IMG/VR virus record: IMGVR_UViG_3300008261_000022
Span: 1 to 56,983 of that record
Source: a virus
Strand: one strand, 5' to 3'
Length of the DNA stretch: 56,983 nt
A program made the position numbers and the translations under genes. This document shows, in pieces, positions 1-56,983 of the stretch. The first letter of the stretch is position 1; each line of letters opens with the position of its first letter. The notes under the pieces are model-generated. The model did no database searches, had not been told where the DNA came from, and was given only the letters and a program-made list of their open reading frames with translations.

Positions 1-62
1 GTCCTCCAACGCTGCGAGTCGTAAAGGCTCAAGGTCTTCTGTTGTCCAGAAATCCTTTGCCA
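1..62. repeat. Repeat shared with 56790-56851 (window ends)
   Basis: Bases 1-62 are identical to 56790-56851 and in the same orientation. Beyond base 62 the two copies differ at many positions but remain alignable to the window edge, so this is the conserved 3' part of two paralogous genes rather than an identical terminal repeat. The window begins exactly where identity begins. Confidence 0.85.
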
Positions 63-213
63 GCATAATTTTCAAGTGCTCTTTGTTGCGGGACAAGCAA
101 TCTGCCCAGTCTTCGTCTGTCATCTTCTCAGGCTGTCCTGCGTTGATGACGGCTACGCTGTCGAGGGCAGCAGAGTAGTGCTGGGCGATTTGTTCTGCGG
201 TGATTTCATTCAT
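1..213 (-). CDS. Small fibre-associated protein, copy 1 (3' end cut by window edge)
   Basis: A 71-codon open frame starts MNEITAEQIAQHYSAALDSV and is still open at base 1. Its ATG overlaps the stop of the preceding S74 fibre gene (ATGA), so the two are translationally coupled. A second, diverged copy lies at the right edge of the window, directly upstream of another S74 fibre; there the frame ends Glu-Asp-Lys-stop, so this copy probably lacks only one or two codons. It is acidic and mostly helical in appearance, with the conserved core TDEDWAD, HLKIMLAKDFWTTEDLEPL. Genes of this size after fibres often encode fibre assembly or attachment factors; that role is inferred from position only. Confidence 0.7.
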   Translation of the reverse strand, partial: MNEITAEQIAQHYSAALDSVAVINAGQPEKMTDEDWADCLSRNKEHLKIMLAKDFWTTEDLEPLRLAALED

Positions 214-1373
214 GCTGATGCTCCATTGATTTGGGCTTTGAGGTTGTCAACCTCTGCTTTGAGTTCTTGGATGGACTTGACAAGAATTGCAACCATGTTG
301 CTGTAACCAATTTCGCTTGGCGTGTCATTGCCTTCATCATCTTTCCAATATTCAACATACTCTGTCATACCTAAATCATGGAAATCTTCAGCAATAAAAC
401 CAGCCCGTTGTTTTTGGTTTGGCTCATCGTTATAGACAAAGTACTTTGGACGCATTTGCATCAATGCAGTCAAACCTCTGTCGTAGTCAACAATGTCGTG
501 CTTAAATCTGCGTGATGATGAGGTAACAAACAATTGACCTGCACTTGAAGACCAGTGCATATTTGCTGTGCCACCCACAGGCATTGCTGGAATGTATGCG
601 TATCCTGAGTTGTCAATATGCAGTCTAGGATTCCCATCCCCATCAGATAGCACAATTCGGTTGCTTGCTGTGCGAATGTCTAAGCCGCCTTGGTTGCCGT
701 TGTAGCTACCAATGATGGTATTTTTAGAGCCTGTAGTAATTGCATCTCCGCACCCTGCAACACCAACACGAGGAGCGCCTACAAATGTATTCTGCGTTCC
801 AGTTGTTAAAGAGTAACCAGCACCTTGTCCAAAAATGACGTTTCCTGCTCCTGTTGTAATGCTATACCCCGCCTGATAACCCACAGCAGTGTTGTTAGAT
901 GCTGTGGTGTTGGATAGGAGGGCTTGCTGACCAAGTGCAGTATTAAAGTTTCCGGTTGTCAAACCAGCAAGGGAGTTGCTGCCAATTGCGGTATTTGAGC
1001 CTCCAGCAGAAGAACCGCTGACACCAAGCATGGCGTTATAACCAAGAGCTGTGTTGTTATTGTTTGTTTGGTATTGGGCAGCGTTTGAACCAATTGCTGT
1101 GTTTTGTAAACCTGAACTTGTACTTGCCAAAGCACTAGCACCAATAGCAGTGTTGGTAGCCACAGCACCTGCGCCACGGCCTACGGTGAGTCCATCAATA
1201 GTCGCTGACCCTGTGCCAAACTGCGCTTTGTTTGACCCTCCAGCAGCAATCGCTACTGTATCTGCGGCGGGGTAGAAGATACCTGTGTTAGGGTCTGCAC
1301 CTTGTACGGCTGGCGTACCAGCAGAGCCGTCTACACCCGCTATGCCTGTTGTACCGTTAATCGTAATTGCCAT
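210..1373 (-). CDS. Tail fibre/tailspike with NTAIG repeats and C-terminal S74 chaperone domain
   Basis: 387 residues. The N-terminal third carries the module NTGIFYPAADTVAIAAGG, also present in the fibre at 55393-56784. The middle has about nine tandem NTAIG/NTALG/NTAVG repeats of 15-23 residues, as in trimeric adhesin head or fibre stalks. The C-terminus is a Peptidase S74 intramolecular chaperone: SSSRRFKHDI at the self-cleavage region, then RAGFIAEDFHDLG and a closing coiled coil (SIQELKAEVDNLKAQ). In the S74 family the domain trimerises the fibre and then cleaves itself off at the serine. It is the last complete gene of the left fibre block and is coupled to the small gene downstream. 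Its role in receptor binding is inferred. Confidence 0.85.
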   Translation of the reverse strand: MAITINGTTGIAGVDGSAGTPAVQGADPNTGIFYPAADTVAIAAGGSNKAQFGTGSATIDGLTVGRGAGAVATNTAIGASALASTSSGLQNTAIGSNAAQYQTNNNNTALGYNAMLGVSGSSAGGSNTAIGSNSLAGLTTGNFNTALGQQALLSNTTASNNTAVGYQAGYSITTGAGNVIFGQGAGYSLTTGTQNTFVGAPRVGVAGCGDAITTGSKNTIIGSYNGNQGGLDIRTASNRIVLSDGDGNPRLHIDNSGYAYIPAMPVGGTANMHWSSSAGQLFVTSSSRRFKHDIVDYDRGLTALMQMRPKYFVYNDEPNQKQRAGFIAEDFHDLGMTEYVEYWKDDEGNDTPSEIGYSNMVAILVKSIQELKAEVDNLKAQINGASA

Positions 1374-1382
1374 GTTGTCTCC

Positions 1383-2804
1383 TTAAACCACAGTCCAAAC
1401 CGAGCCACTCGCAACAGTTACCGTAATACCTGAGTTAACTGTTACAGGACCAGAAGATAAACCATTAAAACCAGTATCAACGGTATAGTTTGCTGCAATA
1501 GTATTTGCATTTACAAAGATACCGTTTAGAGCTACTGGCGCAGATGCTTGAAGTTCGCCCGTACTAGGCTTGTACAACAACTTGGCATTGCCGGTATTTA
1601 AACTACTAGCCGTACCGCTAGTGCTAGTTACAAATGTTGGGTATAGGTTAGTTGTGGTGCTTGTGTCGTTTGAGATGGTAATACTTGTGCCGCTGCTTGG
1701 CGTTATCCAAGAAAGAGCGCCGGTACCATCGGTTGATAAAACTTGACCGTTTGATCCATCTGCCGCGGGAAGTGTCCAAGTGACATTTGAAGTGATGTTT
1801 GCCGCACCTTGAAAGGCCACCCAATTCGATGAGTCGCCATCAGCAAACCGGACATCGCCTTGACCATTTAAAGTAAGGTTGCCGGCAATTGTCTGATCTT
1901 GAGTAAAGGTTTGGGCAATCCCTAGTCCGGCTACCGTGGTGCTTGTCGCAGGGAAGGTCATTACCGTGGAGTCTGTGCCGGACAAAGTCAGCGATGCGTT
2001 AACCGTCAGGGTCTTAGCATCCGTTCCCGCCAAAGTCAGGGTGGAGTTCGCGGTTAAGGTCTTACCATCCGCAACGGTTAGGGTAGATCCACTTGCCGGG
2101 GCGGTAATTGTTACCTTGTTATAAGTTCCACCCGTGATGTTTCCTGTGGTATCGGCAATCGTTACCGCTGAGTTTTGGATCAACTTCCCTGTTGTTCCAT
2201 CAAATCGAACCACCGCATCATCTGTTGCTGATGCAGGGCCAACCACATCACCATTGCCATTAGATGTCCAAGAAAGACCTCCTGAGCCATCGGTGGTTAG
2301 AACTTGGCCGCTATTACCATCATCGGATGGCATCGTAAGAGTGTAACTAGATGCCAAGGTTCCGGGGGCTTGCAGGGCAACATATTCGCCTCCGGTCGTG
2401 TCTTGAAGCCTTAAATCGCCTTGTGCGGCAATCTCAACCTGAGTAAACACCCCCGTATTTGCAGTTGTAGCCCCTACGGAACCGTTTAGTGGCCCGGCAA
2501 ATCCCGTGGCGGTGATAATCCCTGCGGAAATCGTTACCCCGGAGTTATCCTGAATGAGCTTCCCGGTAGTTCCGTTGAAGGTAGGTATCGCATTAGCAGT
2601 AGCAGAGGCGGGGCCAACGACATCGCCTAAAGCTCCAGAACCGGCCGCCAAGAGTTGCACCGCCCCAAGATTGTCCTCGTAATAGAGCTTTCCATCCGTA
2701 ATGTTGATGGCCAACTCGCCAGGGACAAGGTTTCCGGATGTCGGAGCGGCGGCTGCCGTAGTACTGTAATACAACGATATAGGGGTGAATCCCGCTTGTG
2801 CCAT
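1383..2804 (-). CDS. Tail fibre-like beta-repeat protein
   Basis: 473 residues, rich in Gly, Thr, Ser and Ala with almost no Lys or Cys, typical of elongated trimeric fibres. The N-terminus (AAAAPTSGNLVPGELAIN then TDGKLYYEDNLGAVQLL) is a module common at the start of phage fibre proteins and probably the virion-proximal end. Two internal repeats read DVVGPASAT...FDGTTGKLIQ, and a series of TLT(V/A) repeats follows. It ends without an S74 domain. It sits between the 998-residue fibre and the S74 fibre and is likely part of the same appendage, either as a stacked segment or as an alternative receptor-binding protein. Confidence 0.75.
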   Translation of the reverse strand: MAQAGFTPISLYYSTTAAAAPTSGNLVPGELAINITDGKLYYEDNLGAVQLLAAGSGALGDVVGPASATANAIPTFNGTTGKLIQDNSGVTISAGIITATGFAGPLNGSVGATTANTGVFTQVEIAAQGDLRLQDTTGGEYVALQAPGTLASSYTLTMPSDDGNSGQVLTTDGSGGLSWTSNGNGDVVGPASATDDAVVRFDGTTGKLIQNSAVTIADTTGNITGGTYNKVTITAPASGSTLTVADGKTLTANSTLTLAGTDAKTLTVNASLTLSGTDSTVMTFPATSTTVAGLGIAQTFTQDQTIAGNLTLNGQGDVRFADGDSSNWVAFQGAANITSNVTWTLPAADGSNGQVLSTDGTGALSWITPSSGTSITISNDTSTTTNLYPTFVTSTSGTASSLNTGNAKLLYKPSTGELQASAPVALNGIFVNANTIAANYTVDTGFNGLSSGPVTVNSGITVTVASGSVWTVV

Positions 2805-5801
2805 TTAGAAAGTACCTCCAAAAATACCGGTCGTGGCTACCACCGTGCCTGCCGTTAAAGTGTTCGTAGAAGGATTGTAAGTAAGATCTGAATCTACCTC
2901 TACCGCCTGGTTACCTGATGTCGCATCTACGAAAGCTGGGTAGAAAGTTGCGTTTACGCTCGTAGCCGTTACTGCCACATTTGCGGCGTTTGTCGCGGTT
3001 CCAATCGATATGCTTCCTGGATCAGACCATTGTGGAGCGGTAGCTCCGGCGGTCAAAAGATACCCTGAGGAACCCAAATTCAGGGTTGTGGTCGCATTTG
3101 ATCCGGTTTGATAAACCAACGACCCTGCTGCGCCGCCGCTAACATTAGTTGCAGTTGTGGCCGATCCTACCGACAAAGTGGACTGAGCCACATACCCTGG
3201 AGCAGTCCCGTTTGAGGCTAGGACATACCCATTTGCCCCAACCGTTAGCCGATCCAAGGTGGTTGATGTATTGGCAAATATCAGGTCTCCGGTTGCGTAT
3301 CCGGTAATGCCCGTGCCCCCCAAAGTCGCTAAAACGGGGCTTGTAAGGCTAAATATAGTCCCGGTGAGGGTTAGCCCTGTGCCGGCAGAATAGACCTGAG
3401 AGGCTGAGAATTGGGTATAGGTTAGGTTTGTGGTTCCAATGATTATTGGGTTATTAGTGGTCAGGACATACGACTCTCCAGCGCCCGTTAGACCCTCTTG
3501 AACAAAAACATAATCGCCCTGAGACATTCCGGTTGGGCTATTGGGAACATACCTATCTGCATCTGTTGCACGGGTCAGAACCCAAGGTGTAGATCCATTG
3601 CCCACGGTTGTAACCGTATAAATGCCGTTATGGGCGGCGTTGGCTTGGTTGTAGACCAATACCCGATTAGTGGATGAAAGGTTCACCCCATCGATCTGAA
3701 TGGCCGCATTGGCTCCGGCATTTGTAAGGATCGCCCCAACGCCGGCATTTACGGTTCCGGTGATTGTTAAACCGGTGCCATTGGTAAAGGTGGTGATTTC
3801 AGGCCCACCAAAGGACAACGACAGGGTTACCTGATTGGCTGCCGGAGCTGAGTAAACATAGTAGGCGGTACCCGAAACGATGCCGTTTGCCGTGACTGAG
3901 AAGACAATCTGATCGTTTACTGAGATGCTTGGAGAGGTTGCGAAGGTCAGGGTTGTGCCGCCGGTAATGTCCGTGGCCGTAACGGCAGTCCCGCCTGGGG
4001 TATAGGTGGCATTTAAAGCCGTTGGTGTCTCTACCCGAACCGGGGTGTGAATCGTAATCCCTGAAGAAACCGCATCATCAACATACTGCTTTGTGGCCAA
4101 CTGTAGAGCCGATGAGGGAGGCTGCGTTACCGTGACTGAGGTCAGACCGGCAAGGGTTGTCGCCGTGCCGCCAAGGCTGATTGCCGTGGTTCCTACCGTA
4201 ATAGCACTATTTTGCAAAGCACCATTTGGGATGCTTGTAAAGTTAGTACCGGTAAGGGTAGGGGCGGTCGAATAAGAGGGGGTTGTGCCTCCGACAAGAA
4301 CCCCGGAGGCCGTGGCCAACATCGAAGTGGCACCGGAGCCTGTTTGGTAAGGAATAGATCCTGCCGCTCCCCCTGCAAGGTTTGTTGCGGTTCCTACGGC
4401 CAAAGTGGACTGAGAAGACCATTGCGGAGCGGTTCCTGAGGATGTTAAGACTTCCCCAACCGCGCCAATACCTACGAAGCTCGTGGCTCCGGCACCGGTT
4501 TGGTATGGCAAAGAACCGCCTGATCCACCCGACAAATTGGTAGATGCCGTTGCGGTTGCGGCGTTTCCGCTGATGCTGATGCCCCAAGTGCCCGTGGCAT
4601 TTGTTCCCGAAACGCTCGGCGCTCCGATTGAGTTATAACTGATCGTAATCGGGGCTGAACCGTTATAAGTTGTCCCTGAGGCTGAGCCTGAACCGGAGTT
4701 GTCCATGGTCAGGGCATTGGCCACCGACCCTGCCTGTCCCGTTGTGTTTTGATTTAGGGTAGGGACATCTGCGGCATTAATTGAGCGGAAAACAGGGGTG
4801 CCGGCAGTTCCATTGGGTGAGGCTAAAAATAGGTTTGAGTTTTGGGAAGCCCAAGCGGCGGTCAAAGTACCAGCGGCAGTAACCGGGGAGTTTGTAACCG
4901 TGAAGTCACTTGGCATCGAAAGCCCGACTGAGGTGACCGTGCCGGCTCCGGCGACTGCTGACCATACAAAGGCTGAGCCATTCCACTTTAAGAAGGTGTC
5001 AGTTACGGTCGGTACAGAGACAAATCCTGTCGTACTTGCTGCTGTTTGGTAGACGATTTGGTTGGCTACCCCGCCATCTACTTGGCCATTACCTATGTTC
5101 CTCCAAGAACCGCCTTGGTAGCCCTGTAAGCGGGTTGTGTCGGTGTTGTAGCGGATCTGTCCACCTGACCCCGCGGGGGTCTGAGCGGTCGTTCCTGAGG
5201 GTACTGTAACCGCCCCCGTGCCCGGAAGGATGGCGTTTGAAGTAATCGAAATAGTTGGATTGCCAGGACCGGCTCCATTTGCCACATCGATTTGATTGGC
5301 CGTGCCGGTAATTGATACTGAGGTGGTTGAAGACCCCCCAACAACCCCAAGAAGTCCCGTTCCGGATAGTGCATTTATTGTCCCGACCGTTCCCGATAGA
5401 GAGAAGGTTGGGTTTCCAGCGACTCCGTTGGCATCTGAGATTGCGATGCCGTTTGCTGAGGTCGCCAAAGACCGGTTTATGACCGATCCGGCACTTTTGA
5501 CTATGAACCCGTTGCCGGCAGACTCCAAAGACCCTGAGGCACCATTTAAGGTTATCTGAAGGGTACTTTGAGCTCCCCCATCAACTAAGCCTATACCTAA
5601 GCCACCCGACAAAGCCCTTGAGTTAGTTAAAAGAGGCTCTTGGTTTAGGGTAATAAAGGTTTGGGTAAGCGGGGGAGAAGTCGAAATTGCCCCCGTGGTC
5701 GTCTGTACGGTCTGCCCGTTTTGAACGATAGGAACCGCCTCAGAACCGGTTATGGGGCCTGCGGCGGGAAGCTGGGTAATAGTGACTTGGGCTGAGGGCA
5801 T
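2805..5801 (-). CDS. Long tail fibre-like protein
   Basis: 998 residues of low-complexity beta-type sequence. The N-terminus (VTITQLPAAGPITGSEAVPI) resembles that of the virion protein at 7624-8211, suggesting a shared attachment module. Repeats of about 40-45 residues built on GGAAGS(I/L)(P/V)YQTGS.AT and GTAPQWS occur at least three times. A TKQYVDDAVSSGI block near residue 570 is a hallmark of phage fibre proteins and precedes a region with NAAHNGIYTVTTVG. The C-terminus GIFGGTF nearly matches that of the fibre-like protein at 49841-51082 (GGVLGGTF). The stop shares one base with the next start. Likely a structural fibre; receptor unknown. Confidence 0.8.
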   Translation of the reverse strand: MPSAQVTITQLPAAGPITGSEAVPIVQNGQTVQTTTGAISTSPPLTQTFITLNQEPLLTNSRALSGGLGIGLVDGGAQSTLQITLNGASGSLESAGNGFIVKSAGSVINRSLATSANGIAISDANGVAGNPTFSLSGTVGTINALSGTGLLGVVGGSSTTSVSITGTANQIDVANGAGPGNPTISITSNAILPGTGAVTVPSGTTAQTPAGSGGQIRYNTDTTRLQGYQGGSWRNIGNGQVDGGVANQIVYQTAASTTGFVSVPTVTDTFLKWNGSAFVWSAVAGAGTVTSVGLSMPSDFTVTNSPVTAAGTLTAAWASQNSNLFLASPNGTAGTPVFRSINAADVPTLNQNTTGQAGSVANALTMDNSGSGSASGTTYNGSAPITISYNSIGAPSVSGTNATGTWGISISGNAATATASTNLSGGSGGSLPYQTGAGATSFVGIGAVGEVLTSSGTAPQWSSQSTLAVGTATNLAGGAAGSIPYQTGSGATSMLATASGVLVGGTTPSYSTAPTLTGTNFTSIPNGALQNSAITVGTTAISLGGTATTLAGLTSVTVTQPPSSALQLATKQYVDDAVSSGITIHTPVRVETPTALNATYTPGGTAVTATDITGGTTLTFATSPSISVNDQIVFSVTANGIVSGTAYYVYSAPAANQVTLSLSFGGPEITTFTNGTGLTITGTVNAGVGAILTNAGANAAIQIDGVNLSSTNRVLVYNQANAAHNGIYTVTTVGNGSTPWVLTRATDADRYVPNSPTGMSQGDYVFVQEGLTGAGESYVLTTNNPIIIGTTNLTYTQFSASQVYSAGTGLTLTGTIFSLTSPVLATLGGTGITGYATGDLIFANTSTTLDRLTVGANGYVLASNGTAPGYVAQSTLSVGSATTATNVSGGAAGSLVYQTGSNATTTLNLGSSGYLLTAGATAPQWSDPGSISIGTATNAANVAVTATSVNATFYPAFVDATSGNQAVEVDSDLTYNPSTNTLTAGTVVATTGIFGGTF

Positions 5802-6142
5802 TATTCGCTCGGGCTAATTACATCTAGGTTTCCATTGGTTTCCGGGTTGTCGTTATTGCCTTGGGTAGAGATCAAAAACTGCCCATAACCGCCTGTCTGA
5901 AGCGCAGGCTGCACATTGGCAACGCTTACATCCGGTCTCGGGAAGCGAAGATTGATCCTCTCCGTCTTCCTTGCAGGTAATCTATAAGGGTCAAACTCAT
6001 CCTTGCAACCCTCATCACAGACCCGAAGGCCTGGGAAGTTAGGATCTGGCCCCATATCCACATAGGCTCGCTTCATCTTGCATCGATCACAGATTGCAAT
6101 CGCTACCGATGAGAGTCCACGAGTGTCTAAAAATCGGGGCAT
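5801..6142 (-). CDS. Small virion-region protein with zinc-ribbon-like cysteines
   Basis: 113 residues. Residues 18-50 hold two cysteine pairs, CDRC and CDEGC, separated by about 22 residues (KRAYVDMGPDPNFPGLRV), a spacing that suits a treble-clef or zinc-ribbon metal site. A basic Arg-rich stretch follows (LPARKTERINLRFPRP) and the tail is flexible. It lies between the adaptor-like gene and the long fibre gene and overlaps both by a base or two, so it is probably a small structural or assembly protein of the tail. I do not recognise a named family. Confidence 0.6.
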   Translation of the reverse strand: MPRFLDTRGLSSVAIAICDRCKMKRAYVDMGPDPNFPGLRVCDEGCKDEFDPYRLPARKTERINLRFPRPDVSVANVQPALQTGGYGQFLISTQGNNDNPETNGNLDVISPSE

Positions 6143-7215
6143 TATCTTGTGTACACCGAAATATTAGGTGCGTAGTAAATAGGCGACTTATCCCGCTCTT
6201 CTTGCTCAGCCTCATAGATGTACTGATCGGCCATCTTTTCTAGGTACCCGATCCGGTCTGGAGCCACATTAGGCAACTCCAAAGCCATCCGGTGGGCAAG
6301 CATAAAGACTGTGGCCTCATACCACCTTTGGGGCACTTCAAGCTCATTAGTAAGAGCGCCCACATCCATGATCTGCCTGGAATACCACACCGTCATCTGA
6401 ATAAAGGGGTCAGAGGGCACCGGCCATAGGTACATGGTCGGCTGAGGAATAGTGCGGTCAAACCAATATTGGTAGGGCTGATTGGCCGTAAAGTTTTGAT
6501 TTGGGAGGTTTGTGTAGTCATCCCGGTTCAATCGAGCCATTTGGACTAGGCGAGCATTATTTCCTATATACCACTCCCGAAGGGCTAGGATCGTTCCGCT
6601 ATAGGCTCTAATGCGGTAGTACTCCACATTCTGTCCGGGATCGACATCAGTCCATATCCACTCATTGTCGGTGACCGCTACTTGCCCCAAGTCCTCAAGC
6701 GTGTTCCAGGTACTTCCGTCAACCGAATACTCAAAAATGATAGACCAAACAGAACTACCACCGCCTGCAATGTAAGGCAGAAAACCAATGGAGCCAGCAT
6801 AAATTGGGTTATCGGTTCCAAAGGAGACTGAGATGTTTCCGTTGGCCGTGGTTTGCTGACAATAAGTGTCAATATCGGAGTCTGCGACGAAGCCAACGGT
6901 ACCTCCTGCGCTAGTAGCATAGTTCCCAACAGGGCGGTTCATCGTGCGGTAAAGCACATTTAAGGCATCTACCGAACCGAGGGGTAAAGAATAAATGTAC
7001 TGATTGGCCTTTAAGCCAAATACTTTTTTGCTGATTGCCCAATAATTTATGCCCTTATTTGCAAGAGCAGACAAGGCAAAAAATAGAGACTCTCGAGCAG
7101 ACACAACTTGCTCTGAAGTTAGCTCTTCAGCGAGCTTTCCACATCTCCGTGCTCCATGGTCGATCATCGTTTGAACATTGATGACCGTGGTTCCTACGGT
7201 TCCTGAATAGGCCAT
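6142..7215 (-). CDS. Head-tail/tail adaptor-like protein with inserted discoidin-type beta domain
   Basis: 357 residues in three parts. Residues 1-85 are helical (TMIDHGARRCGKLAEELTSE), resembling the N-terminus of P22 gp4-type adaptors. Residues about 95-220 form a beta-rich insert (WSIIFEYSVDGSTWNTLEDL, then VEYYRIRAYSGTILALREWY) that looks like an F5/8 type C (discoidin) carbohydrate-binding fold. Residues 240-357 return to the adaptor type (PQPTMYLWPVPSDPFIQMTV, then VPQRWYEATVFMLAHRMALE). Proteins of this family extend the portal and form the tail ring. A second, shorter adaptor-like protein is at 51082-51717, so the division of labour is uncertain. Confidence 0.65.
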   Translation of the reverse strand: MAYSGTVGTTVINVQTMIDHGARRCGKLAEELTSEQVVSARESLFFALSALANKGINYWAISKKVFGLKANQYIYSLPLGSVDALNVLYRTMNRPVGNYATSAGGTVGFVADSDIDTYCQQTTANGNISVSFGTDNPIYAGSIGFLPYIAGGGSSVWSIIFEYSVDGSTWNTLEDLGQVAVTDNEWIWTDVDPGQNVEYYRIRAYSGTILALREWYIGNNARLVQMARLNRDDYTNLPNQNFTANQPYQYWFDRTIPQPTMYLWPVPSDPFIQMTVWYSRQIMDVGALTNELEVPQRWYEATVFMLAHRMALELPNVAPDRIGYLEKMADQYIYEAEQEERDKSPIYYAPNISVYTR

Positions 7216-7623
7216 TTACCACCCCGGACAGTTCCAACGCTTCATAGATGCGCGGGAACGACTTCCCCGCTCGCTTTTTTCTGCAATTGCACCCATACGG
7301 GCACAAAATGAATTTCTCCGACCGCCGCCTTGAGGTTGGGGCGCTTTGAGGTTGCTTCCGGTTTCCCGGTTGTACTTAGCCCTACCTTTTGCGGTCAATC
7401 CTGCGCCCTGAGATACAGATAACTTCTCACCCCGGCCAACAGAAAGGTTTACATCACCACCTTTTTTCATCTCACTAGGTAATTTTGAGTAAGACTTCTT
7501 GCCCACATTAGACTCAGTAAACTCCGCGGCTACAGATGGCTTTATCCCGACCTTTTTGGCAAACTTGGGGTTGTACTCAACGGCCTTCATGAGCCTGTAT
7601 TGAGCTTTTGATTTGGCTGGCAT
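7216..7623 (-). CDS. Basic virion-region protein, SKAQ-type N-terminus fused to SFCARM domain
   Basis: 135 residues, strongly basic. The N-terminal half (MPAKSKAQYRLMKAVEYNPK, then FAKKVGIKPSVAAEF) matches a small protein type that occurs alone in many environmental phages. It ends with the tag EMKKGGD. The C-terminal half holds GLTAKGRAKYNRETGSNLKA and NSFCARMG, a block that also recurs in environmental phages next to head genes. Function is unknown; a packaged DNA-associated or head-stabilising role would fit the charge and position. The KKGG tag links it to the 304-residue and 2310-residue proteins in this window. Confidence 0.65.
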   Translation of the reverse strand: MPAKSKAQYRLMKAVEYNPKFAKKVGIKPSVAAEFTESNVGKKSYSKLPSEMKKGGDVNLSVGRGEKLSVSQGAGLTAKGRAKYNRETGSNLKAPQPQGGGRRNSFCARMGAIAEKSERGSRSRASMKRWNCPGW

Positions 7624-8211
7624 TTATGATACCTGTTGAACGCTAACGATAATTGATGGAATCGCTGGATAAGCAGGAGTTACTGATGCCGGCAAATGCT
7701 CAAGAGTTAGTTGAGTTGATGATGGCAGCCAAAAGATTTGAACATAATCAGAAGAATTTAAATCTAAAAATATGTTCCATGCGGCGACCGCGTAACCAAA
7801 GATGCTTGCTGATTTTCTAGCCGGAACAGTAACTATCGTTGCAGAATTGGCAAGGTCACTACCATTGACCTTAAACCAAATAACTACTTCTTGCTGGGCG
7901 TTATCAACATTTTTAAATTGAGCACTAAACTGAAGGTCATAAACACCTGTGTTTGGCACAGTAATTTCAGAATTGTTTACAAGTGTGATGCCATCGGTTA
8001 CATCTTGAGTGTTATAGGTTATGACTGTTCCGGCAGATATGTTTCCTGTCTGATCGGTGCTATCACTCCATGCGCCGTAGGCTCGATTGTAGGCAATGAT
8101 GTCTGCAACAGTAGTTTTCCTATTGTCTCCGCTTTGAACGACCGGGACTAATTCAGCACCTGTAAGCGGCAGAGTTGCCGCGGTCATTGCTGAGATTTTG
8201 GTATCTGCCAT
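7624..8211 (-). CDS. Virion protein with C1q/TNF-like jelly-roll domain
   Basis: 195 residues. Residues 1-40 (MADTKISAMTAATLPLTGAE and VPVVQSGDNRKTTVADI) form an attachment-type N-terminus similar to that of the 998-residue fibre. Residues 55-195 show the pattern of a small jelly roll: NTQDVTDGITLVNNSEITVP, GVYDLQFSAQFKNVD, VVIWFKVNGSDL, AAWNIFLDLNSSDYVQIFW. Such domains serve as head decoration or tail knobs in phages. It is followed by a 74-residue gene with no gap. The fold call rests on pattern only. Confidence 0.65.
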   Translation of the reverse strand: MADTKISAMTAATLPLTGAELVPVVQSGDNRKTTVADIIAYNRAYGAWSDSTDQTGNISAGTVITYNTQDVTDGITLVNNSEITVPNTGVYDLQFSAQFKNVDNAQQEVVIWFKVNGSDLANSATIVTVPARKSASIFGYAVAAWNIFLDLNSSDYVQIFWLPSSTQLTLEHLPASVTPAYPAIPSIIVSVQQVS

Positions 8212-8436
8212 TTAAGACTCCAATTCAATCTTGTCGTTATTTTCTTGCAATACATATCCCGAACTTTCCATCAGGATATAGAATGGCCCCGCAGTAACAG
8301 GACCGCGGACAATTACAGATTGGCCGCCAACATCATCACCATATCCGTTGTGGGCATCAGCCACCACTCCCGATGCTAGACCGGGATAGGTATTTGCAAA
8401 ATTTGCTACCCCTTCAAAGCCGACGCCACCTGCCAT
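8212..8436 (-). CDS. Small hypothetical virion-region protein
   Basis: 74 residues, Gly/Val rich N-terminus (MAGGVGFEGVANFANTYPGL) and a C-terminal ESSGYVLQENNDKIELES of the kind seen at the ends of phage structural proteins. Its start overlaps the stop of the 101-residue gene by one base and its stop adjoins the next start, so it is co-translated with the virion genes. I do not recognise a family. Confidence 0.55.
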   Translation of the reverse strand: MAGGVGFEGVANFANTYPGLASGVVADAHNGYGDDVGGQSVIVRGPVTAGPFYILMESSGYVLQENNDKIELES

Positions 8437-8741
8437 TACGCAATACCTGCTTGAATCAGTTTCAGGGTCACGGTTCCCGCGCCTGAGTTCATGGTGATAC
8501 GAATTGCCGTTACGGGGAAAGCGTAGTTTCCATCAGCGTTAGCAATCTGAGCGGCCACCGTGGGGTGATTGAACCAAGTTGTAAACCCAACGGCAGGGTC
8601 ATCAAAACTGTGCTGAACGGTAAAGTCTACGGTTCCGGTCTTTACCACTCCAAATCCAACATTGAAAGGAGTGGCATTTAAATTCATTACGATTGGAGTG
8701 CTTGAGCCAGCTCCTGTTTGGCTTACGGTTTGTAGTTTCAT
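8436..8741 (-). CDS. Small beta-rich virion protein (decoration-like)
   Basis: 101 residues, no Cys, predicted all-beta: VMNLNATPFNVGFGVVKTGT, DFTVQHSFDDPAVGFTTWF, then AFPVTAIRITMNSGAGTVTL. Size, composition and position just downstream of the capsid genes suit a head decoration or minor structural protein. A terminator-like hairpin lies immediately upstream, so it may be transcribed partly by read-through. Family not recognised by name. Confidence 0.6.
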   Translation of the reverse strand: MKLQTVSQTGAGSSTPIVMNLNATPFNVGFGVVKTGTVDFTVQHSFDDPAVGFTTWFNHPTVAAQIANADGNYAFPVTAIRITMNSGAGTVTLKLIQAGIA

Positions 8742-8753
8742 GTGTTGTTCCTT

Positions 8754-8775
8754 AAAAAGCAGGGGCCGAAGCCCC
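8754..8775 (-). terminator. Rho-independent terminator (leftward)
   Basis: Read on the minus strand: stem GGGGC, loop TTCG, stem GCCCC, then TGC and a run of five T. The UUCG tetraloop and GC-only stem make it stable. It lies between the KGG-repeat gene (ending at 8784) and the 101-residue gene (starting at 8741), inside an otherwise continuous virion gene run. Confidence 0.7.
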
Positions 8776-8783
8776 CACCTTGT

Positions 8784-9698
8784 TTAGCACTTACCGCCGC
8801 GCCGCATTGCTTTTCCGTACTTGCTGTAAATCTCTACATCTTTAGATTTAGCAGCCTTCATTGCAGGGGCGTTTTCCTTATCAAACATCTTGGTTAAACG
8901 CTTTTCTGCGGGGGTCATTACTGCACCACCCTTTTTGAAGGTTCCGGAGAGCTGGTTGATGCTTACGGGTGTAGATGGTTTTTTATGACCCTGAGGCATT
9001 GATTCTGCCTTTCCGGAGTCATTTACCGCCCCACCCTTAGCATACTTTTTTGCGGCACCACCCTTCTTGTAGCCACCGCCATTGCCAAGTTTCACACCAC
9101 CTGTTTTGGCAGGCGAGTGATCCGGGTGGGTGGTATCCATCTTGGTGTTCTTGTACTTCTCAGCGCCCTTTTCAGAGGCCGCAACACCGATGATTCCACC
9201 TTTAGCGTAGCAATCTACTTTGCCACCCTTTTTGTAGCCACCCTGACCGTTGACAACGCCACCGGTCGCATAGCCACCTTGGCCTTTAACAACACCGCCG
9301 GTTTTAAGACCTTTGTGAGCCTTGGAGGCGGGCATAGACTTATGCTCCTTTAACTCCTTAGCGGTCTTCATCTCTTTAGCGTGTTCGGCTTTGGTTTCGC
9401 CACCTTTTTTCATCACTTGAGCGGCCGAACCTACGGGAGCAGCGGGAGCTGCACCTGCGGGCATGGCTCGCATCATGCGACGACGAGCGGCTAAAGAAGG
9501 GCGCATGGGAGACTTACCAGGCATCGCGCCGCCACTAGCGGGCATCGACGCTGGCATTGCTGCCGGAGCCGGTGTCGCCGTGGGGGCAAGAGCACCACCC
9601 ATTTGCATCTTCTTCTCTACTTTGCCACCTTTTTTGAGCTTTAACTCAACGGTAGGCTCCGTAGTCATCATTTTGACCATCGGTTTGAACTGACCCAT
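8784..9698 (-). CDS. KGG-repeat basic virion-region protein
   Basis: 304 residues of low complexity, rich in Lys, Gly, Ala and Met. About twelve short tags of the form (K/R/A/T)-(K/T)-G-G-hydrophobic occur along it: LKKGGKV, MKKGGET, LKTGGVV, YATGGVV, YKKGGKV, YAKGGII, AKTGGVK, YKKGGAA, YAKGGAV, FKKGGAV, MRRGGKC. Ala/Pro-rich (residues 35-60) and helical Lys/Glu-rich stretches lie between them. The same tag occurs singly or in small numbers in other probable virion proteins here. Its position between the capsid and tail genes and its strong positive charge suggest an internal head protein that contacts DNA or cargo; this is inference and no named family is recognised. Confidence 0.6.
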   Translation of the reverse strand: MGQFKPMVKMMTTEPTVELKLKKGGKVEKKMQMGGALAPTATPAPAAMPASMPASGGAMPGKSPMRPSLAARRRMMRAMPAGAAPAAPVGSAAQVMKKGGETKAEHAKEMKTAKELKEHKSMPASKAHKGLKTGGVVKGQGGYATGGVVNGQGGYKKGGKVDCYAKGGIIGVAASEKGAEKYKNTKMDTTHPDHSPAKTGGVKLGNGGGYKKGGAAKKYAKGGAVNDSGKAESMPQGHKKPSTPVSINQLSGTFKKGGAVMTPAEKRLTKMFDKENAPAMKAAKSKDVEIYSKYGKAMRRGGKC

Positions 9699-9700
9699 GA

Positions 9701-10390
9701 TTAACGCTCCTTCGCAACGAAGATGTAATCAACAGTCATGGTCTTGGCTACGGCTTCACCGTTCTGAATGGCAAATGTGACCGTAAGGTCTTCATCATCA
9801 GGCAGGTTGGTTGTTACAGAAGCACCACCAAGTACACCGTTTACAAAATACTGAATCTGCGACACACCATCGTAGTAGAAACCAAGGTTAATGAAAGTGT
9901 CATTAGCCATCGTTGCCACGGATGATGTTGTAGTCGCCGTGTTGTTTTTCTCAACCAACAGGCTCACCGAAGTGGAACCATCAGCTTTGATGAAAAACAC
10001 GCCATCCGTAACATCAAGCGGAGTCGTATCAGTAATTTGCAGTCCGACTACTAAATCAGATTGGGTTGCATCGCTGACCTTGAGGCGAGCCTCAAAGAAC
10101 AACTTTTTGCCCGAAGCAAAGCGATATGACTCGCCTTTCTTCTGCAACGAAACCAAATCATCGTCGGCAGCAGTATTGGTAATTAATAAAAGACCGCCAT
10201 CGCCATCTGTCAAAGCCTGAGTAGCGCCGGCATCCGTTTCAGTTACAGTCCAATCTCCGGCTGTGTAATAGTCGAAGTCTTCCATGTAAGTGTGAAACAG
10301 AGTCGGCGCTGGCATTGCCAAATCAGCGAATAGCGAATCCTCTCCCACATTGGTTACACCATTGGGGAAACGAGTTACTAGATTTGCCAT
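9701..10390 (-). CDS. Virion protein with concanavalin/LamG-like domain
   Basis: 229 residues. After a 35-residue lead, the rest reads as a lectin-like beta sandwich: KLFFEARLKVSDATQSDLVV, GLQITDTTPLDVTDGVFFI, then FINLGFYYDGVSQIQYFVNG and a C-terminal VDYIFVAKER. This is the pattern of LamG or concanavalin-type domains found in head-fibre or decoration proteins. It is immediately downstream of the major capsid protein, separated by a terminator-like hairpin, which supports a capsid surface role. Glycan binding is possible but not shown. Confidence 0.6.
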   Translation of the reverse strand: MANLVTRFPNGVTNVGEDSLFADLAMPAPTLFHTYMEDFDYYTAGDWTVTETDAGATQALTDGDGGLLLITNTAADDDLVSLQKKGESYRFASGKKLFFEARLKVSDATQSDLVVGLQITDTTPLDVTDGVFFIKADGSTSVSLLVEKNNTATTTSSVATMANDTFINLGFYYDGVSQIQYFVNGVLGGASVTTNLPDDEDLTVTFAIQNGEAVAKTMTVDYIFVAKER

Positions 10391-10400
10391 CGCATTCTCC

Positions 10401-10425
10401 TAAGAAGAGGGGGCACGAGGCCCCC
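10401..10425 (-). terminator. Terminator-like hairpin after the major capsid gene (leftward)
   Basis: Minus strand: GGGGGC, loop CTCGT, GCCCCC, then TCTTCTTA. The six-pair stem is all G-C but the U tract is interrupted, so termination may be partial. It follows the capsid gene stop by about ten bases, a common place for a hairpin that separates high capsid expression from the next gene or protects the 3' end of the message. Confidence 0.55.
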
Positions 10426-10433
10426 GTCTATTT

Positions 10434-11348
10434 TTAGACGCCGGGAGTACCGTACATTGCACGAGGATCGGTAAAGCCGACATCGTAACGCTCGGTGGCT
10501 TTGTACCGCATAGTGTCGGTCTCAAAGTCGCCTTCCATGGTCTTTTCAAGGCCACGGCGCATCATCAGCTTCATACCTTCCGGTGCGTCTGTTTGTACCC
10601 ACCATGCAGTCGGATTGGTCAAACGCGACAGAACGGCAGCACCCTCATCGAGCAGTCCGATGGACTTGACGGGGTTGATGTCGTTGTTAGCGTTGCCAGA
10701 ACGAAGCACGGACTTGAGCAGAACTTCAGCTTGGAAGACATTGCCTGGAGCCACGACCAATTGGCGTGGAACCAAACGAATCTTCTTGCCGTTATTGTCA
10801 ACCGCTTGGCGGATCTGAATAAGCATCTGCTCAAGGGAGGTCTGCGACAAGTTAGCAGGAGTCGTCAGGAGGTTGCTAAATGTTCCGTTTACGATGGGGT
10901 GTGAAGCGGAGTTCAATTGAACGCCATCACCACCAGGGTAAGAGGAGTTAAATGCACGATTCAGCACATTGGCGCTGAGCGTTTCCTTGGTCTCAATCAA
11001 AGACTGAGCAAGGTGACGCGCATACACTTGGCCGATACGGATATGGTCGCCATCCTCAACAAGAACTTTGGTCAAGGCGAAGGCTAGGCCATACACCGAG
11101 TACACATAACGCTTGAGGAAGAGTACGCCACCCTGCTGATAGGTAACCGGAGTTCCATCAGGCAGTTGGGGCGCGGCACCAAATCCATAAAGGACTGGCT
11201 CTTCGTGATAGTTACGGGGGATACCTTGTTGCTCACGGAAAACTCGTGACCACTCATCGGTACGCTGGTCATAGACTCCATCGAAGCATTCGTTAAGGAT
11301 TGGCTCAACTATGCTTCTAAAGTCGGTACTACGCATCGGGGCTGCCAT
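10434..11348 (-). CDS. Major capsid protein (HK97-fold type)
   Basis: 304 residues. The layout fits an HK97-fold capsid protein: an N-terminal helix (MRSTDFRSIVEPILNECFDG), an E-loop type stretch with GAAPQLPDGTPVTYQQGG, a long spine helix (IRIGQVYARHLAQSLIETKE then TLSANVLNRAF), and a P-domain/A-domain region with RQLVVAPGNVFQAEVLLKSV, followed by WWVQTDAPEGMKLMMRRGLE and the closing YDVGFTDPRAMYGTPG. The VVAP...A..ll pattern and the order scaffold, small head protein, capsid protein are typical of this gene. No long N-terminal delta domain is present, consistent with a separate scaffold at 12542-13501. Confidence 0.85.
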   Translation of the reverse strand: MAAPMRSTDFRSIVEPILNECFDGVYDQRTDEWSRVFREQQGIPRNYHEEPVLYGFGAAPQLPDGTPVTYQQGGVLFLKRYVYSVYGLAFALTKVLVEDGDHIRIGQVYARHLAQSLIETKETLSANVLNRAFNSSYPGGDGVQLNSASHPIVNGTFSNLLTTPANLSQTSLEQMLIQIRQAVDNNGKKIRLVPRQLVVAPGNVFQAEVLLKSVLRSGNANNDINPVKSIGLLDEGAAVLSRLTNPTAWWVQTDAPEGMKLMMRRGLEKTMEGDFETDTMRYKATERYDVGFTDPRAMYGTPGV

Positions 11349-11362
11349 GTTCTATGCCCTCC

Positions 11363-11962
11363 TTAGATCGCGTTAACAGTACCTGCGTACTGGTGTTCGC
11401 TAATTTGAACTCGTACAATTGTGTACGCATCTCCCCACGCATTATCTGGGTAGGGGGCTAAGTCGATAACACGACATTGTTTGGCTGCACCAGAACCTGC
11501 TGCCGTTGTGCCTAAAGTGGCTTGCGACAGACCGGTAGTGGTCGAACCGGCAGTTGGGTTTGTAATGTCAAATTCATCACCAACAGCCGCTTGTGTCAGA
11601 GAGCCATCTACTTGGATCTCATAAACAATGATCGGATCTTGGTAAAAATAAGCAATTACGGAACCAACTAGGAACGACTCATTGGCAGGCCAATAGTTGC
11701 TAACACGACGGCGTCCGGTGGCATCAGTCCACTCAACACCAGCAAACGCTCCGAGGAACGCATCACCGGTGCCGGCAACTACGATATAGCCAGCGGTATC
11801 CATCTTGACGGGTTGACCTTTCAGGATCGTGGTGGCGTAACCAGCCGACACATTTCCTGTGGTCGATACAGCTTGAATTCCGTTTGCGAGAGCGAAGGCA
11901 CGATCCAAACCAGAAGGATGGAACGCGGGGCGCAATCCAAACGGAGCAGAGGTAGCACTCAT
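11363..11962 (-). CDS. Head protein next to capsid gene (decoration/minor capsid type)
   Basis: 199 residues, beta-rich with few charged residues. The N-terminus MSATSAPFGLRPAFHPSG and the block VSAGYATTILKGQPVKMDTA with GDAFLGAFAGVEWTDATGRR are a recurrent type found immediately upstream of capsid genes in environmental phages. The gene ends 14 bases before the capsid start and has a good ribosome site upstream (AAGGAGTAAG). A decoration or minor capsid role is inferred from position and fold pattern. Confidence 0.6.
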   Translation of the reverse strand: MSATSAPFGLRPAFHPSGLDRAFALANGIQAVSTTGNVSAGYATTILKGQPVKMDTAGYIVVAGTGDAFLGAFAGVEWTDATGRRRVSNYWPANESFLVGSVIAYFYQDPIIVYEIQVDGSLTQAAVGDEFDITNPTAGSTTTGLSQATLGTTAAGSGAAKQCRVIDLAPYPDNAWGDAYTIVRVQISEHQYAGTVNAI

Positions 11963-12001
11963 TTCTTACTCCTTAATGGTTGATAAATCCTCCCTGTGCC
12001 A

Positions 12002-12538
12002 TTATTGAAATGCAGGCGCAGGTAGGGGTTTGTCAATATCGCCTAGTCCATCACCCTCAACCTGTCCGAGTCGTTTACCCGAACTGTCGCGTCCAACTTG
12101 TGACTCAGCCTGCACCTTGATTTTGTTTGCTTCCTCTAAGGGAGCATCGTGGTGGAAGTGAGCCATGATGTCTTGATATTGTTCCTCTGGAATTTTGAAC
12201 AAGAGCATCTCATTGCAAGCGACATATCCAACATATTCTCCAGCCTTTACGCGATAGTTTTCGTAACCTTTGATATCCTCAGCTTTAACCGGTACATATC
12301 CAAGACGAATTCGCTTATCGATACTGTCGTAACTGTTAGTGGTTGATAGCCAACAGACGTGCCACCCAGGTATTAGGGGGGCGTTTGGCAGCGCACTTTG
12401 TGTCCATTCATCTTTCCACATCTTGCGACGCTCTTCGGATGATACGAACGAGTCCTCTGGTGCCTTTCGGCTGTCGTCCTCGCTTGAGCGAGTTTCGCGT
12501 GAACCAGCGGATAAAGATTTTTTGAGTCGAGAATCCAT
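12002..12538 (-). CDS. Conserved head-assembly-region protein
   Basis: 178 residues. A basic, serine-rich N-terminus (about 40 residues) is followed by a compact conserved core: PGWHVCWLSTTNSYDSIDKR, IRLGYVPVKAEDIKGYE, AGEYVGYVACNEMLLFKIPE. The C-terminus is disordered. It lies between scaffold and capsid gene, where small assembly factors are usual. The core pattern is one seen in other freshwater phage contigs, but I know no assigned function. Confidence 0.55.
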   Translation of the reverse strand: MDSRLKKSLSAGSRETRSSEDDSRKAPEDSFVSSEERRKMWKDEWTQSALPNAPLIPGWHVCWLSTTNSYDSIDKRIRLGYVPVKAEDIKGYENYRVKAGEYVGYVACNEMLLFKIPEEQYQDIMAHFHHDAPLEEANKIKVQAESQVGRDSSGKRLGQVEGDGLGDIDKPLPAPAFQ

Positions 12539-12541
12539 TTT

Positions 12542-13501
12542 TTAGCTCCTATTCTGTCGTGCTTGTTCGGCGTATTTTTGAGCCATCCGGGCGCGTTTCT
12601 TTGGGTCATCCCAAAGTCCTGCATCTTTCATAGCTCTCACTTGTTCGGGACTTAAAGTAAAGGTGTTTCGGCTTGCGCCACCACCCGTTTCCCGCTCGCT
12701 TCCTGTCACAACGCTCCTAGGGCCTCTCTTTCTTGGAGTCTCGTCATTGGTCTCAGTATATGCACGACTTTCTTGCTCCTGCAACCGTGCATCTAATTCA
12801 TCCCAATAATCTTCTGAGGCGGGGTCCCAACCTTCCCGCACAAGTTGATTATCAATTCGCTTGGCAACCCGACTTCTTGGGTCTGTACCCTCAGGGTCAT
12901 ACCAAGCGTTCCTGTCCATCCAAGAGTTGGCCAATAATTTGATTTGGCCGGATTCTTGGTTGTTTTCGGCAGGAGGTTGCTGTTCAGCCTGAGCCTTGTA
13001 GACCCGCATCTTTTCTATGCGGTCTTTGGTCTCATACATAAGCTCTTGAGCCTTGATCATGGCTTGGCCATCGGAGTTTTCCGTGGCTTCGCGCATCTTG
13101 GCCTTGGCGTAGTTTAGGCGGGCTTCCTCATCCTGAATGGCTTTATCAAGTCGGGCAATGTCAGAGATGTGGGACTTCTTCTCAATTGCCGCCAACCTGG
13201 CCATCAGTTCTTGGTTCTGCCTAGCCAATAAAACCAACCGCTGGTCTTTCTCCTGGTTGGTCTTCTTGATGTAGTCCTTTTTGGCTCTACGGCGGGCACG
13301 GCGAGCCTCCCTTACCGCATCGGTGTCGTCTGGGTGATCCTCATCGGACTCGTCAGCCTCACCGCCTTGGGCTTTTTGCTCTTCGGCCTTTGGCTCTTCT
13401 TCGGCCTCTTCAGGCAGAAGTCCCTCAGGAACCTCAAAGGTCGCTGAGCCATCCTTTTCTTCAGATACCTTTATTTCTTGCTCTTTAATTTCTTCACTCA
13501 T
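12542..13501 (-). CDS. Probable capsid scaffolding protein
   Basis: 319 residues, highly charged. Residues 1-60 are very acidic (EGLLPEEAEEEPKAEEQ), residues 65-85 very basic (REARRARRRAKKDYIKK), residues 90-180 are predicted coiled coil (LVLLARQNQELMARLAAIEK, then LNYAKAKMREATEN), and the C-terminal part ends with a basic helix (KKRARMAQKYAEQARQNRS). Acidic start, coiled-coil middle and basic C-terminal helix match phage scaffolds, which bind capsid protein through the C-terminal helix. The position two genes upstream of the capsid protein fits. No protease domain is visible. Confidence 0.7.
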   Translation of the reverse strand: MSEEIKEQEIKVSEEKDGSATFEVPEGLLPEEAEEEPKAEEQKAQGGEADESDEDHPDDTDAVREARRARRRAKKDYIKKTNQEKDQRLVLLARQNQELMARLAAIEKKSHISDIARLDKAIQDEEARLNYAKAKMREATENSDGQAMIKAQELMYETKDRIEKMRVYKAQAEQQPPAENNQESGQIKLLANSWMDRNAWYDPEGTDPRSRVAKRIDNQLVREGWDPASEDYWDELDARLQEQESRAYTETNDETPRKRGPRSVVTGSERETGGGASRNTFTLSPEQVRAMKDAGLWDDPKKRARMAQKYAEQARQNRS

Positions 13502-13510
13502 GGTTTTCCC

Positions 13511-13948
13511 CTATATGAAGGCTTTCATGGATAGTGGGTCGCCGGTCAATTTGGCTATCACTTCGTGGTCGTTGATCACCATAAATAGTGATGGCTCTTC
13601 GTCAGGCTTGCCCGGAATAGGCACTTCCCATCGATCACCGCCCCATTTAGGTACTCGTATGTAATCGCCCACTTCGCACCAAGACCCCTCAGGCCATGGT
13701 TCCATGGTGTCGCGCTTACGGAACGCCAATGGCCCAATCTCTAAAACTTGGGCGACCATGTTGTTCCACTTTTCGGTTTCTTTAGTTTCTTCAACCAAAA
13801 TAATCCCTGCGCTTGTTGCCTTCTTTTTTGTGCGCCGCAACTGAACCAAAATGCGAGCACCAAGAGGTTTAGCACCGGGGTCTACGCTCGGAAATGCCCA
13901 AGCCAACTCAGCGTTATCACACGCTACCGGTTCATTCATCTTCATCAT
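13511..13948 (-). CDS. GroES-like co-chaperonin
   Basis: 145 residues. The Cpn10 pattern is visible from residue 27: PLGARILVQLRRTKKK, then the mobile-loop region ATSAGIILVEETKETEKW in which IIL occupies the place of the IVL tripeptide that docks GroES on GroEL, then MVAQVLEIGPLAF, VGDYIRVPKWGGDRWEVP and a final INDHEVIAKLTG, equivalent to the conserved GDxVxxxxYxG and DIxAxx end of GroES. Longer than GroES (about 97) through a 25-residue N-terminal lead and inserts. It lies in the head-assembly operon, so a role in folding capsid protein with host GroEL, as for T4 gp31, is likely. Several in-frame ATG codons lie at the start; 13945 has better spacing to AAAGGA. Confidence 0.75.
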   Translation of the reverse strand: MMKMNEPVACDNAELAWAFPSVDPGAKPLGARILVQLRRTKKKATSAGIILVEETKETEKWNNMVAQVLEIGPLAFRKRDTMEPWPEGSWCEVGDYIRVPKWGGDRWEVPIPGKPDEEPSLFMVINDHEVIAKLTGDPLSMKAFI

Positions 13949-14117
13949 CTTCCTTTAATAGGTTGTTAAGTATGTCCAAGGACTCCTGTAGCCCTTGATA
14001 AGTCCCAACCAAACGCTGATAAGACTCCCAAGTCGTTGCCGTACCGCCGGCAAGGGACGCGGCTATTTCAGCCTGCCTAGCCTTAATCGCGCTGATCAGA
14101 TCTGAGGTTGTGTTCAT
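13932..14117 (-). CDS. Small hypothetical protein between portal and co-chaperonin genes
   Basis: 61 residues, helical: DLISAIKARQAEIAASLAGG, then YQRLVGTYQGLQESLDILNN and an acidic tail LKEDDEDE. The start overlaps the preceding stop (ATGA) and its end overlaps the GroES-like gene by 17 bases, so translation is coupled on both sides. The pattern resembles small helical head-region proteins; no function assigned. Confidence 0.6.
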   Translation of the reverse strand: MNTTSDLISAIKARQAEIAASLAGGTATTWESYQRLVGTYQGLQESLDILNNLLKEDDEDE

Positions 14118-14278
14118 TTTTTCTTAGTAGCTTGGCTTAGCCCCCCTTTCGACTGAGATTTGGTTTTCGACTCGGTTTGGGTCGATTTCATGGTTTGGCC
14201 ATCAAGCGGAACGCCCATAGCCATGCGCTTGTGCTGCTGAACCAAGTCGCCTTTTTGCTCTTTGTCGTAATCAGACAT
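14114..14278 (-). CDS. 54-residue hypothetical protein with KGG tag
   Basis: Minus-strand frame MSDYDKEQKGDLVQQHKRMA...QSKGGLSQATKKK. The start overlaps the portal stop by 8 bases and the stop overlaps the next start (ATGA), so it fills the only gap in a fully coupled gene run and is very probably real. Hydrophilic and basic toward the end; the SKGGL tag near the C-terminus is of the type repeated in other virion-region proteins of this phage. No family recognised. Confidence 0.6.
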   Translation of the reverse strand: MSDYDKEQKGDLVQQHKRMAMGVPLDGQTMKSTQTESKTKSQSKGGLSQATKKK

Positions 14279-16823
14279 TTACATCTCCTTTTTTGATTAA
14301 CTCCACGGCGGACTTATCCTGGTCGAACTTCAACCGGGCCGCATCACGGGTTAACCGTGCCGTTTCGATGCGTTCCTTCATCTCCAAATCGCCCATGGCA
14401 ATAGACATCTTGTACTTCTGCTCTTCCATGGCCAATTCGTAGTCTTTTTGCAACCTTGCCATCTCGCGCTCTGCATCGGCGGCCATCTCCCGATCCTTGA
14501 GTTGCATTTCGGCTTGGTCGCGCTGGGCGCGGCGCTGGGTCTCTGCCATGGAGGTATCGAGCAGAACCTTGGCATCCGCGGTGAGGGGAGGTTGGGGCTT
14601 GTACTGCTGAGCCGCTTGGATCATCTGCTGAATCGTCGGCATGATGCCCTGCAAGGTCTCTTCGCTGTCCAAGCTGATGTGTTGGCCGGCCATGGAGTAG
14701 AGCCTGTCGATGTCCTTTGGATTGACCGCCAAAGCATAATTCTCGTGCAGTTCGCCGCCCAAAGACTTGCTGACATAGCCCTTTGCCCTGCCCAAATACC
14801 ATAGAACGATGTGCTGCTTGATGTGCTCCATGGCCTTAGGCATAAACTGAGGCGCAATCAATGGGTTACCCCCGAATACAGGGTCTTTAGCGAAGTCTAG
14901 GTGGCTCTGTATATGAGCCAAGTGGTCTTGCTCAGGGTAGGCAAATGCGGCCGATCCAAGGGTCATAGCCACATTCTCATTGGCAGAGTCCATCTTCTTG
15001 GGAGCCGGCACATCGATCATCAACTCATTGACCCCAGGTACCTTGATCTGCTTTAAGAACCGGGAAATCACGGCCTTGCGGTTAAAGAGGTCAGGGTTTT
15101 GCTGCATGATGGCCATAACCGCTTGGGTTTGAGCCATCCGTTGGGTTTCAGAGAAGATATGCGGGTCTGAGACCGGGACAATGTCGGTAGTCTTGGCAAA
15201 ATCATCGCGGGTGACATTCAGATCCTGAACGACATCACCTTTTTTCATGTCATCCAGGTACCAGCGGTTAATCCGCCCCAAAATCCTAAGAACTCTGCCC
15301 TGAGACTCATGCAAACGGGCATGGATTGAGGAAAATACCGCCGCACCCTGCTCAATTAGCGCCTGAGTCGTGCCAACGGGGGTGTTTTGCCCCACATCTG
15401 CAATCTTTTCCTCAGCGGTCGTAACCACGCCCTTAGCCGCGTTGGTTAACCAGGCCAAAAGCTGGTACAAAACGGGGCTTGGCGGGTTAAACGGCATCGG
15501 CATGGCCAGTTTGCGGACATCATCCACCCCCGGAGCCGCTTCGATCTCAGAGACTTGGGTGATTTCCACTTGTTGGCTCTGACCCGACACCTTTGCGCCC
15601 TTTAACTTTAAGAGTGTGGCGGCGTTGTTGATGTGGGCAGAGTCTAGGAGGGCGCGAAGCGAGCCGGTTAACGCGGCGGCTAAGCCCCCAATGAGGTGGG
15701 GAAGACCTACGGCATAGGCACCACGCCAAGGAATGAACTTAAACTCCACAATCCATTCCAATTTGGTCATGGAGTCATCGCCCTCTTCCCAATTTCGGTA
15801 TAGGCCAAGGACTTCGTTGTCCAATTCGTCAATCATCAAGATGTAGGGAGCCATCTCCCCCTTGGAATACTTGTCCTCAGGCACCTCTAGGAAGGTGTAG
15901 ATGTGATAAACCCTGCGGACACCGTCTTCGTTCTCATCTGGCTCTTTGCCTTCGACCTTTAGGTTGGCCTTTTCTGCGGCAGACTCATCAGGGTAGGCGG
16001 TTGCCCGTACCATGGAGATGTCTCGATAGAGGTTGGCGTTAATCCGGCGCTTGAATTCGTACTGCGTTATGTCCTGAATCTCCGTAACCCGTTGGGCGGT
16101 GTAGAAGTTCCCGGCAGCAAACGGCAGCAAAACATTGTCGATAGGCAGGAACTCAGCGCACGGGCGCTTTTTGCGCTCGTCGTACCACAGTTTCATGTAC
16201 TGCGAGCCACCCAAGGGAAGCTGGGTGAGCATCTGCTCCTCTTCATCACGGAACTCTTCGATTTGCTCCGTGAGCTGCCAGTTCATCCAATCCCGTTTGC
16301 GCTCTGAAACGGCCATCTTTTCATCGTTTACCTCACCCAAAATCTTGGTTTTAGTAGGACCATCGGGCGGAAACATTTCCTTGATGGCTCTAGCGGCAAA
16401 GTCAATACAAGCCTCAGCCATGATGGGGTGAACCACCTTGGAGGCACCGCTGAAGGTCGCTCCGCCGGGGGCATCGTTGCCCATTCCTGTCCGCCGGATG
16501 CCCTCTTCGTACTGCTCATCGCGCTTTTTGCGGCTTTCCTTGTCATTTCTGATAAGGGTTTGGTACTTTAGGGCGATGCTTTTGAGGTCAAAAAGGTCGA
16601 TGTCCTCGTCTTCGGCCAAGTTTTGGTAGAAGTCTTCGTTCTCCATTGGCCCTTTGGTGGGCATCTTGACCACGGCTGAGCCATCAGGGAGTTCCTCAAT
16701 GTCGGCCTCTGTCAGTTCGGGCAACTCAACCTCAGTCTCCGCACCCTGCTCTTCCATGGTTGGGTCAGGGATGCCTTCAACGAAGCGATTAAATTCGGGA
16801 TCTATTGGGAATTCTTCAGCCAT
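14271..16823 (-). CDS. Portal protein (SU10/P22-like, large)
   Basis: 850 residues. The acidic N-terminus (about 75 residues) is followed by the portal body: KSIALKYQTLIRNDKESRKK, SKVVHPIMAEACIDFAARAI, REMFPP-type block KEMFPPDGPTKTKI, QLPLGGSQYMKLWYDERKKR, LPIDNVLLPFAAGNF. The wing and crown region follows, with a long C-terminal helical barrel or coiled coil (residues about 740-840, AETQRRAQRDQAEMQLKDRE). P22 and SU10-type portals have this size and a C-terminal barrel. The dodecameric portal sits at one capsid vertex and binds terminase. The gene follows the large terminase, with only the giant polyvalent gene between. Confidence 0.85.
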   Translation of the reverse strand: MAEEFPIDPEFNRFVEGIPDPTMEEQGAETEVELPELTEADIEELPDGSAVVKMPTKGPMENEDFYQNLAEDEDIDLFDLKSIALKYQTLIRNDKESRKKRDEQYEEGIRRTGMGNDAPGGATFSGASKVVHPIMAEACIDFAARAIKEMFPPDGPTKTKILGEVNDEKMAVSERKRDWMNWQLTEQIEEFRDEEEQMLTQLPLGGSQYMKLWYDERKKRPCAEFLPIDNVLLPFAAGNFYTAQRVTEIQDITQYEFKRRINANLYRDISMVRATAYPDESAAEKANLKVEGKEPDENEDGVRRVYHIYTFLEVPEDKYSKGEMAPYILMIDELDNEVLGLYRNWEEGDDSMTKLEWIVEFKFIPWRGAYAVGLPHLIGGLAAALTGSLRALLDSAHINNAATLLKLKGAKVSGQSQQVEITQVSEIEAAPGVDDVRKLAMPMPFNPPSPVLYQLLAWLTNAAKGVVTTAEEKIADVGQNTPVGTTQALIEQGAAVFSSIHARLHESQGRVLRILGRINRWYLDDMKKGDVVQDLNVTRDDFAKTTDIVPVSDPHIFSETQRMAQTQAVMAIMQQNPDLFNRKAVISRFLKQIKVPGVNELMIDVPAPKKMDSANENVAMTLGSAAFAYPEQDHLAHIQSHLDFAKDPVFGGNPLIAPQFMPKAMEHIKQHIVLWYLGRAKGYVSKSLGGELHENYALAVNPKDIDRLYSMAGQHISLDSEETLQGIMPTIQQMIQAAQQYKPQPPLTADAKVLLDTSMAETQRRAQRDQAEMQLKDREMAADAEREMARLQKDYELAMEEQKYKMSIAMGDLEMKERIETARLTRDAARLKFDQDKSAVELIKKGDVNV

Positions 16824-16835
16824 CTTATGGTTTCC

Positions 16836-19800
16836 TTAATTCATAGCGTGGGCAAGACCGCCCTTTTTACGCCCTGTTAGTTTTTTCTGCATCTCTCGGT
16901 ACTTCATGGCGCTATCTAACCAGCTTTGATCTAAGTCTTGGAGCGGGGCAAACAACTCCAATGACTTATGCGCTCCCTCCGGTGTTTTACCCATCAGGCG
17001 CTTAGCCTCAAAGTGGGTTGGGTACATTTGCTCAACAGGCAATTGATTCTCAAAACTTCCAAAGTAATCCCCGCCCAAATCGAGCGGGTAGGTTGAATGG
17101 CCTGATTTTTCAAAGATAGTGGCTTCAGGATCAAGGCGGGCGATGGTGTAGCCCGATGCGCCACGCTCAACATCCAAGAGCTCAGGATCGGTCACGGCCA
17201 ATCGAGTGGCCGCCACATCTGGGAACCCTCTCTTTTGGAATCCGGCCTTGGCCATAGCCTTTACAAACGCATCCCGTTGGCCACCAGGTCCTGTGATTAG
17301 TTTGTCGCGCAACTCCGGGTCTTCAAGCCCTGGGAAATTGGGAGCCTTGGGCTTGCCACCTTGACCCTTGACCGCTTTGACCGCGGCGTTAAACGCCTCA
17401 ATGTCTTTCTTGCTGAAGGCCGATATGTCCATCTGATTGAGCAACGCTTCGGTCATCATGGTGTTGAAGTCCACCGACAGGGGACTCATGGCCGTATACA
17501 CCCCGTAGATTGGCTGGCCGGACTCCCTTGCCATTTTGATCCGCTTGGCAAGCATAGATAGCACCCCTTGGCCGGAAGCCCATGCAGAGCCGGGATGGAG
17601 CCTCATAAAGTCCGGGCCACCCTCCAAGATCACATTCATGGGGGTACCTTCGATTTCCTGAATGATCCTTCCCGCTGCGGCTCTGTCTCCGGCAAACGGT
17701 ATGGCTATGCCGTTTTGTATATCTTCAGGGGTAATGATTTTCCTTGGGAGGAGTTGAACCGATGGATCATCAACGACCTTCGATTTGTATTCCCCAATCG
17801 GCTTGGCTAATCTAGTCTCTGAGATGTCATGCCAATAGCCAGCGGCTTCGGCCTCAGCCTTGCTCATCCGCTTACTAGCCTTCTCTGCGGCCTTGGCAAT
17901 CTTGGCTATCCCGCCCTTGGCCATCCGCTCTTCATGCCAAGCCTTTAACTTCTCATCTTTGACTAGGCCACCCTTTTTGTAGGACTGCCCAATCTTCACA
18001 TCTGACTTTAAGTTGGCGGGCAGATCCATAACCCATATGCCGGTCTCAGCCTTGTTAGCCTCTTTCAAGGCTTTGTCTTCAGAGTAGCCCCCGCCCAATC
18101 TCTCATTGGTGTTGGGATCTCTCACCTCATACCACATGACTTCATCGCCAAAGCCATCTACATCACCGGTTGGCTCAGAGGTCACATCGTCATAACCGTA
18201 TCGTTGAACGGCCACGCCCTTACGCTGCGGCTTGACCCCGTACTTTTTATATTGCTTTTCCAAGAACTTGGGGTAGACATCATCGTAGTACTTCTTCATC
18301 CCCTCGCCGCCGATGTCTAAGCCTTGGCCGGAGATAACGCCCTTATCCATCTCCATAACCTTCTTGCCTACGGCTTTGCCAACAACATCGGTAATTGGCT
18401 TGCCTACCGCTCGATCAAAGTGTCTTTGGGTGGAGCTTGTGACCATGCCATCATCATCTACGCCAAGCACAATAGTGCCGCCGCCCTTGGTTTGAATACT
18501 TACCGTGCGCTTGCCATCACCCTTCTCAACGCCGATAGCATCTACCTTCCGGCTTAGGGCATAGCGGTTTGCCTGTTCTTTTCCGCCGACTATGGCCACG
18601 GCATCGTAGTCATTGTCTGAGGCGTACTTTACAGCCCGCTTTAGAGCAAGCTGGTACCAATCTTCTTTGAACGGAGCATCAGGTACGCCAAGTAACTTTT
18701 GGCTACCAATCCAATCATCGTATTCTTTGGTCAGGGCATTGATGGAATCTAGATTGCTTTCATCTGTTTCTGACCATCGGTTGCTGAAGTTTTTCAGCCA
18801 TTCAATTTGGTAAGGTGTCATTTCGGTGCTATGCAGAGCAATCAACTCATCTGCATCCCGCTTGGGCATTGGCCTATTTGCGCCGTACCCCTTGTCCCGA
18901 CCGGCTTGGTGCCAATCCGACTGCACCTCCTCAATGACTAAGGTTTTCTTACCATCGATGTCCCTATCCTGCATTCGGATGTGAGCTAGAACATTTGGCT
19001 CTTCCCAATGAGGTGACTTGTAATCTACTCCCGATGCGTTTTTCAATGTTACGGGTTGGGTCGGGAGCGATGGATCGATCTTGGCATCTTTAATTGCCTC
19101 CTCAATCGTATTTCCGGTTCCGCGAATATCGGTGCGGCCATCAACTACATACCATCCTTTGTTCACATCAAATGTCGTACCACCAAAAACTTGACTTTGA
19201 GGCAAGATTTCCCAATTCTTTGGGATATTCACAGTTATCTCAGAGCCCTGTTTGATGTTGGTTGGCAAGGTCAGTAAGAGTTCCCGATAGTTCTTCCCGC
19301 CCGGAAGGTTCAAGTCTTGAGAGTCAAACTTAGGGGGTGGGTTATCTAAGTACCGCTTTTTGGTTGTCTCAAACCAATCCAAGTCTTCTTGTGGTATGTC
19401 GTAAAAGCCTTTTGAGATCAATGTCTCAAGCTCATTCATCTTGTTGATCTCGGCCTCAGTCATGTTTTGGGCTCGGACAACCTCTTGAACTTGGATCTTG
19501 TTGTTGTTGATGTAGTCCACCACCTCATCTTTGGTGACCGCAGTCTTGGACTTGAGCCACTCCGTAAGCCCGATAGCCTCTAACTCATCCTTCTTAACCC
19601 CTGGTTGCTTAGTGATGTCGTTTAGGAAAGACTGCCCTGAGCCTGACTTACGCTGCAGATTGACTGCCGCCTTCTCAGTCGCTGAGTAAAAGCCCAGCTC
19701 ATCGGCAGGCACCTTGACCTTGCCTGATATGGCTTCGGCGGCTGATGGTGCGCCGGCAGGGGGAACGGTAGATCCACCCACGGGAAGGTTCCTTAGCGAC

Positions 19801-22800
19801 TCAGGGAAGGCCGAATCAATCTTCTTGCCCGCCCGTGCTACCGCCCCGGAAACTTGTCTGCCGATACCTGGGATGTAGGTAACTGGCCCCAACTCAGGCA
19901 GGAACGGTACATCAGGGATCTTGGATGTCTCAATGGCTTTTGAGACCGGGGCAAGAGTCTCTCCGACATTTGTCAGGTACTCAATGCCGGCCTCCGATTG
20001 GGGTAGGGGAGTGCCCTCCTCAAGTTCTTTGATCTTCTGCTCGCCGCCAAAAAGCCCAACGAAGGGCTTGGCTAGCTCTTGGCCTACGATTGATTGGATG
20101 GTGCGAGCGGTCTCATACCCACCCCTCAACTTGTCAGCAAAGGGCAGTTCAGATACCCGCTTAGACTTGGCCTGCGCCTCTTCTTCTCGGGCGCGGTTCT
20201 CGTCTTCCATCATTTGGCGTGCAACCACGCCTTCGGGTCCGGGCGACATGAACACGGGAACCCCGGCGGCCATCTGTTTGCGGATCTCATCCCTTGGGTC
20301 ACCACCGGCTTGCATCTTGACCGCCCCACCGCGGGCGAACTTCTGTTCCTTGAAGTCTTTGCAGGGTCGGCTGCGCTTTAACTGCCACCCCTTGGGCTGG
20401 GTAACTAGGCCGCCCTTCTTGTAAGGCTGGCCCTTGACTGCTGAATCCTTGAGTTTGGGGGTAAGCTCAATCACATAGACCGGTTCGGTTATGTCTCCGT
20501 AACCTTTATCTACCGATACTCCGCGGCCGGTTTTAGTCTCTGCCTCATAGAACTCCCCGCCCATCTTCTTGGCGTACTTCTCAGCGAACCTCTTGAGTTT
20601 GTTGTCGTAGAACGCCTTCATCCCCTCTTCGCGGGGGGCGACCACTCCTGTATCCTCTTTTTGCATCTTCGCCCAAGTCTTCTTGGCGATCCGGTCTTTC
20701 TGATCCTCAGATAGCCCACGGGTAGTTGCATCTACGATCCGGCGCAGTTCCTCCTCAGATGAGACTTTTTCATTGCGATTCTCATTGAGCAGACCTCTTG
20801 CTCGAGCCTCGGCCTCAAGATTGATCCGGCCTGCAATACCGCCCCGTTGCTCTGTGGCAGCAACCTTCCATTCATTCCCGCCTTCCATCTTCTGCCAAGC
20901 AATCTCTTGGGTTCCCCACCGCTTGATCTGAGCGGGGGAGGCTGAGAACCCTACGCGGTCATAGCCATTCTTTGCGGCGTAGGCAAGGATGCGCTTAACG
21001 CCCAGCTCATGCCAATTGTCTTTGTACGGGGCATCCGGTAACTGCTCTTCAAATTCTAAAAGTTTTTTACGAACACCCTCAAGTTTTGCTAACTGATCTT
21101 TCCACCTTTGGTTCAATACTTTTAGTTGTGGGTCATCTTTTACTTTATCGGTGATTTCATACCAACTCAGTTCTGCGCCCGTTTCTTCCTTTATCTTCTG
21201 TTTGAGTTCTTGCTTAATTTTTTCGTTGTAATCATCGTATTCTTCTTGAAACTTTCTAAATTTTTCTGTTTCGGCTCGCTCTTCCTGAACGACCTTTTCC
21301 CTCGCCTCAACATTTGCCTTATCAAAATAGCCGGCCTCATTGCCCCGCTGATGCCAATCAGACTGCATCTCATCCACATAGAGCATCGGCTTTCCATCGG
21401 TCGTGGTTCGATCCTGAACCCGCATATGGAGGAGGACATTGGGTTCGCTCCAATGTGACCCCTGAACATCAGTAAACTCATGATCTGGATAAGAACGGGG
21501 GTTTACAATAAGTAACAACTCCCGGTAGTTTTGCCCGTTGTCTAATTGGTAGTCTGCAAAGCGGGTTTCCCCCTCGCCCATGAGTCCTTGGAGCATGGCA
21601 TCTTCTCTAGCCGCCCCCTGAGCCGACTCAAAGTCGCGATAATCCCCACGGCCTACCGGTATGTCATCAGGATCTTTAAGGTAATACCCCATGTCATCAC
21701 TACCGACGATGGTATATCCAGCAGAGTTTCTCCACTCATATTCGGGGCTTTCGTAATACTCTGACTCAGCTTGGTTGTAAGCTCTTTCCTTGATTCGCTC
21801 ATCAACCTCTTCATCAATCCGGCTTAGGATATTGGGGTCTTCAAGATCTTCCGGAGAATACTCATCCATGATTTCTTCACGGATTTTTTCCCTTGACCCT
21901 GGGAAATACTCATCAAACTCAAGGACATAGTCATCAGAACGGTCGCTGATATAACTGTCGTTTTCAATAACCCTTCCATCCCCGAAATCAAAGTCATTAT
22001 CATTGAAGTCGCCCTGCCTGTACTCAACCTCCGCAAACTTTATCTTTTTGTTGTCGATGTAGTCCCGAATCTCATCTCGGGTGACCGACTTCTTGCCTTG
22101 TAGGAAATCATTAAGATCGGCGTATTCCAGCTCATCATTGGACACCCCGGCCTTCTTTAGCTCAGAGAGGAAAGCCTCGCCAGACCCCTGCTTTCTCTGC
22201 ATATTGAGGATGGCCTTCTCCGCGGGGGAGTACAGACCTACCTGATTGGCCGGAGCCTTGACTGTCTCAGGCTTGGCCTTGACTTCCTTGGGCGTAATGA
22301 CCTGTTCAATTGATGGGCCAACGGCTTCCATCGACAGCCCGACCGGCAGCGGGGGCAGCTCCTTAACCTTATCCAAGGCACCGCTCATCATGCTTTGCAC
22401 CTGGGGCTTGACCCCGCGGACACCAGCCAATTGGGCTAACTCCGGCATGATCGGGGGGATCTTGTACTTAGTCTCAATCTCTTCTAAGAACTTGCCCACA
22501 TCCTGAACATAGGGCATCGCCTCAGCGGATATGTCGCCCGGAGCCATGAAACGCTCCACGGCCTCTTCCCCCGCCCGGATACCCTCTTGACTACCGAACT
22601 TCCCTGAGCTCAAGGTTCCGTAAAGGCCGACAAACGGGGAGACCATGCCCTTGGCTAGGCTCTTGCCGATAACGCCGGCCGCCTCAGCCCGCGGATCTGT
22701 CCTCGACTCCCGGTCACCGGAGAGCGCCTCAAGCATGGCATCGATCTCGCCCCCGGACTGCATCCGAACCTCGCCCCCGGCCTTCATGCCTTCAGGGTTC

Positions 22801-23768
22801 AGTTGAGCCTCAACCATCGCAGCGTTCATCCCTGGGTAGTACTTGACCAGCTCATCCGCTCCAATCTTGCCCTCCTTAAACGACTGTATATCGGATGATC
22901 TTTTCGCCTGGGCTTGTTGGCTCTGCGTATAGGAGGCAGCACCACCGGAAGCGGCGTACCAATCTTTGAGGTTCTTATCAATTGCGCCGCCTTTGGCATA
23001 AGGGATGCCCGTACCGCCACCCCATACCTCAGGGGCAACTTCGCCGCCCTCAGCAAATTGCTCGGGTAGGGCACGGCGCAGGTCAATGATGTCGCTTGTA
23101 ATATCCTCTGGGTTCACAAGCAGGGGGTTGCCATGCTCACGCGACAAGGCTTCCAAGTACTCCTGCCGGGAGCGGCGTGGCAAAGCCTCGCGCACAGACC
23201 CTCTTGGCAGAGTGCGAACCAAGGTTGATTCATCACCTAACTCTTCTAACGCCCTCATACGATGGCGACCTTCATGGCCTGGGATGTTTAGGTATGCGGA
23301 GCCTTTTGGTTTGCCTAGCTCAAGGAATGGCACATCCTCAAACCCCTTATCGCGGGCAATGACCCCTAACTCTCTGACATATTCATCGAGGGACTTGTTT
23401 CCCTTGCTCATGTCCGAACCCGACACATTGAGCGGGGAGGCAAAATTCTCAAAGTCTCCCGGCCGCATGATCATTAGGGTTTGGGCGTTATCCCCTCTAA
23501 GGGCGCTGAGCAAAGCCTCATCATCATATTGCCGATAGATATTTGGCACTTCATCAAAGATTCGCTCTAGCCGTTGAACCCCGTATTGACCCTCGCGCTC
23601 TCTGACCTGCGGCTCAAGAGTCTTGTACTTAGACTTCTTGGCCATGTCCCGCGCCGCGCTGACCGCCTTCTCGCTTGCCTTCGTGGCAGCCTTGGCTGTC
23701 TTCTTAGCAATACCGCCGCCTGCCATTTGGCTTTCGTACCAGGCTTTGAGTTTGAGATCAGGCTTCAT
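16836..23768 (-). CDS. Giant modular polyvalent protein, 2310 residues
   Basis: Four segments are visible. Residues 1-255 look like a ParB-type nuclease fold (PGHEGRHRMRALEELGDES). Residues about 256-1118 and 1119-1932 are two diverged tandem copies of one unit: LYSPAEKAILNMQRKQGSG / FYSATEKAAVNLQRKSGSG, SHWSEPNVLLHMRVQDR / PHWEEPNVLAHIRMQDR, DEMQSDWHQRG / EEVQSDWHQAG, NWHELGVKRILAYAAKNGYD / DWYQLALKRAVKYASDNDYD, and a YKKGGLV end. Residues 1933-2310 form a different unit (PIYGVYTAMSPLSVDFNTMM). Lys/Gly-Gly tags and LKAWYE-type elements mark the boundaries. Large multi-domain 'polyvalent' proteins injected with phage DNA are known; that this is one is inferred from architecture and its place between terminase and portal. 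Catalytic roles of the duplicated unit are unknown. Confidence 0.7.
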   Translation of the reverse strand: MKPDLKLKAWYESQMAGGGIAKKTAKAATKASEKAVSAARDMAKKSKYKTLEPQVREREGQYGVQRLERIFDEVPNIYRQYDDEALLSALRGDNAQTLMIMRPGDFENFASPLNVSGSDMSKGNKSLDEYVRELGVIARDKGFEDVPFLELGKPKGSAYLNIPGHEGRHRMRALEELGDESTLVRTLPRGSVREALPRRSRQEYLEALSREHGNPLLVNPEDITSDIIDLRRALPEQFAEGGEVAPEVWGGGTGIPYAKGGAIDKNLKDWYAASGGAASYTQSQQAQAKRSSDIQSFKEGKIGADELVKYYPGMNAAMVEAQLNPEGMKAGGEVRMQSGGEIDAMLEALSGDRESRTDPRAEAAGVIGKSLAKGMVSPFVGLYGTLSSGKFGSQEGIRAGEEAVERFMAPGDISAEAMPYVQDVGKFLEEIETKYKIPPIMPELAQLAGVRGVKPQVQSMMSGALDKVKELPPLPVGLSMEAVGPSIEQVITPKEVKAKPETVKAPANQVGLYSPAEKAILNMQRKQGSGEAFLSELKKAGVSNDELEYADLNDFLQGKKSVTRDEIRDYIDNKKIKFAEVEYRQGDFNDNDFDFGDGRVIENDSYISDRSDDYVLEFDEYFPGSREKIREEIMDEYSPEDLEDPNILSRIDEEVDERIKERAYNQAESEYYESPEYEWRNSAGYTIVGSDDMGYYLKDPDDIPVGRGDYRDFESAQGAAREDAMLQGLMGEGETRFADYQLDNGQNYRELLLIVNPRSYPDHEFTDVQGSHWSEPNVLLHMRVQDRTTTDGKPMLYVDEMQSDWHQRGNEAGYFDKANVEAREKVVQEERAETEKFRKFQEEYDDYNEKIKQELKQKIKEETGAELSWYEITDKVKDDPQLKVLNQRWKDQLAKLEGVRKKLLEFEEQLPDAPYKDNWHELGVKRILAYAAKNGYDRVGFSASPAQIKRWGTQEIAWQKMEGGNEWKVAATEQRGGIAGRINLEAEARARGLLNENRNEKVSSEEELRRIVDATTRGLSEDQKDRIAKKTWAKMQKEDTGVVAPREEGMKAFYDNKLKRFAEKYAKKMGGEFYEAETKTGRGVSVDKGYGDITEPVYVIELTPKLKDSAVKGQPYKKGGLVTQPKGWQLKRSRPCKDFKEQKFARGGAVKMQAGGDPRDEIRKQMAAGVPVFMSPGPEGVVARQMMEDENRAREEEAQAKSKRVSELPFADKLRGGYETARTIQSIVGQELAKPFVGLFGGEQKIKELEEGTPLPQSEAGIEYLTNVGETLAPVSKAIETSKIPDVPFLPELGPVTYIPGIGRQVSGAVARAGKKIDSAFPESLRNLPVGGSTVPPAGAPSAAEAISGKVKVPADELGFYSATEKAAVNLQRKSGSGQSFLNDITKQPGVKKDELEAIGLTEWLKSKTAVTKDEVVDYINNNKIQVQEVVRAQNMTEAEINKMNELETLISKGFYDIPQEDLDWFETTKKRYLDNPPPKFDSQDLNLPGGKNYRELLLTLPTNIKQGSEITVNIPKNWEILPQSQVFGGTTFDVNKGWYVVDGRTDIRGTGNTIEEAIKDAKIDPSLPTQPVTLKNASGVDYKSPHWEEPNVLAHIRMQDRDIDGKKTLVIEEVQSDWHQAGRDKGYGANRPMPKRDADELIALHSTEMTPYQIEWLKNFSNRWSETDESNLDSINALTKEYDDWIGSQKLLGVPDAPFKEDWYQLALKRAVKYASDNDYDAVAIVGGKEQANRYALSRKVDAIGVEKGDGKRTVSIQTKGGGTIVLGVDDDGMVTSSTQRHFDRAVGKPITDVVGKAVGKKVMEMDKGVISGQGLDIGGEGMKKYYDDVYPKFLEKQYKKYGVKPQRKGVAVQRYGYDDVTSEPTGDVDGFGDEVMWYEVRDPNTNERLGGGYSEDKALKEANKAETGIWVMDLPANLKSDVKIGQSYKKGGLVKDEKLKAWHEERMAKGGIAKIAKAAEKASKRMSKAEAEAAGYWHDISETRLAKPIGEYKSKVVDDPSVQLLPRKIITPEDIQNGIAIPFAGDRAAAGRIIQEIEGTPMNVILEGGPDFMRLHPGSAWASGQGVLSMLAKRIKMARESGQPIYGVYTAMSPLSVDFNTMMTEALLNQMDISAFSKKDIEAFNAAVKAVKGQGGKPKAPNFPGLEDPELRDKLITGPGGQRDAFVKAMAKAGFQKRGFPDVAATRLAVTDPELLDVERGASGYTIARLDPEATIFEKSGHSTYPLDLGGDYFGSFENQLPVEQMYPTHFEAKRLMGKTPEGAHKSLELFAPLQDLDQSWLDSAMKYREMQKKLTGRKKGGLAHAMN

Positions 23769-23836
23769 TGATGCACCGATAAAGTGATAAGCGAGATTGT
23801 CCCGCCTTCATCAATTGCTTGCCACTCAGGATGCAT
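23765..23836 (-). CDS. Possible 23-codon linking ORF between terminase and polyvalent gene
   Basis: MHPEWQAIDEGGTISLITLSVHQ, written in two parts: MHPEWQAIDEGG then TISLITLSVHQ. Its ATG lies 11 bases before the end of the terminase gene and its TGA overlaps the ATG of the 2310-residue gene. It would bridge the 57-base gap and let ribosomes pass from one gene to the next. It may be a real micropeptide, a coupling device or chance. Confidence 0.3.
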   Translation of the reverse strand: MHPEWQAIDEGGTISLITLSVHQ

Positions 23837-25247
23837 ATGGATTCTCCCTCTTCTTCCATGCGCCTGAGTCGATGTAGTCTTCCTCGTCATAGTCTTCCTG
23901 AGGCGGCGGGTCGATCTCAAGCCAGCCGGCATCCCGCAGGAACCGCAGCGCCTGGGTGCAGGCATCCACAAAGTCATCATGAGTGGACTCAGGGAAGGAG
24001 CATATCTGTGAGACAAAAGGCTCAGCCCAATCCCGGACATAGCCTTCCTTGACCGTGCTCTCCGGTATCCACACCCTCCCTCGAGCAATGATGTTGGACA
24101 CGATATTGAGGCGCTGAACCTTGTCCGCATTCCCTGGGTTATATGCCCTGACCGGCAGGTGGGCCCGCTGCAAGTCCTGGATCAGGCTAATGCCAGCCGA
24201 CTTGTCCTCAACCAAGATCAGGTCAACCCGCTTCTTTTCCCTGCCCTCACCGAAGATGGTGTCGTACTCCTCAATGACCTTTGGCCGCAGGTCGGGGTAT
24301 TGCAGGCGGTCTTGCCAGCAGTCAATCACCATGACCGACATCGGGCCATCCACGGGCTTGAACACCCCCCAAGTAATGCAGGCGGTTGGGTCGTTGATGG
24401 TCTTTTCCGTATAGGCGCAGTCATAGGACTGAACGATGTACTCAAATTTGGGAAAGGCTTTCTGAGCCGGCCAGAGCTTGAACATCTCCCGCTTGACGAT
24501 CCCGGACTCCTCCGGGTCGATGATCTCAGCGTAGATCTCCTGCCTTCCCAGCTTCGTTCCCTCATATTGGAGGATCTGCTTTTGGAAGGAGGGAGCCAGA
24601 TTGGCGAGATTGTCATAGGTTGAGGCGGTAGTCAGCACCACATCATTGCCCTCCCGCCCTACTAGATCCACGATCAGGTCTTTAGGCTTTGGGGTTGTCG
24701 TACAGATAATCCGGGTCTTCTTGCCTAGTCGCACCCCGAACATGATCTGATCCCAGGCCTCATCGAGGTAGTCCCAAGCGGCCAACTCATCCAGCCATGC
24801 CCCGTGGAACTGTGGCCCCCGGAACCGCTCTGGCTCCGAAGCTGGGATGCCTTTGATCAGGGAGCCGTTAATCAATTTAAGCTCATGGAAGGCGCGGTTG
24901 TAATCTGCCACAAGTGAACTGGGTATAACTGATAAAAGCCCTGAGTCCCCTTCAAAACAAGTTGCTCTGACATCGGAGGAGGTTGGTGCGCCCACCAGCC
25001 AGCGAGTGCCTTCCTCCTGCCATGCCCACCACCCCACTTGCTCCGCAGCCGTCCTGGTCTTGCCGGCACCGCGGCCGGCGAGCATAAGCCATATCGTCCA
25101 CCAATCCCCAGCCGGGATAACCTGGTGCCTATGCGCCTTAGATACCCAGTTAGCCCTCCAAGCCCAGGCGACCTGATCCTCAGGCTTGAGTTGAGAGAAT
25201 TTGGCCTGAGTGTCCGGGTCTTTAAGGATCTCAAGAACTTCATCCAT
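23826..25247 (-). CDS. terL: Terminase large subunit
   Basis: 473 residues; packages DNA through the portal and cuts concatemers. N-terminal ATPase: Walker A GRGAGKT at 58-64 after LMLA, Walker B HGAWLDELAAW with D153 and E154, coupling motif ICTTTPKP at about 181-188. C-terminal RNase H-like nuclease: YDCAYTEKT (D276), LILVEDKSAG (E347, D348) and THDDFVDA (D424/D425 region). Length and order match Terminase_6/6C types. The start ATG at 25247 lies inside the end of the 59-residue gene upstream. The small subunit precedes it by one gene. Confidence 0.93.
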   Translation of the reverse strand: MDEVLEILKDPDTQAKFSQLKPEDQVAWAWRANWVSKAHRHQVIPAGDWWTIWLMLAGRGAGKTRTAAEQVGWWAWQEEGTRWLVGAPTSSDVRATCFEGDSGLLSVIPSSLVADYNRAFHELKLINGSLIKGIPASEPERFRGPQFHGAWLDELAAWDYLDEAWDQIMFGVRLGKKTRIICTTTPKPKDLIVDLVGREGNDVVLTTASTYDNLANLAPSFQKQILQYEGTKLGRQEIYAEIIDPEESGIVKREMFKLWPAQKAFPKFEYIVQSYDCAYTEKTINDPTACITWGVFKPVDGPMSVMVIDCWQDRLQYPDLRPKVIEEYDTIFGEGREKKRVDLILVEDKSAGISLIQDLQRAHLPVRAYNPGNADKVQRLNIVSNIIARGRVWIPESTVKEGYVRDWAEPFVSQICSFPESTHDDFVDACTQALRFLRDAGWLEIDPPPQEDYDEEDYIDSGAWKKRENPYAS

Positions 25248-25419
25248 TCCTGATCACGCGGGCTATGTCGACGGGTGTCATATGGGGAATCTCTGCCACC
25301 TCAGCGCACTTCTCCCTCTGCCTCATGGCGATGAGCCTACCAACTAGGAGCTCAAACCCCCCAACCTTGATGTCGGGGTGGATCTCATGGATCGCATCCT
25401 CGATCTCTTGGTCGGTCAT
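25240..25419 (-). CDS. 59-residue protein between the terminase subunits
   Basis: Minus-strand frame MTDQEIEDAIHEIHPDIKVG, then FELLVGRLIAMRQREKCAEV and IPHMTPVDIARVIRNG. The start overlaps the small terminase stop (ATGA) and the end overlaps the large terminase start by 8 bases, so it is embedded in the packaging operon and almost certainly translated. It is helical, with a short HTH-like tail. A role in packaging is inferred from position only. Confidence 0.65.
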   Translation of the reverse strand: MTDQEIEDAIHEIHPDIKVGGFELLVGRLIAMRQREKCAEVAEIPHMTPVDIARVIRNG

Positions 25420-25991
25420 TGGGCCGCCTGTTTTTTCAGCTCTAGGTTTTGCAGCAAGCTGTCAAACAATCCCTTGGCCTCTATGGAAGCCTCTACCTTC
25501 AACGGGTTGTCCTTATCCCCGGCCAGCTCCATCCGGTCGCCGTATTTCCTGGGCTTGAGCTTCGATGCAGTCCACTTCCGGGCATCTATCCTCAGGCGCA
25601 TCCAGTTGATGTAGGCAGAATCAAAAGAGGTATTGCCCTCCTTGTCTGTCTTCTCCATAGGCATCTGATCCGCTATGGCATGAATCTCATCAGCAAGGGT
25701 ATCGGCCTGATCCTCCCTTGCCTTCGTGTACATATCCGAAAACTCTGGAAATCGGGACAGCCAAAGGTAGACAGTACTCTGTACCGGCATACCCTCTTCT
25801 TGGCATATCTGTCTTAGAGCCTCTCCATTTGCTATTCGGGTGCAAAGGTCTGCGGCCAAGGCTTCATCGTATTTTGTCGGGCGACCACCCGGATGTTTCG
25901 GCTTGGCAGCACTAGGCTCCGCTTGGGTCAAAACCAAATTGGATTCCAAATTGGTTTCTTTTTGTTTAGATTTTGTTCGAGTTTCAGGCAT
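25416..25991 (-). CDS. terS: Terminase small subunit (Sf6-like)
   Basis: 191 residues. After a hydrophilic 30-residue lead, the family signature appears: GGRPTKYDEALAADLCTRIA, then GEALRQICQEEGMPVQSTVY, LWLSRFPEFSDMYTKAREDQ and a central RLRIDARKWTASKLKPRKYG. In this family the N-terminal HTH binds the packaging site and the middle forms the oligomer ring. Its lead contains two CCAAATTGG motifs 12 bases apart in the DNA (25934-25954), a motif also paired inside the initiator gene. A 300-bp gene-free region lies upstream. Confidence 0.85.
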   Translation of the reverse strand: MPETRTKSKQKETNLESNLVLTQAEPSAAKPKHPGGRPTKYDEALAADLCTRIANGEALRQICQEEGMPVQSTVYLWLSRFPEFSDMYTKAREDQADTLADEIHAIADQMPMEKTDKEGNTSFDSAYINWMRLRIDARKWTASKLKPRKYGDRMELAGDKDNPLKVEASIEAKGLFDSLLQNLELKKQAAQ

Positions 25992-26217
25992 GACCCTTAG
26001 TCCAATCGAATGGAGGAGGCTAAAAGTCTACGGTGTATCCTGATTTATCGCTACTGAGTCGGGCGGGGGCAGATTTGGTGGTTTGACTAGACCGGATGGA
26101 AAGTAGGAAAAACTCCGGTATCCCACATCCTCTGTCGCCTACTTGACACCCCCTAAGGTGGTGGGGCGGGTGTGTACAACAACCGAACCCCACATTGCCG
26201 GAATCCTTTTGTTCCCG

Positions 26218-26253
26218 CCCCATGCGTATGGAGGCAAGTACCCCCATGCGTAT
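26218..26253. repeat. Direct repeat of CCCCATGCGTAT
   Basis: Two exact 12-base copies at 26218-26229 and 26242-26253, 24 bases start to start, in the gene-free stretch upstream of terS. The 24-base spacing is a little over two helical turns, so both copies face roughly the same side of the DNA; this suits a protein-binding site. Confidence 0.6.
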
Positions 26254-26257
26254 TGGT

Positions 26258-26281
26258 ACCGGAGTCTTTAGGTGCTCCGGT
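26258..26281. terminator. Hairpin after the small-gene cluster
   Basis: ACCGGAG (26258-26264) pairs perfectly with CTCCGGT (26275-26281) around a 10-base loop. It lies 11 bases past the stop of the leftward gene ending at 26293. There is no T run on either side, so it is a weak terminator candidate, or a processing or protein-binding structure. Confidence 0.4.
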
Positions 26282-26292
26282 TCACCCCTCTT

Positions 26293-26517
26293 TTAGACTT
26301 GCTCTACCCCCGTGGGGGTCACCTCCATGATCTTGACACTAGATGGCAACATAGCATCGATACCGGTTTGGAGGCCGTGCATCCACAGTTTGTCGCAGAA
26401 CTCTAAGAAGTGCATTTCGGCCAAACTTCCGGGTTCAAACTCAATCCCCGCCCCGGCCGCCTGATCCAAAAGCATGATCTTATGTGGCATCCGGTCGGTT
26501 TCAAATCTTATGCTCAT
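26293..26517 (-). CDS. Small hypothetical protein
   Basis: 74 residues from MSIRFETDRMPHKIMLLDQA; this start overlaps the upstream stop (ATGA) and has GGAGAAG before it, so the longer frame from 26559 is not preferred. The middle is GAGIEFEPGSLAEMHFLEF and the end IMEVTPTGVEQV. Last gene of the early small-gene run before the gene-free stretch. No family recognised. Confidence 0.6.
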   Translation of the reverse strand: MSIRFETDRMPHKIMLLDQAAGAGIEFEPGSLAEMHFLEFCDKLWMHGLQTGIDAMLPSSVKIMEVTPTGVEQV

Positions 26518-26735
26518 CTCGCTTCTCCTCTTTTGTTTTTTTTCTTTAATCGCTCCCAAATGTCCATGGCGTTTTGGTAGCCCTCTACTGTACCCCTAAC
26601 CCAAAGAGCCGCACCGAATAATAAAAACTTGTTGAGACCCTCCGGCGTATTCGGTATTTGGACTCCATAATTCTTCGCCGTTGACAAAAGTTCTCTAATT
26701 GTAAATTTAGGTCTTGACTCAGATTTTTTGATCAC
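26514..26735 (-). CDS. Small hypothetical protein, GTG start
   Basis: 73 residues starting GTG-ATC-AAA at 26735, with GAGGAGAAG upstream, and overlapping the previous gene by 17 bases. It reads RPKFTIRELLSTAKNYGVQI, then LFGAALWVRGTVEGYQNAMD and a basic tail. The hydrophobic LLFGAALWV patch is too short for a clear membrane segment. Shares size and a C-terminal pattern with its neighbour at 26293 (both have a short hydrophobic patch followed by a G.. .G motif); possible distant paralogues. Function unknown. Confidence 0.55.
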   Translation of the reverse strand: MIKKSESRPKFTIRELLSTAKNYGVQIPNTPEGLNKFLLFGAALWVRGTVEGYQNAMDIWERLKKKNKRGEAR

Positions 26736-26937
26736 TACGCTTCTCCTCTATTGTAATCGTGTATGCCGTGCCGTGCTTATCCACGACATTGATGATTTTC
26801 CTAGTAGATCGATAAGATCCATCCCGATCAAGGTCAAACTGAACCTTGCCAACAGAGTCGATCATGGCATCCTGATCGATCCTCTTCAGGTTCTTTTGGA
26901 TGATGTGGGATATGTAGTCACAATAGGCAAGGATCAT
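26719..26937 (-). CDS. Small hypothetical protein
   Basis: 72 residues: MILAYCDYISHIIQKNLKRI, then VGKVQFDLDRDGSYRSTRKI and a beta-like end VDKHGTAYTITIEEKRSD. The start overlaps the upstream stop (ATGA). No family recognised; soluble, mixed alpha/beta. Confidence 0.55.
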   Translation of the reverse strand: MILAYCDYISHIIQKNLKRIDQDAMIDSVGKVQFDLDRDGSYRSTRKIINVVDKHGTAYTITIEEKRSDQKI

Positions 26938-27137
26938 TTGTCCCGCTCCTCAAAGATTTCAAATGCACGGATAAATAGATCAGGCCAAGTCGATTGGATC
27001 TTTTCCCGATTAACTGAGTCTGCCTTGAACCATGTGAGGGCAAGGGACTCCGCAAACCCCCCTAAATGGCCATTAGCCATCAGGTTGGATGCTTGGTGGA
27101 AATCCACGGGTTTCCTAAGTTTGATTACATTGCTCAT
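26934..27137 (-). CDS. Small hypothetical protein
   Basis: 67 residues from MSNVIKLRKPVDFHQASNLM; the start overlaps the stop of the gene upstream (ATGA), which decides it against the longer frame from 27161. It ends EIFEERDK. No family recognised. Confidence 0.55.
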   Translation of the reverse strand: MSNVIKLRKPVDFHQASNLMANGHLGGFAESLALTWFKADSVNREKIQSTWPDLFIRAFEIFEERDK

Positions 27138-27289
27138 CGATTCATCCTCCATCCGTACCAAGTTCCGATAGGGGCGGTTTCGTTTAACTCATCGGCCTTC
27201 TCTAAGACCTCCCCTTTCTCCCAAGAAAAGAACACCTCTTCGGAGTCCTTTTCTTTCTCAAATTTCTCAACTACCCATCCCGTGCTCAT
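27134..27289 (-). CDS. 51-residue hypothetical protein
   Basis: Minus-strand frame MSTGWVVEKFEKEKDSEEVF, then FSWEKGEVLEKADELNETAP and IGTWYGWRMNR. Glu/Lys-rich with several Trp. The stop overlaps the next start (ATGA), continuing the coupled series. No family recognised. Confidence 0.5.
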   Translation of the reverse strand: MSTGWVVEKFEKEKDSEEVFFSWEKGEVLEKADELNETAPIGTWYGWRMNR

Positions 27290-27297
27290 ATGTCACC

Positions 27298-27744
27298 TCA
27301 CACAAAAGTATATTGATTGGGATACTTCTTATCCAAGAATTCCTTAGCCTTTGTTAAATCTAAAGTCTTTAAAGGTCTGAACGAATAGTCCGGATCGTTA
27401 AGCAAACGGAAAAGCGTATTCTGCTTGCGGTACCGACTGAGTTTCTTTTCCCACTCATATGCCGTTACCAACTCTTCCATAAACAGATCTACGGAAGCAT
27501 CTAACACAACGGGTTCGCAACCCTCCGGAAGATTCTTCATTTCAATCTTTGGAAGAGTCTTTACATATGCTTCGATATCTGCTTTGGCTTGTGCATCCGA
27601 CCAATCGATGTCCAAACAACCACCGACACCGGCCTCATGTACAAACGCAACCTTTTTGTTGTTACGGTAGAGGTTAAATTGATAACCACCACCATCATAA
27701 GTTGTCCAAGTTTTCAAACCTTTGATTGCTAATTGCTCTTTCAT
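27298..27744 (-). CDS. Conserved-type hypothetical protein
   Basis: 148 residues. The N-terminus looks beta-rich (LKTWTTYDGGGYQFNLYRNN, then KKVAFVHEAGVGGCLDIDW), the C-terminal half helical (FMEELVTAYEWEKKLSRYRK). Preceded by AGGAGAATATT at the start. A phage-specific early protein of unknown function. Confidence 0.6.
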   Translation of the reverse strand: MKEQLAIKGLKTWTTYDGGGYQFNLYRNNKKVAFVHEAGVGGCLDIDWSDAQAKADIEAYVKTLPKIEMKNLPEGCEPVVLDASVDLFMEELVTAYEWEKKLSRYRKQNTLFRLLNDPDYSFRPLKTLDLTKAKEFLDKKYPNQYTFV

Positions 27745-27754
27745 AATATTCTCC

Positions 27755-27943
27755 TCAGTTATTTAGATCTAACATATCGATGTCTACACGGTAGGTTGGA
27801 TTAATAACCCAACCAATTTCTGCACGGATCGTAATTCTTGGGCTATCTTCAGTCTGATCTTCCGTGGCAATAAAGGTGCATTTGTCATCACCCGGATCTT
27901 GCCACTCAGGTTTAATCTTTACGATGTCTCCTTTCTTAATCAT
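27755..27943 (-). CDS. Small SH3-like hypothetical protein
   Basis: 62 residues: MIKKGDIVKIKPEWQDPGDD, then KCTFIATEDQTEDSPRITIR and a final NPTYRVDIDMLDLN. The start 'KGDIVKIKPEW' and the beta-strand spacing suggest a small SH3/KOW-type barrel, like the gene at 31180-31410. Good ribosome site (AAGAAAGGAG lies just inside; ATAACA before). Function unknown. Confidence 0.5.
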   Translation of the reverse strand: MIKKGDIVKIKPEWQDPGDDKCTFIATEDQTEDSPRITIRAEIGWVINPTYRVDIDMLDLNN

Positions 27944-27945
27944 TG

Positions 27946-28233
27946 TTATGCTCCGATAGCGTAGTAATAACCAACCGCGAAAATCCTTACTCTTTTCTTG
28001 CCACTCTTTAATTGATATACATCGAATTGAGGCACCGAACCCGTGAAGTGAACTACCGCCTCCGTGATCAAATTAATATCCTCTTGATCTTTGTAATCAA
28101 TAGAGCATTGAATAGGTAACTTCCAATGCTCCTTATTTTTTACGCGATCAAATGCTGAATGCAATTCTTCTTGCGAATACACACGGGTAGAGCGTGGTGT
28201 GACATCTTTGATGTGAACGAATGTAATTGTCAT
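27946..28233 (-). CDS. Hypothetical early protein
   Basis: 95 residues, mixed alpha/beta: MTITFVHIKDVTPRSTRVYS, QEELHSAFDRVKNKEHWKLP, then YQLKSGKKRVRIFAVGYYYA. Preceded by AAGGAGATAG, a strong ribosome site. No family recognised. Confidence 0.55.
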   Translation of the reverse strand: MTITFVHIKDVTPRSTRVYSQEELHSAFDRVKNKEHWKLPIQCSIDYKDQEDINLITEAVVHFTGSVPQFDVYQLKSGKKRVRIFAVGYYYAIGA

Positions 28234-28243
28234 GACTATCTCC

Positions 28244-28537
28244 TTATCGTGCGGTTGTTTTTACAGAAAACACGGCAGATGTATTGGTGTACTTTGCAAC
28301 TACATCTGATGCAATACCAAGATCATCAATGAGTTTTTTGTAGTCGGTTGTCTTACGATCCGACTCAATAACTAATGCACGGAAGAGGTTGCCAATAAAC
28401 TCTTTGGAACCGTTGGGGAGGGTGGCAATATCTTTGAGATTATCTTTGATGCCATTTGCCTCTTTGGTAAGGCGATCAATCTCAGCGAGCAGAAGACCTA
28501 AGCGGTCGATGTTGGTGGTAACGATGTCATTGTGCAT
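28244..28537 (-). CDS. Hypothetical helical early protein
   Basis: 97 residues: IDRLGLLLAEIDRLTKEANG, IKDNLKDIATLPNGSKEFIG, then TTDYKKLIDDLGIASDVVAK. Largely helical with a likely coiled coil at residues 8-35. It is the first gene after a 102-base gap that holds a 15-base palindrome and a possible promoter, so it may start a separate transcript for the small-gene cluster. A DNA- or host-binding early protein is possible; nothing specific is visible. Confidence 0.55.
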   Translation of the reverse strand: MHNDIVTTNIDRLGLLLAEIDRLTKEANGIKDNLKDIATLPNGSKEFIGNLFRALVIESDRKTTDYKKLIDDLGIASDVVAKYTNTSAVFSVKTTAR

Positions 28538-28561
28538 TTTGCTTTCCTTTTCTTTCCTAAC

Positions 28562-28576
28562 CGGTCACGCTGACCG
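28562..28576. promoter_or_regulatory. Operator-like palindrome CGGTCACGCTGACCG
   Basis: Perfect inverted repeat CGGTCA-CGC-TGACCG, 25 bases before the start at 28537, in the gap upstream of the early small-gene cluster. Read on the minus strand, a weak promoter candidate lies just before it (TTTACA, 18 bases, TACATT). The size and position suit a dimeric repressor site, or a short leader hairpin. No T run follows, so it is not a typical terminator. Confidence 0.45.
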
Positions 28577-28639
28577 TAGTGATAATGTAAGCGATACTTA
28601 AATTATCTGTAAACACTTTTTTATAATAACCCCTAGGTT

Positions 28640-28936
28640 TTAGTCGGGTATTACCTTTAGCCGGTCATTTTCAAATAGCCACCCCACCGTCTTGCGGTGC
28701 GCCATTTCCCAGATGTCCACCCGATCCTCCTTGCTCATCTTGGAGCCTTGGTCTAGTTGCATATGGCACCCGTAGCACAGAGCCGCTATCCGGTAGTCGT
28801 GAGCCTTGATCCCGGTGCCCTTACCATCCCTTTGCTGATTGCTATGAGCGGCCACCACGGTTCCATCCTGCGCCCCGCAAAGCTGGCAGGGGGCATCCCG
28901 CACGACCTCTAAGAGAGGTTTATTTCGGTAGTTCAT
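28640..28936 (-). CDS. YbcO-like HNH-type nuclease (DUF1364)
   Basis: 98 residues. The signature is CQLCGA at 17-22, VVAAHSNQQRDGKGTGIKAH in the middle and ALCYGCHMQLDQGSKMS further on: two CxxC pairs for structural zinc and an AHSN histidine, as in the prophage protein YbcO/DUF1364 of the lambda nin-type regions, a treble-clef nuclease family proposed to act in recombination. It overlaps the methyltransferase gene by 17 bases. Together with RusA and the exonuclease it suggests a small recombination kit. Activity itself is not shown by sequence. Confidence 0.75.
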   Translation of the reverse strand: MNYRNKPLLEVVRDAPCQLCGAQDGTVVAAHSNQQRDGKGTGIKAHDYRIAALCYGCHMQLDQGSKMSKEDRVDIWEMAHRKTVGWLFENDRLKVIPD

Positions 28937-30590
28937 TGACCATCCTTATCCGCTCCCCGATCCACCGCATGACCGGGACCGCCATTGAGTTGCCCAAAGC
29001 CTTGTACCTGGGGCCATCCGGGCATAGGGCAGCCTCCTTGCCCCGCCAAGGAATCAGGGTATGGTCATCCGGAAAGCCTTGGAGCCGCTCACATTCGCGG
29101 GGGGTGAGCCGCCTCACGGCCATCGATGCCTGGTAAACCGCCCCGACTTGTTGGGTAACTTCTGAAGACTGAGGGCTACGGCTCGGATTATTGGTGGCGG
29201 TTAGCGATGGGGCGGCAACATGGCACGGCCCATCAGCCCTCAGGGTAGGGGTGTGTTCTACGGACTCTCCCATGCTGCGGGTCTTCTCTGACTGGTCCCC
29301 ATTAAAGGCTATCGCCGGCGGGTTACCGCCCCCTTGGCCCCCCAGCTTCAGCGTTGGGGAGACATCAATCTGACAGTCCGGAACGCTCATATTTGAGGAA
29401 AACGCGACCATCTGATTGTGTTTAAAGGTGGTGTTCGTAAGGGTGTGGGCAAGGTCAGAGCTCGCCTTTGGTGTTTGTTCTGAGGTGAAGGCGATGGCGT
29501 GTTTATCGCCCGCGGTCAGGGTTGGGCACGGGTCGCCTGGTTTACCTACCCCCAAACCGTTGCCGGCTCCATCCCCGTTCCGGGTGTCGCCCCCGCCTTG
29601 GTGTCGGGTAGCCTTGTCATGGATTGGGATTGTCTGCACTACCGCGTGGGTGGTTCTAGTGTCGCCCTGATCGAATAGATTGATGGTATTAGCCACCTCC
29701 CCATCCACCCAAGACTCATCATCATCTACGCTTTGAGCTCGCTTAGACTTCCTGAATGGAATCGGCTGAACCACGGCCGCAAAGTTACCTTTATCTGGCA
29801 TAAATTGGTCATGACATCGAGTTGTCAGGCTTGCCGCGCTCTCAGCGCCATCCCACCAAGTTGGCAAAAGTTGGCCACTTTGGGCGTACTGATGATCTAA
29901 CTTTCCCCCTCCGCATTGCCGGTCAAGGGTTCCGGCGGTTTGTGGGATAAACCATTCATCTTCGCAGTTGAACCCGACACGACTGACGCCAGTGCCTGAT
30001 GCAGAGAGGGTGGGAGTGACTTTCCTCGCTTCTCTGCTCGGCGGAGGATTCCCCGACAGGCTTGCGAGCTCAAAAAGAACCGCTGCGGCATCTCGCCAGT
30101 TTCCAAGACATCCGACAACGAACACACGGCGGCGTCTTTGTGCCACTCCAAAGTACTGAGCGTCAAGAACTCTGTAGGCAAACCCATACCCGAGTTCTCC
30201 CAACATTCCGAGGAAGGCACCAAAATCTTTTCCTCCGTTAGATGACAAGACCCCAGGGACATTCTCCCAAACCAGCCAACGGGGAGAGAGGTGGCGAGCA
30301 ATGGCACCAAAGGTGAGCATGAGGTTGCCACGCGGGTCATCCAATCCTTTTCTGAGTCCGGCGACAGAGAAGGACTGACAGGGGGTTCCTCCGACAAGAA
30401 GGTCAATTGTTCCAAGATTCCACTCCTTAAATTTGGACATATCCCCAAGGTTAGGGACTGTTGGGTAATGGTGCTTGAGCACCGCAGATGGGAAGGCATC
30501 AATCTCTGAGAAAGCAACCGGCTCCCAACCCATGTGGTGCCACGCCGATGTGGCCGCTTCGATGCCACTACAGACCGATAAATATTTCAT
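28920..30590 (-). CDS. DNA (cytosine-5) methyltransferase with expanded repeat-type target domain
   Basis: 556 residues. Motif I LSVCSGIEAATSAW at 4-17; motif IV GGTPCQSFSVAG with catalytic C71; motif VI WENVPG at 108-113; motif VIII AQRRRRVFVVG at 150-160; motifs IX-X RLTPRECERLQGFPDDHTLI and ALGNSMAVPVMRWIG near the end. All catalytic motifs are intact. The target-recognition part (about 165-495) is much longer than in typical bacterial enzymes and consists of eight or nine short repeats of the form (P)-T/S-L-x ... A-I-A-F. In phages such enzymes protect DNA from host restriction. The start ATG overlaps the stop of the gene upstream (ATGA). Confidence 0.9.
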   Translation of the reverse strand: MKYLSVCSGIEAATSAWHHMGWEPVAFSEIDAFPSAVLKHHYPTVPNLGDMSKFKEWNLGTIDLLVGGTPCQSFSVAGLRKGLDDPRGNLMLTFGAIARHLSPRWLVWENVPGVLSSNGGKDFGAFLGMLGELGYGFAYRVLDAQYFGVAQRRRRVFVVGCLGNWRDAAAVLFELASLSGNPPPSREARKVTPTLSASGTGVSRVGFNCEDEWFIPQTAGTLDRQCGGGKLDHQYAQSGQLLPTWWDGAESAASLTTRCHDQFMPDKGNFAAVVQPIPFRKSKRAQSVDDDESWVDGEVANTINLFDQGDTRTTHAVVQTIPIHDKATRHQGGGDTRNGDGAGNGLGVGKPGDPCPTLTAGDKHAIAFTSEQTPKASSDLAHTLTNTTFKHNQMVAFSSNMSVPDCQIDVSPTLKLGGQGGGNPPAIAFNGDQSEKTRSMGESVEHTPTLRADGPCHVAAPSLTATNNPSRSPQSSEVTQQVGAVYQASMAVRRLTPRECERLQGFPDDHTLIPWRGKEAALCPDGPRYKALGNSMAVPVMRWIGERIRMVNELPK

Positions 30591-30817
30591 TTGTTGTCCA
30601 AAAGAGTGGCATGAAGATCTCGAAGGGCGGATTGCATCTCATGGCCAAATGCAGTCATGGGTGGTTTCCACAAACTTTCATTGTTTCTTTGTTTTTGAGC
30701 CAATGACTGCCACTCAATTATTTGTTTTCTTTTTGTATCCAACAATGCCTCTAGTTCCTTAATTCGACTATTCGCTGAAGCAAGTTGCATATCCATTTCG
30801 TGGTAATCAAGATCCAT
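30587..30817 (-). CDS. Small coiled-coil protein
   Basis: 76 residues from MDLDYHEMDMQLASANSRIK; GGAGAAGC lies before this ATG, so the longer frame from 30895, which would overlap the Rap1a-like gene, is rejected. Residues 10-45 form a coiled coil (IKELEALLDTKRKQIIEWQS). Its stop overlaps the methyltransferase start (ATGA), so the two are co-translated. Possibly a partner or regulator of the methyltransferase, from position only. Confidence 0.55.
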   Translation of the reverse strand: MDLDYHEMDMQLASANSRIKELEALLDTKRKQIIEWQSLAQKQRNNESLWKPPMTAFGHEMQSALRDLHATLLDNK

Positions 30818-30836
30818 GATGCTTCTCCAATTGTTT

Positions 30837-31169
30837 TTATACTCCGCCCCTACTTTTGTTTCTATTCGCACAGGGCCATACTTGCTTGAGCGCATCGGTA
30901 ATTAACATATCTGCGCTTTTATGGCGTATGCCAGGGTTGGCTTCAATATAACTTCTGGCAACATCCCTCACTTGCCCATTGGTTACACCGGCTGGCGGGC
31001 AACTAAAGACGTGTTGTTGGGCATCGCTGACCCCGGCCACATAGCCCAATGCAAACATCCTTTGGACTACTTCCTCGCTATTCATTCTTGATAACAAATC
31101 GTTACCGGTTAAAAATTCGGCGCTTGCCATACTTGGTAACAACAAGATTGCAATTAATGTTTTTTTCAT
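30837..31169 (-). CDS. Secreted Rap1a/Tai-family protein
   Basis: 110 residues. A clear Sec signal (MKKTLIAILLLPSMASA, cleavage after ASA at about 17) leads to a helical domain with the Rap1a/Tai pattern: ALGYVAGVSDAQQHVFSC, PPAGVTNGQVRDVARSYIEA, NPGIRHKSADMLITDALKQV, ending WPCANR. The two cysteines could form the disulfide seen in this family. Rap1a/Tai proteins are periplasmic immunity proteins against type VI amidase effectors; wider relatives are uncharacterised. A phage copy in the early operon could inhibit a periplasmic peptidoglycan hydrolase or exclude other phages. Family call by pattern; role is inference. Confidence 0.7.
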   Translation of the reverse strand: MKKTLIAILLLPSMASAEFLTGNDLLSRMNSEEVVQRMFALGYVAGVSDAQQHVFSCPPAGVTNGQVRDVARSYIEANPGIRHKSADMLITDALKQVWPCANRNKSRGGV

Positions 31170-31179
31170 CTACATCTCC

Positions 31180-31410
31180 TTAAAAAAGTTTTGGTTGTTC
31201 CCAATACAACTCAGGCTTTTCTTCTTTCGGTGGCCTTATTTTTCTAATCTTTTCAATCATGACGTGCATTCTTTTTGGAAATGGCCACTTATCGTTAGCC
31301 GGGATATGAAGCAAGAACCGCTCTCCTTCATCGAAGACCTCTGTCACGCGACCTTTTTCGTTGGTTTCGCAGACCAAAACCCAGTCGCCCTCTTCGATCT
31401 CAGGTGTCAT
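31180..31410 (-). CDS. Small SH3-like hypothetical protein
   Basis: 76 residues. The opening EEGDWVLVCETNEKGRVTEV with DEGERFLLHIPANDKWPFP is the pattern of a small SH3 or KOW-like beta barrel; the C-terminus is Lys/Pro/Glu-rich. The start overlaps the upstream stop (ATGA). Unknown function; such barrels often bind nucleic acid or protein partners. Confidence 0.5.
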   Translation of the reverse strand: MTPEIEEGDWVLVCETNEKGRVTEVFDEGERFLLHIPANDKWPFPKRMHVMIEKIRKIRPPKEEKPELYWEQPKLF

Positions 31411-31751
31411 AGAGTGACTCTTCCCTCAGTCCTTAGGTTGGCTTGCTCGCTTCTCCAAATCTCAACGCGGGCTTGGGCAGCGATTAGGTTCCACCGAAGT
31501 TTTTCTTCAATTTCTACGGCCTCGCGTAGCCCCTGTAGCAATTCTTTATACTCATCGTGGGCATAAGCCTCACGCTCTTGCGCCCCAAGGCTTTCCTCAA
31601 GGCTTCTCTTCATCAGGATCGACTTGAGGCTCTTGCGGTACTCCTCAATATAAATTCGTTCAGCTTTCGCCTTAGCAAACTTTTTGGCATTTGCAATGAT
31701 GTAATCGACCGCTCGATGCGGGTCTCTGTTTTGATTATCTTCTTGGCTCAT
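31407..31751 (-). CDS. Conserved helical early protein
   Basis: 114 residues from MSQEDNQNRDPHRAVDYIIA; this ATG overlaps the upstream stop (ATGA), so the 133-residue version is not used. Nearly all helix: NAKKFAKAKAERIYIEEYRK, SLKSILMKRSLEESLGAQER, AYAHDEYKELLQGLREAVE, ending in VEIWRSEQANLRTEGR. This pattern recurs in many proteobacterial phages near replication and RusA genes. No function is known to me; a structural partner in recombination or replication would fit the neighbourhood. Confidence 0.6.
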   Translation of the reverse strand: MSQEDNQNRDPHRAVDYIIANAKKFAKAKAERIYIEEYRKSLKSILMKRSLEESLGAQEREAYAHDEYKELLQGLREAVEIEEKLRWNLIAAQARVEIWRSEQANLRTEGRVTL

Positions 31752-31951
31752 TCTCCATACTCCTTTACAGTTAAAGTTACCCTTGCAACGGATGCTTTTG
31801 GGTTCCAAAACTCATTGCCCGCCAACCAGCTCTCTGCTTGCTTCCTTGTGCGGAACACTATCGTTCTGTCGGCCTCCCAATACTCGCGGTTTTGGTTTTG
31901 AACGAAGCCACCGTTTTTCATTTTTATTGCCCAACCATGTAATCGCTTCAT
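31748..31951 (-). CDS. Small hypothetical protein
   Basis: 67 residues: MKRLHGWAIKMKNGGFVQNQ, NREYWEADRTIVFRTRKQAE, SWLAGNEFWNPKASVARVTL. Basic, aromatic, mixed alpha/beta with the look of a small domain that pairs a strand-turn-strand with a helix. Couples to the RusA gene upstream by overlap (ATGA). No family recognised. Confidence 0.55.
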   Translation of the reverse strand: MKRLHGWAIKMKNGGFVQNQNREYWEADRTIVFRTRKQAESWLAGNEFWNPKASVARVTLTVKEYGE

Positions 31952-32295
31952 TCAAGTTCCTCAATTTTTATTTTCAACATCCCGCCAATGTCTGATGCCC
32001 AATAAATTCTTAAATCCACAATAAGGGAATCATCGATGTATAACCCCGCATGGCCCATCGAATCTAAGACCGCCTTTAAAAGATTGTCTAAGTCCCGCCT
32101 CCGGTTATCCGGCCGCCAAGCCTCAATCGTGACCTTCAACTTACCGACCGTAGACTTTCCGCGGGTCTGCAAGAAAACCTGTTCAGCAACCGCCACTCGA
32201 TATCTGCGGCCTGGCTCGCTGATGATCATTCGATTTTTAAACATCCGCCAATAAGTATTGACTGATGGCGGCCAAGGAAGCGTGATTTCAATCAT
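31948..32295 (-). CDS. rusA: RusA-like Holliday junction resolvase
   Basis: 115 residues, the usual RusA length of about 120. The N-terminus ITLPWPPSVNTYWR is the family's opening strand. The catalytic acidic cluster is RRRDLDNLLKAVLDSMGHAG (D68, D70 and D78) and LYIDDSLIVDL (D88, D89). RusA cleaves four-way junctions symmetrically as a dimer and resolves replication or recombination intermediates before packaging. It follows the helicase gene by 3 bases and overlaps the next gene. Confidence 0.88.
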   Translation of the reverse strand: MIEITLPWPPSVNTYWRMFKNRMIISEPGRRYRVAVAEQVFLQTRGKSTVGKLKVTIEAWRPDNRRRDLDNLLKAVLDSMGHAGLYIDDSLIVDLRIYWASDIGGMLKIKIEELE

Positions 32296-32298
32296 GAG

Positions 32299-33249
32299 TT
32301 AAAACCTTGGTTGGTTATCGAAAGATATAGGTGCGCCATCCCATTGGTCTACGAACTGTTGGGAATCTTTATGGAACCAAAGCGAGTACCAATCCTCTGA
32401 TTCGCCGTTCCTCTGCTTCTCGCACATCAGCATGGCATCGTTGGTTTGTGGGTCTACAGAGTTCCCGGCAGACAACTGATGCTCTTTTTTCTTGTTTCTC
32501 CAAACCATGAACACATTGTCAACTTGGTCTGCAATGGCTCCGGTGCCCTTGATGTCGTGTTTATTCGGGGTTGCCTCCTCGTTGCTGAGCTTGCGGATGT
32601 GATGGATCAGGTGAATGTGGATGTTTTGATCCCGCGCAAGCGAGCAGAGCTCATCGATGAAGGACTTTTGACCGTTGTAGTCATCCTCACCCTGAACGCA
32701 CTTCATTAAGGAGTCGATAAAGAAGTGGGTTACCCCAAGTTTGATGGCGCAATATCTGGCCACCGCTACCACTTGGTCGGCTGAAACCGTGCCTTGCTGA
32801 TCGTAGAACCATAAACATTTGTTACTGAATGTCCGTAATCTAGTAACAATTTCTTCGATGTACTTGTTTTTATCCATGTATCGAGGTTTATGAATGTTCT
32901 CCCCCGAAAACTGCCGAAGCATCCTCTCCAATGACCGTTTGGGCTTCATCTCAAATGATGCAATGCACACTTTTTGGTGCTGCCTGATCAAATGCAAGGC
33001 AATTTGGCCGGTAATCAGGGACTTTCCACCTCCGTTTGACCCCGCGTACAAGGTCACCTCCCCCGGCCTGAAGGAGAAGTCTTGGTGGGTTTTCGCCCAT
33101 GGCAATTGGATGATCGGGTCTTTGTTGGGGTTCAGAACCTCATCCATCAGTTCCGTGAGGTACACCCCGGCTTCCTTAACCTTCTGCGCTGAGTCCGTGG
33201 CCTTCAGGTAGGCAGAAAAGTCAATGTCATCCGGATCAAGAAATTGCAT
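32299..33249 (-). CDS. Replicative DnaB-type helicase ATPase domain
   Basis: 316 residues. A RecA-type hexameric helicase core without an N-terminal DnaG-binding or primase domain: Walker A AGSNGGGKSLITG at 69-81, FEMKPKRSLERMLRQFSG (the E/R switch region of DnaB-like proteins) at about 99-116, Walker B VTHFFIDSLMKC with D179, and HLIHHIRKLSNEEATPNKHD, the H4-type loop. Closest in pattern to phage DnaB/Twinkle-like helicases. The upstream initiator gene probably loads it. No primase or polymerase is seen in this window, so host enzymes are likely used. Overlaps the gene upstream by 14 bases. Confidence 0.85.
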   Translation of the reverse strand: MQFLDPDDIDFSAYLKATDSAQKVKEAGVYLTELMDEVLNPNKDPIIQLPWAKTHQDFSFRPGEVTLYAGSNGGGKSLITGQIALHLIRQHQKVCIASFEMKPKRSLERMLRQFSGENIHKPRYMDKNKYIEEIVTRLRTFSNKCLWFYDQQGTVSADQVVAVARYCAIKLGVTHFFIDSLMKCVQGEDDYNGQKSFIDELCSLARDQNIHIHLIHHIRKLSNEEATPNKHDIKGTGAIADQVDNVFMVWRNKKKEHQLSAGNSVDPQTNDAMLMCEKQRNGESEDWYSLWFHKDSQQFVDQWDGAPISFDNQPRF

Positions 33250-33577
33250 ATTCCTCCCCTTTATCGAAAATCAATTCGCCGTTATGCAAGGTAAAAACCT
33301 CCTTGGCACCGGCTTTCAAAGCGGCAAGATGTGCCGCAAACACCCTCTCCGTGGTGTCATCGCCATCGATGTGGACTTGCAATCCAACCAAAAAACGGAG
33401 GTCAAGGGAGTCGATTCTGTCCTTCGGCTCAATGCAGACTTCGGGGTGCGCCCACAAATCGCTATAATTGACCCACCTTGCCGCCCATGGGGATCGGTTG
33501 ATACCTACCCATACCCAGACCGCTTTCGGCCTCTTACGCGCCGTTCTCATGCGAATTAGCCCATCTTCGCCGATCAC
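33236..33577 (-). CDS. Hypothetical early protein, GTG start
   Basis: 113 residues starting GTG-ATC-GGC at 33577; GTGA overlaps the initiator stop and GGAGG lies six bases upstream, so this start is preferred over an ATG at 33619 inside the initiator gene. The middle reads KAVWVWVGINRSPWAARWVN and VGLQVHIDGDDTTERVFAAH. Mixed alpha/beta. Sits between the initiator and the helicase, so a helicase-loading role comparable to lambda P is possible by position, but no sequence signature supports it. Confidence 0.55.
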   Translation of the reverse strand: MIGEDGLIRMRTARKRPKAVWVWVGINRSPWAARWVNYSDLWAHPEVCIEPKDRIDSLDLRFLVGLQVHIDGDDTTERVFAAHLAALKAGAKEVFTLHNGELIFDKGEEYAIS

Positions 33578-34224
33578 TTTGCCCTCCGGGTGAAAGTTTC
33601 GGTGGTTCCATCTTCCCAACGCCTTTGGTTGATGTAGGTCAACGGTGCCGGTTCAAACCCATCCCGCCATTGGTCGGAAGCCTTCAGGTTTTGGACATTG
33701 GAGATGATCTGATCGGCAAGGGAATCCAAGCCATGCTTTTTCCATTTCGCCTCACAAGCGGACTTGCCTACCTTGCGCTTGCTTGATGGCCATGTCTGCC
33801 AAAACTCATCGAAGCGGGTCGGCTTTGCCGACATAGTGTTTTTATTCTTTATTCTGATATCTGATATCTGATTTATGTCGCTTTTTGGTTCCAATTTGGT
33901 TTCCAATTTGGTTTTCTTCGGCCTACCGCCTTTCTGTGCGGACTGCTTCAAAACCTTAACTTGGTGCTGATATTTAGCAATTTCACGATCACAACGGGTA
34001 TGTCGATACCCATCTTCAGTCCTCTCAAAGAACTCATTGAGTACTGTTTCAACTATCTCAAGGTCAAGCCGCACCTTGCGGGAAACCAAATTGGTTTCAA
34101 GAGGGATTGGTTTTTCAGTCAAATAGTACATATCGATCAAACGCCGATAGGCAAGATCCTCCGCATCATCTAAATGATGGGTGTCCGTGATGTAATCAGA
34201 TAGGTAAAACTTGTACCAAATCAT
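33574..34224 (-). CDS. DUF1376/YdaU-like replication initiator
   Basis: 216 residues. Residues 1-95 are a DUF1376 domain: WYKFYLSDYITDTHHLDDAE, DLAYRRLIDMYYLTEKPIP, YRHTRCDREIAKYQHQ. This winged-helix domain opens many phage replication proteins. A basic linker (QKGGRPKKTKLETKLEPK) and a Ile/Asn-rich stretch follow, then a C-terminal domain FDEFWQTWPSSKRKVGKSAC with DGFEPAPLTYINQRRWEDG, as in lambda-O-type or DnaT-like initiators. The linker DNA carries direct repeats and an AT-rich stretch (see the origin feature). It overlaps both neighbours by 4 bases. Confidence 0.8.
   Translation of the reverse strand: MIWYKFYLSDYITDTHHLDDAEDLAYRRLIDMYYLTEKPIPLETNLVSRKVRLDLEIVETVLNEFFERTEDGYRHTRCDREIAKYQHQVKVLKQSAQKGGRPKKTKLETKLEPKSDINQISDIRIKNKNTMSAKPTRFDEFWQTWPSSKRKVGKSACEAKWKKHGLDSLADQIISNVQNLKASDQWRDGFEPAPLTYINQRRWEDGTTETFTRRAK
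33842..33916. other. Candidate replication origin inside the initiator gene
   Basis: An AT-rich stretch (33836-33875) contains the 7-base repeat CTGATAT twice plus a partial third copy at 33854-33872. Beside it lie two CCAATTTGG motifs at 33891-33899 and 33903-33911, 12 bases apart, with a half copy before them. Repeats next to an AT-rich stretch within the linker of an initiator gene recall lambda ori inside gene O. The motif recurs at 34086-34094 and in pairs at 25934-25954. Candidate only. Confidence 0.5.
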
Positions 34225-34430
34225 GCGACCTCCCCGAATAAATCGGGGCGCAAATCCTTCCGGGTTACCGCCCCAACCGTGAGTCTTTCGATCTCCACGG
34301 CTAGTTCGGGGGAGCAGACCTGTCGGCCTTGGATTAATTGGCTCATCCAGGTTCGGCTGATGCCCAGCTCCTTGGATAAAGCATCTTTTGCCCCCCGTTT
34401 TTTGTCCTTAAAGTAGTCCTGCAAGGTCAT
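34221..34430 (-). CDS. YdaS/Cro-like HTH regulator
   Basis: 69 residues from MTLQDYFKDKKRGAKDALSK; GGAGG lies six bases before this ATG and inside the longer frame from 34442, so the shorter start is chosen. The HTH is ALSKELGISRTWMSQLIQGR followed by SPELAVEIERLTVGAVTRKD and LRPDLFGE, the layout of YdaS/Cro-type repressors. It is the first gene of the leftward early operon, 19 bases from the predicted transcription start, and probably binds the repeats in the divergent control region. No CI-type partner is seen. Confidence 0.8.
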   Translation of the reverse strand: MTLQDYFKDKKRGAKDALSKELGISRTWMSQLIQGRQVCSPELAVEIERLTVGAVTRKDLRPDLFGEVA

Positions 34431-34455
34431 TTCGCCCTCCATGTAATTTAATTGG

Positions 34456-34483
34456 ATAATACATTAACCAAAAAAAAATACAA
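34456..34483 (-). promoter_or_regulatory. Leftward early promoter
   Basis: Minus strand: -35 TTGTAT (34483-34478), 16-base spacer containing a T run, -10 TATTAT (34461-34456) preceded by TG at the extended -10 place. It would start transcription near 34449, about 19 bases before the Cro-like start. Back to back with a rightward candidate. Confidence 0.6.
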
Positions 34484-34488
34484 ACTTG

Positions 34489-34520
34489 TTGTATGTTGGA
34501 CTTAAATTTGGTAAATTTGG
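34489..34520 (+). promoter_or_regulatory. Rightward promoter candidate with tandem operator-like repeat
   Basis: -35 TTGTAT (34489-34494), 17-base spacer, -10 TAAATT (34512-34517). Two exact tandem copies of TAAATTTGG lie at 34503-34511 and 34512-34520, covering the -10 box, so a protein bound there would block this promoter. The AATTTGG core also occurs in the candidate origin repeats. The first gene starts at 34553. Confidence 0.5.
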
Positions 34521-34552
34521 GATGTAGTACAACTTCGGAAAGGTAGGTTTAT

Positions 34553-34714
34553 ATGGATATGGAATGGGTTCAACAGTTGATGGTAGAGCGTATGCAGCGG
34601 TGCGAGGAAGCCCTGGCGAGAGCCAAGGATGGCCAAGCAACCGATGAAGATTGGGAAATTATCAGGTACGAATGTGGACTAAAAAAGGAGAAAAATTATG
34701 GGACTAGTGGCTAA
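34553..34714 (+). CDS. 53-residue hypothetical early protein
   Basis: Frame MDMEWVQQLMVERMQRCEEA, then LARAKDGQATDEDWEIIRYE and a basic end KKEKNYGTSG. The ATG follows AAAGGTAGG by seven bases. It overlaps the SSB-like gene by 17 bases and the ribosome site of that gene (AAAAGGAG) lies inside it. First gene of the plus-strand operon; helical; no family recognised. Confidence 0.55.
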   Translation: MDMEWVQQLMVERMQRCEEALARAKDGQATDEDWEIIRYECGLKKEKNYGTSG

Positions 34715-35339
34715 AGATTCCGGTGATTTTGTTGCCGTGCCGGCGGGAATGCACCTTGCGAGGTGCTATCGGATTATCGACCAAGGGACTCAGAAGTCAG
34801 AGTACATGGGCAAGGAGAAGTACCTACCCAAGGTCATGATTCAGTTTGAGATCCATAGCGAGGATGACAAGGGTACCCCCCTCCTGACTCAGGATGGCCG
34901 CCCGTTGTCGATTGCCAAGAGTTTTACCCTCACCTTGGCAGAGAAATCTACGCTCCGTAAGGATCTTCAGATGTGGCGTGGGCGTGACTTTACCGCTGAG
35001 GAGTTGCGGGGCTTTGAACTCAAAAATGTCTTGGGTGCGTGGGCGATGCTGAATGTCACCCATACGGAGTCCAACGGTAAGACCTATACCAACATTGCGG
35101 GGGTCAATCCGGTTCCCGCCAACATGAAAAAGGCGGGTCTTCCCAACGGGGTTAACGAACTCAAAATCTTTGACATTGAGAATCCTGACATGGAACTTTT
35201 TGATTCCTTTTCAGAAAACCTCAAAAAGAAGATTGAGTCCTCTCCGGAGTGGCAAGAGTCTCGCGGGTCTGCTTCCCAAAGGTCTTCGGCACCAAAGTCA
35301 GAGGGAATCGAAGGTCTTGATGATGACATTCCTTTTTGA
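34698..35339 (+). CDS. Phage single-stranded DNA-binding-type protein
   Basis: 213 residues. The first 140 look like an OB-type beta barrel (LARCYRIIDQGTQKSEYMGK, KVMIQFEIHSEDD, SFTLTLAEKSTLRKDLQMWR, VLGAWAMLNVTHTESNGKTY). A flexible Ser-rich stretch follows and the protein ends GLDDDIPF: DDDIPF is identical to the tip of E. coli SSB, which recruits host repair and replication proteins. No other sequence similarity to SSB is apparent, so this is probably a phage SSB analogue or annealing protein. Strong ribosome site AAAAGGAG. It heads the operon with the exonuclease at 36244. Confidence 0.65.
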   Translation: MGLVAKDSGDFVAVPAGMHLARCYRIIDQGTQKSEYMGKEKYLPKVMIQFEIHSEDDKGTPLLTQDGRPLSIAKSFTLTLAEKSTLRKDLQMWRGRDFTAEELRGFELKNVLGAWAMLNVTHTESNGKTYTNIAGVNPVPANMKKAGLPNGVNELKIFDIENPDMELFDSFSENLKKKIESSPEWQESRGSASQRSSAPKSEGIEGLDDDIPF

Positions 35340-35347
35340 GGTCAATC

Positions 35348-35548
35348 ATGAGCCAATCGCAAGACATCCTTGAGCACATGAAGAGTTCACCAATCACCCC
35401 AATTGAGGCACTAAATAAGTTTGGGTGCCTTCGATTGGCGGCAAGAATTAAAGATCTAAAAGATTTGGGACATCAAATTGTGACTCTCACCGCAGAAAAG
35501 AATGGCAAGAAATTTGCCCGATATGTTTTGATAAAGGAAAGAAAATGA
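35348..35548 (+). CDS. Small winged-helix protein (HTH_39-like)
   Basis: 66 residues from MSQSQDILEHMKSSPITPIE; GAGGT precedes this ATG by six bases. The core ALNKFGCLRLAARIKDLKDL followed by GHQIVTLTAEKNGKKFARYV is the usual phage helix-turn-helix_39 pattern (SPITP-x-EAL-x(4)-GC-RLAARI-x-DL). Such proteins are small DNA-binding factors found beside replication genes. It overlaps the lipoprotein gene by 4 bases. Regulatory role inferred. Confidence 0.7.
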   Translation: MSQSQDILEHMKSSPITPIEALNKFGCLRLAARIKDLKDLGHQIVTLTAEKNGKKFARYVLIKERK

Positions 35549-35844
35549 ATCAATTTAATTATGGAAAGACGAGGAGACCTATGTTGATTGCGTTAGCCGT
35601 TTGTATGGCCGGATGGATTCAGGGTTGTTCGACAACGGACAAGAAAGCTCTTGAAAACACTAGCGGTAACCAAATGTTGGTTCTTGACCAAACGGTTCAG
35701 CCGATGGATCGGGTAGAGGTTATCAACGCAATCAAGGACTGTCAGGTTACCGGCCTTCGGGCGGTCATGATCTATAGCAAGAAAAAAATCAACAATCAAT
35801 CCACGCCAATCGTGGTCGATGTTACTTGTGCTCCCCTATATTAA
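35545..35844 (+). CDS. Small lipoprotein
   Basis: 99 residues. Positive n-region (NYGKTRRP), hydrophobic core LIALAVCMAGWIQG and a lipobox IQGC with the cysteine at about 28, so signal peptidase II processing is expected. An internal ATG at 35581 would shorten the n-region. The mature part is about 70 residues with one cysteine pair (IKDCQVTG and VDVTCAPLY) and looks alpha/beta (VEVINAIKDCQVTGLRAVMI). Early phage lipoproteins often block receptors or DNA entry of competing phages; that role is only inferred. Coupled to the HTH gene upstream (ATGA). Confidence 0.7.
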   Translation: MNQFNYGKTRRPMLIALAVCMAGWIQGCSTTDKKALENTSGNQMLVLDQTVQPMDRVEVINAIKDCQVTGLRAVMIYSKKKINNQSTPIVVDVTCAPLY

Positions 35845-35853
35845 GGAAACGAT

Positions 35854-36111
35854 ATGACTGAAGAAACCAAAAACACATCAATACCCGTTGGCGACATTCG
35901 GGTTCAGATGGGCGAAGAGGCAATTGTGTTCAATCCAACAGATGACATAACCGGAAAGGAAGTTTCATTAATCTTGCAAATGTTCCTAAACGGCCTTGGT
36001 TATCGCGGGGATGGCTTGATTGACTTTGGATCTTTTATCGTAAAACACAACCTACAACGACATTTTGCGAGGATTGAAAATGAACGAAAAAAAGAGCAAG
36101 AGGGTTCGTAA
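35854..36111 (+). CDS. Hypothetical early protein
   Basis: 85 residues: IPVGDIRVQMGEEAIVFNPT, then DITGKEVSLILQMFLNGLGY and IKHNLQRHF-like end VKHNLQRHFARIENERKK. Preceded by TAAGGAAACGAT. Overlaps the next gene by 32 bases. No family recognised. Confidence 0.55.
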   Translation: MTEETKNTSIPVGDIRVQMGEEAIVFNPTDDITGKEVSLILQMFLNGLGYRGDGLIDFGSFIVKHNLQRHFARIENERKKEQEGS

Positions 36112-36247
36112 GGCGGTGGGGTTCCATCCCACTCAGCCACGCGAATATCAGCCAATGGCCAAGAACAATAAAACCGTGGTGTCTAGGGGTCTGCGCCGCG
36201 CCTACCGGTTGGCCAAGCGAGCGGTTCATCAGGCGGGGTTGGCATGA
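36080..36247 (+). CDS. Small very basic protein
   Basis: 55 residues from MNEKKSKRVRKAVGFHPTQP, then REYQPMAKNNKTVVSRGLRR and AYRLAKRAVHQAGLA. An ATG with GCGAGGATT upstream is chosen over a TTG at 36065. High Lys/Arg suggests nucleic acid binding. Its stop overlaps the exonuclease start (ATGA), so the two are coupled. Confidence 0.5.
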   Translation: MNEKKSKRVRKAVGFHPTQPREYQPMAKNNKTVVSRGLRRAYRLAKRAVHQAGLA

Positions 36248-37017
36248 AGATATCCTCATATACCGCTGAGTCAGGCCATTGGTACACCCGCACGGGTAAC
36301 CCTCTTTACACCGTTATTGGCAAGAACAAAAAGGAACGCAAGACCACCCTTAGGGATGCACGGGAGTTAGATCTTGTCCCATCGGTGACCTCCATCATGA
36401 ATGTCATGGCCAAACCAGGCCTTGAGCGGTGGAAGATGCAACAGGTCTTGTTTGCCTCGCTGACCTTGCCAAGGCGGGATGATGAGGCTGAGGATGACTA
36501 CCTTGAACGGATCATGGAAGACTCAAAGGAGCAAGGAAGGTCTGCCGCCGATGAGGGTACCAAGATCCATGCGGCCATCCAACAACACTACGAAAACAAG
36601 CCGGTAAAGTCTTACTCCGAATATGTTTCCGGGTGCCATGCGGAGATCCACAAAACCTTTGGCGACCAAAAGTGGGTGTGTGAGGACTCTTTTGCCCATG
36701 AGCTTGGGTACGGGGGCAAGTGCGATATGTATGCCCGAAGCACGGATGACCCATCGGTCGGGCTTGTTTTAGATATTAAGACCAAGGAGTTTGATGACCC
36801 AAGCAAGGTGGAGGGCTACGATGAGCACGTCATGCAGTTGGCCGCCTACCGGATTGGGCTTCATATGCCCGCCGCTCGATGTGCTAATGTTTTTATATCC
36901 CGCAGCGTTCCCGGACTTGTAGTAATTAAGGAATGGGAACCCTTGGAAATAACAAGGGGTTGGCAGATGTTTTCTAAACTCCTTGAGTTTTGGCAATTAA
37001 AGAATGGGCACCGATGA
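36244..37017 (+). CDS. PD-(D/E)XK exonuclease (RecB/Cas4-like)
   Basis: 257 residues. SVTSIMNVMAKPGLERWK is the usual N-terminal block; GTKIHAAIQQHYENK gives H109; LGYGGKCDMYAR supplies D161; VGLVLDIKTKEF gives the core D177-x-K179; and HVMQLAAYRIG gives the Q/Y motif (HxxQLxxY) typical of phage RecB-type nucleases. All expected catalytic positions are present. With the SSB-like protein it probably forms the phage's recombination or end-processing system, although no annealase of the RecT type is seen. The start overlaps the upstream stop (ATGA) and its own stop overlaps the next start. Confidence 0.8.
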   Translation: MKISSYTAESGHWYTRTGNPLYTVIGKNKKERKTTLRDARELDLVPSVTSIMNVMAKPGLERWKMQQVLFASLTLPRRDDEAEDDYLERIMEDSKEQGRSAADEGTKIHAAIQQHYENKPVKSYSEYVSGCHAEIHKTFGDQKWVCEDSFAHELGYGGKCDMYARSTDDPSVGLVLDIKTKEFDDPSKVEGYDEHVMQLAAYRIGLHMPAARCANVFISRSVPGLVVIKEWEPLEITRGWQMFSKLLEFWQLKNGHR

Positions 37018-37223
37018 AAACAATACAAGCATTTCAGACTACCGATGGCAAAGTTTTTACCTCTGAGGAGGAGGCAAAAAAGCATGAGATATTTTTAAGT
37101 CAGCATGATGTCATCGATAACTTTCTTAAAAGCCACTTAAACAACTATATTGCATTGCCACAAAAGTCTATCGCCCGACAGGCAATCATTAATTGGGAGA
37201 CATGGAAGAAAGAAAATGCTTAG
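37014..37223 (+). CDS. Small hypothetical protein
   Basis: 69 residues: MKTIQAFQTTDGKVFTSEEE, AKKHEIFLSQHDVIDNFLKS, then helical to the end. The opening 'FQTTDGKVFTSEEEAKKHE' is a short module also seen in other phage small proteins. ATGA overlap with the exonuclease stop. Function unknown. Confidence 0.6.
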   Translation: MKTIQAFQTTDGKVFTSEEEAKKHEIFLSQHDVIDNFLKSHLNNYIALPQKSIARQAIINWETWKKENA

Positions 37224-37476
37224 ACCCGAAGACATCAAACAGGTATTTTTTCATTGCAACCATACCGACAAGGATGGGTATTACGCCGATGAGGTCGATG
37301 TGCTTGAGTTTGGCCAAAAGATTGCCGCTTTTGCCTTGTCTCAAAAAACTCCAATGACTGAGGATGAGGCAATCGACTTCATGATTAATATAAATCTCAC
37401 CGAAAACGGGGATGCGTTGCTTGACCGGCTAAAAACCTTGATCCGTAAGGTTGAGGAGTTTCACGGTATTAAATAA
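37216..37476 (+). CDS. Hypothetical protein, last of the plus-strand operon
   Basis: 86 residues from MLRPEDIKQVFFHCNHTDKD; GAAAGAAA precedes this ATG, and the longer frame from 37150 lies inside the upstream gene. The C-terminus is helical (DALLDRLKTLIRKVEEFHG). It ends five bases before the hairpin that closes the opposing late operon. Confidence 0.55.
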   Translation: MLRPEDIKQVFFHCNHTDKDGYYADEVDVLEFGQKIAAFALSQKTPMTEDEAIDFMININLTENGDALLDRLKTLIRKVEEFHGIK

Positions 37477-37510
37477 AAAAAGCCCCCTCCCGAGGAGTGG
37501 AGAGGGGGCT
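37474..37510 (-). terminator. Strong rho-independent terminator of the late operon
   Basis: Minus strand: AGCCCCCTC (37510-37502), 12-base loop, GAGGGGGCT (37489-37481), then TTTTTTATTT. A nine-pair GC-rich stem followed by a T run is a textbook terminator for leftward transcription ending after the transglycosylase gene (37543). On the plus strand the same stem has no T run after it, so it may slow but not clearly stop the converging operon. Confidence 0.88.
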
Positions 37511-37542
37511 GAAGCTTCCACGAGGGAAGAAGCAAGACACTT

Positions 37543-38883
37543 TTACGGAGCAATCGTTTCGCTAGTCTGACCTAGCGGAGCCTTGCTCTGATTTTCTCTC
37601 ATGTACTGAATTAGTGGCGCGGTGATGGCCAACGGAATCCCTACGGGAGCGGTTGGGGGGAAGGCTGACATAACCGCACCGGTTGCCCCAAGACCGGACA
37701 GACCCATCTTCATGTAGTCTGGCTTTTCTTTTCCGGCCTCGCTTGCCATTGAACCCAACTCACTTCCAGCTTGGGCAAACGCCAAGGGTGGCGCACCGTA
37801 CTTCATAACCGTGCCGCCTATGGTTCTCATCCTTGAGCCTGGTTCAATCATATCCCTGAATAATTTTGTAACCTCATCAAGGCCACTACGGGGAGGTGGG
37901 GGAACGGGCTTGGTCGCGGGAGCACTTCTTGGGTATAGCACCCCAGATGGGGTTGCAGTCATCCCAGGTGATTGAGCAAATACTTGGGATGCACTCTGAG
38001 GAACCACTCCTGACCTTTGTAAGGCTCCGATGTTTTGAGCGGCTTCTTTGGCTCGCGCAGCCTGTTGGGCGGTCTCAACATTAAATCCCGCCATGCGAGC
38101 TCTTCCGGTCGCCCCAGAATCAACATCGGTTGTGCCCTGAAGGATTCGATTGGCTTGGGTAGCCTCTGAAGCTAGGTTTGGTGCCATCGACCCACCAAGA
38201 GGAGGACTTGCGGATAAACGGCCTTCCTCAGCCGCTTGGCCTAAGAGCCTCGCCGCTCTACCGGCTACCGCTGGAGCAGCACGAAGAGCAGTTAAGGCAG
38301 TACCCGCACCGGCTCCGGCAAGCTCACCCCGACCGCGGGCAGACTTCTCCCGAACCGCATCAATTTGCTTTTGAAATTCAACAGAATCTTGGCTTTGAGT
38401 AGGCTCAAATTCTGAGCTCACAGGTTTTTCAGGCTGTGCGGGCGCAGCGGTTGCTGTCGGGAATGCCCCGTAGCCCTTCAAATCTTTTAAATAATTGACT
38501 GTTATGTCAGGGAGGGTTGTTCCTTTGGATGTAAAAAACGGGTGGTTGATCCCTGCGTTATATCCAGCGGCGGCCAATCGAGCATCGCCCTCGCTCATAT
38601 CCAAGGACTTCTTCAGATACTTTATCCCTGCCTCAATGTTCTTTTCGGGGTCACGGATGTCTTCCGCTGAGAACCCAACCTCTTTGGCGGTATCGGGCTT
38701 GATCTGCATGATCCCAATCTCGCCAGCTCCGCCTGCCTGAACCTTAGGGTTGAGACCGCTTTCCTTGAAGGCCACGGACACGGCAAGTTCTGGAGACACC
38801 CCCATCTGCTTAGCCTTAGCGGCAATCCGTTGGGCGTAGGATTTTTGAGATTCGTTGAGGTTTTCGTAAAAGCTCAGATTCAT
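37543..38883 (-). CDS. Internal virion protein with N-terminal lytic transglycosylase (SLT) domain
   Basis: 446 residues. Residues 10-130 are an SLT domain: VAFKESGLNPKVQAGGAGE with catalytic E41, IGIMQIKPDTAKEVGF, DPEKNIEAGIKYLKK and RLAAAGYNAGINHPF. The rest is Ala/Pro/Gly-rich, with two hydrophobic stretches near the end (GLSGLGATGAVMSAFPPTAP, VGIPLAITAPLIQYM). In podoviruses such proteins are ejected with the DNA and open the peptidoglycan. It is the last gene of the late operon, after two other ejection-type genes. Confidence 0.83.
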   Translation of the reverse strand: MNLSFYENLNESQKSYAQRIAAKAKQMGVSPELAVSVAFKESGLNPKVQAGGAGEIGIMQIKPDTAKEVGFSAEDIRDPEKNIEAGIKYLKKSLDMSEGDARLAAAGYNAGINHPFFTSKGTTLPDITVNYLKDLKGYGAFPTATAAPAQPEKPVSSEFEPTQSQDSVEFQKQIDAVREKSARGRGELAGAGAGTALTALRAAPAVAGRAARLLGQAAEEGRLSASPPLGGSMAPNLASEATQANRILQGTTDVDSGATGRARMAGFNVETAQQAARAKEAAQNIGALQRSGVVPQSASQVFAQSPGMTATPSGVLYPRSAPATKPVPPPPRSGLDEVTKLFRDMIEPGSRMRTIGGTVMKYGAPPLAFAQAGSELGSMASEAGKEKPDYMKMGLSGLGATGAVMSAFPPTAPVGIPLAITAPLIQYMRENQSKAPLGQTSETIAP

Positions 38884-38892
38884 AATCTACCC

Positions 38893-40443
38893 CTAAATTG
38901 GCAGGCGGCCGGCGGCACCCTTGTTATCACGACCCTTTGGTGCTGATGGCCGTTCAGGAGGGGTTCCACCCAATCGATTTTGGATAATTCCGCCCAATTT
39001 TTCTTCGTACCTCTGAACCATGTTGGCGTAATCATCGCCTGACTTGAAGTCATCGATGCTGCCCTTGTAAGTCCGGACAGCCTTAGCCACCTCGCGGTCA
39101 AACTCAGCGCGGGCACGAAGGAGGTCAAGTTTTGCCCGGATGGTATCCGGATTGTCGGTTCGGGCAATTGCCGCAGATGCAAATAATGACCGCTCAAAGT
39201 CAGATACCGCGCCTTGACCCTGTTGTAGCCGGCTCATCTGCAACTGAACCTGAGCCATCAAGGACAGGCCATACTGCGCTTGGTTAATCATGTTTTGATC
39301 CAAGCCGGCATTAGTCAGAACATCGCGGATTGCAGGCAAGGTAATTGAGAATCCGGGCGTTCCAACGCCACCCTCAATCAATTTCATAAAATTCTCAAAT
39401 ACGCCTGGGCGCTCAAAGACACCGAAGATTAATGCCGCATTTGGACTAGCGGCAATCTGATCAAGCTGGCGATAGACTCCAAGGCGTGATGGAGCATCTG
39501 ACCCAGCCTTGATTGTTTCTGCCCTATCGGCTTCCTGAGCCTTGGTTCTTTGCTGAGCTCTTTCTGTTGCTCCGGCCTTTTCAGCTTCGGTTTCAGCAAC
39601 ACTTGAAATCTTTCCTGGAGCTTTGCTTTCAGGCGCTGTCTCTCCCGGTTTCGGAGGAGCCTTTGGCCCTTCCACGGCTCTCTTCGCAACTTCGTAATAT
39701 CTTGAATCGCCGTTGGCCGCATACATATCAAGAAGGGCGGCAGTCCTAGCATCGACCTTATAAACACCATCGTAGCCAAAGATTTGGCGCTCAACCAATT
39801 CGCCTTTCGGGAACGGATAAAACATACCAGAGGACAGGTCTTGAACCCCGCCCTCTTTAACTTGGTACCGATCCTGCTCTAGTTTGGTGGCATCCTTAAT
39901 TGCGGTCGTTGGCGCAATACTTGGATCAAGACGAGCCATACCAAGGTATTGGCGTCCGGTCATAAAGTTGGGGTTAGGCGGAGCTACAGGGATTCCTTGG
40001 ACTCCCTCAAAACCCTTCGGAGCAACAGAGAGTGGCCCCGCGGGTTGTTGCCTACTCAATGGCCCAGTTGCCGGAGCGCCGGAGGTTTCTGGCCCCATCA
40101 ACTTTGCAAACTCTCGATCCCGCTGCCTTAAACGCTCAATTTCAATACCTCGACCGGCAAGACCAAGCCTTGCCTCAGCAATATCCCGCTCTTCTTTTTC
40201 CTCTGCAACTTGAGCCTCGCGGATATTTTTAGCGGCAAACCCCAAGGACTCTCCAAACCCGCCGGTTTGAGTGGGAGCCAAAAAGCCTTGAGCCAAGGCC
40301 AACATGGAAGGATCAAAAAACCTGTTTTGGCGTGCGTTTAGAGCCTGCTCCATCCGATTAAGAGCCGCCTGATACTCTTGATTTGCCATAAAGGCTTCCG
40401 GGTCGTTCCCCGGTAAAAATCCAACTGTAGGTGCTTTTGCCAT
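38893..40443 (-). CDS. Probable internal/ejection virion protein
   Basis: 516 residues. Helical N-terminus (NQEYQAALNRMEQALNARQN, then SMLALAQGFLAPTQTGGFGE and a coiled coil at 70-110), a Pro-rich middle, and a helical C-terminal half with a low-charge segment QYGLSLMAQVQLQMSRLQQG. It shares no recognised enzyme motif. Its position between the transglycosylase protein and another helical Gln/Ala-rich protein, in the place where P22-like phages keep their ejection protein set, supports an internal virion role. Family not named. Confidence 0.6.
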   Translation of the reverse strand: MAKAPTVGFLPGNDPEAFMANQEYQAALNRMEQALNARQNRFFDPSMLALAQGFLAPTQTGGFGESLGFAAKNIREAQVAEEKEERDIAEARLGLAGRGIEIERLRQRDREFAKLMGPETSGAPATGPLSRQQPAGPLSVAPKGFEGVQGIPVAPPNPNFMTGRQYLGMARLDPSIAPTTAIKDATKLEQDRYQVKEGGVQDLSSGMFYPFPKGELVERQIFGYDGVYKVDARTAALLDMYAANGDSRYYEVAKRAVEGPKAPPKPGETAPESKAPGKISSVAETEAEKAGATERAQQRTKAQEADRAETIKAGSDAPSRLGVYRQLDQIAASPNAALIFGVFERPGVFENFMKLIEGGVGTPGFSITLPAIRDVLTNAGLDQNMINQAQYGLSLMAQVQLQMSRLQQGQGAVSDFERSLFASAAIARTDNPDTIRAKLDLLRARAEFDREVAKAVRTYKGSIDDFKSGDDYANMVQRYEEKLGGIIQNRLGGTPPERPSAPKGRDNKGAAGRLPI

Positions 40444-40445
40444 GA

Positions 40446-41543
40446 TTAGCCCTTACTTACATGGAATAATCCACCGCGTTTACCAGGCGGCTCTTCCTGA
40501 GAAGTTGGGACGCTGGTCGTTGATGGCCCGTAATATGGCCCAATATCCTCATCTGGGTCACCCGACTTGCCGTAAGAATCAGAACCCGTGCCAAAAAGCT
40601 TTTTATAAAAATCTGTTGATCCAATTGCGTCGGCACCTTTTGAAAATAAATCCGAAACGCCCTTGAGGAGGCTATCGCTTGCTATTGGCTTGCCTTGGGC
40701 ATCGTAAGTCACGCCACCTGGCCGGATAGCCCCAAGGGTTGATAGAACTCCAAGGATGTTTGCCAAGTCTGAGGTTTTATACAGGCCAGCCTTTGGCCCC
40801 ACAAAAGTCTCAGTTTGGGTGGTTGGCATTTGATAGCCACGCATTAGACCAGCGGCGGTTGTAGCGGTTTTCAGGGGGTAATCGAGCAGGCTCTGCTCAT
40901 AGGCTTGCTTCTCAGCCCCGGCCTTAGTCAACGCTCCAGCTCCGGTCAGACCTAATTCCTGTTCTTTTCCAGCAATTTGAGCCTGTGTTTGAGCGGCTTG
41001 GTTTTGTAGTTGAAGCTCTTCCATGGCCGCCTTCATGGCGTTTTGGTAGCCAGATGAGAGCGCCCCGTACTGTTGGCCCATCAAATTGCGTTGCATATCG
41101 CCCAAGGTTTGGCCTGTCGCAGCGGCATATCGCTGGCTGCCAAGGTTTCCAGACCCCACAAAGGCTCCCTTTAGGGAAGGTAGAACCGACCTTTGTATGT
41201 TCTGTTGCTGGAGCCTTGCCATCTCATCGACCACCTGCCTTTGGTAGGGGTCCATGAGGGCTTGTATCCGGTTGGGGTCAAACCCCGCGGCAGCGGTTGC
41301 TGCGGTTTGTCCGGCGGCGGTCAGCCCTGGCTGATAAGAGGTTGCCGCTCCTGGAACCATCCCGTAGCCCTGAGTCTGAAGGGCATCCATCGGGGCGACA
41401 CCTTGGCCAACAGGTCTTGCCATGGCGGTCTGACCCGCTTGGGAGAGGTCTTGGAGGTATTGGGTGTAGTAATCCGGGGCGACCTCCGCACGGGTGGTCG
41501 TTTGGGTAACATTTGGTAACGGATCGCCTTGGGTGATTGCCAT
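40446..41543 (-). CDS. Probable internal/ejection virion protein with C-terminal RGG tag
   Basis: 365 residues, rich in Ala, Gln and Gly. DYYTQYLQDLSQAGQTAMA and ALMDPYQRQVVDEMARLQQQ are typical of a protein type next to tail-hub genes in environmental podoviruses; residues 140-230 form a long amphipathic helix (YQNAMKAAMEELQLQNQAAQ). It ends GKRGGLFHVSKG, a C-terminal tag like those in the 1543-residue and 2310-residue proteins. Likely packaged in the head and delivered with DNA; inferred from composition and neighbours. Confidence 0.6.
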   Translation of the reverse strand: MAITQGDPLPNVTQTTTRAEVAPDYYTQYLQDLSQAGQTAMARPVGQGVAPMDALQTQGYGMVPGAATSYQPGLTAAGQTAATAAAGFDPNRIQALMDPYQRQVVDEMARLQQQNIQRSVLPSLKGAFVGSGNLGSQRYAAATGQTLGDMQRNLMGQQYGALSSGYQNAMKAAMEELQLQNQAAQTQAQIAGKEQELGLTGAGALTKAGAEKQAYEQSLLDYPLKTATTAAGLMRGYQMPTTQTETFVGPKAGLYKTSDLANILGVLSTLGAIRPGGVTYDAQGKPIASDSLLKGVSDLFSKGADAIGSTDFYKKLFGTGSDSYGKSGDPDEDIGPYYGPSTTSVPTSQEEPPGKRGGLFHVSKG

Positions 41544-41545
41544 TT

Positions 41546-44500
41546 CTATCTCCTAGCCTTCTGAGCAGACTTTTTGCCCTTCAAATAATCTAGCGGGTTT
41601 GCCTTAGCCTCCGGGGGTAAGTCCTTTGGCTTTGCCGACCGGTGGTATGCCCTGATCGAATGCATCATGTCGTACAACTTATCGGAGCCAGCTTTGGTTG
41701 AGCCGTTACCTAAAGCGGCCACCACATCGGCGGGGATCACAAACTCCCCATCAGCCAACATCGCTGGAATGTCATCAGATTGGCCATCCCCAGGGCCGGT
41801 CACCGCATCACCCTGCCGAAAGTCTACCCTCGCCTTACCGGAGTGCGCCACCATAGGCAAGCCCCCGCCGGCATATCTGCCGTAACGGGTTTGGCCGCCA
41901 CCGGCCATCAGAGGTGTGGCCAACCCACCTCTTTTTGCGATCATCGGCTCCAAGCCGTAGAACGATGTGCCCGCCGTTCCGAATGGGCTAAACAACTGAT
42001 CTATGTCAGTAGATTGCCCATAGGTAAAGTAATTCGGCATGAAAGGATCTCCTTGTTGGGTATTTTCCCGTATTTCGGGGGTTGTCTGCGACTGAGTCTG
42101 CGTAAACGGTTGGTCACCATAGTCTGAGGACTGAACCTCGGCCATGAACTCTTGTAGTGGCCCCTTGAACTCCTCTTGCTTAGTGGTGCTTGTGATAAAG
42201 GGCTTTTTAAACTTTGCGGAGTCATCGGCAGGGGTGACTTGAGGGGCTTGGCCGATCAAAGGAAGCATGGCGGCTTGTTGGGCGGCCTGTCTCTCACCCT
42301 GAGTCTTTTGTAGGGCGATGCTTTGTTGTAAGGCGTTATATCGAGCCTTATCTATGTTTTTAGCAACATCTTCTAAAGTTGCTTCTTCCGGTCTTTGGCC
42401 AACAAACTCAGCCACATCTTCGGGCGTTGGTTGGTCTAGACCTAAAGTTCTGTACTTTGCAACAACCTCTTCTGTGGTCGTTAGAAGTGGATCGACATAG
42501 GATTCAAGTTGTGACTTGACCTGTTGCTGTTGGATGTCTTTGCCTTGGCGAACATATTCAGCAATTTCTTGAGAGTTCGGGACATAACCAAACTCCTTAT
42601 AAAACGCCTCAACTTCCGCTTGGGTTACTTGCCGTGGATCAACATACTCCCCGATTGAGGTCTTGACCTCTGCCTCAGGTTTGGACAGAACAAATTGCGC
42701 CAATTCGTTTGGCTGGGGCGTATACCCATAGGTATTAAAGAACTCTTGCGCCTCTGATTGGAGGGTAGCCAATGGATCAATCTGCGCCCGATAGGCGGCG
42801 GTTGCTTCTGCCTCATTAGCTTGGCGAGCCAACGCCAACGCCTGCTGATCGGTAAGGGTGTAACCCTCTGCCGCCGCCGCGGCCTTAATCTCTGCCACAT
42901 CAAATACATTTGGATCGGCAATTGATATGGCCTGTTCTTTAGCCTGGGTTTCAATGATTTGGCCAACAATCTTTTGAACATCAGCATCTGTCGGGGCGGT
43001 ATATCCTTGCTCAGCCAAGAACGCACGGGCTTCTGACTCTAGTGTTGCAAGCGGGTCTGAGTAAGTTTGGAAGGACTCTAAAGTAGGTTGTTCGTCTTTT
43101 GCACCCGTAAATCTTGCGTAGTCCTCAGGCTTGAGGGTATACCCCTCTGTGGCAGCCTGTTGCTCAAGTTCTTGTCTTGTAGTGTAGGCGGCATCATATT
43201 TCTGTAGATTTGAGGCAACATCTGCGGCACCTCCGATAGGGCCACCCGCTACCCCCTCTAAAGTACCGGATGCAACAACACCGCGCCATGTCGGGACTGC
43301 AAAACCTTCACGCTGAAGAGCGATGTTTTCCGCTAACTTTTCTTGGCCGCCCTGAGCTGCCTCAGGAATGCCTTCTTTCAATCCGCCTACAACAAACTGC
43401 CCCGCAACATTCTTGGCGGCAACACCCTCAGCAATATTTGATGCTATTTCTTTTGTAAGGATTTTTTCCGCTGGTCCCATAGCGGCCGCGGTTCCCAATA
43501 TTGCGCCGGCAATGATGGAATCAAGATTTTTGCCGTTATAAGCCTGAGCCTGCTGAGCCTTAATTTCTGCCGTACCGGGATCAACGCCCGAGGCAATTAA
43601 CGCTTTCTTGGTTTCATCGTAAATAGTGCCCTTGATAATTCCCGCTCCAGACACCGCTCCTGTCCCGTACTGAGCGATGCGAGCTACGACCATAGGAGCG
43701 CCTAAAACCGATGTAGCCATGGCTGCGGCCACATTTGGAACGATAGTTCCCGCCGCCTCTACGATTACACCTGGATAGGCAACTAACGCTTCAACACCGG
43801 CAATTACTTGATCCAAAACACCTTTGTCTTTTGCATCATTAAGAATTTTGGCTTGTAAGGCTTTGTCATTTAACGCCTCAGCACTATAGAGCGATTGGAT
43901 GTAACCACGGGCGGTTCCCAAAGCCTTTGATACTGAGTTGTCTGCACCGAAGGCATCGGTAATGCCTTTGATACCATTGACAATTCCTGACATTAAATCA
44001 AGGGTGGTGCTATTTGGCCTTGCGGATGCAGTAAACCTTGCAAGAGCCTCTTTTTCTGCCGGAGTCAGTTTATTTTGGAAGTTATCGTAGGCTTCCTTGA
44101 TGTAGTTATAGACCGTGTCTCCCAAGTCAATTTTCTTCTTGTCATCAGAGGCAAAGTCTTGGTACATCTCAAACCAACCCATAGGGTCTTGGTCGCGCAT
44201 CTCATCAAGCGTGTTTCCAACCCCACGGGTGTCACCTACACCCTCAATCGTAATCCGGAGTTTTTTGTCTCCGGTCACAGGGTCCCAAAAGTATCCATCG
44301 GTTTTTTGATCTGCGGAGGCGTTGGATAGCCATGCATATGCCCCGTTAGAAGTTGGCATTAGAACGGCTTGGTTGCCAAAAATCTCTTCTGAGGTGGCTA
44401 ACTTATATCCTTCTGGCGGCGTGTAAGTCGTTGAGGATGGCCGGTTGTCGGCGTTGTAGGTATCTTTGACCAAATCCTCATTGACTGTTGAGGATGAGGA

Positions 44501-46177
44501 GGTCTGCAAAATATCATCAACATCGAAGTCAGCAATGGTGGCGTTCTTTAACGCATTGAAATCGCTACCAAACTGGTTTTCAATGGTTTCGTAAAAGCGT
44601 TCCCGATCTTCTTTTGTGAGGTTTGTAAGTTTTAAGTCTCGAGCCTCTAATGCCTCAGACAATAAGCGGGCTTGTTGCTCCACTACGGAAGATTCTGCCG
44701 CCTTGTAATTTGTTGGAAGTTTTTCGTACTGACCAGTTGAAAGCCAATGATTGTAGGGATCAACACTTGCATCCAATCCATTAATCTTGCGGTATTCATC
44801 AGGATTGAAGTTTGTATCCATAACCCCAACAAACGACTTTTTAACGCCGTTTTCTAAGACTTCAACTTCTTTGCCTAGTTCTAATGCTAATTCTTTTATG
44901 CTTGCCTGTTCTTTTTGAAAGTCAGCAACTAATTGATCATGAGGTATTTTTAAAGCGTTAAGTTCAGATTCGTACTTATCCAAGTCAGGTTTAAATACAT
45001 TTTCATAGTCGCTATTAAGTGAAGTGACATAAGAGTTGTATTCTTCAATTGACCGATTAGCTGTTGCTATCCAACTTTCAACAACATCTTTTTGAAGATT
45101 TCCAGAGTTATATTCTTTGACATAAAAATTTGCTGTTTCGCTATTGCTCTCCATTACCTTTTTTAATTCATTTTGTTTTTCTAGTCTTACGCTTAATTGA
45201 TCCCTGACTATGTTGTACTGATTAATTACTTCATTTTGTTTGGATTCATTTTCTGAAACCTGCGTTGCAACCGAAGCCATCCGTTCAGATGTTTGTTGGG
45301 TCTTGGTTGTTAATTCTTTAACTTTAGCCGTTGCCGCATCGCCAAGAGCTTTGGAACCTGCGTTGAATAGTTCTTTTTGAATGGCCGCATTAACATTTCC
45401 GCCTGTAAATGCCGCCACGGAAGCTGCGGTCACAACATCGGCAAGAATAGCTTGTTGACTCTTTGAAAGAGTTCCATTTGGATCTAGTTTCTTAATTGTG
45501 TCCGTTGCGAGTTGGGAACTTACGATTGCTGAACGAATAACCGCCGCCCCAACATCACCCCCGGCAAGTTGAGTTTTAACTGCGGTTTCAATAATCTTTT
45601 GGGTGGTTGGAGATAAGTCCCGGAATCCATCAACCTGTCCCAATACGGCAGGAACGGCGGCATTCACCCCACCTGTGATCATTGCCTTAACAGGGTCTTG
45701 TCCGGTAACAATTGCGGATGCGGCAGAACCGGCCGCTGAACCAGCGATATTTCCCGCAATCTGTGAGGCGGTCTGCATACCGGCTTCTTGGGCGGCAAGC
45801 ATAGCGGCCTGTTGTGATCCTGCATTTACGCCATAATTCATCGCCGTGGCAGCATTTGTTGTATTGGCTGCAACCGCTTGGCCAACCCGTGCCCCGGCTT
45901 CTTGGGCAACAACTGCAATTACGACCGCCTTAGCCACATCTTCAATATCACCACCTTTAGCGGCGACATCCGCTCCTTCAATATAAGGAAGTAGCCAATA
46001 CTGTTGGGTTGCTATGGCCGCAATCTGGGCGATTGTTTTTATCGGGTTATCGAGAGCCGCATCAATCATGTCCCCGGCAAAGTCAACCACCGGATCGACA
46101 ATTTCATCTCCGACCCATTCAACGGCATCTTCTACTGCATCACCGAGGTCTTCAACTTTATCTTCAACCCAACCCAT
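41546..46177 (-). CDS. Giant internal virion protein with repeat domain
   Basis: 1543 residues. Residues 1-250 hold hydrophobic helices (AKAVVIAVVAQEAGARVGQA), 270-450 coiled coil, 850-960 further hydrophobic helices (GVIVEAAGTIVPNVAAAMAT, MVVARIAQYGTGAVSGAGII). Residues about 1010-1275 hold six repeats of 40-50 residues of the form YxDPLATxxSEAxxFxxxxGYTP...IAxxVxx. The C-terminus has KRGGLATPLMAGGG and ADGEFVIPADVVAALG, a tail seen in other phage virion proteins. Size and layout match giant podoviral ejection proteins that make a channel across the envelope. A tape-measure role is less likely since no other long-tail genes are seen. Confidence 0.7.
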   Translation of the reverse strand: MGWVEDKVEDLGDAVEDAVEWVGDEIVDPVVDFAGDMIDAALDNPIKTIAQIAAIATQQYWLLPYIEGADVAAKGGDIEDVAKAVVIAVVAQEAGARVGQAVAANTTNAATAMNYGVNAGSQQAAMLAAQEAGMQTASQIAGNIAGSAAGSAASAIVTGQDPVKAMITGGVNAAVPAVLGQVDGFRDLSPTTQKIIETAVKTQLAGGDVGAAVIRSAIVSSQLATDTIKKLDPNGTLSKSQQAILADVVTAASVAAFTGGNVNAAIQKELFNAGSKALGDAATAKVKELTTKTQQTSERMASVATQVSENESKQNEVINQYNIVRDQLSVRLEKQNELKKVMESNSETANFYVKEYNSGNLQKDVVESWIATANRSIEEYNSYVTSLNSDYENVFKPDLDKYESELNALKIPHDQLVADFQKEQASIKELALELGKEVEVLENGVKKSFVGVMDTNFNPDEYRKINGLDASVDPYNHWLSTGQYEKLPTNYKAAESSVVEQQARLLSEALEARDLKLTNLTKEDRERFYETIENQFGSDFNALKNATIADFDVDDILQTSSSSTVNEDLVKDTYNADNRPSSTTYTPPEGYKLATSEEIFGNQAVLMPTSNGAYAWLSNASADQKTDGYFWDPVTGDKKLRITIEGVGDTRGVGNTLDEMRDQDPMGWFEMYQDFASDDKKKIDLGDTVYNYIKEAYDNFQNKLTPAEKEALARFTASARPNSTTLDLMSGIVNGIKGITDAFGADNSVSKALGTARGYIQSLYSAEALNDKALQAKILNDAKDKGVLDQVIAGVEALVAYPGVIVEAAGTIVPNVAAAMATSVLGAPMVVARIAQYGTGAVSGAGIIKGTIYDETKKALIASGVDPGTAEIKAQQAQAYNGKNLDSIIAGAILGTAAAMGPAEKILTKEIASNIAEGVAAKNVAGQFVVGGLKEGIPEAAQGGQEKLAENIALQREGFAVPTWRGVVASGTLEGVAGGPIGGAADVASNLQKYDAAYTTRQELEQQAATEGYTLKPEDYARFTGAKDEQPTLESFQTYSDPLATLESEARAFLAEQGYTAPTDADVQKIVGQIIETQAKEQAISIADPNVFDVAEIKAAAAAEGYTLTDQQALALARQANEAEATAAYRAQIDPLATLQSEAQEFFNTYGYTPQPNELAQFVLSKPEAEVKTSIGEYVDPRQVTQAEVEAFYKEFGYVPNSQEIAEYVRQGKDIQQQQVKSQLESYVDPLLTTTEEVVAKYRTLGLDQPTPEDVAEFVGQRPEEATLEDVAKNIDKARYNALQQSIALQKTQGERQAAQQAAMLPLIGQAPQVTPADDSAKFKKPFITSTTKQEEFKGPLQEFMAEVQSSDYGDQPFTQTQSQTTPEIRENTQQGDPFMPNYFTYGQSTDIDQLFSPFGTAGTSFYGLEPMIAKRGGLATPLMAGGGQTRYGRYAGGGLPMVAHSGKARVDFRQGDAVTGPGDGQSDDIPAMLADGEFVIPADVVAALGNGSTKAGSDKLYDMMHSIRAYHRSAKPKDLPPEAKANPLDYLKGKKSAQKARR

Positions 46178-46655
46178 TTGGTTCCTTTCCCCGATTTTCC
46201 ATTTCTCTGACTAAAGAACCAATTTCAATAATAAGTTTATATTTTCCTTTTGATGGGTCATCATCGTTTGGCTCTAACATCATGTATGAGCCATACCCTT
46301 TTTTAATGACATCGTAAATAGTCTTATCGTTTAAATAAGTGTACGCAATCTCCACACCTCTTGTTTTATTGGCAGAAATTAAAAACTTTGAAACAATAGA
46401 AAAAAACTCTTCTAATCCATTTGCCGTGATTGTGTGAAATTTAATTACTTGAAAGTCATCTTCAGGGACAAAAAGAATAAGCGTGTTTCCCATTCTAAAG
46501 ACTAACGATCCAGTATCTATCTGAACCTTAAAAGATGCCCTAGCAACCTCTAGAGGTATGCCTTTGTCTTTATAGTTCTTTTCCCAATCGGTGCGTAGAA
46601 TGTCATCTACGCTCATCGATCCAAACGCTTTACGATATGACTTCTCTTCCGTCAT
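46164..46655 (-). CDS. Hypothetical protein in the tail region
   Basis: 163 residues from MTEEKSYRKAFGSMSVDDIL; this ATG overlaps the upstream stop (ATGA), so the longer frame is not used. The middle is beta-rich (FKVQIDTGSLVFRMGNTLIL, FVPEDDFQVIKFHTITANGL) with helices after (FFSIVSKFLISANKTRG) and ends with YGSYMMLEPNDDD. The strand-helix alternation loosely recalls a GNAT-like fold but no acetyl-CoA motif is visible. Placed between the di-iron protein and the giant internal protein; its function is unknown. Confidence 0.6.
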   Translation of the reverse strand: MTEEKSYRKAFGSMSVDDILRTDWEKNYKDKGIPLEVARASFKVQIDTGSLVFRMGNTLILFVPEDDFQVIKFHTITANGLEEFFSIVSKFLISANKTRGVEIAYTYLNDKTIYDVIKKGYGSYMMLEPNDDDPSKGKYKLIIEIGSLVREMENRGKEPNGLG

Positions 46656-47344
46656 GCCGCCACCCATTTAGAGTCATCGTGATTATTGGGATGAAAATTC
46701 TTTTGAAAGATTTCTGTGTAAGGAATCCAAGACTTGAAAATCAACTCCAAGCCAAGACCCACAAACGACTTTATTGTTGACAGTTTCCACAAAACGCCAT
46801 CTTCTTTGCATTTTGTAATCGTGTACTTGAGAACCGAATTTAGAACATAGAACATATTCAAGGCGGCTACTTTTTTGAGGGTATAGCGGGAATTGCCAAA
46901 ATGAATCCACAGATCCATGGCTAGACTTTTATGCTCCAACTCTTCCCTACAATGCCACTTGTACAGATTTAATTCTTTACTTGCTTGGTTCTCATACCGC
47001 TTTAAAAAGGTTCTAGCACCGCAGGCGGCCATATGCTCAATCGACACCATAGTGGCCAACCACATTTGATGGTTTGGCCGGCGAAAGACCAACCGAGCCT
47101 TTCTCAACTCCCGTGCCTCCATGTTGCCTAGGTCATGAGCCTTGTTATGTGCCTGATGGGCGTTGGCATGGGCTAACTCTTGTTTACAGAACTGGTCGAT
47201 CCGGACTTTTAAGTCCTCATCGCTAACTTTTTCTTTATAGTGCGAGGCAACATAAACAAATGCTTTTTCCCAAGCCGGGAACAGGATGCTCCATCCATCA
47301 TAGAAGTGCGTTCTTACAGGATTGTTTTCGCACCAATACTTCAT
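46652..47344 (-). CDS. Ferritin-like di-iron protein, metal-dependent hydrolase type (PF10118-like)
   Basis: 230 residues from MKYWCENNPVRTHFYDGWSI; the ATG overlaps the upstream stop. The metal motif set is complete: LFPAWEKAFVYVA with E26, FCKQELAHANAHQAHN with E56, H59 and H63, MVSIEHMAACGA with E103/H104, and WHCREELEHKSLAMDLW with H131, E134, E135, E137, H138. This is the pattern of the 'predicted metal-dependent hydrolase' family PF10118, helical proteins with a di-metal site and no firm substrate. Its place inside the late tail operon is unusual. It could be a packaged enzyme or an auxiliary metabolic gene; which is unknown. Confidence 0.72.
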   Translation of the reverse strand: MKYWCENNPVRTHFYDGWSILFPAWEKAFVYVASHYKEKVSDEDLKVRIDQFCKQELAHANAHQAHNKAHDLGNMEARELRKARLVFRRPNHQMWLATMVSIEHMAACGARTFLKRYENQASKELNLYKWHCREELEHKSLAMDLWIHFGNSRYTLKKVAALNMFYVLNSVLKYTITKCKEDGVLWKLSTIKSFVGLGLELIFKSWIPYTEIFQKNFHPNNHDDSKWVAA

Positions 47345-47610
47345 GAGACCGATCCTGGGTTCACCGAAGCCAACAAAGCCGCCGCCCAATCAAACCAATT
47401 GTCATAGTTGTCGGTCGATGGAATTGCTTCATTAGTAAAGATATCGATAGCCTTTAGGCCGTTGCCCCACAACTTCCAATCGGTGAGCTGGGTGGGTATT
47501 TCCAATTGTTGAGCCGTATATTGCTCGCACATCAAGGCCGCCCAAGATTCAAAGGTATGGAACCGTGGGTCATAGATTAGGGGTTGCCCCGCTTGGGCAG
47601 AGATCGTCAT
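47341..47610 (-). CDS. Small tail-region protein
   Basis: 89 residues, acidic, Trp-rich: YDPRFHTFESWAALMCEQYT, LEIPTQLTDWKLWGNGLKAI, STDNYDNWFDWAAALLASVN. It overlaps both the tail-hub gene and the di-iron gene by 4 bases. Compact conserved-looking protein that follows gp10-like genes in related environmental phages; probably structural. Family not named. Confidence 0.6.
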   Translation of the reverse strand: MTISAQAGQPLIYDPRFHTFESWAALMCEQYTAQQLEIPTQLTDWKLWGNGLKAIDIFTNEAIPSTDNYDNWFDWAAALLASVNPGSVS

Positions 47611-49841
47611 GAGTAGCCTCGGACATCACCAATATCTGCATTCAGGATTACTCGACCAAGTTGATAGTTACCTCCGACCACATTGGAGGTGAACTTGAGC
47701 CTGAGCTCCCGGCGCTGCTCTTTCATATCGATCTTGCCGGTGGTTGGGTCAAAAAAGAACGGCGAGGAGTCTTGGTCAGCAATTTGGGCGTATGGCCTTC
47801 CGGTCACTATTAGGCTCATTTGGCCGTTTTGAACGAAGTCCGGCTCTACCCGCTCAAGCCTGATCCAACGGTTTGCCCCTTCCATGGTTGGTTGCGATGG
47901 GCCACCGGCCACCCAACCCAAGTCTGAGGTCTCAAAGTAAGACTCAATGGCAACCACATTTTGGCCGTTGATGGCATCCACCCCGACTTCGTGCTGGTAA
48001 ATATCAATCCGGTTTTCCGGAGTCTTAAAAGTAATATCCCCGGTTGCCGTGGCTACCGGAGGGTTAGACAAGGTAATGACAATCACCCAAAGGTTAGTCA
48101 CCGGAACCGCAAATCCCGATCCGCTACCCCCAAGGTTTGTATTGCTTGCAGAAAGAGAGTCTCCGACCTCATAACCCGCACCCGGATCAAATATCGTAAC
48201 GGCGGTAACCGCACCCCCGGAGACTGTTATATTGGCCGTAGCGCCCGCTCCTGAGCCTCCTGTGAGGGGGACATTAGTGTAGACGGCATCGACATACCCA
48301 GACCCCGGCGTAATCGCTCCTATGGTCTCTATACCGCTTGATTGGATAGCCGTAATCGTTGTGTTATTGGGTATATCCAACCCCTCAACCACATCGTTGA
48401 CCCGTAGCGATCCGTAATAGGTATCGGTGGTCAACTTATCCAAACCGTTTGTGTAAGAAAACGAAGCGGTCAGGCGGGTTTCTTGGGGCAGAACATCCCA
48501 ATCGGCCTGAATTGGAAAGGCGAAGACCTGAGAGAAGTACCCCGCCGACCTTCTTGCTCCTATAGCCTCGCCAGCGTCATACCAAGTGTTTTCCCTAATG
48601 TTGTAAATAATCGCATCGTTACACTCAGTTGAGTTACCGCGGGGGTAGAACCACCACACCTCGCCAAATCGAGGAACCTTGGTTACCCATACCTTTTGCC
48701 TTTGGGAATAGTTCAGATTGTCAAAGAACCAGTTTTGGTTCATCTGATTGGGTATCTCTTTCACCACCCCGTTATAGAGCAAAAACCGATCCGTTCCGCA
48801 CCAATAGTAGACCCCATCGTATTCAATAGCGGATTGGGAAGACAGAATTGATGACTGAGACGAGATGATGTCGTACCGCCAAAATGTGGGCGGAGCAAAG
48901 TTTCCGGTGCCAGCTACACCCAAGGATTGGGGGTTGTAGGACACCCTGACTAGCGAGTCTAGCGACCAAAAAAGCCCTGATGGGGCGTTTGAACCACCCC
49001 GAACAGGTAGTCCTTGGATGATCTTTCCGGTGGCCACATTGGTCTCGTTGGCATCGGCAGACACCCAATCTTGGGCATTACCCGCTGAGCAGTTCCTGAT
49101 CAGGCCATTGTTACCATATACAAATACATAAGGGTGAAGGGATACCACCCCGCCAGATACGGTCACATTGTTATTAAAGGTTGCGGTCACCGTTGCCGAT
49201 GCGGATGCATTGTTTGAAATTACAACCGCCGTTCCAGAGACCGAAACCACGGTGGTTGAAGCCGGAATTCCAGCCCCTGTGATCGTTTGGCCGGCACCAA
49301 TTAGAGTGTTGGCCGCAGCCAAGGTCAGGTTTGGGGTGCCAGTTGAGGTTGTAACTGAGTCAGTAAAAACACCTATTTGACTCATTGTTGTGCCGTTAAT
49401 GTCTCCAATCAAAACCGGGCTATTAGTTGTGTTGTCGATTGCCCCAAGGTTTTGGCCTGGGTGGGCAAGCAGAGAATTTACCCCCGCTCCGGCAACATCG
49501 TAGAAGCCATCGAACTGCCAAAGGTTGGTTGATGTGGCCGTAAAGTTAGAAAGGGTGAAGTTGTTTACCCCGGCACCCACCCCGTTGTCATCGATGATGA
49601 GCTCTTGAAGGCCGCTTGAATAACCGGAAAAGACAAAGTTAAAGCCGTTTTGGGGGTTGACCCAAACGCCCCTAGATGGCCCCAAAAGTTCATTGGCGAT
49701 AACCCGATAGCCCCCGACTTTACGAGGTCGGCCACGCTGAAACCTTACCCAACGGCCATCGTTGTAGTACTGCTTATCGAATACCGTACCATCCCGCTGG
49801 ATACCGGCAAGAGTATCGAGGGCGAATACCTTTTGCGTCAT
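47607..49841 (-). CDS. P22 gp10-like tail hub (packaged DNA stabilisation type)
   Basis: 744 residues. Beta-propeller pattern: GRWVRFQRGRPRKVGGYRVI, SRGVWVNPQNGFNFVFSGYS, HPYVFVYGNNGLIRNCSAGN, IEYDGVYYWCGTDRFLLYNG, PRFGEVWWFYPRGNSTECND, AIIYNIRENTWYDAGEAIGA, and a C-terminal RRELRLKFTSNVVGGNYQLG. This is the layout of P22 gp10, the hub that plugs the tail after packaging. It is longer than P22 gp10 (472 residues) through two inserted beta domains: one around residues 150-225 with STGTPNLTLAAANTLIGAGQ, one around 515-600 with GSGAGATANITVSGG. The stop overlaps its neighbour. Confidence 0.75.
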   Translation of the reverse strand: MTQKVFALDTLAGIQRDGTVFDKQYYNDGRWVRFQRGRPRKVGGYRVIANELLGPSRGVWVNPQNGFNFVFSGYSSGLQELIIDDNGVGAGVNNFTLSNFTATSTNLWQFDGFYDVAGAGVNSLLAHPGQNLGAIDNTTNSPVLIGDINGTTMSQIGVFTDSVTTSTGTPNLTLAAANTLIGAGQTITGAGIPASTTVVSVSGTAVVISNNASASATVTATFNNNVTVSGGVVSLHPYVFVYGNNGLIRNCSAGNAQDWVSADANETNVATGKIIQGLPVRGGSNAPSGLFWSLDSLVRVSYNPQSLGVAGTGNFAPPTFWRYDIISSQSSILSSQSAIEYDGVYYWCGTDRFLLYNGVVKEIPNQMNQNWFFDNLNYSQRQKVWVTKVPRFGEVWWFYPRGNSTECNDAIIYNIRENTWYDAGEAIGARRSAGYFSQVFAFPIQADWDVLPQETRLTASFSYTNGLDKLTTDTYYGSLRVNDVVEGLDIPNNTTITAIQSSGIETIGAITPGSGYVDAVYTNVPLTGGSGAGATANITVSGGAVTAVTIFDPGAGYEVGDSLSASNTNLGGSGSGFAVPVTNLWVIVITLSNPPVATATGDITFKTPENRIDIYQHEVGVDAINGQNVVAIESYFETSDLGWVAGGPSQPTMEGANRWIRLERVEPDFVQNGQMSLIVTGRPYAQIADQDSSPFFFDPTTGKIDMKEQRRELRLKFTSNVVGGNYQLGRVILNADIGDVRGYS

Positions 49842-51082
49842 TAGAATGTTCCGCCAAGCACACCGCCGCTAAATGTCCCGGTTCCCGTGACAACGATCCC
49901 TGAGGAGGTTGCCCTAAACCTTTGGGTTCCCTGAACCGTAATTCCAAACTGCCCTGTAGCGGGTCTATAAATGCCCGTAGTAGGCTCTGAGGAAAAGGAT
50001 AGGGATGGAGATCCAACCGTTCCATCCGTGATCGACAGGGTCACCGTACCGGCCAAAATGGTCGAAGCGTTTAGAAGATTGACTGAGTCGCAAAGAAGAA
50101 TAACCTGTTGGCCAGCGGGAACGACCGCCGCCCCGGCTCCTGGCAATCCGGTGGTTATGGTGATATCAAAATTTGATGCCGTGCCATCGGTTTGGTTGGT
50201 TACATAATAAACCTGAATGGTCTGAGGCACCTCAATGGTGACATTGCCGGTCAATGTGCCCGTGTACTTTTGGATCACATTGGAGGCTTCCGAAGGGGTC
50301 AAGGTGTAGGTTCCGGTCGTTACCGCCTTGGTCAGCTGGGTAAAGTTAAATTCCGCTCCTCTACCAATACCCACCGTAAAGAACCCAGACCCTGAACAAA
50401 TCAAAAAGCAAGAATCCGAAGGTTGTAGGTTTAAAGAGGCGTTACCATCAACCAATTCGCCGCCGGGAGGGGTCAGGGATAGGGTTCCTGTACCGCCATT
50501 TCGGATTACCGTGAACCAATTGTCCCCAAGAGTAAGGGAAGAGGTCAGGGTAAAAGTCCCCGTGCCCCCTGTCCAAACCAAGGTTTGAGCTCGATCTGTG
50601 TCTACTACCGTGTAATTACTATTAATTGAAATAACCGGATGAGACTGATTTAGGGTGTTGCCGCTTGCCAAAAGGCCGTATCCGGCAAGGGTGGAGGCAT
50701 CCACATTGGATGTGCCGACACCGAAAGCAATGACCCCCCAGGTTCCCGCCGTGTTGGGGTTGGTCTCAATATAGATGTATTTAGCCTGTCCGGCGGCTAT
50801 GGCAACAATGGTGTTCCCATCAAAGTCAGCCACCGTGAAGGTATTTGCCCCTACATTTCGGATCAGGGCATCGTTACCCACCGAAGCCTGATTGGCAGGC
50901 GGCATATCCAAGCGCAGGCCGGCCGCCGTAGCCGTGACTTCCATAATCCTAGCGGCATAGTCATCGGTCGCATTGCCGTTGATTGGCCACTCAAGCTGAA
51001 GGTTGGCAGACAGGGTTATCGCCCGATAGGCGACATCGGTCGGCTGAACCACATTACCGGTAAAAGGCGAGTTATAGCTCAT
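49841..51082 (-). CDS. Fibre-like beta-rich virion protein
   Basis: 413 residues, Gly/Thr/Ser-rich. The N-terminal part (LEWPINGNATDDYAARIMEV and TVADFDGNTIVAIAAGQAKY) is a module found in phage fibres that lists values over a surface. The C-terminal part carries EPTTGIYRPATGQFGITVQG, related to the TGIF/PAAD module of the S74 fibres, and ends GGVLGGTF like the long fibre at 2805-5801. Between adaptor and tail hub genes, so it may be a needle or fibre subunit on the tail. TAATG overlaps on both sides. Confidence 0.65.
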   Translation of the reverse strand: MSYNSPFTGNVVQPTDVAYRAITLSANLQLEWPINGNATDDYAARIMEVTATAAGLRLDMPPANQASVGNDALIRNVGANTFTVADFDGNTIVAIAAGQAKYIYIETNPNTAGTWGVIAFGVGTSNVDASTLAGYGLLASGNTLNQSHPVISINSNYTVVDTDRAQTLVWTGGTGTFTLTSSLTLGDNWFTVIRNGGTGTLSLTPPGGELVDGNASLNLQPSDSCFLICSGSGFFTVGIGRGAEFNFTQLTKAVTTGTYTLTPSEASNVIQKYTGTLTGNVTIEVPQTIQVYYVTNQTDGTASNFDITITTGLPGAGAAVVPAGQQVILLCDSVNLLNASTILAGTVTLSITDGTVGSPSLSFSSEPTTGIYRPATGQFGITVQGTQRFRATSSGIVVTGTGTFSGGVLGGTF

Positions 51083-51717
51083 TATGAATCCAATACGGTG
51101 GCTTGACGATCCGCAATCCGTATGAGGTCTTCAGTCTTCAAGACATTGACAATCTTGTCGTACTGACCCTGCCACATCGGAATGCGCTCATCGTTTTTAA
51201 GGAAAGGCATGGCCTGCAAAAGGCTCCCGTAAAGCATGGCTTGGGGAGCATAAATCGTGAACCAATTGGTCTGATTTGAGGAATCTAGGGGTTGGAGCCG
51301 CTCGTAGTACAGAACCTCAAAGTTGTACGCCGAAGCCGGAGTTGGGGCTACCAACCAATGGGTATAGTCATAGTCACAGTAGAACTTGGGGACATCCGTA
51401 TCCGTAGGATCAGGCCAATATTCCCTCAAGTACTCATATTTACGAAGTAATACGGGGCGGCGCTCTCCGGCCACAACCACATTCATAGACACGGTTTTGT
51501 GCCATCTAGCGGGCTTATCGATGACCGCTTGGGAAGCCACCATAGTGCTTTGCTGAACCGTAAGGTTGCCCAAGAACTTGATCTCTGCGGCCAAGACCTG
51601 CTCAGCGAGCATGATAAAGGTGGGGATCTTATCTAGGGTGGCCTGATCGGTTCGCTCTAAATAGGTGGAAATATCATCCACCAAGGAGTCGTAGGTCATT
51701 ACGGCCGCAACGGTCAT
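51082..51717 (-). CDS. Head-tail adaptor protein (SU10 adaptor-like)
   Basis: 211 residues from MTVAAVMTYDSLVDDISTYL; ATG chosen over an upstream GTG because it makes a TAATG overlap with the gene before. The helical N-terminus (RTDQATLDKIPTFIMLAEQV, then LAAEIKFLGNL) and the beta block VLLRKYEYLREYWPDPTDTD, PKFYCDYDYTHWLVAPTPAS, YNFEVLYYERLQPLDSSNQT, then a helical end (MLYGSLLQAMPFLKND) match adaptors that bind under the portal in SU10-like podoviruses. It directly precedes fibre-like and tail-hub genes. Confidence 0.75.
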   Translation of the reverse strand: MTVAAVMTYDSLVDDISTYLERTDQATLDKIPTFIMLAEQVLAAEIKFLGNLTVQQSTMVASQAVIDKPARWHKTVSMNVVVAGERRPVLLRKYEYLREYWPDPTDTDVPKFYCDYDYTHWLVAPTPASAYNFEVLYYERLQPLDSSNQTNWFTIYAPQAMLYGSLLQAMPFLKNDERIPMWQGQYDKIVNVLKTEDLIRIADRQATVLDS

Positions 51718-51884
51718 TACCACTTCCCTTTCTTAGCCTTGGCTCCAGCCATATTGGCCACCAAGGAGGGATACTTTGTGCCGGTTTTTTTAGCAAAAGC
51801 CTTGGCCGCCCGCTTTTGGTTGGGGCTAAGTTTCGATGGCTTTCCTAGCCCTTTGGGGCGCTCTTTTTCCCAAACTTCACTCAT
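51717..51884 (-). CDS. 55-residue basic protein
   Basis: Minus-strand frame MSEVWEKERPKGLGKPSKLS, then PNQKRAAKAFAKKTGTKYPS and LVANMAGAKAKKGKW. Its stop overlaps the adaptor start (TAATG) and its start overlaps the endolysin gene end by 4 bases, so it is a real member of the operon. Very basic; the KYPSLVANMAGAK block recurs in small basic proteins of other phages. A packaged DNA-binding protein is possible. Confidence 0.6.
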   Translation of the reverse strand: MSEVWEKERPKGLGKPSKLSPNQKRAAKAFAKKTGTKYPSLVANMAGAKAKKGKW

Positions 51885-52330
51885 GAGAAGCTCCTTGTTC
51901 CGCTTTTGTCAATTATCAGGGCTTGTCCGCGAGGCTGCATCTCAGGTGCGTTTGGCACCGAAATATGAGTCCAAGAGTCAAACTCTAGAATAATCTGATC
52001 AAAGGCTACTTTGGAGGCCATGCAGGCTTCTACCACCTCCCGTGGTGTCATCCCCGGAACTCTGAGGTCAGCCGCACAGCCAAGCCGGTGCTGCGACGAA
52101 TCTTTTGAACCGACCGCATCATTTACTGCTTTTGAGCGGTAGGCGCTATTGATCATCACGGCTTTGCCGCCTATCGCTTTTTTGACCTCTTGGAGGAGGC
52201 CGGCAAGGCGTTTGAGGTTTTCGATTTCAGCGCCATTAGGCGTGTTTTCAACGCCAAGGCGAACTGCCGTATCCGAGCGAGTAAGTTCTTCATAAGTAAA
52301 GTTCTCCGATAATTTATCAGTTGGGTTCAT
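51881..52330 (-). CDS. Peptidase M15-type endolysin
   Basis: 149 residues. Peptidase M15A pattern: FTYEELTRSDTAVRLGVEN, INSAYRSKAVNDAVGSKDSS, QHRLGCAADLRV with zinc ligands H81 and D88, and FDSWTHISV with H122. These enzymes cleave L-alanyl-D-glutamate or D-Ala bonds in peptidoglycan. It lies right after the holin gene with a 4-base overlap, the usual lysis order. No signal sequence, so it needs the holin for release. Confidence 0.88.
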   Translation of the reverse strand: MNPTDKLSENFTYEELTRSDTAVRLGVENTPNGAEIENLKRLAGLLQEVKKAIGGKAVMINSAYRSKAVNDAVGSKDSSQHRLGCAADLRVPGMTPREVVEACMASKVAFDQIILEFDSWTHISVPNAPEMQPRGQALIIDKSGTRSFS

Positions 52331-52782
52331 TTCTTTTCCAAAATCTCATCTAGTTGCTTGCTCTTTTCTTTGGAACCAGCCGACGAACCAAAGTAATAGG
52401 AGAGGATTTGGGTTACTGCCGCCGACAAAACTCCTAAGATGTAGATCAGGATGTCCTTGGCGGCCGGCTTGACCTCAATAAAGATCAAGATTGCAAAAAG
52501 GACAAACGACAGGGTAATGACCCCTAGGCTTAGGATTGAGTTGATGTTTTTGGTGATTGGGTGGACATCGGCTTTTGCCATCTCAGCCTCACGACCGCGA
52601 GCTGAGTCCCGGTCTTTGGCCTCAATCTCCATCCTTTTGACATCGGCCTCTAGGTGGGCTAACTCACCCTTTTGGGCTAATTCTAAGAGTTTGGTTTGGG
52701 CTTCAGCTTTTGCCGCAGGGTCAGGCAGTACGCGGTCTAAGACCTTCTCGCCAATCTTCAGGATGGTATCTAAACCAATCAT
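52327..52782 (-). CDS. Holin (GTA/3TM type)
   Basis: 151 residues. A charged helical lead of about 85 residues (AKAEAQTKLLELAQKGELAH, then EADVKRMEIEAKDRDSARGR) is followed by two membrane segments, SILSLGVITLSFVLFAILIF and ILIYILGVLSAAVTQILSYY, and a basic tail GSSAGSKEKSKQLDE. The layout and the FGSSAGSK end match the family of gene-transfer-agent 3TM holins. It overlaps the endolysin gene by 4 bases. Confidence 0.82.
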   Translation of the reverse strand: MIGLDTILKIGEKVLDRVLPDPAAKAEAQTKLLELAQKGELAHLEADVKRMEIEAKDRDSARGREAEMAKADVHPITKNINSILSLGVITLSFVLFAILIFIEVKPAAKDILIYILGVLSAAVTQILSYYFGSSAGSKEKSKQLDEILEKK

Positions 52783-53396
52783 TTCTTACTCCTTGAAAGC
52801 ATGGTTGCGGCAATATTAAGCATCGCCTTGGTTTGGTCTAAATCAGCGGGAGGGGTAGCCCAACCCACGGTGATCTGTCCTACAAACCTACTTGGCTCAG
52901 GCGGGACACTAATCCTGCACCCAAACCGCATACCCTTCTCGATGTACCACAAACCAATCTCTGACTGCGCCGCCTTGTATTCCCCGCAAGGAATCGTTCC
53001 TGCCATCAGCGCCACTACATCCTGGTTGTTGCCCTGGTTGGCGGTAAAGAGTCCGACATCCAGCCCATCATTCGTTTTGTCCCTACCCTCCTTGGTATAC
53101 GCCCGATACTGCACCCGCGTTCCAAGTAGGGGGTTAACCTTAAACACCGCCACGGTAGTCGCACCCGTGGTCTTAAATAAGTGGGCTACGGCATCCTCAA
53201 CCCGGTCTTCAACAATGTCCGGCAACTTCTGGTGTTCTTTATAGGTGCCTACGATTAGGTCTTTGTTGTCGTAAACCACCCAACCACCAAAGGCCAAGAC
53301 CGCCATTAGGATCAAGGCAAACAACTTAAAGGGCGAGTCCACATACGCCAACACCTTAGAGAGCGTGTCATTAGCGTTTAGCTTCTCAGTCACCAT
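52779..53396 (-). CDS. Membrane-anchored protein of the lysis cluster
   Basis: 205 residues with one membrane segment at 23-41 (FKLFALILMAVLAFGGWVV). The rest is a soluble domain with a pattern like a small GAF/PAS-type fold: ATTVAVFKVNPLLGTRVQYR, DVVALMAGTIPCGEYKAAQS, EIGLWYIEKGMRFGCRISVP, VGQITVGWATPPADL. It overlaps the holin gene by 4 bases. The fold call is weak. Position suggests a role in lysis timing or in the envelope; a membrane-bound sensor is a possibility only. Confidence 0.6.
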   Translation of the reverse strand: MVTEKLNANDTLSKVLAYVDSPFKLFALILMAVLAFGGWVVYDNKDLIVGTYKEHQKLPDIVEDRVEDAVAHLFKTTGATTVAVFKVNPLLGTRVQYRAYTKEGRDKTNDGLDVGLFTANQGNNQDVVALMAGTIPCGEYKAAQSEIGLWYIEKGMRFGCRISVPPEPSRFVGQITVGWATPPADLDQTKAMLNIAATMLSRSKK

Positions 53397-53848
53397 GCCC
53401 CCGTTGCTTTAAGAATCCCGTAAAACACCGCCGCAACCGTAAAGATGATTATCCAAATCAGACGCTCTTCATGCCTTGCCCGTTGGAACTCATAGTCAAG
53501 CATCTTTCTTTCCTTACGCATTTGGCTAACTAAAGCCTTAACCTCCGTTACCGCTGGCTTGCCAAACTCCCGCTCCATGTCATCGTACATACCCTCTTCG
53601 GCGGCACGGATCTTTCTGACTTCACGGTACTCCTTGGCGGCATCAACGAAAACTAAATCACCGCGCCTTTGTAACTGTAACTGCTTCTTTTTCCACGCAA
53701 TCCTAGCCTTGGCTTCCTCATCGAGAAAGTTACTAACCTCCTTGCCGGTCTCCTTGATCTCCCGACCAACTTTGATGGCTTCTTTGATACCCCCAAGGGC
53801 GGCTCTTGCGGATGCCGCCGGATCGGTAGGGTCCGGTAAGTTCGACAT
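53390..53848 (-). CDS. Coiled-coil protein with C-terminal membrane anchor
   Basis: 152 residues from MSNLPDPTDPAASARAALGG; this ATG has CGGAG seven bases upstream, and is preferred over a TTG two codons earlier. Long helices (IKEAIKVGREIKETGKEVSN, WKKKQLQLQRRGDLVFVDAA) and one membrane segment at the end (LIWIIIFTVAAVFYGILKAT). Could be a spanin-like or holin-associated protein. The tail anchor orientation differs from Rz, so this is not a clear spanin. Confidence 0.6.
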   Translation of the reverse strand: MSNLPDPTDPAASARAALGGIKEAIKVGREIKETGKEVSNFLDEEAKARIAWKKKQLQLQRRGDLVFVDAAKEYREVRKIRAAEEGMYDDMEREFGKPAVTEVKALVSQMRKERKMLDYEFQRARHEERLIWIIIFTVAAVFYGILKATGAW

Positions 53849-53869
53849 GAGCAAGCTCCGTAGACATTT

Positions 53870-54067
53870 TTACAGACCAAATAACTTCTTAATAAACTCA
53901 GCGGCAACGCCAGGGCCAAATAACACCGCAAAAATCGTTGCGTAAAGAAGATATTCAATCTTGCTCATACGCTTGTCCCCATCCTTTAATTGATGGGAAA
54001 TATGCTCATACCTCTGAGCGCAAACCGCTTCGTGAACGGCCAATCGAGTTTCCACAGACTCCTCCAT
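53870..54067 (-). CDS. Small membrane protein, holin-like
   Basis: 65 residues: helical charged half (MEESVETRLAVHEAVCAQRY, EHISHQLKDGDKRMSKIEY) followed by one membrane segment LLYATIFAVLFGPGVAAEFI and KKLFGL. This one-span layout is common for small holins or anti-holins. With the 3TM holin and two other membrane proteins it forms a four-gene membrane cluster before the endolysin. Confidence 0.6.
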   Translation of the reverse strand: MEESVETRLAVHEAVCAQRYEHISHQLKDGDKRMSKIEYLLYATIFAVLFGPGVAAEFIKKLFGL

Positions 54068-54069
54068 GA

Positions 54070-54276
54070 TTAGGGCAGCGTTCCAATAAAGGCTTTAGCC
54101 GCTTGGGCAGTCATCACATTGCCAGAAGCGTCTTGCAGTTCTGCGCCAGCCGTGACTGCCTTCTTAAACTCTGCGTAGTCTGTGTTGGCGGGGTCAAATG
54201 GGATGTTGGAATTGCCATTTAAGTTTACAATTACGCAAAACATATTTGAATATTGGTCTTTAATTTGTTTATACAT
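54070..54276 (-). CDS. Small fibre-region protein
   Basis: 68 residues: MYKQIKDQYSNMFCVIVNLN, then GNSNIPFDPANTDYAEFKKA and GAELQDASGNVMTAQAAKAF. The phrase NIPFDPANTDYAEFKK recurs in small proteins next to fibre genes of environmental phages. Starts two bases after the fibre gene's stop. Probably a fibre assembly or accessory protein; not named. Confidence 0.6.
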   Translation of the reverse strand: MYKQIKDQYSNMFCVIVNLNGNSNIPFDPANTDYAEFKKAVTAGAELQDASGNVMTAQAAKAFIGTLP

Positions 54277-54277
54277 T

Positions 54278-55393
54278 TTATAACTCGCTTGCGGCTTCCC
54301 AAGTAAATCGGGTGTAAGTATTTGCTGTTCCTGAAGTTACTGCAATAAAACTAACCTGTTTTGCTCCAATGTTTGTTGCTGTTGCGCTGCGGTCTGTTCC
54401 GCCACTACTTACTTGCCCTGCCGTTGTAGACCCTTGCGCTCTTAAAGTAACTGTTGGCGCAGCCCTCATTGGAATTTGAAAAGGAAATCCGCTGCAATTT
54501 CCATCTCCCCAAGAAAGCAAATGAATAGCGTCAGAAAGTGATGTTGAAACTCCGGGTTGATTTCCAACATTAAAAGAGTTTTGATAATACCGTAAACAAA
54601 GTTGTAACTCACGCCCATAATCTATGCGCTCAAACGGTGTAGCAACAGAGCCTACTTCGAGTTGAACGCCTGTGATGTACCAAGTGGCATTGAGAGTGCC
54701 GATAACATTTGTTGCTCCAGTTGCGCCAAGATAAGTAGCGCCAGCCCATGAACCAGCAGTTCCACGATAAGTTGAACCCACTCCTAAATCAAAGTGCAGT
54801 CGAATACCAATACCTGTTGTGGTTAGCCATGTTCCACTAGTGTCACCAGCAATGGTTACTGTTTTGTATTCGTAAGTATTTGCTGCTGAAATTGTATAAG
54901 TAAACGGATAAGAACGATTTTGTGCGCTATTAGAAATAACCCCACCAAATGTTCCTGTAAGGCTTGACCGAACCCAAAACGACAAAGTAACTGTTTTGGC
55001 AGATGCCGTTCCCCACGCTAAATCAGCAACATTTGTACCTTCAATATATTGGTTAAAAAGATAAAACTGAGTAGCACCTATGCTTGCATCTGCTGTTGTT
55101 ACAGTAGCGATGACGGAGTTTACAAATCCACTTGGAGCAGTAGATGATTGTTGTAAAGTAAACACGCCATCAGTTGCTTGCCCAGAACCAAAAAACCTAT
55201 CTACAGGAAAAAATGTGCCAGTTGAATTTACAGTAATCGCCGCACCAGCGTTCCTCTGGTCAATCCTCATGTCACCATTGATGATGCGGTTGCGGAAGCC
55301 CTGCAAACTATCCGCAGTAGGGGTCATGCTATTTATAGTAGCGGTATTGCCACCACTAGCGTCTAAGATTGCGTTTGCTCGTACTGTACTCAT
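54278..55393 (-). CDS. Fibre/tailspike-type virion protein with carbohydrate-binding-like domain
   Basis: 371 residues. The N-terminus (ANAILDASGGNTATINSMTP, FRNRIINGDMRIDQRNAGA) is a known phage fibre opening, followed by a jelly-roll-like domain: FFPVDRFFGSGQATDGVFTL, FVNSVIATVTTADASIGATQ, KTVTLSFWVRSSLTGTFGG, WYITGVQLEVGSVATPFER, ELQLCLRYYQNSF. The block QLEVGSVATPFE...R..ELQLCLRYY is a hallmark of these CBM-like tail proteins. It probably recognises host surface sugars. Overlaps the S74 fibre by one base. Confidence 0.75.
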   Translation of the reverse strand: MSTVRANAILDASGGNTATINSMTPTADSLQGFRNRIINGDMRIDQRNAGAAITVNSTGTFFPVDRFFGSGQATDGVFTLQQSSTAPSGFVNSVIATVTTADASIGATQFYLFNQYIEGTNVADLAWGTASAKTVTLSFWVRSSLTGTFGGVISNSAQNRSYPFTYTISAANTYEYKTVTIAGDTSGTWLTTTGIGIRLHFDLGVGSTYRGTAGSWAGATYLGATGATNVIGTLNATWYITGVQLEVGSVATPFERIDYGRELQLCLRYYQNSFNVGNQPGVSTSLSDAIHLLSWGDGNCSGFPFQIPMRAAPTVTLRAQGSTTAGQVSSGGTDRSATATNIGAKQVSFIAVTSGTANTYTRFTWEAASEL

Positions 55394-56784
55394 TATTTAG
55401 CCTCCAATGCGGCTACTTTGGTTTCTAGGGTCTCGATGCGGGTTGCCTGTGCATCGTTGATTGCTTTGAGTTCTTGGATTGCTGCAGTCAGAGTTGCCAC
55501 CAAGAATGAAGTATCAACCCCCTGATACACGGGAACCTCACGCTCCTCATGAACTGCTTCTACCGCAGGGGTGAGTTCGTTGCCTTCGTCATCATAGGTT
55601 GCTGGTACTGCGGGAGAGACTTCTACCTGACGAATCTCTGTTGCGTCTTTCTCACCAGTCACACACTCAGGAACTACATCTTGCAACTCGTGAGCAATAA
55701 AACCTTGACCATTTGAGCCGTCAACATTCCATTTATAAGTGCAAGGTTTAAGCAATGCTACCTTTGCCAGTGCGCCTGTCATGGGTGCAATGGTGTTCTT
55801 TAGGCGGTAGTCGGAGGAGGTGTTGTAAATGGTGGTAGTCAATGTTGTGCTAATTGATCCTACCGTAGTACTGTTGCGGGCAAACACAATAGTAAATTCA
55901 GTACCAGCAGAAGAATTTTGGTTGTGAAAAACGGAATAGGCAACCGTTCCATTAACCGTTGTGACGTTAAATTTATCATTGAACAGGCGACTCGTCGTCC
56001 CCACCAGCAAGTTACCGTTGGGGTCGATACGCATCGTTTCACCAACGGTTGTATTGGAAAACATTAAATTGTTAAAAGCGCCCGAAAACGGGTTTGAGTT
56101 TGCGAGTGTGATTCCGCTAGTTCCGTGACTGATTTGCAGTGTCGTGTTGTTTGTGCCATCATTTGAAGCGAAACTTCCGGAGACACCGTTAGAGCCTCGT
56201 GATACCGTTAGCGAGCCACCTACAACAGACAATCTATTGGCTCCCGGCGAATTTGTACCAATCCCCACATTACCGCTGGAGTCGATGGTTAACTTAGTGC
56301 CAGCAGATGCCCCGCCATAAATCGAAAGGTCAGAATTTGCACCATTGTCTTGTGCAATAAACGACCACACTTGACCTGTAATAGTGTTAGAACTAAGATT
56401 TATGCCGCCATACCCAGATGGGTTGCGTGTGAGCACTCCATAGTTAGTTGTGTCACCAACAACCGTCAATTTTCTTGTAGGCGATGTAGTCCCAATACCC
56501 AAGTTACCGCTGGAGTCTATCCGCATACTTTCCGCACCACCCTCCGTAAAGGCAATGGTATCTGCGGCAGGGGAGAAGATTCCTGTGTTTGTGTCACCTG
56601 TGAAGGTAATAGATGGTGTTGAAGCAGAGCCAGCAACAAACTCAATGGTCTGTGATCCGCCTGATGTTAATATCGTGCCGGAAGTTTGTGGAAGCGTCAG
56701 CGTGTAGCTTGTATTTGAATTAGGCGCAGCAATGGTAAATGTACCTGTACCGCTTGCGTTACCCTCGAGTGTTATTTTAGACAT
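55393..56784 (-). CDS. S74-domain tail fibre
   Basis: 463 residues. N-terminal TLTLPQTSGTILTSGGSQTI and DTNTGIFSPAADTIAFTEGG (the module shared with the left-edge S74 fibre) are followed by repeats of DSSGN(L/V)GIGT.SP, a typical fibre stalk. The C-terminus is a Peptidase S74 chaperone: YNTSSDYRLKNTIAPM, the self-cleavage region, GQGFIAHELQDVVPECVTG, and a closing coiled coil (RIETLETKVAALEAK). Its start overlaps the stop of the small fibre-associated gene (TAATG). Two S74 fibres in one genome suggest more than one receptor-binding tip. Confidence 0.86.
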   Translation of the reverse strand: MSKITLEGNASGTGTFTIAAPNSNTSYTLTLPQTSGTILTSGGSQTIEFVAGSASTPSITFTGDTNTGIFSPAADTIAFTEGGAESMRIDSSGNLGIGTTSPTRKLTVVGDTTNYGVLTRNPSGYGGINLSSNTITGQVWSFIAQDNGANSDLSIYGGASAGTKLTIDSSGNVGIGTNSPGANRLSVVGGSLTVSRGSNGVSGSFASNDGTNNTTLQISHGTSGITLANSNPFSGAFNNLMFSNTTVGETMRIDPNGNLLVGTTSRLFNDKFNVTTVNGTVAYSVFHNQNSSAGTEFTIVFARNSTTVGSISTTLTTTIYNTSSDYRLKNTIAPMTGALAKVALLKPCTYKWNVDGSNGQGFIAHELQDVVPECVTGEKDATEIRQVEVSPAVPATYDDEGNELTPAVEAVHEEREVPVYQGVDTSFLVATLTAAIQELKAINDAQATRIETLETKVAALEAK

Positions 56785-56983
56785 TATTTGTCCTCCAACG
56801 CTGCGAGTCGTAAAGGCTCAAGGTCTTCTGTTGTCCAGAAATCCTTTGCCAACATGATTTTCAGATGGTCACGATTCCTCTGCAAGAAATCTGCCCAGTC
56901 TTCGTCTGTCATGCCTTCGGGTTGTCCTGCGTTGATGAGGTTGACGGAATCCATTGCGGCACTGAGGTGCTGGGCGATTTGTT
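56784..56983 (-). CDS. Small fibre-associated protein, copy 2 (5' end cut by window edge)
   Basis: The frame enters from the right edge at EQIAQHLSAAMDSVNLINAG and ends LRLAALEDK-stop, with the stop sharing a base with the start of the S74 fibre at 56784. Its last 62 bases are identical to bases 1-62 of the window and the rest is clearly diverged. Only about six codons are missing compared with copy 1. The same arrangement, small gene next to S74 fibre, occurs at both window ends. Confidence 0.7.
   Translation of the reverse strand, partial: QIAQHLSAAMDSVNLINAGQPEGMTDEDWADFLQRNRDHLKIMLAKDFWTTEDLEPLRLAALEDK
56790..56851. repeat. Repeat shared with 1-62 (window ends)
   Basis: Second copy of the 62-base identity. 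It codes for FWTTEDLEPLRLAALED in the minus direction. Upstream and downstream context differ from copy 1: here the gene is followed by an S74 fibre start, whereas copy 1 runs off the window. Confidence 0.85.

Follow-up and report, generated by a model that had tools for sequence, protein, structure and literature searches.

The DNA analysed here, referred to as the window, is the entire IMG/VR virus record IMGVR_UViG_3300008261_000022, with a length of 56,983 bp. It is very probably an essentially complete phage genome whose map forms a circle of about 56,789 bp, the two ends of the contig overlapping within a small gene beside the tail fibre genes, with a second version of this gene, variant B, represented in the data. 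What looks like a pair of paralogues at opposite ends is most likely a single gene met at either end of a circle that was not closed. Overall the case is an ordinary one, of some use as a point of method and as a modest lead for biology.

Overlap of the two contig ends

The features found at the two ends of the window are:

1-62, no strand: terminal overlap, identical to 56790-56851
1-213, minus strand: small fibre-associated gene, copy A, 71 codons; the complete gene is found in a sibling contig (locus L084)
210-1373, minus strand: tail fibre with a C-terminal S74 chaperone domain, upstream of the small gene (PF13884, E=6.2e-9; PHROG tail fibre matches)
1383-2804, minus strand: fibre-like protein upstream of the S74 fibre; its N-terminus matches the N-terminus of a fibre in MW202545
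54278-55393, minus strand: tail fibre protein after the S74 fibre (phrog_4492, tail fibre, E=1.6e-57)
55393-56784, minus strand: tail fibre with a C-terminal S74 chaperone domain, directly downstream of the small gene (PF13884, E=4.2e-11; PHROG tail fibre matches)
56784-56981, minus strand: small gene, copy B, 5' end cut at the contig end; its stop codon and the start codon of the following fibre gene share bases (TAATG)
56790-56851, no strand: partner of the terminal overlap, 3' end of the small gene, identical to 1-62
56852-56983, minus strand: variant B, an alternative 5' part of the small gene that differs from copy A; strain allele or chimeric contig tip

When the window is compared with itself, bases 1-62 match 56790-56851 without a single mismatch, and the ungapped match then goes on to the end of the window with 81% identity over 194 nt. 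The sequence-only reading had described this exact identity followed by divergence, and had also placed an S74 fibre beside both copies; both observations hold. The two fibres pass the curated cut-off for Peptidase_S74 (PF13884), scoring 36.5 and 43.4 bits vs 22. Copy A has the fibre at 210-1373 on its upstream side, and copy B has the one at 55393-56784 on its downstream side. Since the runner-up among the exact direct repeats in the window is 25 nt long (99/56888) and again falls in the small gene, in the same register, the 62-bp match is not due to chance. Its length is capped at the left by the contig end, and 62 nt is thus no biological repeat boundary.

Copies A and B are one and the same gene on the minus strand. 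Copy A (213 to 1) is missing only its final two codons, AAA TAA, which are supplied at 56784-56789, while copy B (56981 to 56784) is missing approximately its first seven. If the ends are butted together, the reading frame of the small gene is broken, as had been stated earlier, and this had been taken to mean that at least some sequence is missing. That part does not stand, since the ends overlap rather than abut: joined by their common 62 bp they give one intact gene of 219 nt (72 codons and a stop) and bring the map to 56,789 bp.

The true order would then be the fibre at 210-1373, one small gene and the fibre at 55393-56784 on a circular map. Two versions of the 5' part of the small gene, A, which is joined to the fibre of the window, and B, would share the last 62 bp and have left the circle unclosed. 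The contig would start within the common piece on the A side and stop in version B after 132 bases. In a de Bruijn graph, an exact overlap that stops at a branch point results where two different predecessors lead into one successor. The test for direct terminal repeats asks for an exact repeat of 20 bp or more at the two extremes of the contig, which is not found here; the right-hand copy lies 132 bases inside the end.

The junction in sibling contigs and in a circular relative

Contig 3300008267_002057 (loci L084 and L272, record G002) comes from another IMG/VR assembly and is, apart from gaps, near-identical to the window along its length. Its order is S74 fibre, small gene A in full, TAATG and then the beginning of the fibre gene at 55393-56784. 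It thereby crosses the left end of the window, and the fibre found at the right end of the window comes next. The 219-nt gene obtained by overlapping the ends is present in it letter for letter. Past TAATG the contig covers no more than about 46 nt of the next fibre, and taken alone it would be compatible with a second unit having identical first ~114 nt. A further contig of the same assembly, 3300008267_000240 (G001), begins at window position 56851, which is the exact point where A and B diverge, and runs for 33.8 kb through the fibre and onward; no second exit branch is found over this distance. Where G002 ends and G001 starts, the two contigs have 114 bases in common without a mismatch. 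We infer that 62 and 114 are both the word length minus one, corresponding to words of 63 and 115.

The sibling contigs lack nine clean blocks of 50-213 bp that are present in the window, several of them breaking a reading frame. This looks like an assembly fault of the sibling contigs. The blocks are, in window coordinates:

20742-20851, 19263-19336, 17933-18035, 12960-13150, 10145-10358
1774-1824, 669-777, 55189-55274, 23790-23961

A relative, Siphoviridae sp. ctpbd312 (MW202545, 57,457 bp), has been deposited as circular and complete. The proteins encoded at 37543-52782 in the window correspond to 16.9-28.7 kb of MW202545, and those encoded at 210-25991 to 29.5-51.7 kb, with the order kept. 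Its single small gene is found at 29.28-29.47 kb and encodes a protein that is 72% identical over residues 5-68. According to this synteny, the two ends of the window lie side by side in a closed relative, with a single small gene separating them. The two genomes are alike in their syntenic structural block, in their similar size and in having one small gene directly after an S74-type fibre. They differ in that MW202545 has no S74 fibre pair after the small gene, and its proteins are only partly similar to those of the window (89% for the major capsid protein, 68% for TerL). The long fibre of MW202545 (29523-32006) is a single gene corresponding to two adjacent fibre genes of the window (210-2804). 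Independent sequence over the junction (L084/G002 of the sibling assembly) and the gene order across it in a closed relative (MW202545) are therefore both at hand, and they support the circular map that the sequence-only reading had proposed.

Alternative readings of the ends and of variant B

The sequence-only reading further held that the genome contains a tandem array of units, each consisting of an S74 fibre and a small gene, of which at least one unit would be missing between the window ends because the assembly broke in the repeat. The two differing copies at the ends and the frame broken by blunt joining would fit such an array, but the sibling contig links small gene A straight to the fibre at the other end of the window, and G001, which starts at the branch point, runs for 33.8 kb without the second exit branch that an array is expected to produce. 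There is one small gene between the fibres in the sibling, one in MW202545 and one in 79 of the 80 IMG/VR records that carry the gene, and none of the 158 loci scanned has two copies. An array in the sense of at least two complete units in one molecule is consequently not what is found for this phage, judging from the sibling junction and the single copy in relatives, and the claim was not borne out. Four other loci (L018, L033, L044, and L343) likewise have a fibre followed by one small gene and an S74 fibre. The one exception among the records is G058, from another phage, which has a genuine second unit of S74 fibre and small gene, so that duplication of the unit can happen. For the window, a residual array would require a further unit that is identical to the sibling junction over its first ~114 bases, together with the lack of an exit branch in the sibling assembly; both this special case and an array in general are considered very improbable.

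Even less credible is the possibility that the genome is linear and that the contig ends are its physical termini, carrying a short terminal repeat. An exact direct repeat does begin at the left end, but its right-hand partner lies 132 bases inside the other end, both ends fall within a coding frame, and MW202545 has been deposited as circular. A physical terminus at the left end is refuted by the sibling contig, which reads across it. The number of contig ends at the small gene shows a weak excess only (five ends within 100 bp, vs approximately 1.6 expected), and this was not relied on.

Under the preferred reading, with one small gene on a circle, the origin of variant B has to be considered separately. 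It is likely to be the allele of a co-existing strain in which everything upstream of the common 3' end, probably including a different fibre, would have been exchanged. The competing explanation, which is likewise compatible with a single copy and is a variant of the preferred reading, is that B is a chimeric tip where the assembler walked from the common 3' end into the small gene of an unrelated phage. The family is widespread, with at least 562 confirmed stretches in IMG/VR contigs, which makes short common words plausible, and B is found in no other record: an exact 28-mer of B has no match in IMG/VR, and in a protein search of IMG/VR the best match was copy A in the sibling. On the other hand, a 24-mer inside the common 3' end is found in IMG/VR in the two sibling contigs only, and the full EPLRLAALEDK C-terminus encoded by the common 62 nt is absent from the other family members examined. 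The common 3' end is thus nearly private to this phage, so that sharing with an unrelated phage is unlikely and a co-existing strain is favoured; in addition, the sibling assembly breaks at the same base. A chimeric tip is accordingly regarded as the less probable origin, at perhaps one chance in a few. Among other strains searched for the fibre at 55393-56784, the sibling alone is close, and in the rest identity does not exceed 55% even in the best segment.

The small-gene family and apparent exchange of fibre genes

The family set comprises the small-gene loci L003-L082 and L272-L349, and window 1-213. The family is common, with at least 562 matching stretches in IMG/VR, and in 89 of 112 distinct small genes an S74 ORF ends no more than 80 bp upstream. 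Proteins of this helical family, about 70 amino acids long, are also encoded directly after S74 tail fibres in phage isolates of Roseobacter, Methylophilales, and Pelagibacter. The small protein of the window has no match among Pfam and PDB sequences, and in PHROGs it has a weak match only, to phrog_21274 (function unknown, E=0.0035). D6PG87, an unnamed predicted viral protein, is 62% identical to it and is probably a member of the family. The protein is predicted to form three helices (pLDDT 87). A fold search against PDB gave no match with E≤0.001, the best Z of 7.4 being within the helical-bundle background, and absence from such a list excludes nothing.

When loci were grouped by their downstream flank (at least 85% identity over 500 bp), and differences between fibres were counted beyond the last ~60 bp of the fibre gene, all five groups with different haplotypes contained members with differing upstream fibres. 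The converse is also seen, as the upstream side of L029 matches that of L033 (90%), while its downstream side matches that of L038 (96%). Such a mosaic is, as read from these sequences, a signature of exchange with its boundary at the small gene. No match to the small gene was found in 12 long relatives identified by their terminase, some of which are fragments, and the gene therefore probably travels with the fibre cassette and not with the backbone of the genome.

It is conceivable, although rather doubtful, that the small gene, which is short, conserved and widely distributed and lies between a variable fibre and the downstream genes, acts as a recombination hinge, where fibres are swapped by homologous recombination, sometimes with HNH or GIY-YIG homing endonucleases in or beside the gene. 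If so, variant B would be one such exchange caught in the population. Between A and B the identity declines from the 3' to the 5' end of the gene, but position-resolved comparison of relatives revealed no uniform trend or breakpoint of this kind, and the hinge accordingly stays a hypothesis. In L035 (4510-5790) an HNH_3 endonuclease is encoded directly upstream of the small gene and a NUMOD3/weak GIY-YIG endonuclease directly downstream. In the second unit of G058 (L185, 3800-4583) an HNH_3/AP2 endonuclease ORF interrupts the small gene after codon 16, and a re-started small gene follows it.

The window serves as a warning that a complete circular phage genome may be filed as linear when one of its ends stops in a strain variant, in which case one gene may be mistaken for a pair of paralogues at the two ends of the contig. 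Such genomes would be recovered by a check that tolerates divergent sequence after an overlap of the ends. What is left for biology is modest, namely a small gene without a name that is very common beside S74 fibres, at a site where fibre cassettes appear to be exchanged.

Repeats of k-mer length at contig ends originating from circular templates have been described by the authors of CheckV (PMC8116208). The window resembles these direct terminal repeats in having a short exact repeat from the overlapping ends of a circular assembly graph. It differs in that the right-hand copy is followed by 132 bases of alternative sequence, and a repeat test applied at the two extreme ends would thus be expected to miss the overlap.

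That fibre genes vary among close relatives while their neighbours stay similar is known from metaviromic islands and host-recognition modules (PMC3909814; PMC10579305). The same combination of varying fibre genes and similar neighbouring genes is found here. Unlike in the islands, which are defined by under-recruitment of reads, the switch point lies around a small gene beside the fibre and is seen in contigs.

The tail-fibre chaperones T4 gp38, Mu Tfa, and V22 gp27 are encoded directly downstream of their fibre (PMC7289586; PMC10579305). They are proteins of about 20 kDa, while the small protein has only ~72 amino acids, is all-helical in the predicted model and shows no similarity to a known chaperone family in the Pfam and PDB sequence searches; moreover, the fibre preceding the small gene already has an S74 chaperone domain of its own. 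Like these chaperones, however, the small protein of the window is encoded immediately after a tail fibre gene, and by analogy with gp38, Tfa, and gp27 this position suggests that it may have a role in fibre assembly.
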